Shown: piece by piece, positions 1-64,000 of the stretch
Layout: each line of letters opens with the position of its first letter
Position numbering within the stretch: the first letter of the stretch is position 1
From: an uncultured Oenococcus sp.
Lineage (GTDB): Bacteria > Bacillota > Bacilli > Lactobacillales > Lactobacillaceae
Length of the DNA stretch: 64,000 nucleotides
Reading direction: 5' to 3'
NCBI GenBank assembly: GCA_934229385.1
Contig: CAKQDH010000006.1
Span: 1 to 64,000 of the forward strand
Notes under the pieces: model-generated
What the model was told of the DNA's origin: nothing
What the model saw: only the letters and a program-made list of their open reading frames with translations
The model's database searches: none
Translations under genes and position numbers: made by a program

Positions 1-26
1 ACTACAATTACTTTGGTTTTTGCCAT
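1..26 (-). CDS. 5' end of an unidentified gene, cut by window edge
   Basis: Only the first eight codons (MAKTKVIV) are inside the window. An AAAGGAGAT ribosome site about 8 nt upstream of the ATG makes this a convincing gene start. The hydrophobic KVIV beginning is typical of a Rossmann-type first beta strand, but too little is visible to name a product. Confidence 0.55.
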
Positions 27-151
27 TAATTTCTATCTCCTTTATTTTTATTTCCAATTTATATTTTAAAACAAAAACTAATTAAAAATTAGGTTCCGAA
101 ATAAAAGTTTATAGAAAATTTTTGGATTTAATTACTTATTTAAATTAAAAT

Positions 152-1678
152 TTACCATTGATTTTTAAACGCTATAATTTTTAAATTTGGGAAAATTTTA
201 TAAAGAAAACTTAAAATATTTTTTTCGTGGAAATCATTTATATTAACTTCTTTAGTTTTTCCATTGAAAACAAGTTTTAAAACTTGTTTGTTTTCCTTAT
301 TTCTACTTTCAGAATAATTTATTCCAAAACGAATTGAATAAAAAATTAATTTTTGTATATTAAAAGGAAGATAACTTAAAGAAGGAAAGATATTTTTAGA
401 ATTTAAAAATATCTTTTTTCTTTTTTTTGCTATTTTAAGTCCAAATGTTTTTAAACTGCCTTTTTTATCAATGTTTTTGGTTATTTTAGCGGCTAAAGTT
501 AGTTTTGGTTTTTTAATAAAATTTTGATATTTTTTTATAATTTGTAATTTTTGTTTACCAAAAGATAAAGAATTTGCTACCTTTAATAGATCCTTAAAAA
601 AATTTAGTCCATTGTTTATTTTAAATGAAAGTTGATAAGGATTTTCTAAAGCGGTTTGATTATTGTCCTTAGACGATTTTTTTAAGTTTTTTGTTAAAGC
701 TTTAGATTTAATAGGTTTTATCAAAAAATAAAATAAACAAATTTGAAAAAAAGTTAATTCATCTTTATTGATTCCGTTTAGTGAAAACGGGTCGTTATCA
801 AAAGTTCGAAATTCTAGATACTCAACTTTATTTTTTTTATTTTGTAGTAAGCCGCTCCCCTTTAGTCGAACAGGGCCATAAAATTCAGCTGGAGAATATA
901 GATGATGTTTTTTTACGGCTAAAGAAATTGCTTTTGTATAATTTTCTAAATTTGAATAAATAGAAGTATCTAGCTGGTCTTCTTTTTTATTGGTATAACC
1001 ATGTGTGCTGTTTCTAAAACTCCTAATGGGAAAACTAATTTCATTAGTTTGTTTGCCAAAACCCTTTTGAACAATAGGACTTGCTCCAAATAAATAAGTA
1101 AAAATCCATCTATATAATATAAAGTTTTGGGCAATATGAAAATATAATTGATTTTTAAAGTCATCAAAATCTTTAAATTTATTTTGATAATGTCTAAAAA
1201 TAGGGATTAAAAAGTTTTTGGGTAAACTAAAGTTTATATGTATTCCACATATAATTTTAATAGGAATTGAATACTTTTTAATTAGGTAATTTCGATATTT
1301 TTGATAATCTATACGTTTAAAATTTTTGCTTATAAAATTTAAAGTTTTTTTGTCTAGAGAAGGTGGCATACTTAAGGGCCAAATATATTCATCATTTTCT
1401 AGAGAATGAGCTAGCACTATTTGCAACACGTTAAGTTGTTTTAAGGCCCCTTTAATGTTTGTTTTTGGAGCTGTGATAATCTCATTTTGCGATTCGGCAA
1501 AATCTGATTGTAAATAAGGATGATATTTTCTAGATCCTAATATGGTTGGATAAGGATATCTACTTAGTTCACCATTACTATTTATCCTATGTTCTTCAAT
1601 TTCAATTCCTACTAAGCTTCTAAAAAACACCCTTGAAAGGTTTTCTTTTTGGATAATTGTTAACAGATGTGGAAACAT
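152..1678 (-). CDS. gshA: Glutamate-cysteine ligase
   Basis: Joins L-glutamate and L-cysteine with ATP to give gamma-glutamylcysteine, the first step of glutathione synthesis, in the cytosol. Family signs: GIEIEEHRI near the start (GIExE motif of the GshA/GshF glutamate-cysteine ligases), FAESQNEIITAP, WPLSMPP, and a C-terminal half rich in Lys. At about 508 residues it matches the stand-alone ligase, not the ~750-residue bifunctional GshF, because the ATP-grasp glutathione synthetase domain is absent. The start is placed at the ATG of MFPHLL, which sits about 22 residues before GIE as in homologues; an in-frame TTG at 1717 would add 13 Lys-rich residues but has no ribosome site. Monocistronic. 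Without a visible gshB the cell may make gamma-glutamylcysteine only, or glutathione synthetase may lie elsewhere. Confidence 0.85.
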   Translation of the reverse strand: MFPHLLTIIQKENLSRVFFRSLVGIEIEEHRINSNGELSRYPYPTILGSRKYHPYLQSDFAESQNEIITAPKTNIKGALKQLNVLQIVLAHSLENDEYIWPLSMPPSLDKKTLNFISKNFKRIDYQKYRNYLIKKYSIPIKIICGIHINFSLPKNFLIPIFRHYQNKFKDFDDFKNQLYFHIAQNFILYRWIFTYLFGASPIVQKGFGKQTNEISFPIRSFRNSTHGYTNKKEDQLDTSIYSNLENYTKAISLAVKKHHLYSPAEFYGPVRLKGSGLLQNKKNKVEYLEFRTFDNDPFSLNGINKDELTFFQICLFYFLIKPIKSKALTKNLKKSSKDNNQTALENPYQLSFKINNGLNFFKDLLKVANSLSFGKQKLQIIKKYQNFIKKPKLTLAAKITKNIDKKGSLKTFGLKIAKKRKKIFLNSKNIFPSLSYLPFNIQKLIFYSIRFGINYSESRNKENKQVLKLVFNGKTKEVNINDFHEKNILSFLYKIFPNLKIIAFKNQW

Positions 1679-1855
1679 TTTCTTCTTTGAAATAAGTTTT
1701 ATAGTTTTTTTATACAAAATATAGCTTTATCAAAAAGCTTTTAAATTTTTAAATTGTTTTTTAATAAACTTTTATTTATAAAAAAAGAAATTTTAGCTTT
1801 ATTTCTCTACTTAAAGTTAATTAAGTTTGGTTATTAAAAATTTGAAAATAAAAAA

Positions 1856-1897
1856 TTGGATATTAGATTTTGGATATTAGATTGAAGGTATTAAATT
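1856..1897. repeat. 14-bp tandem direct repeat
   Basis: TTGGATATTAGATT occurs twice back to back (1856-1869 and 1870-1883), followed by a degenerate third copy (GAAGGTATTAAATT, 1884-1897). It lies between gshA and guaC. No function is evident. Confidence 0.6.
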
Positions 1898-1937
1898 GTT
1901 TTTGAAGTTACTTAAATTAATATTTAATAATAAAAAA

Positions 1938-2924
1938 TTAATAATTATCGCCATTTAAAATAGAGTTTTTAACAATAACATAATTTACTAGACGAATATC
2001 AAGCAATTTCTCCCCGCCTGCATAAGAAATGGAAGATTGTAAATCTTCTTGAATTTCTTTTAAAGTGTGTTGTATATCGCCTCTATAAGGGACTAACATT
2101 TGTTTTCCTTCTACATTTCGATAAGCACCTTTTTGTTTTTCAGATGCAGATCCCCAATATTGTTTATAATTTTTATCACCGATACGAATTATTTTTCCAG
2201 GAGATTGTTTATGCCCTGCTAAAAGTGAGCCAGACATAACCATCGAAGCCCCAAAGCGTATTGATTTAGTAATATCTCCATTATGACGGATACCACCGTC
2301 TGCAATTATAGGTTTTTTAGCTGCTTTAGCACAAAGTCGTAAAGCTGATAATTGCCAGCCTCCGGTTCCAAAACCAGTTTTAAGTTTGGTAATACAGGCT
2401 TTTCCCGGCCCAATACCTACTTTAGTGGCGTCAGCACCTGCATTTTCAAGTTCTCTTACAGCTTCTGGTGTTCCTACATTTCCAGCAATTAAAAATGAAT
2501 CTGGCATTATTTTTTTTATATATTTAATCATTTTTATTACTGAATCGGCATGTCCATGAGCAATGTCTATGGTCATATATTCTGGTATATTATTAGAATC
2601 TTTTAATTTATTAATAAATTGATATTCCTCTTTTTTAACTCCTAAACTAATAGAAGCATAAAGATGTTTATTATGTATTTTTTTTATAAAATTAAATCGT
2701 ATTTTGGGATTAAAACGATGCATAATATAAAAATAGCCATTTTGGGCTAGCCAGGTTGATAGAGATTCATTGATGACAGTTTCCATATTAGCAGGAACAA
2801 CTGGGATTTTAAAAGTTTTTGGCCCAAATTTTATTGAAGTATCAGCTTCAGATCGGCTGTTTATAATACATTTGTTTGGGACTAATTGAATATCTTCATA
2901 ATCAAATACTTCAGTAGGGATCAT
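1938..2924 (-). CDS. guaC: GMP reductase
   Basis: Reduces GMP to IMP with NADPH, releasing ammonia, so guanine nucleotides can be turned back into the IMP pool. It is a TIM barrel of the IMPDH/GMPR family. The N-terminus ([12 protein letters not shown]), the active-site loop [20 protein letters not shown] with catalytic Cys in [16 protein letters not shown] for phosphate binding and GSLLAGH are all present. At 328 residues it is full length for the Firmicute GMP reductase type and lacks the CBS pair of IMP dehydrogenase. Single gene with ATG start and an AAAGGAAA site about 12 nt upstream. It complements the de novo purine operon in this window. Confidence 0.92.
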
Positions 2925-3145
2925 TTATTAATAGATTTCCTTTTATTAAATTAAATTATTTTTAATTAAAAAGTTTGTGTTTTATAAATAAATTTTGGTT
3001 TTTTCCTTCTTTTGAATACGCCTGTATAAGTCTAGTATTTTTATAAATAGATTACAAGATAGAAATTCAAACTAATAATAAAAACTATTAGCTTATTTAT
3101 ATCTATGAATTTTCATTAATTTTTTATCTACCTATTTGTTTAAAA

Positions 3146-3439
3146 CTAATATAAAACTGAAAAACTTCTTTCACTTTTTTTTATGTTTATTTCTTTATCC
3201 TCTATTTTTATAATTTTAATCCAAGGAGACTCATGGCTCATATAAGATTTGACATATTTTATATAAAAAAGAGGGCCCTGGATCTCTACTTCAACATCAT
3301 CATTAGATAGGTTCTTTACCCACCCAGTGAGATTCTTTTTATTTGCAATAGATTGGATTATATAACGAAATCCGACACCTTGTACTCGGCCTTTAAAAAC
3401 TAGGCGATGTCGTTCTATTTTAGAATTTAAATTAGACAT
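3146..3439 (-). CDS. acyP: Acylphosphatase
   Basis: Small cytosolic enzyme that hydrolyses acyl phosphates such as carbamoyl phosphate or acetyl phosphate. The signature GRVQGVGFRYIIQ (residues about 17-29) carries the catalytic Arg, and GWVKNLSNDDVEVEIQG (about 39-55) carries the catalytic Asn. 97 residues is the normal size. It stands alone between guaC and an unknown gene. The physiological substrate in lactic acid bacteria is not established. Confidence 0.9.
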   Translation of the reverse strand: MSNLNSKIERHRLVFKGRVQGVGFRYIIQSIANKKNLTGWVKNLSNDDVEVEIQGPLFYIKYVKSYMSHESPWIKIIKIEDKEINIKKSERSFSVLY

Positions 3440-3699
3440 ATAAAGCTATCTTCTTAACTGAATTAGGATTTAATTAATAAGTAAGTTATTTAATTATAAT
3501 TATATATATTGATTAATTCTTAATATAGTTATATTATAAAAAATTTTTCTAAGGATGAATTTTTAAGAAGGTCAGAGTTAAAAAATTAAAAGAATATAAA
3601 TTATTTTATTTATGTTTATATAATATGGTTTTTCTTAACAGCCAAAATTAATAAAATGGAAAATAAATTAATTAGAAATCATCTAAACGTTTAAAAATG

Positions 3700-4107
3700 T
3701 CATTTTAAATTTTTTAATTTTTTAACTTTTGAGGGGAAATTTTTTTGGAGGTAACTTTCAAAATTTCTTTGATTTCTTTGATAAGTATAAATTGATATCC
3801 CAAAATAATTACAGGCTTTTTTAATATTTGGAAAAAAATGTCCAAAAATCAAAAGAGCTTTTTTATTTCCTTCCAGGTGTTCTTTTTTATTATTATTAGC
3901 TACTATTCTTTTTAATTCTTCATTTGATAGATGGTAATTTTTTTCTCTAAGTTGGTTTCTTTTATGGATTTTTTCTACCCAGCTATTAATCGGAGATTGA
4001 GTGTTTATAGATTTGGTAAAAAAGTAGTTTATATTTTTAAAAGCTTTTTTGGTTTTTTGATTTATATAGCCTATTTTTTTTTGAAATTTGGTTTTATTAG
4101 TGAGCAT
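3700..4107 (-). CDS. Hypothetical basic protein, 135 residues
   Basis: Not recognised. It is strongly basic (very Lys and Asn rich), with no signal peptide or membrane segment. The C-terminal half (about 85-125), including KKACNYFGISIYTYQRNQ, reads like a short helix-turn-helix of the 'XXFGISRxTxYRW' kind seen in transposase or phage DNA-binding domains, but this is only a resemblance. The ribosome site is weak (AAAGAAAAT). It lies alone between acyP and a divergent unknown gene. It could be a decayed DNA-binding protein. Confidence 0.4.
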   Translation of the reverse strand: MLTNKTKFQKKIGYINQKTKKAFKNINYFFTKSINTQSPINSWVEKIHKRNQLREKNYHLSNEELKRIVANNNKKEHLEGNKKALLIFGHFFPNIKKACNYFGISIYTYQRNQRNFESYLQKNFPSKVKKLKNLK

Positions 4108-4482
4108 AGTATTTTCTTTTTACTTTTCACCTACTATATTAAGAGGGAAATTTTACTATAAATATACAAAACGAAAACAAAAATAATACAAAATATTAAA
4201 AAAATTTTAAAATTACAAAAAAATTAATTTTGTTGAAAAAATGTTAGAAAATTAGTTTTATTTTGTTTAACTTTTTCAAGATATTATTTTGATGAAAATA
4301 TTAAAAATGAAATCCATCAAATATAATATTAAATTGAAAACTGTTAATTATTTGTAAAAAAAGTCAATTATTCTCTAATTTTAAGGAAAAATATGGGCTA
4401 GTATATTTTTAATAAAAAATTTTTTTGTATTATTATAAACAAGTAATACATAATATATAGTTAAAAGTTAAAAGGAAAAGTA

Positions 4483-5202
4483 ATGAGTTTTTTTCATCAA
4501 AAGCAATCATCACCTCATGTTCAGTGGCAGGGAAGTAACATACTTATTAAAACTGATGAAGAATATCAAAATCTATTAAAAAATCCTGAAGTTACCCTTC
4601 CACAAATGATTACAATGATAGCCTCTATTTTGGATAGTCTTGATAGTTCAGATCCAATTTATTATTTTAACCGGAGTATATTAGCCTGTTCTAGATTAAT
4701 TTTAAATGGAGAGAGCGACGAAGAAATAATTTTACCATATTTAAAACAGATTAATTATCAGTGGGATTCTCCTATCCCAGAATTTGCGTTGAACAATTAT
4801 ATTTTTAATAACCTTTATAGCAATTTATACCAATTGCAAGATTATACCAAAGATATTTTATTTTCTCTCTTACCTAAAAAAGCTAAATATAATAAACAAA
4901 ATATTGACAAATTAGTTTCCAAACCATTAAATAATCGGAGCAAAGAAAAAAACAAAACTAGTTTTCAATATAATGAGACTGATTTAATTTTGTTAATAGC
5001 AGAGAAGGGATTTTCTAAATATATTTTAGAATATCGCTATCCCCAAAAATTAATAATTTTATTAAATAAGAAAACTTACTTTGTTGAAGATCACACAGAT
5101 TTACTGCATGATTTCCTTTTAAAAGTTAATCAAAGATCAAATTATCCTATAAATAATACTGAAATAAATCAATGGATTTATAGTGCTTTAGGTAACACAT
5201 AA
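4483..5202 (+). CDS. Hypothetical soluble protein, 239 residues
   Basis: Not recognised. The start is well supported by AAAAGGAAAAGTA just before ATG. The protein is soluble and mildly acidic in its first half (TDEEYQNLLKNPEVTLPQM, predicted helical), has a Lys/Asn-rich linker around 145-160, and ends in an alternating beta-like region (ILEYRYPQKLIILLNKKTYFVEDH). No metal-binding or nucleotide-binding motif is visible. Codon use resembles neighbouring genes, so it is likely real. It could be co-regulated with the permease that follows 110 bp later, but that gap holds its own promoter-like sequence. Confidence 0.6.
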   Translation: MSFFHQKQSSPHVQWQGSNILIKTDEEYQNLLKNPEVTLPQMITMIASILDSLDSSDPIYYFNRSILACSRLILNGESDEEIILPYLKQINYQWDSPIPEFALNNYIFNNLYSNLYQLQDYTKDILFSLLPKKAKYNKQNIDKLVSKPLNNRSKEKNKTSFQYNETDLILLIAEKGFSKYILEYRYPQKLIILLNKKTYFVEDHTDLLHDFLLKVNQRSNYPINNTEINQWIYSALGNT

Positions 5203-5276
5203 CTATATTTAAGTAATCTAACTTACAAATAAAAATAGAGCCTAATTTTTATCTTTATATCATAAATATTATTATA

Positions 5277-5306
5277 TTTTTGTTGGCTGTTAAAAATTGG
5301 TAAAAT
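5277..5306 (+). promoter_or_regulatory. Promoter-like sequence placing the transcript start at the permease ATG
   Basis: A -10-like TAAAAT lies at 5301-5306, and TTTTTG (5277-5282, spacer 18) or TTGTTG (5280-5285, spacer 15) could serve as -35. A start 7 nt after the -10 falls on the A of the permease ATG at 5313. No Shine-Dalgarno sequence exists in between, so a leaderless mRNA is possible. Confidence 0.4.
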
Positions 5307-5312
5307 ACCTGT

Positions 5313-6908
5313 ATGTCTCAAAATAATAGGAAAATTAGTCTTTTTAGTTTAACTATGTTAGCTCTAAGCTCTTTAATTGGCTCTGGTTGGCTATTCGGTT
5401 CTTGGCAGGCGGCAAAGGTAGCTGGTCCAGCTGCCATTTTATCCTGGATCATTGGAGGAATAGTTATTGGTTCTATCGCTTATAGCTATATTGAATTGGG
5501 TACTATGTTTCCGGAAGCTGGTGGAATGAGTAAATATGCTCAATATTCTCATGGGCCTTTGTTAGGCTTTATCGCTGCTTGGTCTAATTGGATTTCTTTA
5601 ATTGCTATTATCCCAATTGAAGCTGTAGCTGCTGTTCAATATATGAGTAGTTGGCCTTGGTCATGGGCAAAATGGACTCATGGTTTTTTATCTCAAGGGA
5701 CGGTCACTACTTCTGGTTTAATGGTGGTGTTTGTTTTTATTATTGTTTTTATGCTTCTCAATTATTGGTCAGTAAAAGTATTGACTAGTTTTACTAACTT
5801 GACTTCAGTTTTTAAAATGGTTGTTCCTTTACTTACTATTATTTGCTTATTAGCTTCTGGTTTTCATTCTCAAAATTATGGATCTAGCTGGCATTCTTTT
5901 ATGCCTTATGGCTCAGCTCCAGTATTTGCTGCCACTACTGTAGCCGGAATTATTTTTTCTTATGATGCTTTTCAAATTGTGATCAACATGGCTAGTGAAC
6001 TTAAAAACCCCAAAAAAAATATTTTCCGGGGCATGGTGATTTCTTTAGTGATTTGTGGGGTAGTTTATATACTTCTCCAAAATACTTATATTGCCTCTGT
6101 ACCAGTAAGTTTGGTCCAAAAAAGTGGTTGGAGTGGAATTAACTTTAATTCTCCGTTTGCTCAACTAGCCAGTTTAATAGGATTAAATTGGTTAGCAATT
6201 CTACTTTATGTTGAAGCTTTTATTTCTCCTTTTGGTACCGGAGTGTCTTTTACTGCCTCTTCTTCTCGAGTTCTATATGCTATGGAGGGTAATCATCATA
6301 TACCCAAATTTATCGGTCAGATTAATCCGAAATATAACATTCCTCGAGCTGCTTTAGTTACTGATACTGTAATTAGTATTATTATGGTTACTGTTTTTCG
6401 TTCCTGGTCAGTATTAGCTTCAGTGATTTCTACTTCTACACTGGTAGCCTATCTGACCGGCCCAGTAACGGCAATTTCTTTAAGAAAAATGGCACCCAAT
6501 TTTATTCGTCCCGTTAAATTGAGATTTTTAAAGTTTATGGCTCCTACCTCATTTGTCTTGGCTTCTTTGGCCATTTATTGGGCTATGTGGCCGACAACGG
6601 TGGAAGTAATTTTAATTATCTTATTAGGTTTACTTTTTTATATCTACTATGAAATAAAACAAAATCGGACTGACATTAAAAAAGACCTAAAGGCTTCCTG
6701 GTGGTTAATTGTGTATTTATTATTTATGTCAGTTATGTCTTATCTGGGTAGCTCTCAGTTCAAAGGACGAAACGTCTTTTCTTATCCTATGGATTTTGTG
6801 ATCATTATTGTAATTTCTTTAGGGTTTTATTTTTGGGGAATTCATACTAATTTTATATCTTTATATTTTAAGCAAGGCAAGAAAATAAATTCATCTTTAA
6901 AAAAATAA
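5313..6908 (+). CDS. APC-family amino acid permease (YveA-like)
   Basis: Proton-coupled amino acid transporter of the amino acid-polyamine-organocation superfamily in the cell membrane. The first helix contains the family motif SSLIGSGWLFGSW (residues about 19-31), the broken helix with small residues that binds the substrate. Twelve to fourteen hydrophobic segments follow; the conserved ELGTMFPEAGGMSKYA loop and a YDAFQIVINMASELKNPKK segment are as in the family. The length of 531 and overall style fit the YveA/aspartate-proton symporter branch, but the substrate cannot be read from sequence. The ATG must be the start because the next Met would remove part of helix 1, yet it has no ribosome site; see the promoter entry just upstream. 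Monocistronic. Confidence 0.85.
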   Translation: MSQNNRKISLFSLTMLALSSLIGSGWLFGSWQAAKVAGPAAILSWIIGGIVIGSIAYSYIELGTMFPEAGGMSKYAQYSHGPLLGFIAAWSNWISLIAIIPIEAVAAVQYMSSWPWSWAKWTHGFLSQGTVTTSGLMVVFVFIIVFMLLNYWSVKVLTSFTNLTSVFKMVVPLLTIICLLASGFHSQNYGSSWHSFMPYGSAPVFAATTVAGIIFSYDAFQIVINMASELKNPKKNIFRGMVISLVICGVVYILLQNTYIASVPVSLVQKSGWSGINFNSPFAQLASLIGLNWLAILLYVEAFISPFGTGVSFTASSSRVLYAMEGNHHIPKFIGQINPKYNIPRAALVTDTVISIIMVTVFRSWSVLASVISTSTLVAYLTGPVTAISLRKMAPNFIRPVKLRFLKFMAPTSFVLASLAIYWAMWPTTVEVILIILLGLLFYIYYEIKQNRTDIKKDLKASWWLIVYLLFMSVMSYLGSSQFKGRNVFSYPMDFVIIIVISLGFYFWGIHTNFISLYFKQGKKINSSLKK

Positions 6909-7376
6909 GTTTTTTGGAAATGTAATAATTGAAGAGTATGTTTGGTTAAAGTAGATAATAAAATATATTTTTTATATTAAAAAATTATAGGTAATTTATT
7001 TATTTAATAAGTTTAAATTTAAATATGAAAATAAATATATGTTTACCAAAATATTAAATTAAGAACTTATTTAAAAATGAAATACATGCAAAAAAGTTTT
7101 AGCCATAATTATTTTGTATAAAATTAGATAATTTTTATAAGATGTTTAATAACTTAAAAATAACTAGAATTGTTAGTTTTTAATTTATTCCTTTTTGTTT
7201 GTTGTAAATAAAAAATATTTTTAAATATTAAATTTAAATAAATATTAGTAGTTTAAAAATGTATTTTTATTTTAGGTAAGATTTTCTTTAAGCAAATAGT
7301 ATCTGTTTTGCTTCTAATCGAAATTTTGATTTAAAAATAAAATATATCGAAAATTAATTGTCTAAAGGTGCCTAAT
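6909..7376. other. Gene-free AT-rich spacer
   Basis: About 470 bp between two convergent genes. I see no open frame longer than about 15 codons with a ribosome site, no RNA gene and no strong terminator hairpin. Confidence 0.6.
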
Positions 7377-9104
7377 TTAGCCTATGAGAACTTTGTTTAT
7401 AGCCTTTTTTCTTTTTTGGGTTCTGATTATAGATTCATCAATAGTATTTTTAGTAGCTAGATTTAAAATGTAAACGTTTTTAAAATTAGAACCAATGCGA
7501 TAAATTCTACCTGCTCTCTGATCCATTATAGCCGGGTTCCAATCTTGATCGTAATTAATTATGACGTTAAATGATTGTAAATTAAGCCCAAAGTTTCCGG
7601 CATCAGACATTAATAGAATATTAGATTTAGCATTTTGTCTTTGAGCTGTTTTAATAATTTTATTTCTTCGTTGAGGAGAAATGCTGCCATCAATCCTATA
7701 GGGATTTTCTTTAACCTGTTTTTGAATTATTGCTTGAATTAAGTCCAACATATTTGTAAATTGGCTAAAAATAATAACTTTATTATTTTTTCTTAGAGTT
7801 TTTTCTAGTATCCTTATAAGGAAGTTCAATTTTGAAGAGTTAGCTACTTTAGCCCACTTTTTATATTTCAGCCCCATTTTTGAGCCTGATAAAACAAGCC
7901 TCGGATCATCACTAGTTGCGGTTAAAAGATATCGGTATCCTTGTAGTATATTATCTTGTTTTGTTGCTTTCCTATTACTGGAAAATAAATCGACTTCTCC
8001 TGTGATCGGATCAAAAGATGAAGGTGGCATAGCATCTTGAATCTTTTTTTGATCTCCTTCTATTTTTCTGTATAAAAGCGCTTGTTTTTCACTCATCTTA
8101 CAAGAAAGAGTTTGGACATGTTTATTAGGCAAATCAGATAATACATTTTCCGTTTTTCTTCTTAACATTATTTGAGAAATTCTTTTATGGAGTTCATCCA
8201 AATGGCGGTAACCAATTTCCATATTTCTGTTAAATTTAAATCCATAAACAATGTATCTTTTTCTATAATCTTTTAATTTTCCCAAAATATCCGGATTAAC
8301 CCAATGTGCTAACCAAAAAAGTTCTTGAGGAGAATTCTGTGAAGGTGTCCCTGTTAAAGCAAAACGATATTCTGGAATGAGCTGAGAAATAGCTTTATAT
8401 AATTTAGATTTACCATTTTTTAATCGATGAGCTTCATCCATAACAATGGCTTGAACATTAATTTGCCTTACTAATTTTATATCGTTTCTAACAGATTCAT
8501 AATTAACTATCAAGAGCTGTGTATCATCTTCCATAAATTTTCGATAACTTTTTTCACGTTTCTTTTTATCTCCATCGATAATGATTTTACTTAAATTAGT
8601 AAACTTAGCTGTTTCTTGGTAGTATTGATACTTAATAGAATTAGGGCCTATATACATGGCTTTTCTTATATGCTTAGAATAAAATAATTTAATAAGCGCA
8701 TATAGAGACTGAGGGGTCTTCCCTAAGCCCATTTCATCTGCTAAAATAGCTTTTTTTGTGTCTACTAAAAAAGTAGCTCCTAATTTTTGAAAAGGATAAG
8801 GAAGTAACTTCATTTTATTTATATAGCTACTTTCTTTTCTTATTTTTGGGAAGTTGTTTTCTTTTACTCCTCGAATAAAAGCGTAACTTTGGGTAAATGT
8901 AGAAATGGATTCAAAATTTTCTAACCATTTGTCAAATAAGGATCTATCCATTATAGAGTTGTAAGGGTTTATTTTTTTGGCAAGATGATATTTTTCAGCA
9001 ATTTCTAGAAATTCTTTTACCCTATGGAAATCATTGAAATTAGTACGACCATTTTGAGAGACTAAAATTATTTTTTTTTCTGGATAATATTTTAAGGCAA
9101 ACAT
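7377..9104 (-). CDS. SNF2-family helicase-like ATPase, stand-alone
   Basis: Superfamily 2 ATPase expected to move along double-stranded DNA. Both RecA-like domains are present: Walker A DEMGLGKT (residues 123-130), DEAH (223-226) within VMDEAHRLKN, motif III TGTPSQN (about 251), then in the second lobe IIFSQFTNM, a GNFGLNL segment and the arginine-finger motif DQRAGRIYRIG near the C-terminus. At 575 residues it is much shorter than RapA-type SNF2 proteins and has no added zinc, SWIM or nuclease domain. The N-terminal ~100 residues are unassigned. There is no methylase, nuclease or phage gene beside it. Start: ATG with AAGGAAAA upstream. The role could be DNA repair, transcription recycling or a remnant of a defence or phage system. 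Confidence 0.85.
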   Translation of the reverse strand: MFALKYYPEKKIILVSQNGRTNFNDFHRVKEFLEIAEKYHLAKKINPYNSIMDRSLFDKWLENFESISTFTQSYAFIRGVKENNFPKIRKESSYINKMKLLPYPFQKLGATFLVDTKKAILADEMGLGKTPQSLYALIKLFYSKHIRKAMYIGPNSIKYQYYQETAKFTNLSKIIIDGDKKKREKSYRKFMEDDTQLLIVNYESVRNDIKLVRQINVQAIVMDEAHRLKNGKSKLYKAISQLIPEYRFALTGTPSQNSPQELFWLAHWVNPDILGKLKDYRKRYIVYGFKFNRNMEIGYRHLDELHKRISQIMLRRKTENVLSDLPNKHVQTLSCKMSEKQALLYRKIEGDQKKIQDAMPPSSFDPITGEVDLFSSNRKATKQDNILQGYRYLLTATSDDPRLVLSGSKMGLKYKKWAKVANSSKLNFLIRILEKTLRKNNKVIIFSQFTNMLDLIQAIIQKQVKENPYRIDGSISPQRRNKIIKTAQRQNAKSNILLMSDAGNFGLNLQSFNVIINYDQDWNPAIMDQRAGRIYRIGSNFKNVYILNLATKNTIDESIIRTQKRKKAINKVLIG

Positions 9105-9358
9105 TTTTCCTTACTTCTATAATTTATAATTCCAAAGTATTTTTGTAATGGACTATGAAAATTATTTATATATTTAACCAAAAGGCAATTAATTATTTTA
9201 GATTAACTAAATTTTTTCTTAATTTCTATTAAAGAAATTATTTATTTAATTATATTCTTGTTAAAAGTCATAAATTTCTTTTATGGAAAGCTTCTTTATG
9301 AGCATTTAATATAATAAATACTCTAAAACAGAAATAAAACGGAATCAAATATATAATG

Positions 9359-9997
9359 TTAATGTGAATAAAATTTCACTATTTTTTTAAATATAAAGGT
9401 AATAAAAGAAAATATTTTTTCTATAATAAAAATGATCAGGGCTACTATTAAGCCAGTTAATAAACCTCCCAAATGAGCATTTATATCTATAGAAGGATCT
9501 TTAAGACCAATTCCAATATTAAGGAAAATTAATAAAAAGATCAAAATAAACGATATATGAGTTTTAATAGGTGAAAAGAACGAAAAAAATAATAAAGCTC
9601 CTAAAATGCCAAAAATTGCTCCTGATGCTCCCACAGCAACAATTGTAGGATTCATTAATGAACTAATAAAATTACCGGCTATTCCTGTTAGGAGATATAA
9701 AAAAAGATACCCTAATGGTTCAATTCGTGTTTCTAAAGCTGGCCCAAATAAAAATAAAGTAAACATATTGGAAAAGATATGAAGCAAATTAACATGAAGA
9801 AACATAGAATATAAAAGTCTTTGTGGCTCTTTAGTTAAAGATAAATTTCCGTAATTTGCTCCTAAAGACATTAATTGTTTAGGGGAAGCTGCTCCAAAAA
9901 TAATTGTATTTCCAAATTTTTTAATTTCATACATAAATATGAGTATATTAATAAGGATAATAATATTGGTAATAATACTTTTTTTCTTATTGGGCAT
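9359..9997 (-). CDS. Rhomboid-family intramembrane serine protease
   Basis: Six-helix membrane protease that cuts substrate proteins within the bilayer. All active residues can be seen: the HVNLLHIFSN segment (His68, His73, Asn77 for the oxyanion hole), the catalytic Ser125 in GASGAIFG, and the catalytic His175 in NAHLGGLLTG. 212 residues is the minimal rhomboid core with no extra cytoplasmic domain. Start chosen at ATG (MPNKKK), giving a short basic N-terminus before helix 1; there is no clear ribosome site. Divergent from the pxp operon. A paralogue at 34.7 kb with the same N-terminal LGANYG segment has lost the catalytic residues. Confidence 0.9.
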   Translation of the reverse strand: MPNKKKSIITNIIILINILIFMYEIKKFGNTIIFGAASPKQLMSLGANYGNLSLTKEPQRLLYSMFLHVNLLHIFSNMFTLFLFGPALETRIEPLGYLFLYLLTGIAGNFISSLMNPTIVAVGASGAIFGILGALLFFSFFSPIKTHISFILIFLLIFLNIGIGLKDPSIDINAHLGGLLTGLIVALIIFIIEKIFSFITFIFKKIVKFYSH

Positions 9998-10082
9998 TAA
10001 TATTTTGTAATTTTTATCTGGATTTAATAATTTTATAATAAAATTTATTAACTTACCTTAATTTTAGATGGTTTTTAAATTT

Positions 10083-10127
10083 TTAATAACGTAATTTGTT
10101 AAAAAAATTAACAAATTACGTTATTAA
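10083..10127. promoter_or_regulatory. Perfect 20-bp inverted repeat in divergent promoter region
   Basis: The arms 10083-10102 and 10108-10127 are exact reverse complements (centred on TTTGTTAA-AAAAA-TTAACAAA) with a 5-nt A loop. The repeat lies between the starts of the rhomboid gene (minus) and pxpB (plus), so it ends neither gene. Read as RNA on the plus strand it is followed by CTTTTATTATT, a poor U tract. It may be a repressor operator or a leader attenuator for the pxp operon. Confidence 0.6.
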
Positions 10128-10136
10128 CTTTTATTA

Positions 10137-10166
10137 TTGAACTAAATTAAAAATAAACTAGTTCAA
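10137..10166. promoter_or_regulatory. TTGAACTA inverted repeat upstream of pxpB
   Basis: TTGAACTA (10137-10144) and TAGTTCAA (10159-10166) form an 8-bp perfect inverted repeat with 14 nt between. The left half contains a -35-like TTGAAC. The repeat ends 28 nt before the pxpB start, so it is well placed to act as an operator. Confidence 0.35.
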
Positions 10167-10194
10167 ATTTTAGAAATAAATCTTAAGTCAATTT

Positions 10195-10914
10195 ATGGAT
10201 ACTTATAACATTATATATGTAGGAGAACAAGCTTTATCAATTGAATTCCCTAATAAAATTAGTCCAATGATAAATCAGCGGTTACAGTATCTAGCTAAAA
10301 TTATTCATCAAGAAAAATTAACGGGTGTTCAAGCAATTATTCCAGCTTATCATACTTTATTAGTAACTTTTAATCTTTTAAAAACTAATTTTCAAGTATT
10401 AAAAACAAAATTAATTCCAATTATTAATAATCATTTAAAAACTTCTTTACCTAAAAATAGAGTTTTAATAATTCCTGTTTGTTATGAAGAACCCTTTAAT
10501 CCAGATTTAAAAACAATAGCAAAATATGCTGGAATTACAAAAAAAGAAGTAGTTAAATTACATAGTAAGAAAAAATATCCTATTTATTTTTTAGGGTTTT
10601 TACCAAATTTTGCTTACATGGCTAGTGTTGATAAAAAAATTGCAATGCCACGTCTTTCTAAACCAAGATTAAAAATTCCTGCTGGGAGTGTCGGCATTGC
10701 TGGTTTTCAAACTGGCTTTTATCCTGTATCCTCACCGGGAGGATGGAGATTAATAGGACGTACCCCTCTTACTTTATATAACCCTAAATCTCCAGAACCT
10801 TTTTACCATGCTGGTGATGAAATAAAATTTCAGGCTATTACTAAGAATGAATTTAAAAGTATCCAACAAGATGAACATGAGAAAAGTTATAAAGTAAGGA
10901 TAATTAAAGAATGA
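10195..10914 (+). CDS. pxpB: 5-oxoprolinase subunit B (KipI family)
   Basis: With PxpC and PxpA this forms the prokaryotic ATP-dependent 5-oxoprolinase that reopens 5-oxoproline (pyroglutamate) to glutamate. Family features: the N-terminal GEQALSIEFPNKISP, the PVCYEE segment, then FLGFLPNFAYMASVD, RLSKPRLKIPAGSVGIAG, TGFYPVSSPGGWRLIGRTP. 239 residues is normal. The KipI name (inhibitor of sporulation kinase KinA) from Bacillus does not apply to a non-sporulating genus. The fold is the same as half of the urea carboxylase carboxyltransferase domain. First gene of a six-gene operon; ATG has no clear ribosome site. The stop codon directly abuts the pxpC start. Confidence 0.88.
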   Translation: MDTYNIIYVGEQALSIEFPNKISPMINQRLQYLAKIIHQEKLTGVQAIIPAYHTLLVTFNLLKTNFQVLKTKLIPIINNHLKTSLPKNRVLIIPVCYEEPFNPDLKTIAKYAGITKKEVVKLHSKKKYPIYFLGFLPNFAYMASVDKKIAMPRLSKPRLKIPAGSVGIAGFQTGFYPVSSPGGWRLIGRTPLTLYNPKSPEPFYHAGDEIKFQAITKNEFKSIQQDEHEKSYKVRIIKE

Positions 10915-11931
10915 ATGATGGAAAAATTAATTGTTATTAATCCAGGTTTTCAAGCTACGATTCAAGATTTAGGACGGCCAGCTTTTCAAAGTGATGGTTT
11001 TCCAGTTTCGGGGTTTATAGATTGGTTTTCTGGTAGGTTAGCAAATATTTTGTTAAATAACAAAGCAGATGCTTCTGAAATAGAATTTTCGTTAGTAGGA
11101 CCAGAAATAATCTTTAAAGCTCCTTCTTTTATAGCCATCACTGGTGGACAATGTTTTCCTAAATTAAATGGAAAATTAATAGTTACTAATCAAGCTGTTC
11201 GAATAAGAACTGGTGATCATTTAAAAATTGGACCGATTAAAAATGGACGTTTTGGCTATTTGGCTATTTCTGGAGGATTTTTTGTAAAGGAAGTTATGGG
11301 GAGTCGTTCAACCACTCTTAGACTTAATTTGGGAGGATATTTAGGCAGGCCTTTAAAAAAGGGTGATCGATTAAAATATAAAAATTGTAATTATTTACCC
11401 TGCCTAGCATATAGAAAGATAAATCAGAAAATTATTAATGAGCATAAAATTTTAAGCCTAAGGATTTTGCCAGGACCACAATGGAACATGTTTAGTTATA
11501 CTGATAAAAAGCAGTTCCAAACGCAACTTTATAAAATAACAGATGAAGCCGATCGTATGGGTTTTCGTATTTATGGAAAATCATTGGCTAAAAAGAGTGC
11601 CAATATGTTGTCTGAAGCAACTGTTGAAGGAGGCATTCAGATAACAGCTGGTGGTCAACCTATTATTTTATTATCTGATAGACAAACTACAGGTGGTTAT
11701 CCGATAATTGCTACAGTTTTAAAGTCTGACATTCCGAGATTAGTTCAAAGCCAAAATGAGCAATTAATAAAATTTAGTTTAGTTAATTTAAAAGAAGCTC
11801 AAAGAGTTTTTATCCAAAAAATAAATACTTTAAAAAAAATAAAAACTACGATTAGTTTACAGAAATTTAAAGAGCCTATTGGTATAAATCGTCCGACTGC
11901 ACAACGTATTCAAACTCTATTTAGAAGGTGA
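10915..11931 (+). CDS. pxpC: 5-oxoprolinase subunit C (KipA/biotin-dependent carboxyltransferase family)
   Basis: Partner of PxpB in 5-oxoproline hydrolysis. The N-terminal INPGFQATIQDLGRPAFQ, GFPVSGFIDWFSGRLAN, FIAITGGQ, GGYLGRPLKKGD and the C-terminal SEATVEGGIQI followed by ILLSDRQTTGGYPIIATV are typical of the family, usually labelled 'biotin-dependent carboxyltransferase family protein'. 338 residues is full length. PxpB and PxpC together equal the carboxyltransferase domain of urea carboxylase. Two ATGs in a row (10915 and 10918) could start it. It overlaps accB by 4 nt, so the operon is translationally coupled. Confidence 0.88.
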   Translation: MMEKLIVINPGFQATIQDLGRPAFQSDGFPVSGFIDWFSGRLANILLNNKADASEIEFSLVGPEIIFKAPSFIAITGGQCFPKLNGKLIVTNQAVRIRTGDHLKIGPIKNGRFGYLAISGGFFVKEVMGSRSTTLRLNLGGYLGRPLKKGDRLKYKNCNYLPCLAYRKINQKIINEHKILSLRILPGPQWNMFSYTDKKQFQTQLYKITDEADRMGFRIYGKSLAKKSANMLSEATVEGGIQITAGGQPIILLSDRQTTGGYPIIATVLKSDIPRLVQSQNEQLIKFSLVNLKEAQRVFIQKINTLKKIKTTISLQKFKEPIGINRPTAQRIQTLFRR

Positions 11932-12353
11932 TGATCTTTATGAAAGATGAGGAAATAAAATTTCTAGTTAACGTACTCAAAAAGAATAGTTTATCACAAA
12001 TAGTTTATAAGAATAATAAAGAGAAAATTATTTTAAAACAAGAATTAAATCAAACTATATCCCCAAAGCAATCTCTTAATTTACCGAGAGAAAAACCTAA
12101 CAAACAAAAAATTACAAAAAAAGTTACGATTAATTCGCCAAGTGTTGGTACTTTTTACACCGCTAAAAATCCTAAAGATCCCCCCTTAGTAAAGGTAGGT
12201 AATCATGTTTCAGTAGGAGACACTATTGGGATTGTTGAAGCTATGAAAATGATGAAAGAAATTAAAGCTGATAAAGCCGGCATAGTTAATGCTATTTTGG
12301 TTAAAGATGGTCAAGGAGTAGAATTTAATGAACCGCTTATTCAACTCAAATAA
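11928..12353 (+). CDS. accB: Biotin carboxyl carrier protein
   Basis: Carries CO2 on biotin between a biotin carboxylase and a carboxyltransferase. The C-terminal ~75 residues form the biotinyl domain with VEAMKMM (Lys107 in this frame is the biotinylated residue). Before it come a Pro/Lys-rich linker and an AccB-type N-terminal helix region (EIKFLVNVLKKNSLSQIVY). Start uncertain: GTG at 11928 or ATG at 11940 (MKDEEIKF), both after AGAAGG. The reading frame runs 26 nt into accC. Its place right after pxpBC, with no accA or accD nearby, suggests that its partner may be PxpBC and not acetyl-CoA carboxyltransferase. Confidence 0.85.
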   Translation: MMIFMKDEEIKFLVNVLKKNSLSQIVYKNNKEKIILKQELNQTISPKQSLNLPREKPNKQKITKKVTINSPSVGTFYTAKNPKDPPLVKVGNHVSVGDTIGIVEAMKMMKEIKADKAGIVNAILVKDGQGVEFNEPLIQLK

Positions 12354-13704
12354 GCCTATAAATAAGTGGGCGTTTAAAAAAGTTTTAATTGCAAATCGGG
12401 GCGAAATAGCTATTAGGATTATTAGAGCGTGCCGGCAATTAGGGTTAGAAACTGTGGCCGTTTATTCTTTAGCTGATAAAAAAGCTTTGCATACACAATT
12501 AGCTGATCAAGCTATTTGTATTGGGCCAGCAGATCCTTTAAAGAGTTATCTTAATATTCCGAGAATAATTGAAGCTGCTAAATTAATGGGTGTTCAAGCT
12601 ATTCATCCAGGTTATGGATTTTTATCAGAAAATGCTAATTTTGCGCGAGTATGTGAAAAAAATAATTTAATTTTCATTGGGCCTAGTGCCAAAATAATTT
12701 CCTTTCTGGGGAATAAAGAACAAGCTCGCCTTACAATGTCAAAGGCTGGAATGCCAATTATTAAAGGGAGCTTAAAAGCTATTACTAGTTTAGAAAAAGC
12801 TAAAGAGCAGGCGCTAAAAATTGGTTTCCCTCTAGTTATTAAAGCAAGTGCTGGCGGAGGAGGAAAAGGTTTAAGATTAGTTAAAAAAAAGAATAATTTT
12901 GAAAAAAAGTTCCAATTAGCCCAACAAGAAGCTAAGGCGACCTTTAATGATGACCATATGTATTTAGAAAAATATTTATCTCATCCTAGGCATATTGAAG
13001 TACAAATTATTGCCGATAAAACTGGAAATGTAACTGTTATTGGAGAAAGAGACTGTACTATTCAACATAATCATCAAAAGATTATAGAAGAGGCTCCAGC
13101 TGTTGTTTTAAAGGAAAAAACTCGGAGGCGGATGTTTAAAATTTGCAAAGTAGCTGTAGAAAAACTTCATTATATGGGGCTAGGAACTATAGAGTTTTTA
13201 TATGAAAATGATAGAAATTTTTATTTTATGGAAATGAATACCAGGGTTCAAGTTGAACATCCAGTTACTGAATTAACAACAAGCTTAAATTTAATTATTA
13301 GTCAATTTAAAGCAGCGGCTGGAGAAAAATTATCTGAAAATCAGCCTTTTGAATCGGGATTTGCTTTAGAATGTAGAATAAATGCTTTGAACCCTGGTAC
13401 TATAATTGGTCTTCATTTACCGGGCGGTTTTGGGATTAGAGTGGACACCGCTATTTATCAAGGATATTATGTACCCCCCAATTATGATGGGTTAATTGCT
13501 AAAATTATTGTTTTTGGTCGTAAACGAACGTTTGTTTTACATCAAATGGAAAATATTATTGATGAAACGGTTATAAAGGGCATTAAGACAAATCTTAATT
13601 TGCTTGAACAAATTTTATCAGAACCTGATATGAAAGAACAAAAGACTGATGTGAACTGGTTGGATCAAAAAATAAATTTTTCAGGAGAAAAGAATGAAAA
13701 CTAA
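12328..13704 (+). CDS. accC: Biotin carboxylase
   Basis: Carboxylates biotin on the carrier protein using bicarbonate and ATP. N-domain KVLIANRGEIAIRI, the HPGYGFLSENA loop, ATP-grasp glycine loop KASAGGGGKGLR, ERDCTIQHNHQK and catalytic EMNTRVQVEHPVTE are all intact; 458 residues is full length. An AAGGAG 9 nt before the ATG at 12328 supports this start inside the end of accB. The chain of overlaps pxpC-accB-accC-ycsI argues for one polycistronic message. It may serve fatty acid synthesis, but the location points to a 5-oxoproline-linked carboxylase. Confidence 0.9.
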   Translation: MNRLFNSNKPINKWAFKKVLIANRGEIAIRIIRACRQLGLETVAVYSLADKKALHTQLADQAICIGPADPLKSYLNIPRIIEAAKLMGVQAIHPGYGFLSENANFARVCEKNNLIFIGPSAKIISFLGNKEQARLTMSKAGMPIIKGSLKAITSLEKAKEQALKIGFPLVIKASAGGGGKGLRLVKKKNNFEKKFQLAQQEAKATFNDDHMYLEKYLSHPRHIEVQIIADKTGNVTVIGERDCTIQHNHQKIIEEAPAVVLKEKTRRRMFKICKVAVEKLHYMGLGTIEFLYENDRNFYFMEMNTRVQVEHPVTELTTSLNLIISQFKAAAGEKLSENQPFESGFALECRINALNPGTIIGLHLPGGFGIRVDTAIYQGYYVPPNYDGLIAKIIVFGRKRTFVLHQMENIIDETVIKGIKTNLNLLEQILSEPDMKEQKTDVNWLDQKINFSGEKNEN

Positions 13705-14485
13705 CCTTTCTCATATAAAACCCGTTGAATTGCGGCATTTAATTAGAAAAGGAATTTTTACTAAACCAACAAGTGGCTTATGCCCTGGTTTTACTCAAGT
13801 TAATTTAGTTATCATTCCATCCGATTTGGCTTATGATTTCTTATTATTTACTCAAAGAAATCCTCGTCCTTGCCCGATTTTAGAAGTAGCTGATATTGGA
13901 AGCCGCAAATTGCATTATTTAGCCCAGGATATTGATCTAGCAAATGATTTTCCTAAATATAATATTTATCAGTATGGGAAGTTAACGAAAACTTGTCAAT
14001 CTGTAGGTAATATCTGGCAGAAAAATTTTATTAGTTTTCTTATTGGGTGCAGTTTTTCTTTTGAATCAGAACTAATTTCTTCTGGAATAGAAGTTCGTAA
14101 TATAACGGAGCACGTAAATGTTCCCATGTATAAAACTAATATACCTTTAAGAAAAGCAGGTCCGTTTCAAGGAAAAATGGTAGTAAGTATGCGGCCGATT
14201 CCTGAGAAACAAGTTCCAAAAGTTGTTCAGGTTACAGCTAATATGCCTAAAGTACATGGTGCTCCTATTCAAATTGGTGATCCTTCATCAATTGGTATTA
14301 ATAGCCTTATTCGACCAGATTATGGAGATCCAGTAACGATTAAGGATGGAGAAATTCCAGTTTTTTGGCCTTGCGGTGTGACTCCTCAAAATGTCATTAT
14401 GAATGTAAAACCTTCATTAGTTATAACTCATACACCGGGACATATGTTGGTTACAGATATAGTTAATGAAACCTTGAAATATTAA
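13694..14485 (+). CDS. ycsI: DUF1445 / YcsI family, D-glutamate cyclase-like
   Basis: Member of the YcsI (DUF1445) family, annotated as 'putative hydro-lyase' and related to the mammalian D-glutamate cyclase that turns D-glutamate into 5-oxo-D-proline. Visible family segments: IRKGIFTKPTSGLCPGFTQ near the N-terminus, FLIGCSFSFESELISSGIE with its Cys, the NVPMYKTNIPL strand, and VFWPCGVTPQNVIM at the C-terminus. 263 residues is full length. ATG follows AGGAGAAAAG, and the gene overlaps accC by 11 nt. Producing 5-oxoproline next to the enzyme that consumes it would make biochemical sense, but the activity of the bacterial members is inferred. Confidence 0.8.
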   Translation: MKTNLSHIKPVELRHLIRKGIFTKPTSGLCPGFTQVNLVIIPSDLAYDFLLFTQRNPRPCPILEVADIGSRKLHYLAQDIDLANDFPKYNIYQYGKLTKTCQSVGNIWQKNFISFLIGCSFSFESELISSGIEVRNITEHVNVPMYKTNIPLRKAGPFQGKMVVSMRPIPEKQVPKVVQVTANMPKVHGAPIQIGDPSSIGINSLIRPDYGDPVTIKDGEIPVFWPCGVTPQNVIMNVKPSLVITHTPGHMLVTDIVNETLKY

Positions 14486-14510
14486 AAAATAATAAAATTA
14501 AGGAGCTAAA

Positions 14511-15260
14511 ATGTTAACGATAGATTTAAATAGTGACCTCGGAGAAAGTTTTGGTAGATATACTTTAGGAAATGATAGTGCTCTGATTCCTTTAATAAGT
14601 TCGGCTAATATTGCTTGTGGTTATCATGCTGGAGACCCTAACACAATGTTTAAAACGGTTAGATTAGCAGAAAAATCTGGTGTAGGCGTGGGGGCTCACC
14701 CCTCTTTTCCTGATTTAAATGGGTTTGGCAGACGATATATGTCTATGCAACTTGAAGATGTTACTCATATGATAATTTATCAGATTGCAGCTCTTTTGGG
14801 TTTTACAAAGAATCATCGCCTGCATCATGTTAAACCCCATGGTGCTTTATATAATGCTGCTGGTAAAAATTTAAAACTAGCAATGGCCATTTGTAAAGGT
14901 ATCAAATTTGTAGATCCAGATATAAGGGTTTACGGCCTTTCTAATAGCTGCTTGATTCAAGCTGCAAAAAATTTAAAACTTCCATTTGTTCAGGAAGTTT
15001 TTGCTGATAGGAATTATGAAGAAGATGGTAGCTTAGTTCCTCGGACTCAACAAAAAGCCGTTTTAACGGATCCAGATTTTATAGCAAAAAGAGCTGTTAA
15101 TATGATTAAAACTAAATCTGTAATTTCTATCACTGGGAAAAAAGTACCCTTGGCAGTTGATTCCATTTGTGTTCATGGAGACAATCAAAAAGCACTTTTT
15201 ATAGTAAAAAAAATTATAACAAATTTAAAACAAAATAAAATTATCATGAAAAAGTCATAA
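14511..15260 (+). CDS. pxpA: 5-oxoprolinase subunit A (LamB/YcsF family)
   Basis: Catalytic partner of PxpBC in opening 5-oxoproline. The conserved N-terminus DLNSDLGESFG, SSANIACGYHAGDP, GVGAHPSFPDLNGFGRR, HHVKPHGALYN and FADRNYEEDGSLVPR are all present, with acidic and histidine residues typical of this beta/alpha-barrel family. 249 residues is normal. ATG preceded by AAGGAGCT. Last gene of the operon, 25 nt after ycsI; a weak hairpin follows before the convergent purD. Confidence 0.9.
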   Translation: MLTIDLNSDLGESFGRYTLGNDSALIPLISSANIACGYHAGDPNTMFKTVRLAEKSGVGVGAHPSFPDLNGFGRRYMSMQLEDVTHMIIYQIAALLGFTKNHRLHHVKPHGALYNAAGKNLKLAMAICKGIKFVDPDIRVYGLSNSCLIQAAKNLKLPFVQEVFADRNYEEDGSLVPRTQQKAVLTDPDFIAKRAVNMIKTKSVISITGKKVPLAVDSICVHGDNQKALFIVKKIITNLKQNKIIMKKS

Positions 15261-15300
15261 AAATTTCTAATAAAGAATATAAATTAAAAACAAATAATAG

Positions 15301-15375
15301 AAATAAAAAATAGATAGCCTAAAAATTTTATAGAATTTTTTTAAAACTAAGGATAATAAACGCTATTTTTTATTT
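15301..15375. terminator. Possible bidirectional terminator between pxpA and purD
   Basis: AAATAAAAAATAG (15301-15313) and CTATTTTTTATTT (15363-15375) are perfect reverse complements, with an inner AAAAATT/AATTTTT hairpin between. The stem is almost all A-T, so its strength is doubtful, but it is the only inverted repeat in the convergent gap. Confidence 0.35.
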
Positions 15376-15406
15376 TATTTGTTCTTATTTAATTTGTTTA
15401 AACAAG

Positions 15407-16636
15407 TTATAAATCTTTATAACCAATATCTTTACGATAATAAAAATTATTTAAATTGATTTTATCTAACTCTTGATATACTCTTTTTTGGGTAGCTAAT
15501 AGATCTTTTTTATGATCTACGATTGTAAAAATTCTACCTCCCGAGCTATATCTTTTTTTATTTTTTTCTAAAATACCAGCATAAAATACATTTTGAGGTA
15601 AATTTGGAATAAATATGTTTTGTTTAGGATGAGAAGGATAGCCTGGAGCACAGACTGTAACTCCTAGGTAAAAATTATCTTTTTGCCATTTTATTTTCGG
15701 CTTTCGATTATTTATGAGGCTTATAACCAATTGGTAGAAATCACTTTTAAGTTGTGGTAGGAGAACTTGTGTTTCTGGGTCTCCTAAACGGACGTTATAT
15801 TCAATAACCTTTGGTCCTTTTTGGGTTAATATGCATCCAATATAAATAACACCCGTATAATTGTATTTTTCTTTTTTTAAGCCGTTAATAGTAGGCTTAA
15901 TAATATTTTTTATTACCTGTTTTTTTATATTTTTATTAATATGTGGTATTGGAGAATAAGCCCCCATTCCCCCAGTATTTGGTCCTTTTTCACCTTTATA
16001 AAGTTTTTTATGATCTTGAGCAAATGGTGAGAGAATTTCGTTATCAGGACTAATAAATAAGAAGATTGAGAATTCTTCTCCTTTTAAGAAATTTTCAATT
16101 AGTATTTTGCCAGATTTTTTTAAACTTTTTTTAATTATTGAAGGTATTTCCTTTTTATTTCGGGTTATAGTAACGCCCTTACCTCCTGCTAAACCGTTTT
16201 CTTTTATTACCATAGGCGAAGGTATTTTATCAGCATATTTTTTTGCCTGAAGATAGTTGGTGAATGACTTATATTCAGCAGTAGGGATTTTGTTTTTTCG
16301 CATGAATTCCTTAGCAAATTTTTTATCACTCTCTAAGCGGGATGATTTTTTATCTGGTCCAAAAATTTTAAACCCTTTAGAGCTGAAATAATCAACTATT
16401 CCCTTAGCTAAGGGTAACTCAGGACCTACAAAAATTAGATTTATATTTTTATTTTTACAAAATGATAGTAATTTTTTAAAATTTAATTCTGCAATATTAA
16501 CGCATATAATTTTATGTGCTACCATACCTGGATTTCCAGGGGCACAATAAACTTTATCGACTTGAGGGCTTTTTAAAAATGTTGTGGCAATAACATCTTC
16601 TCGACCTCCAGAGCCAATAACAAGAACTTTTGACAT
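15407..16636 (-). CDS. purD: Phosphoribosylamine-glycine ligase
   Basis: Second step of de novo purine synthesis: ligates glycine to phosphoribosylamine with ATP, giving GAR. N-terminal KVLVIGSGGREDVIA, the ATP-grasp segment VIKENGLAGGKGVTI, GPNTGGMGAYSP and VIEYNVRLGDPETQV are diagnostic. 409 residues, full length. Note that GREDVIA replaces the usual GREHA(L/I) near the N-terminus, so the His is an Asp here. Last gene of the purine operon, 65 bp after purH, with its own AAAGGTG site. Confidence 0.93.
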   Translation of the reverse strand: MSKVLVIGSGGREDVIATTFLKSPQVDKVYCAPGNPGMVAHKIICVNIAELNFKKLLSFCKNKNINLIFVGPELPLAKGIVDYFSSKGFKIFGPDKKSSRLESDKKFAKEFMRKNKIPTAEYKSFTNYLQAKKYADKIPSPMVIKENGLAGGKGVTITRNKKEIPSIIKKSLKKSGKILIENFLKGEEFSIFLFISPDNEILSPFAQDHKKLYKGEKGPNTGGMGAYSPIPHINKNIKKQVIKNIIKPTINGLKKEKYNYTGVIYIGCILTQKGPKVIEYNVRLGDPETQVLLPQLKSDFYQLVISLINNRKPKIKWQKDNFYLGVTVCAPGYPSHPKQNIFIPNLPQNVFYAGILEKNKKRYSSGGRIFTIVDHKKDLLATQKRVYQELDKINLNNFYYRKDIGYKDL

Positions 16637-16701
16637 GGGTAATTCACCTTTTTATTGTAATTTATAAATGTTTATAATGATTTACTAATAATATTATATT
16701 T

Positions 16702-18231
16702 TTAATGCCTAAAATGCCTTGTCCCTGTCATTACCATAGATATGCCAAACTTATTAGCCATATTAATAGAGTCTTGATCTCGAATACTTCCCCCGGGTTG
16801 AATTATGGCTTTGATATCATGTTTAGCTGCGTATTCTACACAGTCGGGCATAGGAAAAAAGGCATCTGAGGCTAAAATAGCTTTTTCGTAACCGTCTTTT
16901 GGCATAGCTTTTTTTATCGCAATTTTTGCAGAATCAATTCTATTAGGTTGACCAGCACCAACACCTAAAGTTTTATGGCCAGTTGCAACTACAATAGCAT
17001 TACTTTTAACAAATTTAACTACATGCTGACCAAATTGAAGCGCTTTTAATTGAGATTGAGTAGGTTGCTTTTTAGTTACTACTTTAAAATCTTTAATTTT
17101 ATCAACTTGATGATCGGTTTCTTGCATTAATAAACCTCCGCTAACAGAAATGGTTTCGAATTTATCTGGTTTATTTTTTTGAGTTAAATCTATCTTTAGT
17201 AAACGAATATTTTTCTTTTTTTCTAAAATAGTAAGGGCCTCTTTACTAAAAGAAGGAGCAATGACAATTTCTAAAAATATTTTATGCATTTTTTTTGCTG
17301 TATCTGTGTCAACTTCTCGATTGACAGCAATAATGCCCCCAAAAATTGACATTGAATCGGAAGCATAAGCTTCATTCCAAGCAATGCTTAAATTCTTGGC
17401 AATACCAACACCACAAGGACTCATATGTTTCATAGCGATAACTGCTGGTTCGTTAAATTCTGCAACCATATTTAAAGCAGCATTTGCATCTTTAATATTA
17501 TTAAAGGATAATTTTTTTCCGTGAAGTTGTTTTCCAATAATTGAGAGGTTAGATTTCTTTTCTTTTTGATAGAAAGCAGCTTTTTGGTGACTGTTTTCCC
17601 CATATCGAAGTTCCTGTAATTTTTCGTAAGGTAGAACTAATTTTCTTGGAAATTCTTCTGAGGAAAAATGTTTGGCAATTAAAGCGTCATAGGAAGCAGT
17701 CCAACTAAAAATTTTTATAGCTAGTTTTTTCCTAAATTTATAATCATCTTTATGATTTTTTAAAGCTTCAATTATTAAATCATAATCTTTAGGATCGATT
17801 ACAGGTAAAACGCTTTTAAAATTTTTTGCTGCAGCCCGTAACATAGAAGGGCCGCCAATATCAATTTTGTTAATGACTTCTTTTTCAGTTGAATTAGGTT
17901 TTTCTATTGTTTGTTTAAAAGGATAAAAATTTACATCAATCAGATCAATTGGTTTTATTTTTTTACTTTTAATTTCCTCTATATGCTTTGGATTATCTTT
18001 TTGAGCTAAAATGCCACCAAAAATATTAGGATGGAGGGTTTTAATTCTTCCATCTAACATTTCTGGGAACCCAGTAATTTCTTTGATTTTTGTAAATTTT
18101 ATTCCTGCTTTTTGAAGGACTTTGCCAGTTCCTCCTGTAGAAATTAATTCATAATTTAATTTTATTAATTTTTTAGCAAAACCTATTAAATTTTCCTTAT
18201 TTGATACGCTAATAAGAGCTCTTTTTGTCAT
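16702..18231 (-). CDS. purH: Bifunctional AICAR formyltransferase / IMP cyclohydrolase
   Basis: Performs the last two steps to IMP, using 10-formyl-tetrahydrofolate. The N-terminal MGS-like cyclohydrolase domain (residues 1-~145) has [31 protein letters not shown] and [10 protein letters not shown]. The C-terminal transformylase domain has [14 protein letters not shown] and [10 protein letters not shown], with the catalytic Lys-His pair visible in AMKHMSPCG. 509 residues is full length. It starts one base after purN ends, with AAGGAG upstream. Confidence 0.95.
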
Positions 18232-18825
18232 TTATATTTCTCCTTTTTGAAATAAATATTGAACCGTTTCCGGATATAATTTATGTTCTGTATGATGAAT
18301 TCTTTGTGTTAATTTTTCCAAATTATCATTTTTATAGATAGGGACCTTTCTTTGGGCAATAATTTCCCCCGTGTCAATCCCCTTATCAACCCAATGAACG
18401 GTTACTCCTGTATTTTTTGCTTTAGCGTTGAAAGCATCTTTAATACCAGTCTTACCTGGAAAATGAGGTAATAAGGCAGGATGAATATTGATTATTTTTC
18501 CTTCATATTTAGAAAGTATAGTAGGTCCGATTATACGCATGTATCCAGCTAAAATAATAAAATTAATTTTTTCTTTTTTTAATTTTTTTAAAATAATTTT
18601 TTCGCTAATAATTTTATTAGAATATTTTTTAAAATTGATAACAAAGGTAGGAATTAACTCTTTTTTGCTTCTATTTAATACATTTGCTTTTTGATGGTCA
18701 CATATTAACAATTTAACCTTAAGAGGCAAATTTGTTTTTTTAAAATAATGAACTAGAGCAGAAAAATTAGTTCCTTCCCCTGAAGCGAAGATGGCAAGAT
18801 TCTTTGGGTAAGAATTTTTGAGCAT
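18232..18825 (-). CDS. purN: Phosphoribosylglycinamide formyltransferase
   Basis: Transfers a formyl group from 10-formyl-tetrahydrofolate to GAR (third purine step). LAIFASGEGTNFSAL at the N-terminus binds phosphate; the catalytic set Asn-His-Asp is in IINIHPALLPHFPG and VHWVDKGIDTGEIIAQ. 197 residues is normal. The start overlaps the purM stop by one base (TAATG), after GAGGAAAC. Confidence 0.94.
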   Translation of the reverse strand: MLKNSYPKNLAIFASGEGTNFSALVHYFKKTNLPLKVKLLICDHQKANVLNRSKKELIPTFVINFKKYSNKIISEKIILKKLKKEKINFIILAGYMRIIGPTILSKYEGKIINIHPALLPHFPGKTGIKDAFNAKAKNTGVTVHWVDKGIDTGEIIAQRKVPIYKNDNLEKLTQRIHHTEHKLYPETVQYLFQKGEI

Positions 18826-19835
18826 TAGTTTCCTCTAATTATTACTTTTTGTTTTCCCTTAATAATTTTTCCCACAATAAAAAATTTTTTATTATTTTTC
18901 TTAAAAATTTTTATAGCTTTTTTAAGTTTATTTTTATGAACTACTAGTACCATTCCTAATCCTAGATTGAAAGTATTCTCCATGTCTTTAAAAGAAAGCT
19001 GTCCCAGTACTTGTAGATCCTTCATTATATTAGGAACTTTCCATTTTTGAATATTAAATATGGCTGATAGATTTTTTGGTAAAATGCGTGACATATTTTC
19101 TATTAATCCTCCACCGGTAATATGAGCTATGGCAGTTATAAGGCCTTGTTTAATTAGGGGGTAAACAGTTTTAAAATATATAGCAGTTGGTTTTAGTAAT
19201 TCTTGGGCTAAACTTATTTTGCTATGTGGTAATTTATCATTTAATTTGTAATTATTTTCTTTAAATAAAATGTCTCTAACTAAACTAAAACCGTTAGAGT
19301 GCAATCCGTTAGAAGGTAAGCCAATTAAAATATCTCCAGTTTTCAAATTATTAGTTTTTAATAGTTGCTTTTTGTTAGCAATGCCGACAGCAAAGCCTGC
19401 TAAATCATAATGGCCATCTGGATACATGCTTGGCATTTCGGCTGTTTCTCCACCAATTAATTTGCTTTTTGCTTGTGAAACCCCTTTTAAAATCCCTGAT
19501 AAAATTTTTCTTCCCTTTTTATTATTTAGATGTCCAATTCCTAAGTAATCTAGGAAAAATAATGGCTTGGCGCCTTGAGCCAAAATGTCGTTAATACACA
19601 TTGCTACTAAGTCTATTCCAATTGTTTCATGAATGTTTGCCCTATTAGCGATTAATAATTTTGTCCCCACCCCATCAGTTGAAGAAACTAAAATTGGGTT
19701 TTTGTATTTTGAAAAGTTAAGCGGAAACGTTCCTGCAAAGGATCCTAATTGTTTATTATGTGAATCCCTTTTTATTTCTTTAATAAATTTATGCCCTGCT
19801 TCAATATCGACACCAGCTTTTTTATATGCATCCAT
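18825..19835 (-). CDS. purM: Phosphoribosylformylglycinamidine cyclo-ligase (AIR synthetase)
   Basis: Closes the imidazole ring (fifth step) with ATP. DAYKKAGVDIEAGH at the start, STDGVGTKL, DLVAMCINDILAQGAKPLFFLDY, GGETAEMPSMYPDGHYDLAGF and ITGGGLIENM are the standard family blocks. 336 residues is full length. It lies 2 bp after purF; the short repeat AGACTCTCTTT is present twice across this junction. Confidence 0.95.
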   Translation of the reverse strand: MDAYKKAGVDIEAGHKFIKEIKRDSHNKQLGSFAGTFPLNFSKYKNPILVSSTDGVGTKLLIANRANIHETIGIDLVAMCINDILAQGAKPLFFLDYLGIGHLNNKKGRKILSGILKGVSQAKSKLIGGETAEMPSMYPDGHYDLAGFAVGIANKKQLLKTNNLKTGDILIGLPSNGLHSNGFSLVRDILFKENNYKLNDKLPHSKISLAQELLKPTAIYFKTVYPLIKQGLITAIAHITGGGLIENMSRILPKNLSAIFNIQKWKVPNIMKDLQVLGQLSFKDMENTFNLGLGMVLVVHKNKLKKAIKIFKKNNKKFFIVGKIIKGKQKVIIRGN

Positions 19836-19837
19836 TT

Positions 19838-21289
19838 TTAGACTCTCTTTAGACTCTCTTTTAATAATTGTTTTTGTTCTTGTTTATAAGCTTTGTCATA
19901 ATCATATAATGGTGTAGGATAATGACCATTAAAATAAGCTACACAAAGCCCTCCATTAGGAGCAGAAGTTTTTAATCCTACTGATTTTATTAGGCCTTTT
20001 ATGCTTAAGAATCCTAACGAATTGGCTTGAAAAATTTTTCGCATTTGTTTAACCGTTTTATGGGCTGCTATAAGTTCACTTATATGTTGAATATCGATTC
20101 CATAAAAACACGGATACCTAAGAGGTGGAGAAGCAATCCGTAAGTGAACTTCAGAGGCGCCTGCATGTTTTAATAGCTTTACAATTCTTTTACTTGTAGT
20201 CCCTCTTACGATCGAATCGTCTACTAAAACCACTTTTTTTCCTGCTACTACACCTTTAACTGGGGATAATTTCATATCAACGCCTTGTTGACGAAGTTCT
20301 TGGGTAGGCTCAATAAACGTTCGAGAAGAATATTGATTTTTAATTAGCCCCATTTCATAAGGTAATCCACTCTCTTCAGCATATCCAATAGCTGCAGATA
20401 AGGAAGAATTAGGGACCCCGGTTACTATATCGGCTTTTACTGGATGCTCTTTTGCTAACCGTTTACCCATTTTTTTTCGAGCAGCATGAATATTTACTCC
20501 ATATATATCAGAATCAGGTCGAGAAAAATAAATATATTCCATAGAACAAATTGCTAACTGGGTATGGTTAGTGTACCTTTCTACATGGATGCCAGAATCA
20601 TCAATTTTTATCAATTGTCCAGGTTTTATATCAAATTTAAATTGAGCTCCAACAGCATTTAAAGCGCAAGTTTCACTACATACTACATAACCACCAGAAG
20701 GTAATTGTCCGACTACCAAAGGCCTAAATCCATTAGGATCTAGGGCAGCATATAAGCGATCTTTTGTGATTATTAGAAAAGCAAATCCACCCTTAATAAT
20801 TTTAAGAGATTCTTTTACTTTGTTGTCTAAGCGTTTAGCTTTACTTAAACGTATTAAATGCATTATGTTTTCACTATCAGAACTAGATTGATAAATAGCT
20901 CCTTGTGATTCTAATTTTTTTCTTAAAGAAATAGCATTTGTTAAATTTCCATTATGAGCAATAGCAAATTGGGTATCACTAAAATTAAAGGGTAAAGGCT
21001 GAATATTTTCTAAAACATTATTGCCTGCTGTTGAATATCTAACATGCCCCAAAGCTGCTGTGCTGGAGATTTTATCAAAAGTATTTGGTGAATTAAAAAC
21101 ATCATTTAACAAACCCAACCCTCTTTTAGTAAAAAGTTTTCCTTTGTTATTAATTGTAATTCCAGCACCTTCTTGTCCGCGATGTTGAAGAGCAAACAAA
21201 CCAATATAAGTGAGTTTGGCAGCGTTATTATTTCCCCAGATACCAAAAAGGCCACATTCTTCATTAAGGCTTCTTATTTCAGACTGCAC
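19838..21289 (-). CDS. purF: Amidophosphoribosyltransferase
   Basis: First committed purine step: converts PRPP and glutamine to phosphoribosylamine. The start chosen is GTG at 21289: AGGAG lies 7 nt upstream, and it gives an 11-residue propeptide (ending NEE) before the catalytic Cys of CGLFGIWG, as in Bacillus PurF. An in-frame TTG at 21307 would overlap the ribosome site. Class II glutaminase domain with RYSTAGNN and IAHNGNLTNA, then a phosphoribosyltransferase domain with VVLVDDSIVRGTTSK (PRPP loop). The CxxxC cluster residues expected near the C-terminus are partly visible (SPPLRYPCFYGID, GLCVAYF). It overlaps purL by 16 nt. Confidence 0.94.
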   Translation of the reverse strand: MQSEIRSLNEECGLFGIWGNNNAAKLTYIGLFALQHRGQEGAGITINNKGKLFTKRGLGLLNDVFNSPNTFDKISSTAALGHVRYSTAGNNVLENIQPLPFNFSDTQFAIAHNGNLTNAISLRKKLESQGAIYQSSSDSENIMHLIRLSKAKRLDNKVKESLKIIKGGFAFLIITKDRLYAALDPNGFRPLVVGQLPSGGYVVCSETCALNAVGAQFKFDIKPGQLIKIDDSGIHVERYTNHTQLAICSMEYIYFSRPDSDIYGVNIHAARKKMGKRLAKEHPVKADIVTGVPNSSLSAAIGYAEESGLPYEMGLIKNQYSSRTFIEPTQELRQQGVDMKLSPVKGVVAGKKVVLVDDSIVRGTTSKRIVKLLKHAGASEVHLRIASPPLRYPCFYGIDIQHISELIAAHKTVKQMRKIFQANSLGFLSIKGLIKSVGLKTSAPNGGLCVAYFNGHYPTPLYDYDKAYKQEQKQLLKESLKRV

Positions 21290-23496
21290 GGCATTGCTCC
21301 TTTCCAAATATGAAATGCCTTACTCGTATTAATATCAAAATAGTTTTCAGAAGTTTTAACATTTATATGGTTATCGTTAGTTACATGACCTAAATAGTGG
21401 GCATTTTTACCTGTAATTTGTTTAAATTGTGGTTCATTCCTTTTTGGTATTGATACTAAAAATCTAGACTGGCTTTCTGAAAAGAATTCTTTAGTTTTTA
21501 AATTACTCTTTAAATTTACTCCTAAATGTTTTCCAAAGCAGCTTTCTGCGATTGCAATAATTAAGCCTCCTTCAGAAATATCATGAACACTGTGTAAAAG
21601 GTCTTTCTTATTTAATGAATGAACTATTTGCTGAATTTTATATTCATAAGCTAAATTAAAAGAAAAGAGTTTTCCATTAATTTTTCCTAGTTGCATTTTT
21701 TGAATTTCTGAGCCATTAAATGCATTTTGTGTTTGACCAATTACGTAAACTAGGTCTCCTTCACTTTGAAAATTTTGAGTAATAATATGTTTTAGATTTT
21801 TAACTAATCCTACCATTCCTATCATGGGAGTTGGATAGATAGGAATATTATTATATTCATTATTTAAAGAGACATTACCAGAAATAATGGGAGTATGGAA
21901 AACTTTTGCAGCTTTAGAAATACCGATTGTAGCTTTATCTAATTCATAGAATTGTTCTGGTTTAGTTGGATTCCCAAAATTTAAACAATCTGTAATACCT
22001 AAAGGGGTAGCTCCTGAAGCAACAATATTTCTGGCTGCTTCGGCAACTGCAATTTGGCCACCTATTTCTGGATTTAAATATAAATATCTTCCATTCACAT
22101 CAGTAGTTATTGATAAAGCTTTATTATAATGGCGGATACGAATTATTGCTGCATCAGAACCCGGTCCGACAAGAGTATTGGTTTGAACTTGAGAATCATA
22201 GGTTTGATAAATGTTTTCTTTAGAAGCAATTGTTAATTGCTTTAACATTCCTTCTAAGGTTTTATTTGGAGATAAAATTTTAGGATTATATTGCTGACCC
22301 TTTAACTTTACTAAATGTTTAGGCTTTACGGATTTACGATGATAAACAGGCGCTTGTGAATCTAATGAATTAATGGGGACGCTAGCTACTAAATTTTGAT
22401 GATAAAATAATTTATATTGATGATTATTAGTTACGTGGCCAATTATTACAGCCTCTACGCCATGCTTAGAAAAAGTATTTATAATTTCTTTTTCGGTACC
22501 AGCTTTGATGCATAAGAGCATTCTTTCTTGAGATTCAGAAAGCATAATATCAAAGGCACTCATATTCTTTTCTCTTTTTGGTACTAGGTCGAGGTTTAGA
22601 TTAATACCGTTTCCTCCGGCTTTGGATCCCATTTCAGCTGAAGAAGAAACTAAACCTGCTGCACCCATATCTTGGATGCCAATTACTGATTTATGATGAT
22701 TTTTTATGGCGTCTAAGCAAGCTTCCATAACAAGTTTTTCAGTAAAAGGATCACCAACTTGGATAGCGGAACGTTGACTTTTATGTTTAGAATCAAATTG
22801 AGAAGAAGCAAATGAAGCACCATTAATACCGTCGCGACCGGTTTTAGCTCCTACATACAAGATACTATTACCTGTTCCTTTAGCAGCCCCTATTTCGATA
22901 TCCTTTAAATTCATCAAGCCTACACACATGACATTTACTAAAGGATTGTTTTTATAATTATCATCAAAAGTTGTATCTCCCCCTACCGTAGGAACACCTA
23001 TACAATTTCCATAAGAACTAATACCAGCTACGATTTGTGAAATTAAATATTTATCGTTATCGTTTTTAGGTTCCATAAAACGCAGACTATCTAAACAAGC
23101 GATAGGTCTGGCACCCATAGAAAAAATATCTCTAAGAATGCCGCCTACTCCTGTTGTAGCTCCTTGAAATGGCTCTACAGCTGAAGGATGGTTATGGCTT
23201 TCTGCTTTAAAAACTACTCCTTGATGATCACCGATATCAATGATTCCAGCCCCTTCGCCCGGTCCTTTTATAACTTGTTTATTAGAATTTGGGAGCCTTT
23301 TTAAAACAGATTTAGAATTTTTATATGAACAATGTTCGCTCCACATACCAGAATACAGACCAATTTCAGTATAATTTGGTAAGCGGTGTAAAAATTTTTC
23401 AACTATTAACTGATATTCACCATCAGTAAGTCCTATTTTTTGGTAAATTTTTGAATTTTTAATTTCTTTAGGACTAATTTCTTTTTCTATATTCAT
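21274..23496 (-). CDS. purL: Phosphoribosylformylglycinamidine synthase subunit II
   Basis: Synthetase subunit of FGAM synthase (fourth step), working with PurQ (glutaminase) and PurS. The start is set at the ATG of MNIEKEIS (23496), which has AAAGGGAT upstream and fits the family N-terminus; a longer frame to 23565 only adds sequence overlapping purQ. Blocks such as [52 protein letters not shown] and [15 protein letters not shown] are present. About 740 residues is the small PurL type that needs PurS. It overlaps purQ by 23 nt. Confidence 0.95.
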
Positions 23497-24172
23497 AAAC
23501 CATCCCTTTATTTTTAATTTTTTTAACGAGAGAATAAAAAATGCCACAACCATCATGGGAGCCAAGAATATCTTCTACGGCCCTTTCTGGATGAGGCATC
23601 ATGCCTAAAATATTACCTTTTTTGTTAGTTATTCCAGCTATATTAGCTATACTTCCATTAGGGTTATTTTTATAAGAAAAAATAATTTGATGATTTTTTT
23701 GTAAATTTTTTAAAGTTTTAAAATTACAAAAGTAATTGCCTTCATTATGAGCAATAGGTAAAGTTATGGTTTGTTTATAGTTATATTGTGAAGTGAAACT
23801 CGTGTGGATATTATTGACATGGATTTTTTCTGATTGACATATAAATTTTGCAGAAATATTTTTTTGTAAGCTTCCCGGAAGCAGTCCAATTTCAGTTAAT
23901 ATTTGAAAACCATTACAGATTCCTAAAATTGGTTTTCCTTCATTAGCGAATTTTTTTAGAGCAGGGATAATTGGAGAAAAACTAGCAATCGCCCCACTTC
24001 TTAAATAATCACCATAGGAAAAACCACCGGGGATTAAAATTACATCAAAACCCTTTAAATCTTGTTTTTTATATGAAATTAGGCTTACGTTTTCTTTGAT
24101 AATATCTTTTATAGCGTAATAAAGATCCATCTCACAATTAGATCCAGGAAAATTTATAATCGCAAATTTCAT
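23474..24172 (-). CDS. purQ: Phosphoribosylformylglycinamidine synthase subunit I (glutaminase)
   Basis: Class I glutamine amidotransferase that feeds ammonia to Pur[11 protein letters not shown], the oxyanion segment [17 protein letters not shown], nucleophile elbow [13 protein letters not shown] (catalytic Cys) and [11 protein letters not shown] (catalytic His and Glu) are intact. 232 residues is normal. Overlaps purS at its start and purL at its end by a few bases. Confidence 0.95.
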
Positions 24173-24432
24173 TTAATTTCTTCTTTTTTTAAAATTTGGT
24201 AATGATAACTTTCCATATTAACGTTAGCTAAAAGTTTGTCACAAATTTCGTTAATTTCGCTATCAGCCTGTTTGAAATTTTTTGAAGAAAGTCGAAGCTC
24301 GAAATATTTCCCCATCTTTACATTTTTAACATCGTCGTACCCTAAATGCTTAATCGCTTTATGGACGGCTTGAGCTTCTGGATTTAAAATTGATTTTTTA
24401 TAATTTATATGTATTTTAGCAAGATATGTCAT
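24169..24432 (-). CDS. purS: Phosphoribosylformylglycinamidine synthase subunit PurS
   Basis: Small subunit that bridges PurL and PurQ. The pattern [38 protein letters not shown], quoted here only by its ends ([20 protein letters not shown]), matches the family; 87 residues is usual. It overlaps purC by one base and purQ by four. Confidence 0.93.
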
Positions 24433-25160
24433 TAAGCAATCTCTACTTCTTTTAGCCGTTTTAAGATTTCTTGATAAGCTTTTGTTAAAGAGCCGCTTTC
24501 TTTGCGAAAGACATCCTTATCTAATGATTTCTTTGTTTTTTTATCTACTAAACGGCAACTATCAGGAGAAATCTCATCTGCCAAAATTAATTTATTATTT
24601 TCGTCTATACCAAATTCCACTTTAAAATCGATTAAAGAGATATTCATTTCAGAAAAAATTTTTGAAAGCCTCTTATTTATTTTTAAAATATAAGTTTTCA
24701 TTAAAGTTAATTGATCTTTATTAGCAATTTCTAAGGTTTGTATTTCAGAGTCATTTATAAAAGGATCATCTAATTTATCACTTTTATAATAAAATTCAAT
24801 GATTGGTTTTTTAAATTTTGTTAAATAGAGAAGATTAAATCTTTTTTGAATACTACCTGAAGCAAAATTTCGAATGACAGTTTCTAGGGGAATAATATTA
24901 ACTTTTTTTACTAACTGATTATTATCATCAATTTTTTTTATAAAATGGTTTTTAATGCCATGTTGGGTTAAATCATTAAATATAAAACTAGAAATATTGC
25001 AATCTATTTTGCCTTTATTTGCAAACTTAACTTTTTTTTTGCCATTTAAAGCAGTAACTTGATCCATATAATGGACCCATAAGGTATTAGGCTTATTAGT
25101 AGAAAACATTTCTTTAGCTTTACCTTTATAGAGCAAGCTGTTTTTTTTATAATTGTCCAT
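24432..25160 (-). CDS. purC: SAICAR synthetase
   Basis: Ligates aspartate to CAIR with ATP. Sequence blocks LLYKGKAKEMF, VHYMDQVTALNG, VIPLETVIRNFASGS (here NIIPLETVIRN), LIDFKVEFGID, LADEISPDSCRL identify the family. 242 residues is normal. Third gene of the operon, 4 bp after purK. Confidence 0.95.
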   Translation of the reverse strand: MDNYKKNSLLYKGKAKEMFSTNKPNTLWVHYMDQVTALNGKKKVKFANKGKIDCNISSFIFNDLTQHGIKNHFIKKIDDNNQLVKKVNIIPLETVIRNFASGSIQKRFNLLYLTKFKKPIIEFYYKSDKLDDPFINDSEIQTLEIANKDQLTLMKTYILKINKRLSKIFSEMNISLIDFKVEFGIDENNKLILADEISPDSCRLVDKKTKKSLDKDVFRKESGSLTKAYQEILKRLKEVEIA

Positions 25161-25164
25161 TTTT

Positions 25165-26295
25165 TCAATTTTCTCCTTTAAGTTTAGAAACAGAACTTAT
25201 TAAGTTTTGTACATCATTGCCTAAAATAGTTACATGGCCCATTTTTCGTTGAGGCCTAATTTCTGCTTTTCCATAATCATGAAAATGCCATTCTGGATGT
25301 TGGCTTAATAGATTCCTTGCTATAGTCAAGTCATTTCCTAGTAAATTTCTCATAATGGCTTTTTTATGTTGGAAAATGTGTGGAATAGGCAAACCACAAA
25401 TGCTTCTTATATGGGCTTCAAATTGTGATATGTTACAAGCTTCAATGGTATAATGCCCTGAGTTGTGAGGGCGAGGTGCTAATTCGTTAATTAGAAGTTC
25501 TTTGTCATTTATCACGAAGAATTCGATTCCCAAAACTCCATATAAATTAATATGTTGAGCAATTACTGTAGCATATTTCATAGCTTTTTTATGGATAGTT
25601 TTAGAAAACCTTCCTGGAGCAATAGTAGTATGTAAAATGTGGTTTAGGTGACGATTTTCTACTAAGGGAAAAATTATAATTTTGTTATTTATATCTCTGG
25701 TTACCATTATTGAAGCTTCGGCTATAAATTTTTTTCGTGCTTCTAAAATGCAATTAAAATTTTGGTAAAGCCTTTTTGCGTGATCGATATCATCTTTATT
25801 ATTTATGTCTTGTTGTCCATGGCCATCATATCCACCAGAAACTGTTTTTAATATTGCAGGATAGCCAATTTTTTTAATTGCCTTTAATAATGAATTCCTA
25901 TCGTAAACCGGAGCAAAATTAGTTACAGGCAAATTGCAATCTTTAATAAATCTTTTTTCATTTAAACGATTGCCAGTGACATGGAGTAAATTTGTCCCTT
26001 GGGGTAGGCTAGTTAGTTTTTGAACTTTAATTAGTGAATTTTCATCCACATTTTCAAATTCATAGGTCAATAAATCACTTTTTTTAGCTAATTGCATGAG
26101 AGATTTTAAGTCATCATATTCTGCTATTATTTGAAAATCAGCGATTTGTCCAGCTGGACAATTAGGGGTTGGATCTAAAACTCCAATTTTATAGCCCATA
26201 GATTTAGCAATTAAAGCCATCATTTGTCCTAATTGGCCTCCACCCACAATTCCGATCGTAGAAGGTGGTAAAAAAGTTTTAATTGAGTTTGGCAT
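25165..26295 (-). CDS. purK: N5-carboxyaminoimidazole ribonucleotide synthase
   Basis: ATP-grasp enzyme that carboxylates AIR to N5-[23 protein letters not shown] at the N-terminus, [17 protein letters not shown], and the [17 protein letters not shown] block are typical; 376 residues is full length. The start ATG overlaps the end of purE by 17 nt, indicating coupling with its partner enzyme. Confidence 0.95.
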
Positions 26296-26767
26296 TACTT
26301 TTTTTTGCCTCTAATTTTTGTTCTTTTTTAAATTGAACTAGCTTTTGGGTAATCTCTTTATTACTAGTGGAAATAATTTGAGCGGCTAGAAGTGCTGCAT
26401 TTTTAGCTCCGGAATTTCCTATACTAACGGTAGCTACGGGAGCTCCGAAAGGCATCTGAACAATTGAGAGCAAAGAGTCAATTCCATTCAAAGTATGGGT
26501 TTTAATAGGAACACCTATAACAGGCAAAGTTGTATTTGCTGCGATCATTCCAGGAAGATGAGCTGCTCCGCCGGCGCCAGCTATTATTACTTTTAGTCCC
26601 CTTTTTTGAGCATTTTTTCCAAAAGCCTGTAACTCGTCTGGCATTCGATGAGCAGAAATTACATGTTTTTCATAAGAAATCCCTAATTTGTCAAGTTGTA
26701 AACAAGCTAATTTCATGGTAGACCAATCAGAAATTGACCCCATAAGAATGCCAACAGTTTCTTTCAT
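26279..26767 (-). CDS. purE: N5-CAIR mutase
   Basis: Moves the carboxyl group of N5-CAIR to give CAIR. Class I PurE signature [25 protein letters not shown] and [16 protein letters not shown] are visible; 162 residues. First gene of the purine operon, with AAAGG about 12 nt before ATG and a promoter plus two PurBox-like sites upstream. Confidence 0.96.
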
Positions 26768-26804
26768 AAATATTTTTACCTTTCAAAATTAAGTTTGCTC
26801 TTAA

Positions 26805-26834
26805 ATATTAACTTAACAATATTGGTAAAGTCAA
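26805..26834 (-). promoter_or_regulatory. Promoter of the purine operon
   Basis: On the minus strand TTGACT (26829-26834) and TAATAT (26805-26810) are separated by 18 bp, about 40 bp before the purE start. It is the only clear promoter for the eleven-gene run. Confidence 0.7.
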
Positions 26835-26839
26835 TAAAA

Positions 26840-26852
26840 ATAGTTCGTTTTT
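26840..26852 (-). promoter_or_regulatory. PurBox-like site 1 (proximal)
   Basis: Minus-strand AAAAACGAACTAT fits the PurR box pattern AWWWCCGAACWWT with one mismatch (A for the first C). It sits just upstream of the -35 of the purE promoter. Confidence 0.55.
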
Positions 26853-26889
26853 TAAAGGAAAATTGCTTAAAAAAGGGTATATAAAAATT

Positions 26890-26902
26890 AAAGTTCGGAT
26901 TA
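26890..26902 (-). promoter_or_regulatory. PurBox-like site 2 (distal)
   Basis: Minus-strand TAATCCGAACTTT fits the PurR box core CCGAAC and its A/T flanks, deviating only at the first base. It has the same orientation as site 1, exactly 50 bp further upstream. Confidence 0.6.
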
Positions 26903-27084
26903 TCCAGGTTTATTAAAAAACTTTTTAATTTAAGAAGAAATTAGGTTTTGTTTTATTATTTAAAAATTAGTCTGTTTATTATTTTAATTTTTTTAATCAT
27001 AAAAAAAGCTTATAAAATGTGTTTTTTTATTTAATTAATTGAGGACAATTTTTATATAAATCTTAATAAAATTTGTTTTTAAAT

Positions 27085-27909
27085 TTAATTATTTTTGGTT
27101 ATATCTGAATTAAAATATCTTTTTGATAACTTTTTAAGTGTTCCTTGTGAGCGTAATTTTTTAATAGCTAAATTAACTTCGTTTTTTAATTTTGGTGATT
27201 TTTTACTTAAAAGAGCTGATACTTTGGCTGGTTTTTCTTCTTTAGGAGGTATGACTTGATATTTTAGCCCTTTTATAGAATTATTTTTCGCATAAGATTT
27301 CCATGCATCAATAGCATTTATCGTTCCTTTTACTCTTCCTTGTCTAATTAGAGATAAAGAAGTAACAAAATCTCCGGAAGGAATGATTTTAGCTTTAAAC
27401 TTTTTTGCTACTAATTCATTATTTGTACCAGTACCTTCAGCAAATTTGTGTCCTTTAATATCCTTTAAATTCTTAATACTTTGGTTGTTTTTTTTGGTTA
27501 TAAGCACTGTTTTGGAATAAATATAGGGAATAGAAAATAAAAAACTCTTTTTTCTTTCTGGTGTAATCGTAATATCGTTTAATATAATATCGAATTTTTT
27601 ACTACCTAAACCAGCCACTAATCCGTCCCATTTTGTTGGGATGAATATTGCTTTTAGTCCTAGTGTTTTAGCTATTTTTTTACCTAGATCAACTTCAAAA
27701 CCAGCTAATTTTCCGTTTTTACGGTAAGAATATGGAGCATAAGTTCCTTCTAAACCGATTGTAAGTTGGTGACTGTTGATTAGTTCTGCTTTATAAGAAT
27801 TAATTTTTTTATGGCTGTTATTTGGATGGAACAAGGTTAAAAAAGAAGTAGCTATTATTACTATAACCAATAATAACCAAATAAATTGTTTTAATCTTTT
27901 TCTAGTCAT
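27085..27909 (-). CDS. Amino acid (probably cystine) ABC transporter, substrate-binding protein
   Basis: Captures the substrate outside the membrane for the ABC importer encoded with it. A basic start and one hydrophobic segment (residues about 10-28) are followed by a type II periplasmic fold: LTIGLEGTYAPYSYR, LAGFEVDLGKKIAK, FDIILNDITITPERK, DAWKSYAKN. This is the polar amino acid/cystine subgroup; the downstream genes fit TcyABC. Odd: there is no lipobox cysteine after the hydrophobic segment (it reads TSFLTLFHPNN), so the protein should be anchored by an uncleaved helix or secreted. Last gene of three on the minus strand. Confidence 0.85.
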   Translation of the reverse strand: MTRKRLKQFIWLLLVIVIIATSFLTLFHPNNSHKKINSYKAELINSHQLTIGLEGTYAPYSYRKNGKLAGFEVDLGKKIAKTLGLKAIFIPTKWDGLVAGLGSKKFDIILNDITITPERKKSFLFSIPYIYSKTVLITKKNNQSIKNLKDIKGHKFAEGTGTNNELVAKKFKAKIIPSGDFVTSLSLIRQGRVKGTINAIDAWKSYAKNNSIKGLKYQVIPPKEEKPAKVSALLSKKSPKLKNEVNLAIKKLRSQGTLKKLSKRYFNSDITKNN

Positions 27910-27947
27910 TTTTACCTTTTTTGTATTAATTTAACTAAATTTAACTA

Positions 27948-28694
27948 TTAGATAAGATTACGAAAAGTTAATGCTGAGATAAAATTTTTTATACGCGAGT
28001 TATTGGTTTTAAAAAAATCATTAGTTAAACCGTTAAATAATAATTTTCCATCTTCTAAAAAGAATATTCTATCAGCTACTTTTTTAGCAAAAACTAAATT
28101 ATGGGTCACTATAATTAAAGACTGCCTTTTCTTAGCTAGGTGGGTTAAAATCTTTAAAATTTCTAATTCAATTTCTGGATCTAAAGCACTGGTGGGTTCA
28201 TCTAGTAAAATATATTCAGGATGCATTGCAAGCGATCTTACAATAGCGACTCGTTGGGCTTGGCCTCCAGAAAGTTGATGTGGATAGACATTGATTTTAT
28301 TTTTAAGGCCAACCTCATTCAATAATTTGGAAGCTTCTTTTTGGGCTAAGCTTCTTTTTTTATGGAGAACCTGAATTGGTCCCTCAATTACATTTCCTAA
28401 AACTGTTAAATGAGGGAACAGATTATATTCTTGAAATACCATTTCCGTTTTTTTACGAACTTTTAAAATCGTTTTATTAGAAATCTTTTTTTCAAAATCA
28501 ATGTCTTGACCGTCAAACAAATAGTGTCCTGATTCAGGGTGTTCTAAGAAATTTAAAGACCTTAACATGGTAGATTTACCGGAGCCAGAAGGTCCTAAGA
28601 TAACAGTAGTTTTTTGATTTAAAAATTGTGCGGTGATATTCTTTAAAACTAGATTATTACCAAAACTCTTTTTAACGTTAATTAATTTCAGCAT
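27948..28694 (-). CDS. Amino acid ABC transporter, ATP-binding protein
   Basis: Energises the importer. Walker A GPSGSGKST (about 33-41), Q-loop VFQEYNLFPHLTV, signature LSGGQAQRVAI, Walker B YILLDEPTSALD and the switch His in IIVTHN are all intact; 248 residues is standard for GlnQ/TcyC-type subunits. It lies 38 bp upstream of the binding protein and 24 bp after the permease. There is no C-terminal regulatory ACT/NIL domain, which sets it apart from methionine importers. Confidence 0.93.
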   Translation of the reverse strand: MLKLINVKKSFGNNLVLKNITAQFLNQKTTVILGPSGSGKSTMLRSLNFLEHPESGHYLFDGQDIDFEKKISNKTILKVRKKTEMVFQEYNLFPHLTVLGNVIEGPIQVLHKKRSLAQKEASKLLNEVGLKNKINVYPHQLSGGQAQRVAIVRSLAMHPEYILLDEPTSALDPEIELEILKILTHLAKKRQSLIIVTHNLVFAKKVADRIFFLEDGKLLFNGLTNDFFKTNNSRIKNFISALTFRNLI

Positions 28695-28718
28695 ACTTTT
28701 TTCCTATAAAAAAATTTT

Positions 28719-29411
28719 CTATTTTGATACGTAATTTGAAGTTATTTTTTCTAAATAATTTTGTAATAATGATAGCAAGGAACATGCGATTGCATATAAT
28801 AAAGCTACAAGACAATACATTATTAGGGGCTGGTAATTTTGTGCAGCAATCTGTTGGCTTACTTCAAACATTTCTACTACGGTAATGGAAGCTGCTAATG
28901 AAGTATCTTTTACTAAACTGATAAAACTATTTGATAAAGGGGGTAAAGATATTCTAAACGCTTGAGGCAAGATAATCCGTCTTAAAATTTTTGTTCTAGT
29001 CATACCAATGGAATATGCTGCTTCCCATTGCCCCTTTGGGATAGAATTTATTGAAGCTCTAATGGTCTCTGAACAATAAGCTCCTGTATTTAAAGAAAAA
29101 GTAATTATTCCTGCTATAATAGGGCTTAATTTAATTCCGTTGGGTAAGATGTGAGAAATTTTTAAATAAGGAAGGCCGAAAAAAACAATAAAAAGTTGAA
29201 CTAAAAGAGGTGTACTTCTAAATAACCAGACATAAAAACGAAAAATGATTTTAACAACTGATAAGAATCCTTTTAGATGAGATATTCTAATTATAGCGGT
29301 AATTAAAGCAATTATTATACCAAAAAAGAAAGAAACTATGGCAATGGGAATTGTATACTTAATTCCAGCAACAACTAATTGAGGTGTAGCCGTACTGATT
29401 ATTTTCCACAT
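28719..29411 (-). CDS. Amino acid ABC transporter, permease
   Basis: Membrane subunit of the His/Glu/Gln/Arg/cystine importer family. About five hydrophobic helices; family segments RSTPLLVQLFIVFFGLP and NTGAYCSETIRASINSIPKGQWEAAYSIG (quoted by ends YCSETIRA and GQWEAA, the EAA loop that contacts the ATPase). 230 residues, first gene of the three. TTTAGGAG precedes the ATG. One permease is enough if it forms a homodimer. Confidence 0.92.
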   Translation of the reverse strand: MWKIISTATPQLVVAGIKYTIPIAIVSFFFGIIIALITAIIRISHLKGFLSVVKIIFRFYVWLFRSTPLLVQLFIVFFGLPYLKISHILPNGIKLSPIIAGIITFSLNTGAYCSETIRASINSIPKGQWEAAYSIGMTRTKILRRIILPQAFRISLPPLSNSFISLVKDTSLAASITVVEMFEVSQQIAAQNYQPLIMYCLVALLYAIACSLLSLLQNYLEKITSNYVSK

Positions 29412-29585
29412 AAAAAATACTTGGCTCCTAAAGTTTTTTAAAAAATTAATATTAAATAATATGATAATTTTATAAATAAAATTTTAAAAGATTATTTAAA
29501 ATTTTTTAGAAGTGATATTTTAATTAATAAATAGGATTATTTGTAAAGCTAACTATTAATCTTTAAAAAAGAGAAAATTTATTAA

Positions 29586-29879
29586 ATGAAACGTAGAAAG
29601 TATAAAAGAAGAGCAAATTTAAATCCACAACAATATATTATAAAGAAAGCTAACCCTTTTTTAGGGCAAAAAAATAAAAGAATTAAAAGGAATTTTTTAT
29701 CTTTTTTAATTATATTTGTAATCCTTTTCTTTTGTGTTTGGACATATCATTTACAAGTAAAAAGTGCACTTAATTCATTAGGAAACACAAGGGTAAGTAG
29801 CTACAAAAATATTCCTAAGAATTCTAGTCAGCAACATAATTCTAAAAAGCAAATTGGAAATAAAAACGTTCAAAAATGA
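29586..29879 (+). CDS. Hypothetical single-pass membrane protein, 97 residues
   Basis: Not recognised. A strongly basic, ~35-residue N-terminal tail (KRRKYKRRAN) precedes one hydrophobic helix (about 37-57, FLSFLIIFVILFFCVW) and a polar, Ser/Asn/Lys-rich tail, predicted outside. Such basic-tail single-span proteins are common in lactobacilli near cell-wall genes. Weak ribosome site (GAGAAAAT). Divergent from the ABC operon. Confidence 0.5.
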   Translation: MKRRKYKRRANLNPQQYIIKKANPFLGQKNKRIKRNFLSFLIIFVILFFCVWTYHLQVKSALNSLGNTRVSSYKNIPKNSSQQHNSKKQIGNKNVQK

Positions 29880-29964
29880 AATGATAGTTATAATCCTTAA
29901 GAAAATTTGGTTTCGAGATCTATAAAAGAATTTGTGAAATAAAACAAGCTTAAATTTTGAAATA

Positions 29965-31317
29965 TTATTTTTGCATATCGTGAGGATTTTTGTTTGGATT
30001 TTTAGGATTTTCTAAATGAGCTAATTGGCCTTGGAATTCTTCTGGATGTTTCTCTAAATGATCTTCATATTTTGCAAAATTTTTGCTTAAATTTATAGTA
30101 TAATCAACATTTTCTCCATGTATCGCTTGATCTAATCCAATTTGTTCACTTTCTTTATTTACCCGCATATTTATAAATAAAGAAAGAAATTTGATTATTA
30201 AAGTAGTAATGATTGTAACAAAAATAATTGTGGAAATAGTTGCAACTAATTGAATACCAAGCTGTTTAAATCCCCCTCCGTAAAGTAATCCGTTGTTTTG
30301 AACAACTGAATTTACTGATTTAGTTGCGAATAAACCTGTTGCTATACTTCCGATTATGCCACTTATACCATGACAACCAAAAGCATCAAGAGCATCATCG
30401 ACTTTAATACGACTTTTTAAGTAATTAATGAAATAATAACTTCCTAAGGCTGAGATAATTCCTATAAAAAAGGAACCAACAACCGTAACGTAGCCTGCGG
30501 CAGGCGTTATTCCAACTAATCCACATAAAGTCCCATTACTAATCCCTACTAGAGTTGGTTTGCCTTTAATTATTATATCTACTATCATCCATGTTACCAT
30601 CGCACAACCGGTTGATATAGTGGTTGTTATCGCAGCTTGAGCAGCTATATCATTCACGCCTAAAGCTGAGCCAGCATTAAATCCATACCAACCTATCCAT
30701 AAAATGGTTGCTCCTAGTAAAACCCAAGGCAAATTATAATGGTCATCAGGGTGTTCACCATAGCTAATTCTTTTTCCAAGAAAATAAGAAAGGACTAATG
30801 CTGTAACGCCTGAATCTATATGTACAACAGTTCCTCCAGCAAAATCTAAGGTCCCTAATTTATAAAGGAGACCGCTAGGGCTCCAAACGATATGGACCAT
30901 AGGATAGTAAATTATTAAAGACCATAAAACTAAGAATATCATTAAAAAAGGAAACCTAATTCTTCCAACTACTGCTCCTACGAAAAGGGCAGGAGTTATA
31001 ATTGCAAACATCATTTCAAAAAGAGAATAAACGCCATTTGGAATTTTAATAGCAGTTAAAGATGTTAAATTTACGCCTTTCATAAAGGGATGTGATAAAT
31101 CTCCAACGATACCGCCTATATTTCCGCTAAAAGAAAGGCTATAACCGCATATGGTCCAAAGTATGATTGCCATACCTGTCATAATAAATACTGAAAGCAT
31201 GGTATTAACAACATTTTTTTTAGTAACGAGCCCTCCATAAAAAAAAGCTAGACCTGGGGTCATAAATAAAACTAAAATACTTGAAAGTATCATAAAAGAA
31301 GTATTTGCTGTGCTCAA
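29965..31317 (-). CDS. amt: Ammonium transporter
   Basis: Amt/MEP/Rh channel that conducts ammonium/ammonia. Eleven membrane helices can be traced. Function-defining residues are visible: DFAGGTVVHIDSG with the first pore His, GFNAGSALG, and DAFGCHGISGIIG with the second pore His. The C-terminal cytosolic tail (about 60 residues, with IHGENVDYT) is slightly long. No glnK gene for a PII regulator is adjacent. 450 residues, stand-alone. Confidence 0.94.
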   Translation of the reverse strand: MSTANTSFMILSSILVLFMTPGLAFFYGGLVTKKNVVNTMLSVFIMTGMAIILWTICGYSLSFSGNIGGIVGDLSHPFMKGVNLTSLTAIKIPNGVYSLFEMMFAIITPALFVGAVVGRIRFPFLMIFLVLWSLIIYYPMVHIVWSPSGLLYKLGTLDFAGGTVVHIDSGVTALVLSYFLGKRISYGEHPDDHYNLPWVLLGATILWIGWYGFNAGSALGVNDIAAQAAITTTISTGCAMVTWMIVDIIIKGKPTLVGISNGTLCGLVGITPAAGYVTVVGSFFIGIISALGSYYFINYLKSRIKVDDALDAFGCHGISGIIGSIATGLFATKSVNSVVQNNGLLYGGGFKQLGIQLVATISTIIFVTIITTLIIKFLSLFINMRVNKESEQIGLDQAIHGENVDYTINLSKNFAKYEDHLEKHPEEFQGQLAHLENPKNPNKNPHDMQK

Positions 31318-31672
31318 AATTATATCCTCTTTTTTATTTAAAATATATTTTTAATGTAAAAAATAATACCATTTTTTATTTGAAATAATTTTTTTGCTGT
31401 AAAAGAAAATGACATTAATTTAAGAAATTATTGAGCTTTTAGTAAAGTAAAAAAACTTTTTTAACCTAAAAAAAGGGTATTAAGCGTATTAAATTACTAT
31501 TTCATATAAGCGAATAAAAACAAATTGATAAAAAATTGAAACCTATAAAAAATGAGAAAGTAAAATAAATTGCTAAAAACGTAAATAAAAATATTTTATA
31601 GATATTTTATAATAAAAAGATGAATTAGAAAAAAATAATTTTATAGAATAAAATTAAAAAAAGAGGAAAGCT
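31318..31672. other. Divergent amt/thyA spacer
   Basis: About 355 bp of AT-rich sequence between the two divergent genes. It must hold both promoters, but I could not assign -35/-10 pairs with confidence and see no operator or RNA element. Confidence 0.5.
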
Positions 31673-32629
31673 ATGGCAATATTAGAAAAACCCTATCTAA
31701 AATTAGTTAAAGATATTTTAAAAAAAGGCTATAAAAAAGATGATCGGACAGGTACAGGAACTTTAAGTATTTTTGGTTATCAAATGAGGTTTGACTTAAG
31801 TCAAGGTTTCCCCTTGCTTACTACTAAAAAAGTACCTTTCGGTTTAATAAAAAGTGAGTTACTTTGGTTTTTACGGGGTGATACTAATATTCGTTTTTTA
31901 TTAAAACATAAAAATCATATTTGGGATGAGTGGGCTTTTAAAAATTGGGTTCAAAGTAATGATTATAGAGGCCCTAATATGGATAATTTTGGTCTTCGTT
32001 CCCAAAAAGATGAAAATTTTAAGAAAATTTATTTAAACGAAAAGAAAAAATTTTGTAAAAATATTTTAGAAAATGAGGAATTTGCAAAAAAATACGGAAA
32101 TTTGGGCAATGTGTATGGAAGCCAGTGGAGACATTGGAAAACTTCTAAGGGTCAAACTATAGATCAAATAAAAAATGCGATTGAAAATATAAAATATAAT
32201 CCCAATTCTCGAAGAATCATTGTTACAGCTTGGAATCCTGAAGATATACCAAATTCTGCTTTACCTCCTTGTCACGTTTTATTTCAATTTTACGTTGTAG
32301 ACGGTAAATTAAGTTGTCAATTATATCAAAGAAGCGGAGATACTTTTTTAGGTGTTCCTTTTAATATTGCTAGTTATTCTCTTTTAACAAATTTAATTGC
32401 CAGACAAACTGGTTTAAAAGTAGGAGAATTTGTACATACTTTGGGAGATGCACATATTTACAAAAATCATATTGAACAGGTTAAAGAACTAATTTCTCGA
32501 AAGCCTAAAGAATCTCCTAAGTTATGGTTAAACCCTTCTAAAAAAAATATTATGGATTTCCAAATGAGAGACATTAAGGTTAAAAATTATAATCCGGCTC
32601 CTGCTATAAAAGCTCCTGTGGCTGTATAA
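31673..32629 (+). CDS. thyA: Thymidylate synthase
   Basis: Methylates dUMP to dTMP with methylene-tetrahydrofolate, yielding dihydrofolate. [29 protein letters not shown], nucleophile in [12 protein letters not shown], and the [17 protein letters not shown] block are complete; 318 residues with the ~50-residue insert (about 95-145) typical of lactobacillus enzymes. AGAGGAAAG site before ATG. No folA follows, unlike in many relatives where thyA and folA are paired. Confidence 0.96.
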
Positions 32630-32851
32630 GTGGTTTTTGGTACAAGTTGTTTGTGCTTTATTTGTCAGTATAACTTAGGTGAACTTATAATGGTTAAGAC
32701 TTATTTTTAGTTTTTTACTTTATGAAGATTACCGGGATAATTAATATAGAGTGAACGCTAATGATTTTTTAAATGATAAATTTAAATGTATTTATAGAAT
32801 TTTGTATATATTTTAATTTCTAAAATTGTTGAAAAGATCCTTTATGAAGAG

Positions 32852-34117
32852 TTATTTAGGAAATTCAATTGGAGCTACAAAATTGGTAATTGGGTATGAG
32901 CTTACGATATTATGAGCGGAAGCAGAAATTTCTTTTAATTTATCTTTATTTTGGTAATTTTTTAAAGCAAACAAAATTAATTTAGCTACTTTGGAGCAAT
33001 CTTTTTCTTTAAATCCTCGTGTAGTAACTGCCGGTGTTCCTATTCTAAGGCCTGAAGTTTTAAATGGGCTGCGCTTATCATTTGGAATAGATTCTTTATT
33101 AGTAGTAATGGAAATAGAATCTAGTAAATTTTGGGCTTGTTTTCCATTAAGACCAGTTTTAGTTAAGTCTAATATAAATAAATGATTATCTGTGCCGCCT
33201 GAAACTACTCGAACTAAATTAGAATTATTAAATATCCTAGCCATTGCTTTTGAATTTTTTATAATTTGTTTTGCATAATTTTTAAATGCTGGTTGTAGGT
33301 CTTCTTTTAGCATAATTGCTTTTGCAGCTATTACATGTTCTAGAGGCCCCCCTTGGGTGCCTGGAAAAACGGCAGAATTTATTTTTTTGGCATATTTATT
33401 TTGAGAAATAATTAAGCCTCCTCGTGGCCCTCTTAATGTTTTTTGAGTTGTAGTGGTAATAACGTCAGCTATTCCTACTGGGCTAGGATGGAATCCAGTT
33501 GCTATCAGACCTGCAATATGAGCCATATCTACCATAAGAAAGGCCCCAACTTGATCAGCAATATTCCTAAATTTTTTCCAATTAATGATTCTACTATAGG
33601 CTGAAGCACCAGCTACGATCATTTTCGGTTTAATTTTTTTTGCAATTGAAAGAATTTTATCATAATCTAACCTTTCTGTTTGAGGATTCAAATCATAACT
33701 ATAGGCTTTATAAAGTTTTCCACTAAAGTTAACTTGAGACCCATGTGATAAATGTCCACCTGAATCCATTCCCATACCTAAAATTTTATCTCCAGGTTTA
33801 AGAAAAGCTGCATAAACAGCTTGATTAGCTTGAGAGCCTGAATGTGGTTGAACATTTACGTATTCAGCGTTAAAGAGTTTTTTAGCTCTTTTTATTGCCA
33901 GGCTTTCAATAGCATCGATATTTTGGTTGCCTCCGTAATAACGTCTTTTTGGATAGCCTTCAGAGTATTTATTTGTTAAAACTGATCCTTGGGCGGCTCT
34001 TACATCTGGTGAAACAATGTTTTCAGAAGCTATTAATTCAATATTATTTTGTTGTCTTTCCTCTTCTTTTTTTATATAATGCCAAACTTCTGGGTCTTTT
34101 TTTTGATAGTTGAACAA
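32852..34117 (-). CDS. glyA: Serine hydroxymethyltransferase
   Basis: PLP enzyme that splits serine into glycine while loading the one-carbon unit on tetrahydrofolate, feeding ThyA, PurN and Pur[41 protein letters not shown] and the PLP-lysine segment [14 protein letters not shown] are visible; 421 residues is full length. Odd: the residue just before the PLP lysine is Gln (codon CAA) where nearly all family members have His (TTTTHKTL). Single gene with GGGGAGAT before ATG; a TAAAAT -10-like box lies upstream. Confidence 0.95.
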
Positions 34118-34243
34118 TTTATCTCCCCTTTTATTAAAGAATTGTTTTTAGTTAAATTTTAGCAGAAACTATATATCTTTAGATGGAAAATAAAGTTTAA
34201 AGAACTAAACTTTGATTATTTAATAATTTAAAAAAATTAATTT

Positions 34244-34273
34244 TTGACTATATTCTTGTAAAAATAATATAAG
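34244..34273 (+). promoter_or_regulatory. Promoter for the orphan RNA
   Basis: TTGACT (34244-34249) and TATAAG (34268-34273) with an 18-bp spacer on the plus strand. Predicted start near 34280, just before a strong hairpin. A second TATAAT (34279-34284) is nearby but lacks a -35. Confidence 0.5.
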
Positions 34274-34279
34274 CATTAT

Positions 34280-34666
34280 ATAATAAAAGTGACCTTTAAG
34301 GAAAGCGTTTTCTTAAAGGTCAAAGTTGAAGTTAGAGACTTAAATTACGGGAATTAGTAATTATATATCAAGAAATAGCTACGACTCTTTTTTAGAAAGT
34401 TCGTTAATAAATCAATTCATAGAAAATAATAAGTTATCGAAGTCTAAAAAAGTAAAATAAGAATTCAAGAAAATAATCTCAAGTTAATCAGTAGATAACG
34501 AATGATTGTGATCCTGATCATTTAAATGTTATAAAACCAAAAATATAACTCTTTAATTAAAAATAAAAAAAGATCGTAGTTAAAGAAATCATTCCAACAG
34601 ACATTTAAGAAAAGCGCTTCAACAAACAAAGAGCCTATATCGATATTAATCGATATAGGTTTTTTA
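34280..34666 (+). ncRNA. Candidate structured RNA of unknown family, ~390 nt
   Basis: No open frame fits, but the stretch has a promoter at one end and an intrinsic terminator at the other. It opens with a 14-bp hairpin (34291-34321, arms GACCTTTAAGGAAA and TTTTCTTAAAGGTC, loop GCG). Further inside, short segments can pair over distance: AGACTT (34336-34341) with AAGTCT (34440-34445), and GTTATC (34433-34438) with GATAAC (34494-34499). It is not RNase P RNA, tmRNA, SRP RNA or a T-box by conserved motifs. It could be an independent small RNA or a long leader of the rhomboid-like gene that starts 73 nt after the terminator. Confidence 0.45.
34634..34666 (+). terminator. Intrinsic terminator
   Basis: CCTATATCGAT (34634-34644) pairs perfectly with ATCGATATAGG (34649-34659), followed by seven T residues. 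It is one of the clearest terminators in the window. Confidence 0.8.
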
Positions 34667-34738
34667 TGACCCAATTTATTTTTTAAGTTTAAATTTTTTG
34701 GCCCTCTTTAGTATTTATGGAGATATAATAAATTTGTT

Positions 34739-35428
34739 TTGTTAAAAACAAATTTCAATAATCGTTATAAGAGAGAAAAAACTAATGATAACTCTAATGT
34801 AGTCCCCTCTTCTGAGGGTGGTTTTTTTAATCGAAAAATTATAACTATTATTTTGATTTTGATTAATATTATTTTCTTTGTTTTTGAATACTTAAAAATT
34901 GGAAAGCCCATTTTATCAGGGCAAGAAAATTTAGACCAACTTTTGAATTTAGGAGCTAATTATGGTGAGTCATCTTTATCCGGGGAAAGCTATAGAATAT
35001 TAGTTTCTGTTTTTTTGCATTCGAGCCTTTTTCATCTTATTTCTGATGTAATTATTTTATTAATTTTGGGTTTTTTTGTAGAGAAAAAGATGGGAAGTTT
35101 TTGGTATTTGTTTTTATATGTTTTTGTTGGCTGTTTTAGTAATTTTATGTCTGCTCTGCTCTCTCCTAAAAGTATTTTTGTTGGGGCTTCTAGTTCGATT
35201 TTCAGTATTATAGCTGCTTCATTTATTTACAAAATGCTTGCTAGTAATGAAACTCGTATTAATTTTTATATAATTTTTATATTATTTTTTTGGGATTTAA
35301 TCTTAGGCTTTATTGATCCTCATATAAATACTTTAACTAATGTAGTGGGTATTATATCAGGGATTGTTTTGGTTAGTTCTTTTAATTTTTTTATTTCATT
35401 TTTTAAATTTTTAAAAAAACTTTTTTAG
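34739..35428 (+). CDS. Rhomboid-like membrane protein lacking catalytic residues
   Basis: Six-helix rhomboid fold, closely related to the protease at 9.4 kb (shared LGANYG segment, HSSLFHLIS and VGASSSIFS). Ser151 is kept, but the catalytic His aligns without gaps to Asn201 (DPHINTLTNVVGIISG against DPSIDINAHLGGLLTG), and the oxyanion Asn of HxxxHxxxN is Asp103. It is therefore expected to be a pseudoprotease. About 20 extra polar residues precede helix 1. The start is a TTG codon 15 nt after GGAGAT; a TATAAT (34724-34729) lies 10 nt before it, so the transcript may begin almost at the codon. 229 residues. Confidence 0.75.
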   Translation: MLKTNFNNRYKREKTNDNSNVVPSSEGGFFNRKIITIILILINIIFFVFEYLKIGKPILSGQENLDQLLNLGANYGESSLSGESYRILVSVFLHSSLFHLISDVIILLILGFFVEKKMGSFWYLFLYVFVGCFSNFMSALLSPKSIFVGASSSIFSIIAASFIYKMLASNETRINFYIIFILFFWDLILGFIDPHINTLTNVVGIISGIVLVSSFNFFISFFKFLKKLF

Positions 35429-35526
35429 ATTTTAATATTCTCTTTAATTTTAAAAAATATAAAAACTAAATTATTATTTTTTGTTTAAATTAGTAAATTA
35501 TGTAGCTTAAAATTTTACTATTTAAT

Positions 35527-36690
35527 TTATTTTGATTTTGTATAACTTTGAATTCTTTTAACTGCTTTTGAAAGTTTGTCCATAGAAGCTGCATAACTCA
35601 ATCGAACATAGCCCTCTCCTCCAGGGCCAAAAGAAATTCCAGGTATCAAAGCTACTCGAGCATTTTTGGCTAAATCTTTAACAAATTTCCAAGAATCTGA
35701 AGAAAATTTTTCTGGAATTTTTGCAAATAGATAAAAAGCTCCATCTGGATTAGCCATACTAAATCCTGCTTTTTGTAATTCTTTTATTAGAAAATTCCGC
35801 CGTTTTATATATTGTTTTAACATTACTTTACTATCACTTTTTCCGTTTTCCATAGCTTCTAAAGCGGCATATTGAACATTATCTGTTGGAGAAGTGACCA
35901 TATATTGGTGTGCTTTAATTGCTTGATCAATAAGTTCTTTGGGCCCCATTATATATCCTATTCTCCAGCCGGTCATAGCGTGGGATTTTGATAATCCATT
36001 AATCATAATGACTTGTTTAGGCAGGAATTCTGCTAAAGAAGAGTGCTTACCATTATAAGTTAATTCAGCATAAACTTCATCACAGAGTACCCAAATACCT
36101 GCTTTTTTGATTATTTTTGCTAATTTTTTCAATAATTCTCTTGAATAAGTAACTCCTGTAGGATTACTAGGATAAACTAAAATAAGTGCTTTAATGTTTT
36201 TATCTTTATTTGCCGATAAAGTTTCTTTTAATTTCTTTGGTGTTAAAACGAAATTATCTTTGCTTGTGTCTATTGGGATATATTTTCCATGATTAATTTG
36301 GCTAATAGGACCATAGATTGGAAAAACAGGAGTAGGCATTAAAACATAATCACCTGGATTAATAATAGTTTGTAAACTAGTACTTATTCCTTCAGTTGCA
36401 CCAATTGTTACTATAACTTGTTGTGGCTTGTAATTTAAGTTGAATTTGGAATCATAGTATTTTGCGGCGGCTTTTCTTAATCTAGGAATACCAGCGTTAG
36501 GGCTATAATGGGAATGATTTTCATTTATGGATTTTATAGCTGCTTGTTTTATATGCTCAGGCGTATTAAAATCAGGTTCTCCTAATGTCAATTTGATAAT
36601 TCCAGGGATTGAATTGACTTTTTGATCGAATTGTCGGATATCTGATACAGCTATTTTTTCAATTTGGTGATTAAATTTATTTTTTAAGAT
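35527..36690 (-). CDS. Class I/II aminotransferase (PatA/AraT type) with ATC start
   Basis: PLP-dependent transaminase for aspartate, aromatic or similar amino acids with 2-oxoglutarate. PLP lysine is in NGLSKSHAMTGWR; VYPSNPTG, CDEVYAEL and GPGGEGYVRLSYA are typical. The first ATG/GTG/TTG codon (TTG at 36591) would start at LTLGEPDF and delete conserved sequence. The frame is open upstream through SDIRQFDQKVNSIPGI, as in homologues, to an ATC at 36690, which has AAAGGAGAAGGGTA directly before it. With ATC as start the protein has about 387 residues, the family size. If ATC is not used, the gene has lost its start codon. Confidence 0.8.
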   Translation of the reverse strand: MLKNKFNHQIEKIAVSDIRQFDQKVNSIPGIIKLTLGEPDFNTPEHIKQAAIKSINENHSHYSPNAGIPRLRKAAAKYYDSKFNLNYKPQQVIVTIGATEGISTSLQTIINPGDYVLMPTPVFPIYGPISQINHGKYIPIDTSKDNFVLTPKKLKETLSANKDKNIKALILVYPSNPTGVTYSRELLKKLAKIIKKAGIWVLCDEVYAELTYNGKHSSLAEFLPKQVIMINGLSKSHAMTGWRIGYIMGPKELIDQAIKAHQYMVTSPTDNVQYAALEAMENGKSDSKVMLKQYIKRRNFLIKELQKAGFSMANPDGAFYLFAKIPEKFSSDSWKFVKDLAKNARVALIPGISFGPGGEGYVRLSYAASMDKLSKAVKRIQSYTKSK

Positions 36691-36734
36691 TACCCTTCTC
36701 CTTTAAATATTTTAATTTATATCTTAACTATAAT

Positions 36735-37190
36735 TTAAGCGGTTGCTTTTTGATTTAATTTATTAACTTGTAGAAAAAGAGCTTGATAAATACGTTCAGC
36801 TTGTCTAAAACATTTTACTAAGTAGTCCTTTATTTTTTTGTCTACTATTCGAAAATTTAAATCAGCGTTTCTATGTATTAAAAAATGAACTGATAATTCA
36901 CTATCATAATTTTGGGTTAAAGTATGGATATATTTGCCTCCACATTTTAACGATCCATAAAAAAATATTAAATCCTTTATATAATTATCAGAGGCAATAA
37001 ACTCTTTTTCGTTATCTAGATTTTCAGGATCAAAATTTTCTTTAAAATGAGAAACTATTGGTTTAAAGATCTTAAATTCTGTTAGTTTATTTAATTCTTT
37101 AATGACATTTTCCGGAGAAAATTTAAAAAAAAGGTAATCCTTAATATTATTTAATATATTATTGATTTTTAATTTAATATTTTGATACAT
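36735..37190 (-). CDS. Hypothetical protein, 151 residues
   Basis: Not recognised. Soluble and helical, with an N-terminal Lys/Asn-rich amphipathic part and a central EFIASDNYIKDLIFFYGSLKCGGKYIH segment (quoted by its end SLKCGGKYIH), two Cys residues, and a helical tail. Start ATG has only weak ribosome binding (TTTCCAATG context). It lies 44 bp upstream of the aminotransferase start region, on the same strand. Codon use fits a real gene, but no motif supports a function. Confidence 0.5.
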   Translation of the reverse strand: MYQNIKLKINNILNNIKDYLFFKFSPENVIKELNKLTEFKIFKPIVSHFKENFDPENLDNEKEFIASDNYIKDLIFFYGSLKCGGKYIHTLTQNYDSELSVHFLIHRNADLNFRIVDKKIKDYLVKCFRQAERIYQALFLQVNKLNQKATA

Positions 37191-37388
37191 TGGAAATTTG
37201 CTTTTCTAAACTTTTTATGTTTTTTATATCCTAAGAATAAGATTTTAAAATAAAGAACAACTAGTTTTTCTATTTTAATTTAATTTAATTTAAAAAAATT
37301 TTTAAATTAAATAATAAGTATTTTTTAAGTTTTTGGTGTAAGTTGATAGTTTTCTTAATTTATAGATTTTTTAAGTTATTAAAAAATA

Positions 37389-37529
37389 TTAACTTAATTT
37401 ATTTTCCCTTTTCTCTCTTAAATAGGCCATTTTTTTCTGATACCTTCGTTCTATAGCAACAGCGTCATAATTGGTTAATAATTTTTTTATTCTTCTTGTT
37501 TCTTGTTTTATAAGTGTTTCTTTATCCAT
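37389..37529 (-). CDS. Small basic protein, 46 residues
   Basis: A short frame beginning MDKETLIKQETRRIKKLL and ending RREKRENK-type residues, highly charged and predicted to be one or two amphipathic helices. AGAAAGAG stands about 12 nt before the ATG. The balanced, charged composition and RBS suggest translation, but no relative is recognised. Confidence 0.4.
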   Translation of the reverse strand: MDKETLIKQETRRIKKLLTNYDAVAIERRYQKKMAYLREKRENKLS

Positions 37530-37579
37530 AATAATATTTACTCTTTCTCTAAAATTAAGGCTTAAAAAATATCAATTGT

Positions 37580-37813
37580 TCATAAATTGTTTAAACAACA
37601 GATAGTAAATAAAATATTTTCAGAAACTCTTTTGGAAAAATTGATAGTAAGGAAATCATGGATATTACTATTTTTCAAAAAACTTACTTGTTTTATAAAA
37701 TTTTTGAATATGGCGGTAACGTTCTTTGAACAATAAGGTATATTCAATAAGAAATTCCTGAATTTTTTAGAAATTTCTAATATTTTTTGTTTAATTTCCT
37801 TTATTTTTTTCAT
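37580..37813 (-). CDS. Doubtful short ORF, 77 residues
   Basis: Lys/Phe/Asn-rich sequence with no recognisable domain; two Cys at the C-terminus (TICCLNN). No good ribosome site is seen before the ATG. In such AT-rich DNA a frame of this size may arise by chance, or it may be a decayed gene. Confidence 0.25.
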   Translation of the reverse strand: MKKIKEIKQKILEISKKFRNFLLNIPYCSKNVTAIFKNFIKQVSFLKNSNIHDFLTINFSKRVSENILFTICCLNNL

Positions 37814-39720
37814 AATTTTTTATTTGTTCATTTTTGTCTAAAATTTCTTTGCTTTTATTCCATCGTCCCTTATAGAATAATTTAATGGATAAAACATAAG
37901 TTTGCAATCAATTTTTATGATTATTTATATTTTTTTATATTTTATGATCCCTTTTTAGTTTTGGTAATTAATTAGTGAGAAGCTAGTTAAATTGTTGAAA
38001 CATTCTTTTTTGTTTTAATTAATTAAAAATATTAATTTAAAAAAGATAAAGATGATGGAATTTAAGAAAACTAACCCGTTTTTTTAATTAAATTTATAAA
38101 TTAATTTTAGTAATTTAAATGATATTTACAGTTATACTGTTTAATAAACTAAGTTTTTTGGTTTTTCATTCTTAAAATTATTGTCAGAGACTCGAATTAA
38201 CATTCCGCTTATGATTTAAATTACATTTATTAGTAAATTAAATTTTATATGTAAAGTGGGTAATAATTAATTATGGATTTTTTTGTGTTACATACAATTT
38301 TTAAAAAGATTGATTTAGATTATATGTTGAACTAAAAAATTATTTTTCCCTAACGGTCTAAAAAATTTAATTTAATTTATTAAGAAATATATTGAAAAAC
38401 CAAAAATATAAGAAATAGTATTTAGAGACTTTAAATCTTGCTTATAAGTTTTTCGTTATAAATTAATTAAAATATTAAAAGTAGTGAATTTATCATTATA
38501 ATCTAAAATTAAATATTCTGATTAATTTGTTAAATAATAATAAATACTTTATCAAGCCCATATCAAATTATATCAGGGCTTTTAGGAAAAATATTTTAAG
38601 ATGTTTGAACGTAAAGATTTCTACAAGATAAATTCCTGTAAATGAATATTTTAGTGAACATAAAGGTTCAGATTTCTTCTTTTTAAATTTGATTAAATCA
38701 AGTTGTTTCTTCTTTTCTAAATTAATTTAAAGTTTATAAAAACCTTGTAAAATTAAGAATAAAAAATTATTAACCTGAGATTAGGTAGATTATGTAAAAA
38801 ATAACTATTAATTTAACCTTAAAATATAATTAATTGTTATAAAAAAACTAAAAGATAAAGTTATATGGAAAATAATTGTTTAACCCAAATTAATATTAAA
38901 ATTAGTTGAAAACGAACTAATTAGATAACTTAAATATAAATAAAAGTAATTATAATTAAGTAGTTAGTTATTATGAACAAGAAGTTTATCATCCATTTTG
39001 TAATAAACATACTAAATTTTAATCTATTTTTAAATATATGATTATTTCTAGATAATTATTGCTTTGAAAAATTGAATTTGTTATTTAATATGATACTAAT
39101 TTATATAATACTAATTTAAGTTTTAGTTTTTACATTATAAGTGATTATATAAATTAACGGTTTGATTTAAATAAAGGAATGCTTTCCTCATAAAATAGTG
39201 TAAAAAGATAAGATGTAAATTAATTTCAATTAGTGTAATGATATATTTTTATTAGTCCTTAGTTAATAGCTTAAATTTATACTTAAAATATTTAACTTCA
39301 AATCGTTCCAAGAGCTATTTAGTCTAAGGTGTTAAAGAGTTGTATTAAGTATTTTAATTTTTAGTCAGATAAAATTTTTTAGTAAGGATTTAATTTTCTA
39401 ATTTCTTTAGAATTGGTTTTTTATTAATAAGAGAAAAAGAAATTAACTGAATTTTATTAAAATAAACTAGAGCACCAAATCATAACTAATGAAGTGAAGA
39501 TTATATTAGTAATAAAGTTATAGTTCTAATAAATATTAAACTTTACTTTATTTTATGTATTATTGGTTATTCGCTAATAAACTGCTTATTATTAAAAACA
39601 ACCTTAATATTTAATTAAAAAAATCAAAATTTCGGTTATTTTTATTTTATTTATAATTTTAAATATCTATTAAAATACCTTAATTAATCAAAGAAAGATT
39701 ACATTAATTGTTATTTAAAA
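37814..39720. other. 1.9-kb AT-rich stretch without genes
   Basis: No frame of gene-like length or composition on either strand. The only structure noted is AAGCCC/GGGCTT around 38555-38582 followed by TTTT, a weak possible terminator. Composition is even more AT-rich than the other spacers. It may be decayed sequence or may hold an RNA that cannot be recognised by eye. Confidence 0.6.
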
Positions 39721-39861
39721 TTATTTATATTTTAAATCATCAGTTCGGTTAAAACGGCTAGTGATTCCGAACCTTTCCTCATTTACATATTCTTTAATTC
39801 TTTTTATTGTTTCTACAGAAGTGATTAAAACTAATGCTATTAATATAATAAAAACAATCAT
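39721..39861 (-). CDS. Small single-pass membrane protein, 46 residues
   Basis: Begins MIVFIILIALVLITSV, a clear membrane helix from the first residue, followed by a charged tail (ETIKRIKEYVNEERFGI, ending DDLKYK). GAAGG is 8 nt before the ATG. The N-out/C-in type I-less topology resembles many bacterial small membrane proteins that bind larger transporters or proteases. It is isolated, at the end of the gene-free stretch. Confidence 0.55.
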   Translation of the reverse strand: MIVFIILIALVLITSVETIKRIKEYVNEERFGITSRFNRTDDLKYK

Positions 39862-40067
39862 TTGAAATACCTTCTTTTTTTACTACCTTAAATAACGAGA
39901 GTTATTATAACATAAAAAGTAAGCGATTTCTTTTTTTATATTTAATATATTTTGATTGCTTAAAAATTAAAAAAACGTATTTAATTGTAATTGATCTGAA
40001 AAATATTTAAATTTACAAATAAAAATATATTTTTTTACCTTATGAAATGAGTTTTTTTGTTTTTATT

Positions 40068-41123
40068 TTAGTTGTTATCGTGTTCTTTTTGTTTTTTAAT
40101 GTCATCGTCATGACGGAATATTGAGGAATTACCTAGACCAAATATTTTATTACTAAAAGTATTTGGCTCTAATTGATTATAATTTTCTCGCATCATTTCC
40201 ATGTGAGCGTCTATCGTATCAAGATAATGCAATAAAATAGCTTCAGGAATTTGTGGTTTAATAGCTGCTCCCCATTCTATAAGCCCATGATGTGATAATA
40301 TCATGTGTCTTAATAAGATTATTTTTTGATTTGCTAAAAGTTCTTTATAATTAAGTTTAAAAATTTTTATAGCTTTGCTAGTTATAAGACCATCTGCAAT
40401 AGCTACATGCTCTAACAATCTTCCAGGTTTGCTTTCTTCATGATCGAAACTATTTGTATAAGAATAAGCTTTCCCAATATCATGCAAAAGAATTCCGGCA
40501 TACAAAAGACTTTGATTAATTTCTTTTTTATAAATGGTTTTTTGCAAAATGCCCTCTGCTTCAGAAGCCATAGAAATAGTGTGCGTGAGTAATCCGCCCA
40601 AAAAAGCATGATGCATACTTAAAGCAGCAGGTGTTAAGTATAGATTGTCATTAGGCTTTAAATCTGAATTAACTTGTTTGTAAATATTTTCAACGAGTTT
40701 TTTATAATCGGGATCGATTATTTTTTCTGTAAAATATTTTAGCTTTTTGGACAATTTTTTTATATCCCAATATGAAGAGGGTAGAAAATTTATTTTATTT
40801 TTATCTTTTTTTTCGTCTATTTGAAAAAGGTTATCAGAATTTTTTTTGTTGTCTAAAGATATTTGAGGCTCATTTTTGTAGTGATTTAGCTGCCCAATAA
40901 AATGAATTACATGATTGTTACATTTATTTAAAATATTTTGAGCTTGTTTTTCTTTTAATTTCCAGATCTTGACCATTACCTGTTTATTTTTAGTTTGTAA
41001 AACTCCTTCAATATAATGATCTATTTTATTTTTATTATCACGGATATTACCCTTTTGAAACAGAGCATAACCTTCTGTTTTTTCCCCATCTTTTACGTCA
41101 TAAAATGCCATTTTAGTCACCAT
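40068..41123 (-). CDS. yhaM: 3'-5' exoribonuclease YhaM
   Basis: RNA (and DNA) 3'-5' exonuclease with an N-terminal OB-fold and a C-terminal HD domain. The HD metal motif is in LLHDIGKAYSY (about 212-222); HHAFLGGLLTHT before it and RHMILSHHG after it supply further metal ligands. 351 residues against about 314 in Bacillus: the extra length is a Lys/Asp/Asn-rich linker (about 98-115) and a charged tail. ATG start; an in-frame Met at codon 5 (MAFYDVKDG) is a likely alternative. Confidence 0.9.
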   Translation of the reverse strand: MVTKMAFYDVKDGEKTEGYALFQKGNIRDNKNKIDHYIEGVLQTKNKQVMVKIWKLKEKQAQNILNKCNNHVIHFIGQLNHYKNEPQISLDNKKNSDNLFQIDEKKDKNKINFLPSSYWDIKKLSKKLKYFTEKIIDPDYKKLVENIYKQVNSDLKPNDNLYLTPAALSMHHAFLGGLLTHTISMASEAEGILQKTIYKKEINQSLLYAGILLHDIGKAYSYTNSFDHEESKPGRLLEHVAIADGLITSKAIKIFKLNYKELLANQKIILLRHMILSHHGLIEWGAAIKPQIPEAILLHYLDTIDAHMEMMRENYNQLEPNTFSNKIFGLGNSSIFRHDDDIKKQKEHDNN

Positions 41124-41428
41124 TTTGTATATTTTTAGTTTGATTATTAAACTATAATTAAGATTAAAAATTATTCAATTTTGGGTTAATTATTTAGCTC
41201 TTTTGAATTTTTTGATATAAAAATATTTTAAAGCATCTTAATTATAATAAGTATTTTTGTTAATTATCTAAATTACCTGATTTATTTTTTTATAATTTAA
41301 AATAAAGGATATAATTATAAAATATTGTATAATATCCTATAATTTAAATTAATGATGGTTTATTAATGCTTTTATTAATATTAAAATACTATAATTATCA
41401 TTTATTATTAAATTAATAAGGATAAAAT

Positions 41429-41959
41429 ATGCGAAATTCTCAAATTTACCAAAATAATCATAAACAAAAAAATCAGGTAAATGATCTTAAAACCAAAAGG
41501 AAAGATTATCATAATTTTTTAGGATTATTTCTGGTCACACTTTTAATATATATTATAGATTTTTTAGCTATTATTTCATCTATAAGAAATAATAGCGATA
41601 GTCTTTTATACACAATTATTTTTGCTGTTATAGGAGTTATCGCTACTATTCTTTTCATTTGGTCTTTAGTTACAATTATTAAGATTAGAATGAATTATAA
41701 AAAGCAAATAGGAACGAATAGAATTTTTAAAAATCAAAGGCGCTATTTACAACTAAAAAATAATGGTCATCCAAATAATTTTAACCAACAAAATAATCAA
41801 GAAAATAAAAATAAACAGGATGATTTACAATCGCCTCCTTCTAATAATTTTAAATTTTATTCTCAAAAGGCTAATTCTAAAAATCAAATGACTAAAAAAC
41901 AAAGGGAAGATTATCTTAAAAAACAACGAAGTTTTTCACAAAATCATAAAAAAAGATAA
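41429..41959 (+). CDS. Hypothetical membrane protein with two helices, 176 residues
   Basis: Not recognised. After a ~30-residue polar N-terminus come two hydrophobic helices (about 31-50 and 60-85) and a long, Asn/Gln/Lys-rich cytosolic tail ending QKKR-like residues. AAGGATAAAAT gives a good ribosome site. It lies 210 bp upstream of wzz on the same strand and could be linked to surface polysaccharide production, but only position suggests this. Confidence 0.6.
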   Translation: MRNSQIYQNNHKQKNQVNDLKTKRKDYHNFLGLFLVTLLIYIIDFLAIISSIRNNSDSLLYTIIFAVIGVIATILFIWSLVTIIKIRMNYKKQIGTNRIFKNQRRYLQLKNNGHPNNFNQQNNQENKNKQDDLQSPPSNNFKFYSQKANSKNQMTKKQREDYLKKQRSFSQNHKKR

Positions 41960-42172
41960 TCTATTTTTTATGATCTTATATGTTTATAATAGGTGGATTA
42001 TAATTCCAAACTTAGCTAATTTTGATTTTGTTAAAAAATGTTTTTAAATATAGTAAAATAAAATAAGTTTAAGAAATAAACTAGTATTTGAAATGTAAAA
42101 CTATTTTTTATTATAAAGGTTAAAAAGTTACGTATAAGTTTTAACTTGTTAAGGTAAATTAGAGGTAAACAG

Positions 42173-42865
42173 ATGGATGATTTAATTGATTTAAAAACTA
42201 TATTTTCGGCAATTACAAAACATATAATAATAATTATTTTATGTACTATTATTGGCGGGTTGTTAGGCTATGCATATTATTCTCAAACGGCTACACCACA
42301 ATATCATTCTTCGTCTGATTTGTTAGTGAGTCATAAAAAATATAGCGCTATGAATGAATATAATCAAAGGCAAGATGATTTGCAGATGATTTCTACTTAT
42401 AGAGAAATGATAAGAAAACCGATCGTTTTGCAGCCAAGTTTAAATAAATTACAGCAAAATTATAACTATAAGGGCAATTTAAATAAATTAACAAGTTCTA
42501 TTAAGGTTTCTCGGCAATCTTCTAAATCGCAAATTATGACTGTTAATGCAACAGCTTCTAAACCTTCTACTGCAATGCACTTGGTTAATACTGTTAGTAA
42601 TACTTTTGTTAAAAAAGTTAGACCTACAATGAAAGTTAATAATGTTACCGTTTTGTCTAAGGGCACAACTGTTAATAATCCAAACCTCCCTAGCAAGAGT
42701 AAATACATAATCATTGGTTTAATCATTGGTCTTGTAATTAGTGCTCTCTTTTTTATATTTCTAAATATTTACCGCTTTCTTTATAATAATAAGTTTACAA
42801 ATGAAGAAGATCTTAAGTCTCATACTAAATTAACAAATTTGGGAATCATTTATAAAAATAAATAA
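42173..42865 (+). CDS. wzz: Polysaccharide chain-length regulator (Wzz/CpsC/EpsA family)
   Basis: Membrane adaptor that sets exopolysaccharide chain length and activates the tyrosine kinase. Two membrane helices (about 18-36 and 178-200) flank an extracellular region, with a short C-terminal cytosolic tail (EEDLKSHTKLTNLG) that in this family contacts the kinase. N-terminal DLKTIFSAITKH is typical. 230 residues. Followed 39 bp later by wzd. First of two plus-strand EPS genes. Confidence 0.85.
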   Translation: MDDLIDLKTIFSAITKHIIIIILCTIIGGLLGYAYYSQTATPQYHSSSDLLVSHKKYSAMNEYNQRQDDLQMISTYREMIRKPIVLQPSLNKLQQNYNYKGNLNKLTSSIKVSRQSSKSQIMTVNATASKPSTAMHLVNTVSNTFVKKVRPTMKVNNVTVLSKGTTVNNPNLPSKSKYIIIGLIIGLVISALFFIFLNIYRFLYNNKFTNEEDLKSHTKLTNLGIIYKNK

Positions 42866-42904
42866 AAAATAAATGTTAAAAGATAGGAAGTTAGATTATA
42901 TAAA

Positions 42905-43564
42905 ATGAAAATGTTTAAGAGCAAAAAAAATCAGAATTTAGATATATCCTTTTTAAATAAAGGCGATATAAATTATAAGCAATTTAACTCTATTAGGACT
43001 AGCCTTAATTTTTTAAATACAGATAAGAGATATAAAAAAAAATATAGTAATTTATCTATAACATCATCGATAGACGGTGAGGGAAAATCGTTTATTTCTA
43101 TTAACTTGGCTTTATCATTTGCTCGTCAAAAAAAGAGAGTTTTACTTGTAGATTCTGACCTAAAAAAGTTTACCTTAAGTAAAAAATTTAAATTATCTAC
43201 TGTTAAAGGTCTTAGTGATTATTTAATTAATAATGCCTTAAATATTGATAATGAAGTTCATGAAACAAAGTTTAAAAATTTATTTTTGCTCTCTGCAGGT
43301 ACAAAAGCTAAAGATGCTTTTGAATTATTGGGCTTTAAAAACATAACTACTCTTGTTGATGACCTTAGTAAAAATTTTGATATAGTAATATATGATACGC
43401 CTTCTATACTTTCTGTCTCTAATGCTAGGATAATTCCTGCCATAGTACCAAGTATATTAGTAATTAGAGCTAATTACGTTCAAAAAAACCAAACTAAACA
43501 ATCGATTGGGCTTTTAAATGAGGTACATAGCAATTTAATAGGAACAATTTTTAATGATTTTTAA
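42905..43564 (+). CDS. wzd: Tyrosine-kinase-like ATPase (Wzd/CpsD/EpsB family)
   Basis: Cytosolic BY-kinase that regulates exopolysaccharide assembly with Wzz. Walker A IDGEGKS (residues 56-62), A' motif VLLVDSDLKK and Walker B VIYDTPSILS are present. The usual Tyr-rich tail, the site of autophosphorylation, is missing: the protein stops at IGTIFNDF with no tyrosine near the end. 219 residues is about 10-30 shorter than relatives. The matching phosphatase gene (wzb) is not in the window. Its stop lies 29 bp from the convergent polymerase gene. Confidence 0.85.
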   Translation: MKMFKSKKNQNLDISFLNKGDINYKQFNSIRTSLNFLNTDKRYKKKYSNLSITSSIDGEGKSFISINLALSFARQKKRVLLVDSDLKKFTLSKKFKLSTVKGLSDYLINNALNIDNEVHETKFKNLFLLSAGTKAKDAFELLGFKNITTLVDDLSKNFDIVIYDTPSILSVSNARIIPAIVPSILVIRANYVQKNQTKQSIGLLNEVHSNLIGTIFNDF

Positions 43565-43593
43565 TTTTTTTTAATAATTTGAACGAAAATAAT

Positions 43594-44748
43594 TTATTTT
43601 TTTTTGTTTATTAAATTAGCTGTATCTTTAGTTGGGCTTTTTGCTAAGATTAAAGCCAATACGAAGAACATATCAAAATGTTGCAAAGCAACTTCTGTAA
43701 AACCTAATGCAAAGAAAGAAAAAATTAAAATAGCTGCTTTCCAGGTTATTTTTCTAGAATAATGATTTAACCAAGCCGTAAATACGGTTATCATTTCGAT
43801 TGTAAAAACGATTCCCTTAGCAATTAATGCTTCTAAATAATAATTGTCAATTATTGAATGACGATTTAATTGTTCGTTTGCAAGTAGATGAATGCCTCCT
43901 TCATGATAATATTGAACATAAAGTTTTAATCTATTAGCTAATAAGGAATCTAAATTTTTGTTATAGGGAGCAAATAAAACATATAATGAAAGAATTAAAA
44001 ATAAAATAGGCATTAAAGTGACTATTTTGCCAAGAAAATTTGGTAAGATTTTATCTGCTATATTACCTAATAAAAAGAGAAGAATTAAAACAAATAATAT
44101 GATGATGTAAGAAGTTCTCGATTTAGTTTGAGTATAAATAAGCCAGGTAATTAAAGCTAAAAATAAATAAAATATTCGATGATTAGAACTATTTAAAATG
44201 CCTAATAAGCCGTATATAATTGAAAGATACTGCATCATAGCTTCATTTGGGAAGAAAAAACCAATAGATTTCCTTGCTACATGTATCCCATTTCGAGCTG
44301 TAATGGCATCATTATTATTAAAATTAAAAGTATAGTAAGCCAAAATAATTAAAATAAATAGGATTAGACTAATAAATGTAAAAGTTTTTAAAATTTTATT
44401 ATAATCAATGTCTTTCTCTGCATTTATTATAGCAATGAAAACAATCGTCATTGTAATAGAAATCATCTCAGGAGCTTTATTTATAAGTAAAATTAAAATA
44501 GATATTAAAATACAAGATAGATAAAAAAGATTAATGCCCTTATTCAGAATATAAATAAAGTAGACAAAAAGAAAAGCCAAAGCCTCTATACCATTAGTTA
44601 TGTTGCTTGGTAAAAAAGAAAATCCCAAATTTTTGATAATGGTGGTTATAGCTATAATAACAGCTAAAAAATTTAAATCATTTGTTAAAGAATTATTAAA
44701 ATAATTACTATATTTATGATTACTTCCTAGGGCTTTCTTTTTTATCAT
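43594..44748 (-). CDS. Wzy-like polysaccharide polymerase, copy 1
   Basis: About ten membrane helices with a large extracellular loop, the shape of O-antigen/EPS polymerases that join repeat units outside the membrane. The segment NHRIFYLFLALITWLIYTQ followed by TKSRTSY is nearly identical to that in the gene at 45.2 kb, so the two are paralogues. 384 residues. No catalytic motif can be named; the Wzy family is too variable. Confidence 0.7.
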   Translation of the reverse strand: MIKKKALGSNHKYSNYFNNSLTNDLNFLAVIIAITTIIKNLGFSFLPSNITNGIEALAFLFVYFIYILNKGINLFYLSCILISILILLINKAPEMISITMTIVFIAIINAEKDIDYNKILKTFTFISLILFILIILAYYTFNFNNNDAITARNGIHVARKSIGFFFPNEAMMQYLSIIYGLLGILNSSNHRIFYLFLALITWLIYTQTKSRTSYIIILFVLILLFLLGNIADKILPNFLGKIVTLMPILFLILSLYVLFAPYNKNLDSLLANRLKLYVQYYHEGGIHLLANEQLNRHSIIDNYYLEALIAKGIVFTIEMITVFTAWLNHYSRKITWKAAILIFSFFALGFTEVALQHFDMFFVLALILAKSPTKDTANLINKKK

Positions 44749-45150
44749 ATTTTTGATTATAAGACTATTTTATTTTTAAGAAAACTTTATTAAATTAATT
44801 ACTAGTTGTGTTTTCTTGAGAAAAATGTTAGAAAAAAATAATTTTAATTTGAGGTAACGCTTTTTTGTAAGCTTTTAAGGAGTTTTGTAATAATTAAGTA
44901 ATAAATTAATTTTTAAAATTTTTATAGTCAATAAGCTAGGTTTTTAAACATAAAGTTAATAAAAATAAGTATTTTTTATATTTTTAAAATAGCTTTTTAT
45001 TTTGTTAAAAGGAATCTAAATAAATACATATATTTTAGATATTTTTGTAAGACAATTTTAAAATTAGCAAATTTTATACACTTTCTAAATAGATAATTAT
45101 GAAAAAAATGTATATCTGTATTTAGTATTTTTAACGCTCTTAGTCAAAAT
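44749..45150. other. Spacer between paralogous polymerase genes
   Basis: About 400 bp of AT-rich sequence. No gene, strong hairpin or IS end was seen. It presumably holds the promoter of the minus-strand copy 1 gene. Confidence 0.5.
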
Positions 45151-46281
45151 TTATTTTTTTAATAGAGAAGTTTTAGAAGCTTCATTTGCTAAAATTAATA
45201 CCATTAAGAAAAATAAATTAAAGCGCTGCAAAGAAGTTTCAGTAAAAGCTACGAAAAAGAAGGAAGCTATCAAAATTGCACCTTTATAAGTCATATTTTT
45301 AGCATAATGATTAAGCAAACTTGTAAAGATGGTTATCATTTGGATTGTAAAAACAATTCCCTTGGTAATTAAGGTTTCAATATAAGAACTATCAATTAAA
45401 GGTTTGGTTTTAAAAGAAAGGTTTCTTAAAAAATGTAGCCCCCCACCCTCTTTATAATAATGTTGATAAAAATGTATCCTATGAGAAAGGAGAGAATCTA
45501 AATTTTTATTATAAGGAGTTAGTAAAAAATATATAGAAGAAAATAATAAGATAACTGGAAGCCAGGTAATGAATTTACCCCAAAGAGTAGGTAAACGTTT
45601 ATTAGCATGTCTCCCCAAGATAAAAAATAGTCCTAACGCTGCTAAAATAACATAAAAAGAAGTTCTGGATTTAGTTTGGGTATAAATAATGCAAGTAACG
45701 AAAGCTAAAAATAAATAAAAGATTCGGTGGTTAGCGCGTTTTAAAAGAGCAATTAACCCATAAACTATCGAAAGGTAGTCTACCATTGCTATATTTGGTT
45801 GTTCAAAGCCAAGTGCTCTTCTAAAGATTTGTTCGTTATTTCGCCAACCAAGCAGATTATGATTGTTAAAATTAAAAATATAATAAGCGGCTACAATTAA
45901 GATAAATATAGCTAAAGTAGTATAAGTGAAAACTTTTAAAAGTTTCTCGTAGTTAATGTTTTTTTCTGTAAATATAATATAAATAAAAGTGATCATCATC
46001 GTAGATGAAATCATTTCAGGAGAACGATTGATTAACATGATAACTAAAGAAATGATAATAAAACCTAATCTAACCTGATTAATTTCATCAAGTCCTTGTT
46101 TTAAAATATGTAGAGCATAAACAGATAGAAAGACCAAGGCTTCTAAAAATTGGGCTATATAAGCAATGCTTTTATTTATGCCTAGATCACCAATTATAGT
46201 TATAATGCTTAAAAAAAAGGCTAAAAATAAAAGAATATTATCAAACTTTTTTTCAGTAATCACCATCCAGTTTTTTATCAT
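45151..46281 (-). CDS. Wzy-like polysaccharide polymerase, copy 2
   Basis: Paralogue of the 43.6-kb gene: same length, same helix pattern and shared blocks (ANHRIFYLFLAF, YTQTKSRTSF, RINRSPEMIS-type segment LINRSPEMISSTMM against LINKAPEMISITMT). 376 residues, about ten helices. Likely also an EPS polymerase or a repeat-unit ligase of the same family. The duplication may allow a change of linkage between repeat units. Confidence 0.7.
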   Translation of the reverse strand: MIKNWMVITEKKFDNILLFLAFFLSIITIIGDLGINKSIAYIAQFLEALVFLSVYALHILKQGLDEINQVRLGFIIISLVIMLINRSPEMISSTMMITFIYIIFTEKNINYEKLLKVFTYTTLAIFILIVAAYYIFNFNNHNLLGWRNNEQIFRRALGFEQPNIAMVDYLSIVYGLIALLKRANHRIFYLFLAFVTCIIYTQTKSRTSFYVILAALGLFFILGRHANKRLPTLWGKFITWLPVILLFSSIYFLLTPYNKNLDSLLSHRIHFYQHYYKEGGGLHFLRNLSFKTKPLIDSSYIETLITKGIVFTIQMITIFTSLLNHYAKNMTYKGAILIASFFFVAFTETSLQRFNLFFLMVLILANEASKTSLLKK

Positions 46282-46534
46282 TATTTTAATTTATTACTTT
46301 TATTATAAATTAAAAATATAAATTAAAAATAAAATTAAAATATAATATAGAATTTATAATTAGCTCTAATTCTATTTTTTATAATTTTTTAATTTTATTA
46401 TTTAAAAGGTTTTTATAAATTATAATTATTCATTTATCTTTATAGACTTAATAAATTGATGATTATTTCAATATAATCTTTTGTAATTTTCCTAAATTGG
46501 TTTTTAATAAAAATTAATTATAATTGGCTTTTTA

Positions 46535-47437
46535 TCATTTAAGTATTTTATCGGTGTTTAGGATTTTTTTTATATTTTTAGCTAAAAAAGGTTTTTTGTC
46601 TACATCAAATTTCCTAGCAAATAAAAATTTGCTTTTATTTAATTTTTTAAAATCGTTAGTATTCATATATCTAGGGTGGCCATTTTTAAAATCGTAAAAT
46701 CTTAAATTAGTCTGATATTGGTTAATATTTTTATTATGAAAAATATTTTTATAAAATTTTGAATTATACAACCAAGTTTGAATAAATATTTCATCAACAC
46801 AATAAGTATATTTAACAAAATGTATAATTTGATCATAATTTTGAACTAAATAATGAGCAAAGTTGTTAGGTATACTAAACCAAGTAGATCCGCTTTTTAT
46901 AGTTTTGTGAAGTTTTTTAGTCCGATTGATTCTAAAGAATTTCTGGATTAAACAAAAAGTCCAATCAAGCCTTTTTAAATTGTTATTCTTGCTTCCAATC
47001 CAATCTTGAAATAAATGGTATTGTTGAAACCTTAAATTAAATTTCCATTCACTTTCATTTTTAAGAAAATTATTACATTCAACAAAAATTTTATCATTAT
47101 ATTTGTTAAAAAAATTATGTAAGAAATCATTAGATTTGACGGGAAGATCAGTTCCGGAAAGTAAATGATAATAGTCATAATTATTTACGACTGCTTTTTT
47201 TAATAAATCCATCTCAGCGGTTCCGATAGCTCCTGATCCCCAGGCAACATTTCTTCTTTTTACAAAATATACTTTTGAATGTTTGCATATGTTCAAATAA
47301 GTATTAAAATTTGCAGTTTTGTCTTTTTTATCAATATGGATAAAAATATCATTTCGGGGATCATCTAATATTTGTAACAAGAATTGAACTTCTTTATGAT
47401 GTCCGGTAATTATTAATAGATAGGCATGTTTACTCAT
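46535..47437 (-). CDS. GT14-family (core-2/I-branching) glycosyltransferase
   Basis: Resembles the beta-1,6-N-acetylglucosaminyltransferase (Branch) family GT14, seen in bacterial EPS clusters. Characteristic segments: AYLLIITGHHKEVQFLLQ at the start, IFIHIDKKD, VAWGSGAIGTAEMDLL, YYHLLSGTDLPVKS and, downstream, SGSTWFSIPNNFAHYLV and VDEIFIQTWL. 300 residues, soluble. Probably adds a side-branch sugar to the repeat unit on the lipid carrier. Sugar specificity unknown. Confidence 0.85.
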   Translation of the reverse strand: MSKHAYLLIITGHHKEVQFLLQILDDPRNDIFIHIDKKDKTANFNTYLNICKHSKVYFVKRRNVAWGSGAIGTAEMDLLKKAVVNNYDYYHLLSGTDLPVKSNDFLHNFFNKYNDKIFVECNNFLKNESEWKFNLRFQQYHLFQDWIGSKNNNLKRLDWTFCLIQKFFRINRTKKLHKTIKSGSTWFSIPNNFAHYLVQNYDQIIHFVKYTYCVDEIFIQTWLYNSKFYKNIFHNKNINQYQTNLRFYDFKNGHPRYMNTNDFKKLNKSKFLFARKFDVDKKPFLAKNIKKILNTDKILK

Positions 47438-47582
47438 AGTTGTATTAATCCTAATATAATTTAATATAAAAATCTAATTGGCAATTCAAAAAACTTAATA
47501 ATTTATTTTTTATTAATTAGGATCTTTAAAAAATTTCGATAAGTTTAATAAAAAATAAATTATATCTTTGATTAACTAATTA

Positions 47583-48188
47583 TTAATTATATGGGATAGA
47601 ATCAACCCTTTTGATTCTTTCTAATGTATCTTTGGCAGGTTTTGAATTTATTTCTTTTGCTGGGATGCCTACCCAAATAGAATTACTTTCATCAATTTCT
47701 TTTACTACTAAAGCATGAGCACCTAAAGAGACGTTATGAGCGTTAATTCCCTTTCCTAAGATTGATGAATTAATCATCATTTCACAATTATCACCGATTT
47801 TTGGGATTATCCAATTTTTGTGACCAATTGTACATCCTTTTGATAAGGAAAAGTTACGTCCAACTTTAGCAAAACCGTTAATAGTTATTCCTTGAAGATG
47901 CCAAATTATTAGGCCAGGACCAAAAACATTTAAAGGTATCTCCACATTATAAAACCGACATAATATTGTATACCTTATTTTTGCCAAAACTCCTAAAATT
48001 AAGTGAAGAGGTGATCTTTTTTTAGTGTTCCAAAGCAACTCAGTTTTTCGCAAAATATGTTGAAAACGTTGAGCTGTATCTCTTATCGGTAATAAAAACT
48101 TTTGGTTTTTATTTCTGGCAACGTCATCACAAGTAACGAAATACTTATAACTTTTTTTATTAGTTATTTTTGTAGGCATATTTTTCAT
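47583..48188 (-). CDS. Hexapeptide-repeat acyltransferase (serine acetyltransferase-like)
   Basis: Left-handed beta-helix acyltransferase: GPGLIIWHLQGITINGFAKVG, NFSLSKGCTIGHKN and KGINAHNVSLGAHALVV are hexapeptide turns, with the catalytic-type His in IIWHLQG. The N-terminal ~80 residues are helical and basic. In EPS clusters such proteins usually add O-acetyl groups to sugars; a true cysteine-pathway CysE is less likely because the SAT N-terminal domain is lacking. 201 residues. Confidence 0.75.
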   Translation of the reverse strand: MKNMPTKITNKKSYKYFVTCDDVARNKNQKFLLPIRDTAQRFQHILRKTELLWNTKKRSPLHLILGVLAKIRYTILCRFYNVEIPLNVFGPGLIIWHLQGITINGFAKVGRNFSLSKGCTIGHKNWIIPKIGDNCEMMINSSILGKGINAHNVSLGAHALVVKEIDESNSIWVGIPAKEINSKPAKDTLERIKRVDSIPYN

Positions 48189-48360
48189 AAGTTTAAAATT
48201 CTTTACGAGTGTTTTTTAATAAAAATTAAGGGTTAATTTAATTATTTTAATTCCCTTGCTAATTTTAACATTTATCAATTCTAATAATTATAGAATGGTT
48301 TTTAATTATAAAATTTTGTTTTAGAAAACCAAAAAAAAAATGATTTTTAAAGTTTTAGAT

Positions 48361-49596
48361 TTATAAAATAAATTTAGTATTTTTGTCAAAGGCTTTTAGA
48401 CTATCATTTTGGGGAGAAAATAAAGTAGCTAGAAATAAAATAAAGAAATTATAAAAGGTTTGGATAAATTGAGGGTCAAGAAATCCGTCAAGAGCCGCAA
48501 ATAAAAAGGCTAAAGCTAAAAACAGGTTCTTACTTTTTAGCATTCTTTTTTGAAGCATGATAATCAATATAATAAATATAATTAAAGAAACATAACCGAA
48601 TAATATCAGGTATTGTAAATAAGAACTGTCAACATAAAAATATTTAGATAAGTTAGAAGTAGACTGCTTAAAATTTGCGTTAATATTAAAAGATACTGTG
48701 TCACTTAAAGGACGAAAAGGGTGAATTCCATACATATTAATAGCCCGTAAGCCTAATAGCGGTCTATTAGAAGCTAGATTGTTAAGGCTTGGAAATGTTT
48801 TTGCATTGTAACTGAGAAAAATAATTAAAAAAGACAACAGTGGAGTTATTAATAAAAAGATTATTTTAAAAATACGATTTTTATTTATATAAATATGAAA
48901 CCATTTAATTAATAAAACACAAAATAAATAAAGACTTAATAGATAAAAAGGACTTTTCGTATTAGTTTTTATAAAAATAAAAACATTAATCAATTCCAAA
49001 ATTACAATGGCTATATAATTTAAATTTTTGTTTTTTAAAATTGTATAAGCAGTAGCTACATATAAAAATCCATGAGCAGGAAAACTGGACCAGATAAAAC
49101 CTAAGCTATTCCTTGTTCTTACAGCCGTATGATAAATATTAGAAGGGAAAAAGCCCACAATAGAGCCAGTAATAACTATGAAAAAAAATAAAGCATAAAA
49201 AATAGTTAAAAATTTTAGTATTTTTCTAAAATTTAAATTGATGGCTAAAAAAATCAAAATGGGGGTATCAAAAAAGAGATAAAATTTAGCTAAAAAACCA
49301 TTGTCGATAACAATAAAAGCCAATAAAATTATTCCTATTAAAGATCTTTTAAAGGGAATTTTTGTTTGTAAGTTTACGTTCAAGACAAAAGCTGTAAAGC
49401 ATAAGAAAAGTCCTATGAAACGAAAAATATTAGCGTAATTATTGTTTATATTTTGAGAAATTTTTAATAATGGCAAGAAATATTTCAAAGTCCAAATCAT
49501 ATATCCCAAAGCAAAAATTATATTACGGTCAATTTTAAAACTTTTATTATCACCGCTTATTTGGGTTGAAGCTATTTTTGTTTTGTTATTTAGCAA
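48361..49596 (-). CDS. Wzy-like polysaccharide polymerase, copy 3
   Basis: Ten to eleven membrane helices with a periplasmic-type loop around residues 280-330 (ASNRPLLGLRAINMYGIHP). Style matches EpsG/Wzy proteins, but it is not clearly paralogous with the two at 43.6 and 45.2 kb. 411 residues. It lies 65 bp after the GT4 gene, so these may be co-transcribed. Confidence 0.65.
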   Translation of the reverse strand: MLNNKTKIASTQISGDNKSFKIDRNIIFALGYMIWTLKYFLPLLKISQNINNNYANIFRFIGLFLCFTAFVLNVNLQTKIPFKRSLIGIILLAFIVIDNGFLAKFYLFFDTPILIFLAINLNFRKILKFLTIFYALFFFIVITGSIVGFFPSNIYHTAVRTRNSLGFIWSSFPAHGFLYVATAYTILKNKNLNYIAIVILELINVFIFIKTNTKSPFYLLSLYLFCVLLIKWFHIYINKNRIFKIIFLLITPLLSFLIIFLSYNAKTFPSLNNLASNRPLLGLRAINMYGIHPFRPLSDTVSFNINANFKQSTSNLSKYFYVDSSYLQYLILFGYVSLIIFIILIIMLQKRMLKSKNLFLALAFLFAALDGFLDPQFIQTFYNFFILFLATLFSPQNDSLKAFDKNTKFIL

Positions 49597-49661
49597 TGAC
49601 GTCTCCTCTTATATTAATGTCTTGTCCCATTTCATTTTTTATTAATAAAGGCCTAAAAATT

Positions 49662-50747
49662 TTAAACTTGACTATTTAATTTTAAAAATAAATTTCGCAG
49701 GTCTTTAGCATTTTCTTTGATACTGTATCCTCCTTTTTTTATATTCAAATCAAAGTGACTATTTCTTTTTTCATTAGTTTGTATCTTAATGGTTTTTAAA
49801 AAATCAACCCAGCTGTTTATTTTTAAAGGTAAGAATTTAACATTAGTGGTTTGTTTAACTGCTTTAGGTAAAACATTTGACAAAACACAAGGTAAACCGC
49901 TGTCCTGAGCTTCTAAAGCTACAATTCCAAAAGGCTCAAACTTAGAAGGGAACACAAAGATGTCAGCAGCTGAATATATTTGGGCAATATTATGAAATTC
50001 TCCTAAAAATAAAACTTTATTAGCTATTCCTAAGGATTTAGTTTGCTGTTTTATTTCATTTATAAATTTTCCCTTGCCGGCTAAAAGTAAACGAGCATTA
50101 TGTTTTTGCTTTTGAAATTTATAAAATACTTTAATTAAAAATTGTTGATTTTTCTGTTCTGTAAAAGCTCCTACGTGTAATAAAACTAGATTTTTATTAA
50201 GATTATATTTACTTCTTATTTTTGCCCGAACTGAAGGATCAAATTTAAATTTATCAGTATCAATGCCATTTCTTATAATATGGAACTTTTTATTTTTAAA
50301 TAGCCAATTTCCCGCATTTTTACTAGCTGCAAGGCCTATATCATAAGATTTTTGAAAAAAAGGGTTTAAAATTTTGTGGATAAAAGGATGTTGCGTATTT
50401 ACCCCATGGGCATGAACGATTTTATAAATTTTAATCTTTCTAAATGCGAATAATTCTAACTCTATAGTGGCACTATTTCCATGAATGTGAACTGCAGTAT
50501 AGTGATTTTTTTTATATAACTCTCTTAGAGTTTTTATATAATTGAAAGGATATTTATTTCTACTTTTTAGAATGTATACTCTATCACCATTTTTTTCTAT
50601 AATATTTTTAAAAGATTTATCAATATAATTATTAGCTATAAAATCAAAATGTATATTTGTTCGGTCCATATACTGATAATAATTCATGATGACCATGGAC
50701 ATGCCATTTAAATCAAAGGGTATTGTATTTATCACTAAAATATTCAT
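49662..50747 (-). CDS. GT4-family glycosyltransferase
   Basis: GT-B fold retaining glycosyltransferase. N-terminal INTIPFDLNGMSMVIMNYY, acceptor-side VHIHGNSATIELELFA, the donor-binding Rossmann start LLHVGAFTEQKNQQFLIKVF and the EPFGIVALEAQ motif (E-x7-E) near residue 295 are clear. 361 residues. Cytosolic, working on the lipid-linked repeat unit. The donor sugar cannot be inferred. Confidence 0.9.
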   Translation of the reverse strand: MNILVINTIPFDLNGMSMVIMNYYQYMDRTNIHFDFIANNYIDKSFKNIIEKNGDRVYILKSRNKYPFNYIKTLRELYKKNHYTAVHIHGNSATIELELFAFRKIKIYKIVHAHGVNTQHPFIHKILNPFFQKSYDIGLAASKNAGNWLFKNKKFHIIRNGIDTDKFKFDPSVRAKIRSKYNLNKNLVLLHVGAFTEQKNQQFLIKVFYKFQKQKHNARLLLAGKGKFINEIKQQTKSLGIANKVLFLGEFHNIAQIYSAADIFVFPSKFEPFGIVALEAQDSGLPCVLSNVLPKAVKQTTNVKFLPLKINSWVDFLKTIKIQTNEKRNSHFDLNIKKGGYSIKENAKDLRNLFLKLNSQV

Positions 50748-50819
50748 TTATGAAGGTTCCTTTTTAATAAATTATGTAAATAAGACAATAAAAAACGGCA
50801 AGTTAAAACATAAAAAAAT

Positions 50820-51884
50820 TTATTTTTTGGAGGTCATTATCCTTATTTTTAAAATATAAAATATTTTCTGAAATCTAAGTTTTACAATAGAAATACTTTT
50901 GCCAACAAAAAAAGATAAAAAAGCTGATCGCATTTTCATAGGCATTAAACAAAGTTTAATTAAAGCAGAATTTCCTTTTCCTTTTTTTATAGCTTGTAAA
51001 GTAAGAGGATCATTTAAAATTGAATTAATAGTTAATATTTTATTTTTATAAGATCTAGAATGGTCACCACTGGTTTCCTGTATGGCTTCTACCAAACGAC
51101 TTTCATAGTAAAAGTATATAGTTTGAATGGATTTACTATCTTTAATATTCCAGTCTTTATAAATTTCCAAAATATGATTAAATTGAGACTTTCTTTTATC
51201 AAATAAACTATGATTAAAAACTTTAGTTGTTTCTGATCCTGGTCTTTCTCTTATGAAATGATAGCTGGCATCTCTTACTATATCTACACTTTGGATATTA
51301 CGAATGACCTCTAAATTAAAATGAAGGTCATCCCATCCCGTGTTAGGAAATTTTAAATTCTTTTTTTGAATATAAGTATTTAAATATAATTTATTCCAAG
51401 GGACCGCTAATAAGGAATTATTAAAGTACTTGTAAGCGTTTTTCCGGAAACTTGTTGGATTAGAATAAAAAATTTCTTTGGGAAGGGTTTTTGTAGTAAA
51501 AGTTTTATTTTTAGTTGCATATACATTAGTAAAACCAGAAATTAATAATTGAGCTTGAGTTTTTTGGGACTTTAAATACATTTTCTTTAAATAATCTTTT
51601 TGAACCCAATCATCGGGATCCATAAAATACAAATATTTGCCCTTAGCTTTAGACATACCAAAATTACGAGCTGCGGCGGCACCACTATTTTTTTGATGCA
51701 AATTTATAATCCTTTTATCTTTTTTAGCAAATTTATCCACTAGCTTATCAGAACCATCTTTTGACCCATCATCTACTAAAATTATTTCGATGTTTTTTAA
51801 GGTTTGTTTTCTAATACTGTTAACGGATTTTTTTAAATAATTTTTCACATTGTATATGGGGAATATTATAGAAACGTTGATCAT
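50820..51884 (-). CDS. GT2-family glycosyltransferase
   Basis: GT-A inverting enzyme with VSIIFPIYNVKNYLKKSVNSI at the start, ILVDDGSKDGS (nucleotide-sugar binding), SGAAAARNFGM and DPDDWV, the DXD-type metal site (about 90-96). C-terminal 100 residues form a helical region of unknown role. 354 residues. Similar to EpsI/EpsJ-type transferases in streptococcal and lactobacillus clusters. Confidence 0.9.
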   Translation of the reverse strand: MINVSIIFPIYNVKNYLKKSVNSIRKQTLKNIEIILVDDGSKDGSDKLVDKFAKKDKRIINLHQKNSGAAAARNFGMSKAKGKYLYFMDPDDWVQKDYLKKMYLKSQKTQAQLLISGFTNVYATKNKTFTTKTLPKEIFYSNPTSFRKNAYKYFNNSLLAVPWNKLYLNTYIQKKNLKFPNTGWDDLHFNLEVIRNIQSVDIVRDASYHFIRERPGSETTKVFNHSLFDKRKSQFNHILEIYKDWNIKDSKSIQTIYFYYESRLVEAIQETSGDHSRSYKNKILTINSILNDPLTLQAIKKGKGNSALIKLCLMPMKMRSAFLSFFVGKSISIVKLRFQKIFYILKIRIMTSKK

Positions 51885-52044
51885 TTTTATACCTGATTTG
51901 TTTATGGAGATAATAATTAGATAAATAGTTTAAATAAAAAAATTATGATTATAATTTAAACTAAATATATTATAAATGTTGCTGAAAGGGAAATAATAAA
52001 AATAATTAATTCTGTTAGTTTTTATTAATTTTTAATAAAGTTTT

Positions 52045-53094
52045 TTAGTTTTCTACTTTGGATTGATTAGTAGAAACTAATGAATTTTTTTCTAAAGAAA
52101 AAATTTTTTTTATAGCTTTATAAATAAAAAAGCCATTCCTAATTTTTTTAGCAACCTTATAAACATTTTTGGTCATATCTTGATATTGGTCTAAAGATAT
52201 GTCTTTATATATTTTATCAATATCCGAAATTTTTTTTATGCCTATACCTAAATGGTTATTTTCAATAAATCTACATAGGGCTGCTTTTTTCCAAATTAAA
52301 ATTGGAAGGCCTGAACTTAAATATAAGGAAACTTTATGCGGGTCGTTATACCTTAAATATTTTCCATAAAGCCCTGAGCATGTATCTGTTGAAATGCCGT
52401 CCCAAACTAGACCAAAATCTTGTTTCAAGTATTTGGGTAAATCCTCAGGAGAATATTGGCCTCGATAGTGTACGTTTTTTGGATAATTTTGACTGGAACC
52501 TGGACCAAAGATATCGATTTTGGTTTTTAAATTAGCTTTTTTTAAAAAAACTGATTTTTTTAAATTTCCAGCATAGCAAATACTTTTGGTTAATTTGTTT
52601 TTGGTATTAATTTTTTGTAGATTTAAATAATCAAAGATTTCTAAATTTACCATTGGAATTTTAATACCTTGTTTTTTAAGCCATTCTCTCATTGCCTCAT
52701 TGTGGACAATTAGGTAATTAAAATGATTAAAAAAACTTAATTCCCATTTTTTTCCTTGTGAATTTTTATTTTCTAAACGGATAGATTCTAAATCATGAAC
52801 TATTAATATTTTTTTAGTCTTAGGGTTTAAACTTTTAATAATTGCATTTGAAATTATTTTTGAGTAAAGAGGATATTGAATAATAAAATAATTAATATTT
52901 TTTTTTCTGATTAATTTTTTAATTTTAAATAGTACAAAGTTTAACCTTTGTAATTTATTTTTTGGTACCTCTAGGTCGAACCTTCTAAACCCTTTTTTTG
53001 TCAAAAAAGAAGTAATATCTTTTTTTGCTTTTGGGCCTGCTATATTTAGTTTTCCGGTATCGGTATTTAAAACATAATTTGAATTGTTTGACAT
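52045..53094 (-). CDS. Sugar transferase of the galactofuranosyl/Gtf3-like family
   Basis: GT-B protein resembling beta-1,6-galactofuranosyltransferases and the Gtf3 glucosyltransferases of surface glycoprotein pathways: FIIQYPLYSKIISNAI, ILIVHDLESIRLE, LIVHNEAMREWLKKQGIKIP and LVWDGISTDTCSGLYGKYLRY, then PHKVSLYLSSGLPILIW. 349 residues. Sugar specificity is not certain; a UDP-galactopyranose mutase gene (glf) would support galactofuranose but is not in the window. Confidence 0.75.
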   Translation of the reverse strand: MSNNSNYVLNTDTGKLNIAGPKAKKDITSFLTKKGFRRFDLEVPKNKLQRLNFVLFKIKKLIRKKNINYFIIQYPLYSKIISNAIIKSLNPKTKKILIVHDLESIRLENKNSQGKKWELSFFNHFNYLIVHNEAMREWLKKQGIKIPMVNLEIFDYLNLQKINTKNKLTKSICYAGNLKKSVFLKKANLKTKIDIFGPGSSQNYPKNVHYRGQYSPEDLPKYLKQDFGLVWDGISTDTCSGLYGKYLRYNDPHKVSLYLSSGLPILIWKKAALCRFIENNHLGIGIKKISDIDKIYKDISLDQYQDMTKNVYKVAKKIRNGFFIYKAIKKIFSLEKNSLVSTNQSKVEN

Positions 53095-53238
53095 TAATAG
53101 TACTTCCTTGACAAAATATTGCTTTTCTATTTATATTATATTTATTATAAACTTGCTCTTTTACTTTGACGAAAAAATGCAGTTATTTTTAGTTTCATAG
53201 ACAATTTATGATTCCTTTGTAATTAAATGATAATTAAT

Positions 53239-54306
53239 TTAGTGATTAGTAATTTTATCTAGGTCTTTAAAAAATCTGTTAAAATAATTTTTTTCGTATA
53301 ATTCTGAAATGCTAGATTTAATCGATTCAATAGATCCAAAAGTATACCCGTTAACTATTTTTTGAATAGAGCTGGCTAATTGTTTTTTATTTCCAGGTGA
53401 ATATAGGAAGCCGTTATTTTTATTAATAATATCGTTAGGACCTACTGGACAATTGGAAGAAATGCAAGGTAGTCCTCTACTAATTGCCTCTGCTAAAACC
53501 ATGCCAAATCCTTCATAGGTAGAAGTTAGTAATAACACGTCCGCTTCTTTAATTTGTTCCCAGGGTCTGTCTGCCCAACCGTGCCATTTTATTTTGTTAT
53601 TTATGTTATTTTTTTTAGCATATTCCTGGCATTTTTTTAAGTCTTTGCCTGAACCAAAAATATCTAAAAACCAGTTTCCATGAACTAAGGATAAAGCATC
53701 TAAAAGTTCTTTTATATTTTTCTGTTCTTTGAATTCAATTCTTCCAATATAAAGTAATTTTTTATTCTTATTTTTTTGGCTTTTTCTTGAACGAATAATT
53801 GTTGCTTTTGTTGGTTTTACTGGATCATATATAGTGAATATTTTAGATTCAGGTACAGATAATGACTTTAATTGTTGTTTAATTCCAGAACTTATGGCTA
53901 AATGATAATCAGCGTATGTAACATTTTGGGGATTTGGAATTTTTTTAGTAAATAATGAAATTTGAATCCAGGATAGAATCTTAAATTTTTTCCTAAAAAT
54001 CTTTCGTAATTTTTCAACATAAGGTATGATATTGGCCCCTAAAATTATCACTAAATCAGGATTTTTTCTTGCCACATAACTAAAAAGAGAAAAAGCCTTA
54101 GTTAGTTTGTTTTCAATTTTAGGATAAATTATATGGATACGGTTGTCTAAATAGTTAATCCAAGTTTTGTCTCTGGTTTTTTCTGTTAATAAAAGTGTAA
54201 CTTTTAAATCATTGTAATGAGAAATTAAATTATTTAGGACTGAACTAACTACAGTTTCTGTGCCACCTCTTCCAGACATATATGGTGCTATAAACGTTAT
54301 TTTCAA
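53239..54306 (-). CDS. GT4-family glycosyltransferase
   Basis: Second GT-B retaining enzyme. N-terminal PYMSGRGGTETVVSSVLNNL, the middle LLYIGRIEFKEQKNIKELL and the STYEGFGMVLAEAISRGLP motif near residue 270 are standard, followed by NCPVGPNDII. 355 residues. Similar to WaaB/RfaB-type galactosyltransferases in shape. Upstream-most of the minus-strand transferase run. Confidence 0.9.
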   Translation of the reverse strand: MKITFIAPYMSGRGGTETVVSSVLNNLISHYNDLKVTLLLTEKTRDKTWINYLDNRIHIIYPKIENKLTKAFSLFSYVARKNPDLVIILGANIIPYVEKLRKIFRKKFKILSWIQISLFTKKIPNPQNVTYADYHLAISSGIKQQLKSLSVPESKIFTIYDPVKPTKATIIRSRKSQKNKNKKLLYIGRIEFKEQKNIKELLDALSLVHGNWFLDIFGSGKDLKKCQEYAKKNNINNKIKWHGWADRPWEQIKEADVLLLTSTYEGFGMVLAEAISRGLPCISSNCPVGPNDIINKNNGFLYSPGNKKQLASSIQKIVNGYTFGSIESIKSSISELYEKNYFNRFFKDLDKITNH

Positions 54307-54504
54307 AATATTCTCCTATCTAGTATTATAGAAAGCTTTTTTAATTTTTTTAAGCAGCCTTATATATAATATTTTAAATTAAATAAAATAATTGTTGGAA
54401 TAACTTATTTAACTTCACTAATTTGTTTATTTTGTTGATTTCTTTAAGTTTAACAATATTTTTTTGTGAAGAATTTTATACTAAATTATGTTAATAACTT
54501 GAAT

Positions 54505-54599
54505 ATATTAAGATATCTTTTTGATAAAGAAAAAACCCTAAATTATCATTATTATATAATAAAAATGTATTTACTTATTCAAAAGATATATCTTAATAT
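54505..54599. promoter_or_regulatory. Near-perfect inverted repeat before the nicotinamidase gene
   Basis: ATATTAAGATATCTTTTTGA (54505-54524) and TCAAAAGATATATCTTAATA (54579-54598; the repeat extends to 54599) match as reverse complements except for a 2-nt insertion and one extra T. About 54 bp lie between, including a -10-like TATAAT (54555-54560). Candidate operator or loop; no known consensus is recognised. Confidence 0.4.
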
Positions 54600-54626
54600 C
54601 TTTAATTAATTTAAAAGAGGCTATCA

Positions 54627-55181
54627 ATGAAAACTTTACAGGCTTTATTAATTATTGATTATACTAATGATTTTGTTGATGATAAAGGAGCCTTAACTTG
54701 TGGTAAAGCGGGTCAAAAAATCATGCCTGACCTTATTTCTTTGGCTAATAAATTTGTTAAAGATGATGAATGGGTTATTTTGCCCACTGATATTCATAAA
54801 ACTTATGACCCTTATCATCCAGAAAATAAGCTTTACCCTCCTCATAATGTATACGGCACTTGGGGTAGAAAATTTTATGGAACTTTAGATAAATGGTATA
54901 AAAAAAACAAGTCTAATAACAAAGTTTATATGTTTAATAAAACTAGATATAGTGCTTTTGCAGGAACAGATCTAGATTTAAGGCTTCGAGAAAGAAATGT
55001 TAAGAAACTTTATTTAACTGGAGTTTGTACAGATATTTGTGTTTTACATACAGCTGTTGATGCTTATAACTTGAATTATCAATTAGTAATTCCTAAAAAT
55101 GCTGTAGCAACATTTACTCCTACAGGGCAGCAATGGGCTCTAAATCATTTTAAAAACGCTTTAGGAGCTGAAATTGTTTAG
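54627..55181 (+). CDS. pncA: Nicotinamidase / isochorismatase-family hydrolase
   Basis: Likely converts nicotinamide to nicotinate for NAD salvage. Catalytic triad: Asp in IIDYTNDFVDD, Lys in FNKTRYSAF, and Cys in TGVCTDICVLHTA. Metal-site residues D-x-H are in TDIHKTYDPYHPEN. 184 residues. AGAGG precedes the ATG. It sits inside the exopolysaccharide region on the opposite strand, with no NAD gene nearby. Another cysteine hydrolase of the family is possible, but the HxxxDPYHPE pattern fits nicotinamidase of lactic acid bacteria. Confidence 0.82.
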   Translation: MKTLQALLIIDYTNDFVDDKGALTCGKAGQKIMPDLISLANKFVKDDEWVILPTDIHKTYDPYHPENKLYPPHNVYGTWGRKFYGTLDKWYKKNKSNNKVYMFNKTRYSAFAGTDLDLRLRERNVKKLYLTGVCTDICVLHTAVDAYNLNYQLVIPKNAVATFTPTGQQWALNHFKNALGAEIV

Positions 55182-55248
55182 CCTTCGTTAGATAATATTT
55201 CAAATTTAATAGATAAGCATTTTTTATTTTAAAAATTTTGTTCAGAAA

Positions 55249-56715
55249 CTATTTATTTGGCAAAATTTTTGTAAATAAATTTTTAATATCTTGGAATCCC
55301 TGAACCGCTATTTCTTCCTTAACGATTAGTAATATTAATCCGTAAATGCCAAAAAAGATTATTCCATTTATTAGAAATATAATGATAACATTATTTATTT
55401 CTTTAATTAAATTTGATATCACTAGCATAATAGCAATAGAAATTAAAGCACTGAAAACACATTTAATAGCGTCTTTAAGGTTAAAGATCTTTTTTGTTAT
55501 TTTCCTTAAAGGATAATAATTTAAGAAAAGTATTAACGCTTCTCCAATGACAGTGGAAATTCCTGCTCCAAAAGCTTTAAATTCTGGTAACAAAAATAAA
55601 TTTATTATAAAATCGACAACTATGCCTATTGCACTTGCTCTGACTGTAATCATTTCTTTGTTATTAGGCACAAGAATTGAGACCCCTAGTAAATTTGATA
55701 TTCCAATTATAGGGAGAGAAAGCATAACAGTTTTTAATACTGGGATAGCAGGATCATACCCGTTTCCTGCTAATATTAGGATAACTGCACGAGCATTAAA
55801 AATTATAAAAATACAGACTGCAAATGAAGCTAAAATAGTAAAATTAAAATCTTTTTTTATTAAGGAATAAAATTCTTTAATTTTACCTTTTTCTATATAA
55901 CTAGATAATCTGGGAAGAAGGACAGTCCCTAGAGCTGTTATGGTAGAAATTAAAATGGTCTGCACCTTATTTACGGCAGTATAATAACCTACCTGACTAT
56001 TGGTAGAAAGAAATCCTAACATAACCTGACCCAGTTGAGCATATATGGTCCATACCATGGAAAGTAAAAAGAAAGTAAGTATTGGCTTAAAATGTCGTTT
56101 TAAATTATAAGGGCCACTGTACCCGAATTTAATATAACGCCTCATACGTATAAAATTAAGAACATACGAACCGCTTGAACCTATTACCCATATAAAAGCG
56201 TATTTACCAATATCATTTTGAGTTTTTACAAATATAAACATTAAAAAAAGAGCTAGTATTTTAAATGCTACAGATCTTACAGTTATATATGTATATTCTT
56301 CTAAGCCTTGAAATAGCCAATCAGCTCCAATTACATTTAATATAATAGTTAAAGAACTTATAAGTATTATAGATTTGTCTTGATTAAGTCGTGGAACTAT
56401 AAAAGAAACTAAAAGTAAGATATATGTAAATGTAGTCATTAAAAAGCTTATGATCATAAGTTCGTGAGTGACTTTAGACAATTTATAACGATTATCTCTT
56501 ACTTGAGCTGTAGCTCTAATACCATAGGTAGGAATACCCAAAGTTGCAAGCATTAAAAAATATTGAACGACGGCGTTAGAAAAATTAAAAATACCATTGC
56601 CTGAGGGGTGTAAAACCCTAGCTACATAGGGAAAAGAAATAAGTGGATAAATATAATTTGAACCTGTTAAAAAAATGTTCATTATAAAATTTAGTTTTAA
56701 TGACTTTTTTTTCAT
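55249..56715 (-). CDS. wzx: Polysaccharide flippase (Wzx family)
   Basis: MOP-superfamily exporter that flips lipid-linked repeat units across the membrane. Twelve to fourteen helices; N-terminal GSNYIYPLISFPYVARVLHP followed by GIFNFSNAVVQYF and LGIPTYGIRATAQVRDNR is the typical beginning. 488 residues, full length. Convergent with the nicotinamidase gene and 0.9 kb from the transferases; its start marks the right end of the exopolysaccharide region. Confidence 0.88.
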   Translation of the reverse strand: MKKKSLKLNFIMNIFLTGSNYIYPLISFPYVARVLHPSGNGIFNFSNAVVQYFLMLATLGIPTYGIRATAQVRDNRYKLSKVTHELMIISFLMTTFTYILLLVSFIVPRLNQDKSIILISSLTIILNVIGADWLFQGLEEYTYITVRSVAFKILALFLMFIFVKTQNDIGKYAFIWVIGSSGSYVLNFIRMRRYIKFGYSGPYNLKRHFKPILTFFLLSMVWTIYAQLGQVMLGFLSTNSQVGYYTAVNKVQTILISTITALGTVLLPRLSSYIEKGKIKEFYSLIKKDFNFTILASFAVCIFIIFNARAVILILAGNGYDPAIPVLKTVMLSLPIIGISNLLGVSILVPNNKEMITVRASAIGIVVDFIINLFLLPEFKAFGAGISTVIGEALILFLNYYPLRKITKKIFNLKDAIKCVFSALISIAIMLVISNLIKEINNVIIIFLINGIIFFGIYGLILLIVKEEIAVQGFQDIKNLFTKILPNK

Positions 56716-57353
56716 ATATTTAAAATTCTCTTTATTTTTTCTAGAAATAATATTAACTAATTTATTATTATTTATGCAAATATATTATAACTATTCATTT
56801 TAGTTTTTTAATTTAATTTATGGTTCAAAGATTAATGAATTCTTATTGATAATTAATAAAATTAATTAGTTTTACCACTAATAAACTTAAACTTTGTAAA
56901 AGTCTAGTTCGTTGGCTAGTTTTAAATAAATTATTTTTGACCTCTTATATAAAAATTAATAAAATAAATTTGTTTTTTATTTAAGGAGATGCAAATTAAC
57001 TAAATTGAGAAAAACGGCTAACGAAAGTTTTATGCCTTTAAAATATATGAAAAGCCTTTTACTAATTTAAAATATTTGATCGACCTTATAAAATTATAAT
57101 AACAATAATTTTCTTTTTGAGATATCAAACTTTACTTACTATTAAAAATAAATTTAAATAATAAACACTGCTAAACAAAGTTGATCTTTTCCTTATTTTT
57201 AATTTTTAAATGTTAAATGATTTGTTTAACATTAAATAAGTATTTTTTATTTAGTTATTTTTAAAAATAATTTTTGAAAATCTTTTATTTCTTTGGTTAT
57301 TAATTATTTTAAAAGATTTAAATAAAAAATTGGGAGAAAAAATTTGAATACAT
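56716..57353. other. Gene-free spacer between wzx and the AEC carrier
   Basis: About 640 bp. An AAGGAGATGC ribosome-site-like string near 56983 leads only into a four-codon frame, perhaps the relic of a gene. No transposon end or RNA gene was recognised. Confidence 0.5.
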
Positions 57354-58280
57354 ATGGTTGAAAAATTAATCAGTGCTTTATTACCGGTTATGGTCACTTT
57401 ACTTATTGGCTATTATGCTGGCATTAGAAAAGATTTTTCTAATACTCAAGCAGAGAATATTAATAAAATAGTTATGAATTATACTTTACCAATGAGTCTT
57501 TTTGGTGGGATTCTGGCTAACAGTAGAAGTGAAATTTTTAAAAATTTTAATGTTGCTTTATGGGTATTTGGAGCAATGATAGGAGGGTATTTTTTAGTTT
57601 TAATTATAGCCCGCTTTATATTACAAGAAAACATCTCTATTGCTGTTTTAAGGTCCCTAGCGATTGCAAGTCCTGCTATACCTTTTGTAGGACCTACAGT
57701 TTTGGGGTCTCTTTTTCCTAGTGAAAGTTCTTTATTAATTGCAATTGGAGGGATTGTAGTAAATGTTTTTCAGGTGCCTATTTCTGTTATTCTTTTAACT
57801 TCCAGTTCGAAAAAAGAAAATGTAAGCATTTTTCAGAATCTTGTGACGGCTTTTAAAAAACCGGTTGTTTGGGCTCCCATCTTAGCTTTTATATTAACCT
57901 TGCTGGGTATAAAAATCAGTCCTTCCTGGGAAAAAAGCTTTACTACTTTAGGAAGCGCCACGGGAGGTTTAGCATTATTTTCTTCTGGAATTATGTTATT
58001 TAGTCGTCGTTTTGATTTTGAATTGCCAGTTATAATAGATACTTTTTTTAGAAATATATTTTTTCCGGCTGTAATGTTTGCAATTATGTTTTTATTTAAG
58101 GCAGATCGTTCGACTATGAATATGTCTTTAGTTGTTTTAGGCATTCCAGCTGGTTCAATCACAACAATATTGGCTAGCCAGTACCATATTTTAGAAGGAG
58201 AAATGAGCTCGACATTATTTTTAAGTACAGTTTTTTCTATGTTTTCTTTAGGGGCTATTATCATTATGTGTAATATTTAG
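57354..58280 (+). CDS. AEC-family carrier (auxin efflux carrier / malate permease type)
   Basis: Ten-helix membrane carrier of the auxin efflux carrier family; in lactobacilli some members (MleP) move malate. MVEKLISALLPVMVTLLIGYYAG at the start, NKIVMNYTLPMSLF with the conserved N-x-Y-x-L-P type half-helix, and the C-terminal VVLGIPAGSITTILASQYH are typical. 308 residues. No malolactic enzyme or citrate gene beside it, so the substrate is unknown. GGGAG lies about 16 nt before ATG. Confidence 0.82.
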   Translation: MVEKLISALLPVMVTLLIGYYAGIRKDFSNTQAENINKIVMNYTLPMSLFGGILANSRSEIFKNFNVALWVFGAMIGGYFLVLIIARFILQENISIAVLRSLAIASPAIPFVGPTVLGSLFPSESSLLIAIGGIVVNVFQVPISVILLTSSSKKENVSIFQNLVTAFKKPVVWAPILAFILTLLGIKISPSWEKSFTTLGSATGGLALFSSGIMLFSRRFDFELPVIIDTFFRNIFFPAVMFAIMFLFKADRSTMNMSLVVLGIPAGSITTILASQYHILEGEMSSTLFLSTVFSMFSLGAIIIMCNI

Positions 58281-58434
58281 TGATATAAAAAAATTGATGG
58301 TTTTTATTGGTTATTTAAGTATTTTCAAGTCTTTATTTCATTTAAATTTAATAAAAAAATTTTAAAAGTGATAGTTTATGTTAAAATAAAAAAACGGTGA
58401 GGGATTTTAAATCTCTTACTTAATTTTATAAATT

Positions 58435-58528
58435 GGAGAGGTACTCAAGTGGTCTAAGAGGCTTAGCTTTTAGTTAAGTAGGTCGGATTATTTCCGGTGC
58501 GAGGGTTCGAATCCCTTTTCCCTCTCCA
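58435..58528 (+). tRNA. Aberrant tRNA-Ser-like gene, predicted anticodon UUU
   Basis: Cloverleaf: acceptor GGAGAGG with CCTCTCC (58521-58527), D arm CTC/GAG, anticodon stem CTTAG/TTAAG, loop CTTTTAG, long variable arm TCGG/CCGG, T arm GAGGG-TTCGAAT-CCCTT. D arm, variable arm and T arm closely match bacterial tRNA-Ser(GCU). By position the anticodon is TTT, which would read lysine codons. Three extra nucleotides (TTC, 58518-58520) stand between T stem and acceptor stem. CCA is not encoded. A long hairpin terminator follows. It could be a non-coding tRNA, a pseudogene, or a tRNA with a role outside ordinary decoding. Confidence 0.75.
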
Positions 58529-58530
58529 TA

Positions 58531-58590
58531 AAATAAACTAATAAAAAACATCAGCTTAATGTAAAGTTGATGTTTTTTATTAGTTTATTT
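58531..58590. terminator. 27-bp hairpin terminator after the tRNA-like gene
   Basis: The arms (58531-58557 and 58564-58590) pair throughout with one G-U, loop AATGTA; the core is CATCAGCTT/AAGTTGATG followed by TTTTTT within the right arm. Terminates in the plus direction and, with A/T symmetry, possibly in both. Confidence 0.75.
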
Positions 58591-58619
58591 TAATCTAATT
58601 AAAATTGTATATGAACCGG

Positions 58620-59140
58620 AAACTGGTTTTATCTTCTAACTACCAAAAACCAAGACCTCGTCGTAGCTGTAAGAAATCATCACCTAGCTTTCCGTTTCAA
58701 AAGCCAGTTAGTGATAATTCTTGTCTATGATAGTCTATAAAGCTAAACCCGCCGGACATAAATTTGTCCCAGTCAATTCTAAAACACTACTCAAACTTGT
58801 TTTCTTGTGGTTATGTTATGTCTGATAAATAAAGGCTTACCTTAAATCAACGTCAATAGGTTTTGTCCTAAATATTACACCGAACATATTCGTAATTGAA
58901 ATGCAGTGAAAAACATTTTAGCTAAGGGGACATCTCAGATATTAACTATTTAATAAACTAATAAATTAATCCTTTTGGCAACTTAAGGACGTAAAAGCTT
59001 AGCTAACTCCTATTACTTTCTACTTTTCAGATATAGCAATATATTAAAAAGCCAGCTTATCTAAATAAATTATAGAGAATTATATGTTTTCTTGATATTA
59101 GAATTACAAGCCACGGGTTTTAACCACTGGTAGTTGGCTT
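58620..59140 (+). pseudogene. tnpB: Degenerate IS200/IS605-type transposon end with tnpB remnant
   Basis: Frames broken by stops and shifts still read like the TnpB C-terminus: a KFVPVN-type segment near 58761, SCGYVM of the first zinc knuckle near 58803, LTLNQRQ then VCPKY (second knuckle, Cys lost) near 58840-58875, and NAVKNILAKG near 58903-58930. The 3' end carries the subterminal fold ACAAGCCACGGGTTTTAACC followed by ACTGGTAGTTGGC, typical of right ends of these elements. Only the last third of a tnpB gene survives; no TnpA. Confidence 0.7.
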
Positions 59141-59189
59141 AAAAATATTAGTTATTAGTTAAAAATGCATACTTAATTTTTATTTTGAC

Positions 59190-59420
59190 CTAAAAATTCT
59201 GGACAATAAAAATTATTAAAAAAGCAAAAATGATTATGATCCCTAATAATATACTTACCCACCCTAACCTATAATTCTTAAAAATGTTTGAAGAAGAAAT
59301 ATGTATTCTTTGTTGTGATGTTTTTTTAATTTCTTGAAAAGCTTTTCTAGAGTTACGTATATTAAAAATACCGAATATAATCAATAAAATACCAATTATT
59401 ATAAAAATAATTTCGTACAT
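59190..59420 (-). CDS. Hypothetical two-helix membrane protein, 76 residues
   Basis: Begins MYEIIFIIIGILLIIFGIFN, then a polar loop with RKAFQEIKKTSQQR, then a second helix (LGWVSILLGIIIIFAFLIIF). The longer frame from a TTG at 59492 adds Lys/Ile sequence without a ribosome site. Not recognised. It lies between an IS remnant and the CDF gene, inside the region bounded by inverted IS ends. Confidence 0.5.
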   Translation of the reverse strand: MYEIIFIIIGILLIIFGIFNIRNSRKAFQEIKKTSQQRIHISSSNIFKNYRLGWVSILLGIIIIFAFLIIFIVQNF

Positions 59421-59515
59421 ATTGATATTATAATTTATTTTTTTAAATTTTTTAGATATTATTAATATAATAATTGATAAAATTCTTAGCAATTGTTTTC
59501 AGATTAATTTAGTTT

Positions 59516-59559
59516 TTAATAAAACATAAACATATAGATATATATTTATGTTTTATTAA
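59516..59559. promoter_or_regulatory. 15-bp perfect palindrome before the CDF gene
   Basis: TTAATAAAACATAAA (59516-59530) and TTTATGTTTTATTAA (59545-59559) are exact reverse complements around a 14-nt AT-rich centre. It ends five bases before a -10-like TATAAT (59564-59569). Likely an operator for a metal-responsive repressor or activator; no matching regulator gene is adjacent. Confidence 0.55.
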
Positions 59560-59563
59560 TTTA

Positions 59564-59569
59564 TATAAT
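59564..59569 (+). promoter_or_regulatory. -10 box immediately before the CDF start codon
   Basis: TATAAT ends 6 nt before the ATG at 59576. A start 7 nt downstream of the box would coincide with the ATG, so the message could be leaderless. AGGA between them would then not be transcribed as a ribosome site. Confidence 0.4.
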
Positions 59570-59575
59570 AGGACT

Positions 59576-60457
59576 ATGAAAAGGAAAAAAATATTTGTTT
59601 CCTATGGAACCTTATTTATAATTTTTTTAAATTTAATTTTTGTTTTAGCAGAAATAAGTATAGGTTTCACAATAAACTCAATGTCTCTTACGACTGATGC
59701 CTTACACAACGGAATTGATGTTCTTTCTTTAATTTTTTCAGCTTTTGCTTTATTTTTAATAAATAAAAAACCGACTGAGGAACATACATATGGTTTTTAT
59801 AACGTCAGTATTATGTCAGCTTTTTTTAATTCATTTTTGCTAATTTGTGGGTTGATTGTTATTATTGTTAATTCTCTGATACGTCTATTTAGTCAAAATT
59901 ATGGTATTTCTTCAGCAAGTGGTGATACAATATCTTTTTTATCTTTTATTTCTATAATAGTTAATGGAATTACAGCACTTGTATTAAAGAATAGAAAAGA
60001 ACTTAATGGAAAATCTAATTTCTGGCATTTTTTTTCTGATGTTTTAATTTCTGCAATTGTTTTGGTTAGTGGTTTAATAATAGCTTTTTCTGGAATTAGT
60101 TTGTTAGATCCATTATCGTCTATTTTTGCTAGTAGTTTAGTTATTTTTAAAACTCGAAATATATTTTTTAAATCCTATAGGTTAATTACAAATGGTGTAC
60201 CAAAGAAAATAAATACAAAGAAAGTTGAAAATTACCTTTTATCATTTCCTTGTATCGATAAGATAAATGACTTTCATATTTGGCCTCTTTCTACTACGGA
60301 AATAGCTTTATCTGCTCATTTAGAAACTAAAAATCTCAAAGATTATACTTCCTTGATTGATCGGGCGACTAAAGGCTTAAGAAATAAATTTGGTATAGAT
60401 CATGTTACAATACAATTAGAAACTTATAATAAAAGTCACCAAGAATCTAAAATTTAA
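59576..60457 (+). CDS. Cation diffusion facilitator (CDF) family metal efflux protein
   Basis: Proton-coupled exporter of zinc, cobalt or related divalent metals. Six helices, then a cytosolic C-terminal domain. The helix 2 site DALHNGIDVL and helix 5 site HFFSD both keep the HxxxD metal ligands of zinc transporters. The C-terminal domain holds INDFHIWPLSTTEIALSAHLE, a His-containing dimer metal site, and IDHVTIQLE. 293 residues. It lies between inverted IS200/IS605-type ends and behind a palindromic operator; ends in a strong terminator. Confidence 0.9.
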   Translation: MKRKKIFVSYGTLFIIFLNLIFVLAEISIGFTINSMSLTTDALHNGIDVLSLIFSAFALFLINKKPTEEHTYGFYNVSIMSAFFNSFLLICGLIVIIVNSLIRLFSQNYGISSASGDTISFLSFISIIVNGITALVLKNRKELNGKSNFWHFFSDVLISAIVLVSGLIIAFSGISLLDPLSSIFASSLVIFKTRNIFFKSYRLITNGVPKKINTKKVENYLLSFPCIDKINDFHIWPLSTTEIALSAHLETKNLKDYTSLIDRATKGLRNKFGIDHVTIQLETYNKSHQESKI

Positions 60458-60466
60458 TTTTTTTAA

Positions 60467-60523
60467 TAATAAGGACCACTAAATCATTTATTTAGAAATT
60501 TAGTGGTCCTTATTAGATTTTTT
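60467..60523 (+). terminator. Intrinsic terminator of the CDF gene
   Basis: TAATAAGGACCACTAAAT (60467-60484) pairs perfectly with 60498-60515, then TTTTTT at 60518-60523. Starts 10 bp after the stop codon. Confidence 0.85.
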
Positions 60524-60547
60524 ATAAAAAATAATTCAATTTTGAGC

Positions 60548-60790
60548 TCAGTCAACTACCACAGGTTAAAACTCATAGCTTGTGGATTCTAATGTTAAAG
60601 TTTATAGATCTCCATAATTTGGATAGATAATCTGGCTTCTAGGTATATTACTATAGCTCCAAAGTAGCAAGAGTTACCAAAGTTTTACCGTCTCCCCATT
60701 TTAAAAATGGGCTAATTGAATTTTAGCTTGTATTCATCCTCGGAATTTGTTCATGAGGCCCTTTGTGTTATTTTTTCCGTTAAAAATAGT
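60548..60790 (-). mobile_element. IS200/IS605-type right-end remnant, inverted relative to the first
   Basis: Reading the minus strand, AAGCCAGATTATCT, ATTAGAATCCACAAGC and TTTTAACCTGTGGTAGTTGAC match the same blocks of the end at 59060-59140 (AAGCCAGCTTATCT, ATTAGAATTACAAGC, TTTTAACCACTGGTAGTTGGC). Upstream GDGKTLVTLATLEL can be read as the last TnpB codons. About 240 bp survive; the rest is gone. Confidence 0.65.
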
Positions 60791-60793
60791 GTT

Positions 60794-61387
60794 TTAATTT
60801 TTAGATTTAGTTAAAGTACTTTTTTTAACAAAATGCTGGATAAAATAATCATGTATACGATTATCTGAAGTCAATTCAGGGTGAAAAGCAGTTGCTAAGA
60901 TATTGCTTTTTTTAACAGCTACAATTTTATTGTTAACTCTAGAAAGAATTTCTATATCAGGAGCTGTATTAATTAAATAAGGAGCTCGAATAAAAATTCC
61001 TGGAAAAGGCTTTTTAAAGCCTCTAAAATTTAAATTTTCTTCAAAACTTTGTTGTTGACGGCCAAAGCCATTCCTTATGACCTTAGCATCTAAACTGTTT
61101 AAACCATCCTTTTGAGCTAAAAGAACCATGCCAGCGCAGGTACCAAAAATCGGAAAACCATTATGAATTAATTTTTGTAGTTTATTTAATAAATCAGCTT
61201 TTTTTAAAAGGTCTTTTATGGCTGTACTTTCTCCTCCTGGGATTATTAATCCGTTTAAGCCATCTAAGTCTTTAATATTTTTTATTATTCGACTAGATAT
61301 ATTTAAGGATTGTAAGGCCAAAATGTGTTCCTTTATCGCTCCTTGTAAAGAGAGAATTCCAATTAAAATATTTTTATTATGGCCCAT
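60794..61387 (-). CDS. pdxT: Pyridoxal 5'-phosphate synthase, glutaminase subunit
   Basis: Releases ammonia from glutamine and passes it to PdxS. Class I amidotransferase: IGILSLQGAIKEH, oxyanion segment GLIIPGGESTAI, nucleophile GTCAGMVLLA and AFHPELTSD with catalytic His and Glu. 197 residues. Its start touches the pdxS stop (shared base), so the two are translationally coupled. Confidence 0.95.
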   Translation of the reverse strand: MGHNKNILIGILSLQGAIKEHILALQSLNISSRIIKNIKDLDGLNGLIIPGGESTAIKDLLKKADLLNKLQKLIHNGFPIFGTCAGMVLLAQKDGLNSLDAKVIRNGFGRQQQSFEENLNFRGFKKPFPGIFIRAPYLINTAPDIEILSRVNNKIVAVKKSNILATAFHPELTSDNRIHDYFIQHFVKKSTLTKSKN

Positions 61388-62274
61388 TAAACCCCTCTAT
61401 CTTCCATTCGATCTGTTGCTTTGAGTTCAGAAATATCGAGTCCTTTCATAGCTTTCCCTAAGTTCTCTGAAACTTTTCCAATTAATTTATAATCAGTTGG
61501 GTGAGCTGTGGCTTGAACAATTGCTTGAGCAACCTGAGGAGGATTTTGTGATTTAAAGATACCAGAACCAACAAAAATGCCATCGGCTCCTAAATTCATC
61601 ATAAGAGAAGCGTCTGCTGGGGTAGCAACTCCACCTGCAGCAAAGTTAACTACTGGTAATTTACCCTTTTTATGAACTTCTTGGACTAATTCATAAGGAA
61701 CTTTTAAATCTCGAGAAATTGTCATTAATTGATCATCATCGGCTGCAATTAAATCATGTAGCTGAGTCTTAACTTTTCTCATATGGCTCACTGCTTCTAC
61801 GATGTTACCAGTTCCTGGTTCTCCCTTGGTTCTTAACATAGAAGCGCCTTCACCGATTCTACGTAAAGCTTCCCCTAGATTTTTACACCCACAAACAAAG
61901 GGGACTGTAAATTTTGTCTTTAAAATATGATATTCATTGTCTGCTGGGGTTAAAACTTCACTTTCATCAATATAGTCTACTCCCAAAGCTTCTAATACTC
62001 GGGCCTCGGTAAAATGTCCAATTCGGGCTTTAGCCATTACGGGAATAGAAACAGTATCCATAATTGATTTAACCATAGCCGGATCAGACATTCTTGCAAC
62101 TCCTCCAGCAGCTCTAATATCCGCTGGTACTCTTTCTAAGGCCATAACGGCTACTGCTCCTGCATCTTCAGCAATTTTTGCTTGTTGAGGATTTACAACA
62201 TCCATTATAACGCCGCCCTTTTGCATTTGTGCCATGCCACGTTTTACGATGGTTGTTCCTATTTTTTCTGTCAT
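61387..62274 (-). CDS. pdxS: Pyridoxal 5'-phosphate synthase, synthase subunit
   Basis: Builds pyridoxal phosphate from ribose 5-phosphate, glyceraldehyde 3-phosphate and ammonia. [31 protein letters not shown], quoted here by [13 protein letters not shown], then the catalytic Lys in [23 protein letters not shown], the [15 protein letters not shown] phosphate loop and [17 protein letters not shown] are all intact. 295 residues. Base composition is visibly richer in G+C than most neighbours, which may reflect strong conservation or transfer. AGGAGGGAT-type site before ATG. Few lactobacilli make their own PLP this way. Confidence 0.97.
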
Positions 62275-62435
62275 TTATCCCTCCTAAATTTATTTAAATA
62301 TATTTATTTTTAACTAAAAATTAAAGCATTTTTCAATATTTATCAAATACGTTCAAAATATTTTTTTATTTTTAAGAAAAATTATAAATATTATTTTTAA
62401 ATTCTAAAAAATATTTTATAGATAATAAATTCAAT

Positions 62436-63770
62436 TTAAGCTAAAGGATCCCACGGTTCTAAAATAACTGGTTTTTGTTGTAAAACCTTTCTTTGAATAG
62501 GAGTAAGATAATTTTTACGTATTACAACTTCGTACACAAAATCATTCATCCAATCATCGGTCATGACAAAATATCCATTATCACCATTTTTATTTCCCCA
62601 AGAATTTTCAACCTTCCAACGATCAGGCTTCTTGCCTTTAATATTAACCCCTGTAAGAACCATTGCGTGAGAAACTTGGGCTTGATGAGTTTTTAACCGT
62701 TGAGCTTTGGTAATCTTTAAATCTAATCCAAATAGTTCACTATATCGATATAATTTACTATCTAAAAACCCTTTTTTACGGTTACTTTGCTGTAGAACAT
62801 CATTACCAAACCAAACTGTTTCCCCATGTTGTAATTGTTTTATAGCGGCTCTTTTTAAAGTTTCCATATTAGAATTTAGGAACTTAATTTGTTTTCCATT
62901 AATGACATTTTCTTGGCTTGGTAAGCGATATAATTTATTAAATGGTTTATCAGGTGAATTAGAAATTACCACATAGTCTTCTAAATTGATATTAAATTCA
63001 TTTTGAAAAAATATTTGTGGATTTAGGTTCCTTATAGTATGAAATTTTTTATTAATGTCAGTATACTCTACATCGAAATTAGAAGGAGGTTCCCCAAAAG
63101 AGTAGGCTGTCATTTGATAAACTTCACTAACCATTTGTTTTTGTTTTGCTAGAATTTCATTTTGAGGACGGCTTTTGGAAACTAAATTTCTTAAAATCAA
63201 AGCATCTTTTTTCATTTTTAAAGCAAGGATGGAATCAAAATTATGTGTTTGGTTTGTGTTAAAAGTTTCTGGCATGACATAATTTGGAACAACCCCATAT
63301 TTTTCTACTATGGCAGCTGCCATTTGCCATTGTCCACCGTCACCTGCTACCATTTGTAAATAATTTTCAATTTCTCTATCATTTAAAGGCCGGTTAGCAG
63401 TATCAATAATTTGATGATAAAAGGTATTCGCACGTTCAACACGATCCCAAAAAAATAAATAGTTTTCGGATAATTCAAAATTTTTAACTTGATGGTTTTT
63501 CTCAAATTGATGCCTTAAAGTATTTAATAAGGCAAATTCCCAACAGCGTCCACTCTGTTTTTGGTTTGTTACATCACTAGTTTTTAATTCTAAAGAAAAT
63601 TCACGATGGAGCCGCCTTTTTTCTTTAATATCTTCTGAAGCCCCATTGACACCATTTTTCATAACAGCTCTACTAATAACTTTATTTTCTGGACGTTTGG
63701 AAAGGTCTTTTTTAAATTGAAAAAGATCTTTAGGTGTTAGACCTTTTTTTTCTATTATTTCTTTATTCAT
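62436..63770 (-). CDS. pepC: Aminopeptidase C (bleomycin hydrolase family)
   Basis: Cytosolic cysteine aminopeptidase, C1B family, which trims amino acids from peptides. The catalytic set is visible: Gln72 and Cys76 in NQKQSGRCWEFALLN, His in VSHAMVLTGVN (about residue 366), and Asn in WKVENSWGN. 444 residues, full length, ending EPWDPLA, the typical C-terminal tail that occupies the hexamer's active site. Common in lactobacilli. Single gene on the minus strand. Confidence 0.95.
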   Translation of the reverse strand: MNKEIIEKKGLTPKDLFQFKKDLSKRPENKVISRAVMKNGVNGASEDIKEKRRLHREFSLELKTSDVTNQKQSGRCWEFALLNTLRHQFEKNHQVKNFELSENYLFFWDRVERANTFYHQIIDTANRPLNDREIENYLQMVAGDGGQWQMAAAIVEKYGVVPNYVMPETFNTNQTHNFDSILALKMKKDALILRNLVSKSRPQNEILAKQKQMVSEVYQMTAYSFGEPPSNFDVEYTDINKKFHTIRNLNPQIFFQNEFNINLEDYVVISNSPDKPFNKLYRLPSQENVINGKQIKFLNSNMETLKRAAIKQLQHGETVWFGNDVLQQSNRKKGFLDSKLYRYSELFGLDLKITKAQRLKTHQAQVSHAMVLTGVNIKGKKPDRWKVENSWGNKNGDNGYFVMTDDWMNDFVYEVVIRKNYLTPIQRKVLQQKPVILEPWDPLA

Positions 63771-63893
63771 TTTGATTATTCCTTAATTTGTTTAAAATGT
63801 GAAAAATATAAGAAGTGCTTTATTATATTTTTTAAATGATTTCTAATAAAATTTTTATAATTACAATTTTACATTTTAAAAAACTATTTATAT

Positions 63894-64000
63894 TTAAGAT
63901 TTATCTTTTTTAGAAATTAAAATTTGAGCTTTATTTTGTACTGTCCGGTTAAAAGCCTCTTTATAGGAATTACAAGCAGGATGGCTTTTAAGATAAGCTA
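63894..64000 (-). CDS. C-terminal fragment of an unidentified gene, cut by window edge
   Basis: The last ~35 codons of a minus-strand frame, reading AYLKSHPACNSYKEAFNRTV and ending ILISKKDKS before TAA. The residue mix is coding-like. No family can be named from such a short tail; it could belong to a helical regulatory or structural protein. Confidence 0.5.
   Translation of the reverse strand, partial: AYLKSHPACNSYKEAFNRTVQNKAQILISKKDKS

What the first reader, a model, noticed from the sequence alone, without database searches (positions are those of the whole stretch)
58435..58528. tRNA-Ser-like gene with a UUU (lysine) anticodon and a 3-nt insertion
The D, variable and T arms match bacterial tRNA-Ser(GCU), including the long variable arm that SerRS recognises without reading the anticodon. 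The anticodon arm (stem CTTAG/TTAAG, loop CTTTTAG) puts UUU at positions 34-36. Three nucleotides (TTC) are inserted between T stem and acceptor stem. If charged with Ser it would misread Lys codons, which are abundant here. It is therefore either silent, excluded from the ribosome (cell-wall or regulatory tRNA, as with known pseudo-tRNAs), or a controlled mistranslator. A promoter-like TAAAAT and a strong terminator suggest it is still transcribed.
Basis: partly seen in the sequence, partly recalled or inferred. Interest (0 to 1): 0.78.

Follow-up and report, generated by a model that had tools for sequence, protein, structure and literature searches.

The report
Serine tRNA look-alike with lysine anticodon
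A lactic acid bacterium carries a well-folded serine-type transfer RNA with a lysine anticodon and an odd bulge; it resembles a group of serine tRNA mimics found in wine bacteria and beside cell-wall serine-adding genes on staphylococcal plasmids, so it is more likely a non-translating RNA than a mistranslator.

Summary
In detail: 58435-58528 is a complete long-variable-arm tRNA of tRNA-Ser(GCU) type with anticodon UUU and three extra bases between T and acceptor stems; ARAGORN names it tRNA-Lys(ttt). All 20 stem pairs form, and its 10 stem differences from the nearest ordinary tRNA-Ser(GCU) are five double, pairing-restoring changes, which argues against simple decay. Comparable tRNA-Ser mimics occur in 5 of 7 genomes of a genus I infer to be Oenococcus, in Oenococcus phage phiS13, and on 22 staphylococcal plasmids. 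Their anticodon arms are longer, fast-changing hairpins, and the T stem or its junction is usually disturbed. Of 21 staphylococcal copies examined (11 distinct sequences), 19 lie within 3 kb of a FemABX match, several annotated lif or epr. Best reading: a serine tRNA diverted from the ribosome, probably a seryl donor for cell-wall bridges. For the window this is inferred: no FemABX was found in it, host genome and expression are unknown, and kinship with the mimics is weakly supported. The terminator is supported; the promoter is not.

The parts
58435..58528 (+). tRNA-Ser-type gene with UUU anticodon (G1 at 58435, A73 at 58528)
58435..58441 (+). acceptor stem, 5' strand GGAGAGG (pairs 7 of 7 with 58521-58527)
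58462..58478 (+). anticodon arm CTTAG-CTTTTAG-TTAAG, 5+7+5; UUU at 58469-58471
58479..58500 (+). variable region, long (type II), 22 nt
58501..58517 (+). T arm GAGGG-TTCGAAT-CCCTT
58518..58520 (+). three extra bases TTC between T stem and acceptor stem (exact placing within the T run is arbitrary)
   Evidence: rarity of inserts
58529..58592 (+). 29-nt inverted repeat, 97% complementary, terminator-like, abutting A73
58396..58420 (+). second terminator-like hairpin between the AEC transporter gene and the tRNA; may end the upstream transcript (inference)

Best explanation
The gene makes a structured tRNA-Ser derivative that has left translation. SerRS, which reads the long variable arm and not the anticodon, charges it with serine (inferred from established knowledge of SerRS); the bulge between T and acceptor stems weakens EF-Tu or ribosome use (inferred); and the seryl group goes to a non-ribosomal transferase, most likely a FemABX enzyme that puts serine into the peptidoglycan cross-bridge. 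Shown here: the fold, its compensatory changes, and the existence of comparable tRNA-Ser mimics, on staphylococcal plasmids mostly beside FemABX genes. Inferred: that the window gene belongs with them, is expressed, is charged with Ser, and that its host has such a transferase.
For: 20 of 20 stem pairs; 10 stem substitutions against the nearest ordinary tRNA-Ser(GCU) genes fall as 5 double compensating changes; random placement reached 20/20 in 0 or 1 of 4000 trials for each of the 12 reference genes printed, of 24. Mimics in 5 of 7 genomes of the inferred Oenococcus genus, phage phiS13, 22 staphylococcal plasmids and 3 genomes that I infer to be staphylococcal. In 20 mimic loci (18 distinct arms) the anticodon arm folds as a hairpin of 5-9 pairs (one with 11); the T stem has at least one U.U mismatch in 14 of 14 staphylococcal-type sequences; 1-2 bases are inserted at the T/acceptor junction in 5 of 6 Oenococcus-type sequences (which compared 6 of the 9 genomic copies). 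FemABX within 3 kb of 19 of 21 staphylococcal copies; by distinct mimic sequence, near at least one copy of 10 of 11; CHAP or M23 endopeptidase match in the stretches of 12 of 21. Lif uses seryl-tRNA (PMC11396672, passage). Outside the anticodon arm the window's best match is one Oenococcus mimic (L093), 80.7%, against at most 79.2% for ordinary genes.
Against: No FemABX match in the window (tblastn with one staphylococcal FemABX, best E 8.4; no FemAB domain in the 10 window ORFs scanned), nor near the Oenococcus-type or the 3 chromosomal staphylococcal-type mimics. FemABX is absent from 5 of 5 non-Leuconostoc lactobacilli and present in 40 of 151 Lactobacillaceae; the host's place is unresolved. 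The window arm has ordinary length with U33 and A37, unlike the mimics, and its T-stem pairs 49-65 G-U and 51-63 G-C are the strong EF-Tu pairs named in PMC4052509 (passage), so only the bulge argues for EF-Tu escape. Other mimics are less like the window than the best ordinary genes are (76.2% and 71.3% for L124 and L127, 59.5-65.8% for four staphylococcal ones), and tree support for joining it to L124/L127 is 40. The changes in the anticodon arm could come from one exchange with another tRNA's arm. The staphylococcal copies are not independent (11 distinct sequences in 21).
Confidence: 0.45

Rival explanations
1. A dead tRNA-Ser copy: a duplicate or integration relic of a tRNA-Ser gene that has drifted and has no function.
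For: Single gene, no other tRNA in 64 kb; insert at the T/acceptor junction; no + strand promoter found; nothing known about expression.
Against: All 20 stem pairs kept despite 10 stem substitutions; strong terminator right after A73.
Confidence: 0.25
2. A regulatory or decoy RNA: uncharged or charged, it acts by pairing, by binding a T-box or synthetase, or as bait for a nuclease that cuts the tRNA-Lys anticodon loop.
For: Lys-type loop CTTTTAG, close to the CTTTTAA of ordinary tRNA-Lys(ttt) genes printed; precedent in the Bacillus cereus tRNAOther (PMC3399842, passages).
Against: No nuclease, T-box or partner was identified here; no Rfam family other than tRNA reached its gathering score in the window. 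A partner was not searched for beyond that.
Confidence: 0.13
3. A type II tRNA that LysRS charges: UUU anticodon plus A73 make it a lysine tRNA in a serine body, used for decoding or as a lysyl donor.
For: ARAGORN names it tRNA-Lys; G73 is commoner than A73 in the ordinary tRNA-Ser(GCU) genes compared (15 G, 8 A, 1 T of 24); LysRS is known to read the anticodon (recalled).
Against: The long variable arm is foreign to tRNA-Lys and is the main SerRS handle (established knowledge); A73 does occur in ordinary tRNA-Ser(GCU) genes (8 of 24); 3-nt insert.
Confidence: 0.11
4. A decoding mistranslator that puts serine at lysine codons.
For: Canonical 5+7 anticodon arm, U33, purine 37; strong EF-Tu pairs in the T stem (PMC4052509 passage).
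Against: Lys codons are 9.7% of codons counted, so efficient misreading would be costly; 3-nt insert; the mimics it resembles have lost the anticodon altogether.
Confidence: 0.06

Closest known systems
Staphylococcus aureus non-proteinogenic tRNA-Gly isoacceptors (passages in PMC4052509 and PMC9976931)
   Same: tRNA copies thought to be set aside for FemABX cell-wall enzymes, with T-stem changes consistent with weak EF-Tu binding
   Different: Glycine, not serine; the passages name changes at 49-65, 51-63 and 18-19, whereas the window keeps the strong 49-65 and 51-63 pairs and has a bulge instead; their anticodon arms are not described in the passages seen
tRNA-Ser mimics beside lif/epr-type FemABX genes on staphylococcal plasmids, and in the inferred Oenococcus genus
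   Same: tRNA-Ser(GCU)-like D, variable and T arms; disturbed T stem or T/acceptor junction; anticodon not GCU
   Different: Window arm is 17 nt with a readable UUU; mimic arms are 18-32 nt hairpins; no FemABX found next to the window gene
Bacillus cereus tRNAOther (PMC3399842, passages)
   Same: A single tRNA-like gene outside translation, with an effect on cell-wall morphology when deleted
   Different: Trp anticodon, poorly aminoacylated (with lysine in vitro), acts on gene expression; no sequence comparison was made here
allo-tRNAs and tRNA-Sec (recalled, no call)
   Same: Serine-accepting tRNAs with long variable arms and unusual anticodons
   Different: They have 12-13 bp acceptor-T stacks; the window has 7 + 5 with an unpaired 3-nt insert

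Membership tests
ordinary decoding tRNA-Ser(GCU) | GCU anticodon | tested here: not met
   UUU at 34-36
ordinary decoding tRNA-Ser(GCU) | T stem joined directly to acceptor stem | tested here: not met
   3-nt insert; 68 of 74 pattern matches in 397 Lactobacillaceae genomes have none, the other 6 are mimics
ordinary tRNA-Lys | short variable loop | tested here: not met
   22-nt variable region; tRNA-Lys genes printed have short ones
tRNA-Ser mimics (Oenococcus-type and staphylococcal) | tRNA-Ser body with disturbed T stem or T/acceptor junction | tested here: met
   (one Oenococcus-type copy, L127, has no insert and only G.U pairs as a disturbance)
tRNA-Ser mimics (Oenococcus-type and staphylococcal) | anticodon arm replaced by a longer hairpin without a usable anticodon | tested here: not met
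   window arm 17 nt, 5+7+5; RNAfold gives 7 bp + triloop, but an ordinary tRNA-Ser folds the same way
tRNA-Ser mimics (Oenococcus-type and staphylococcal) | common descent with those sequences | tested here: inconclusive
   best identity 80.7% to one mimic against 79.2% at most for ordinary genes, other mimics lower; tree support 40
cell-wall (non-proteinogenic) tRNA | FemABX transferase in the host | not testable with these tools
   no host genome held; none found in the window
cell-wall (non-proteinogenic) tRNA | charged, but not on ribosomes | not testable with these tools
   needs RNA work
allo-tRNA / tRNA-Sec | 12-13 bp acceptor-T helix (8+4, 9+3 or 8+5) | tested here: not met
   7 + 5 with unpaired TTC; the definition is recalled

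The most novel reading that the evidence does not exclude
A family of dedicated seryl-donor tRNAs, cut off from decoding by loss of the anticodon and by a disturbed T/acceptor junction, has spread in Firmicutes with or without its FemABX partner; on staphylococcal plasmids bacteriolysin, serine transferase and private seryl-tRNA form one immunity cassette. The window gene is a member caught before the anticodon arm was lost, or one that kept it.
Probability: 0.35. Interest if true: 0.82.

Novelty: new variant of a known kind. Interest (0 to 1): 0.66.

Why it matters
[quoted passage not shown] A private seryl-tRNA without an anticodon, carried next to Lif/Epr-type transferases, would answer that for lysostaphin immunity and make it directly testable. 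It would also show that tRNA annotation by anticodon hides a class of tRNA-like genes: at the mimics in 20 loci, ARAGORN called nothing in 14 and tRNA-???, tRNA-Ile or tRNA-Asn in 6.

Tried and rejected
Phage or plasmid origin of the window gene: two viral contigs patterns gave nothing (the second did not fit the window's own D arm), plasmids gave no match to the window region, phages gave phiS13 under its two accession numbers. Mimics elsewhere: the Oenococcus-type mimic as query found 2 of 395 genomes of the order, G128 (the mimics) and G359 (an ordinary tRNA-Ser), so they are rare. In one search, 31 of 301 genomes matched the window tRNA; apart from the mimics of G102, G128 and G151 the matches printed are ordinary tRNA-Ser genes.

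A triloop anticodon hairpin as a special feature of the window: rejected because ordinary tRNA-Ser folds likewise. T stem GAGGG/CCCTT as a derived feature: rejected, it is common in ordinary tRNA-Ser genes. Host as Oenococcus kin: PurH and PurL trees keep the window outside the Leuconostoc/Oenococcus clade, on a long branch with unlike composition. Host as kin of G143 (which has FemABX): PurL is 68% identical and the pur operon is colinear, but the two other genomes of G143's genus (G093, G120) have no PurL match, so operon transfer is possible. A window-like gene in G143's genus: 28 genomes searched; of 30 loci read, 28 hold tRNA-Ser with GCU or UGA, one tRNA-Ser(AGA) (L252) and one none called (L264); not every match was read and the list was cut. 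My discriminator count used a faulty rule and was replaced by that. In one search one row (oeno_L094) was cut at a wrong arm end, so its value is too low.

Paper searches: no title or abstract start in the listings pointed to a tRNA gene next to lif or epr. Most listed papers were not opened and most subscription papers are not held, so this is weak evidence of novelty.

Full report
WHAT IS THERE. The window holds one tRNA gene that ARAGORN finds, 58435-58528 on the + strand, called tRNA-Lys with anticodon ttt; Rfam calls it a tRNA at 32.1 bits. The gene stands 154 bases behind an AEC-type transporter gene (Pfam PF03547) and 661 bases before the next listed ORF. A 29-nt inverted repeat begins at the base after A73. 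Four terminator-like sites were called against 0.2 expected, two of them on this same hairpin. Another, at 58396-58420, lies upstream of the tRNA and may end the transporter transcript. No + strand promoter reached the scan's threshold, so how the gene is transcribed is open.

IS IT DECAYING? Twenty-four distinct ordinary tRNA-Ser(GCU) genes were found by pattern in the loci held. Against the four closest of them the window differs at 10 stem positions, and these are five base pairs changed on both sides with pairing restored in each; all 20 pairs of the four stems form. Random placing of as many substitutions reached 20 of 20 in none or one of 4000 trials for each of the 12 reference genes printed. 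This says that folding was kept during change. It does not prove present function, and four of the five pairs lie in the anticodon stem, so a single exchange with another tRNA's arm could explain those.

RELATIVES. A BLAST search of phage records with the window region found a related, unannotated element in Oenococcus phage phiS13. Closely similar 103-nt elements (95% or more to the L095 copy) lie in genomes G102, G151 (three copies) and G128 (two copies), and diverged forms (75-77%) in G036, G072 and as a second copy in G102: 5 of 7 genomes of that genus; the two without, G174 and G195, are the smallest. Six of the nine genomic copies were compared: the anticodon arm is a 22-nt or 32-nt hairpin of 8-11 pairs, and 5 of the 6 have 1-2 extra bases between T and acceptor stems. 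A pattern scan of 397 Lactobacillaceae genomes shows how unusual this is: 74 T-arm matches in 40 genomes, 68 without insert and 6 with two extra bases, all six being these mimics (genes with another T stem were not seen by it). An order-wide search found no mimic outside G128 in 395 genomes.

STAPHYLOCOCCAL PLASMIDS. The Oenococcus-type mimic's first part matched staphylococcal plasmids, and a search with one of those found 22 plasmid records, 21 Staphylococcus and one Mammaliicoccus. I fetched 20 of these 22 (H34 and H35 were left out); they hold 21 copies, of 11 distinct sequences by eye, because pACK1, the lysostaphin plasmid, has two. tblastn with the pACK6 FemABX protein found FemABX within 3 kb of 19 of 21 copies, that is near at least one copy of 10 of the 11 sequences. 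In one of the 19 (pACK1, 39009) it is a 97-residue fragment and in one (L190) two pieces. The exceptions are L183, where an IS257 transposase sits beside the CHAP gene, and L191. Annotations name lif or epr, 'FemAB family serine transferase', or aminoacyltransferase. A CHAP or M23 endopeptidase match lies in the stretches of 12 of 21 copies. Lif is described as using seryl-tRNA to put serine in place of glycine in the cross-bridge (PMC11396672, passage). I read this as a hairpin kept and an anticodon lost. A class-wide scan with the D-arm pattern (up to 2 mismatches) found 4 of 398 genomes: G128 and three (G864, G880, G975) that I infer to be staphylococcal. The mimics of those three have no FemABX match in the 8.7-16 kb stretches read, though FemABX is present elsewhere in each genome. 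The same is true of the Oenococcus-type mimics.

HOW IT MOST LIKELY WORKS. SerRS reads the long variable arm and ignores the anticodon (established knowledge), so a tRNA-Ser body with a useless or wrong anticodon can still be charged. Staphylococcus aureus has tRNA-Gly copies thought to be set aside for FemABX enzymes, with T-stem changes consistent with weak EF-Tu binding (PMC4052509 and PMC9976931, passages). The mimics look like the serine counterpart. For the window gene the chain is: fold and junction bulge (shown), serine charging (inferred), exclusion from the ribosome (inferred), use by a FemABX or other seryl-transferase (inferred).

WHAT SPEAKS AGAINST THIS FOR THE WINDOW. Its anticodon arm is of normal size with U33 and a purine at 37, so decoding is not physically excluded. 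Its T stem has G49-U65 and G51-C63, the pairs that PMC4052509 names as strong EF-Tu binders. No FemABX match was found in the window (10 ORFs were scanned with Pfam). FemABX was absent in 5 of 7 genomes (all but the two Leuconostoc) and present in 40 of 151 Lactobacillaceae. The host cannot be placed well: GC 27.4%, long branches, SHMT 74% to Secundilactobacillus, PurH at most 58% in the 17 matching genomes but 68% to G143, PurL 68% to G143 and at most 58% elsewhere. G143 does have FemABX genes, but its pur operon may have been transferred. Descent from the Oenococcus-type mimics is suggested by the best identity outside the anticodon arm (80.7% to L093), yet other mimics score below the best ordinary genes and the tree support is 40.

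VERDICT. The wider pattern, tRNA-Ser mimics beside serine transferases, is the more interesting result. The listings of nine paper searches showed no title or abstract start about it; of papers, only passages were read: PMC3399842, PMC4052509, PMC11396672, PMC8074189, PMC9976931, PMC8407400.

Noticed in passing
window 58617-59189: About 570 bases without a listed ORF of 60 aa or more between the tRNA terminator and the next gene; no Rfam family at gathering score there.
   Followed up: partly
L091:2501-2618 (phiS13 38018-38135), L094, L128: By eye the phage copy's 5' flank is that of one G151 mimic locus (L094) and its 3' flank that of another (L128), as if the mimic served as a recombination or attachment site. 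PMC8074189 (passage) reports phage remnants at two O. oeni tRNA-Ser genes.
   Followed up: partly
G128, G151 mimic loci (L132-L136): Mimic loci are shared between genomes: one next to a 339-aa pyruvyl-transferase-like ORF (L132, L134), one near an aldo-keto-reductase-like and a MATE-like ORF (L133, L135). Names are my reading of the ORFs.
   Followed up: partly
G296:C5:80707-81271: Four short matches to the window tRNA's 3' half at 181-base spacing, perhaps a tandem tRNA-Ser array; not read. Several genomes of that genus have pairs about 200 bases apart, which in the loci read are tRNA-Ser(UGA).
   Followed up: partly
L252:1492-1581 (G225): A tRNA-Ser with anticodon AGA, unusual for a bacterium.
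   Followed up: no
L270:1721-13076 and window 15407-26767: Ten pur genes of the window are colinear with those of G143 at 55-73% protein identity, while two other members of that genus have no PurL match: possible operon transfer.
   Followed up: partly
window 43594-44748 and 45151-46281: Two neighbouring ORFs of 384 and 376 aa look like tandem copies of a polysaccharide-polymerase-type membrane protein (by eye).
   Followed up: no
window 10195-15260: A cluster that looks like a 5-oxoprolinase (PxpB/PxpC/PxpA) set together with biotin carboxylase and biotin carrier genes (by eye).
   Followed up: no
L131:301-392 (Enterococcus raffinosus megaplasmid): An ordinary-looking tRNA-Ser(GCU) gene on plasmids of about 1 Mb.
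   Followed up: no
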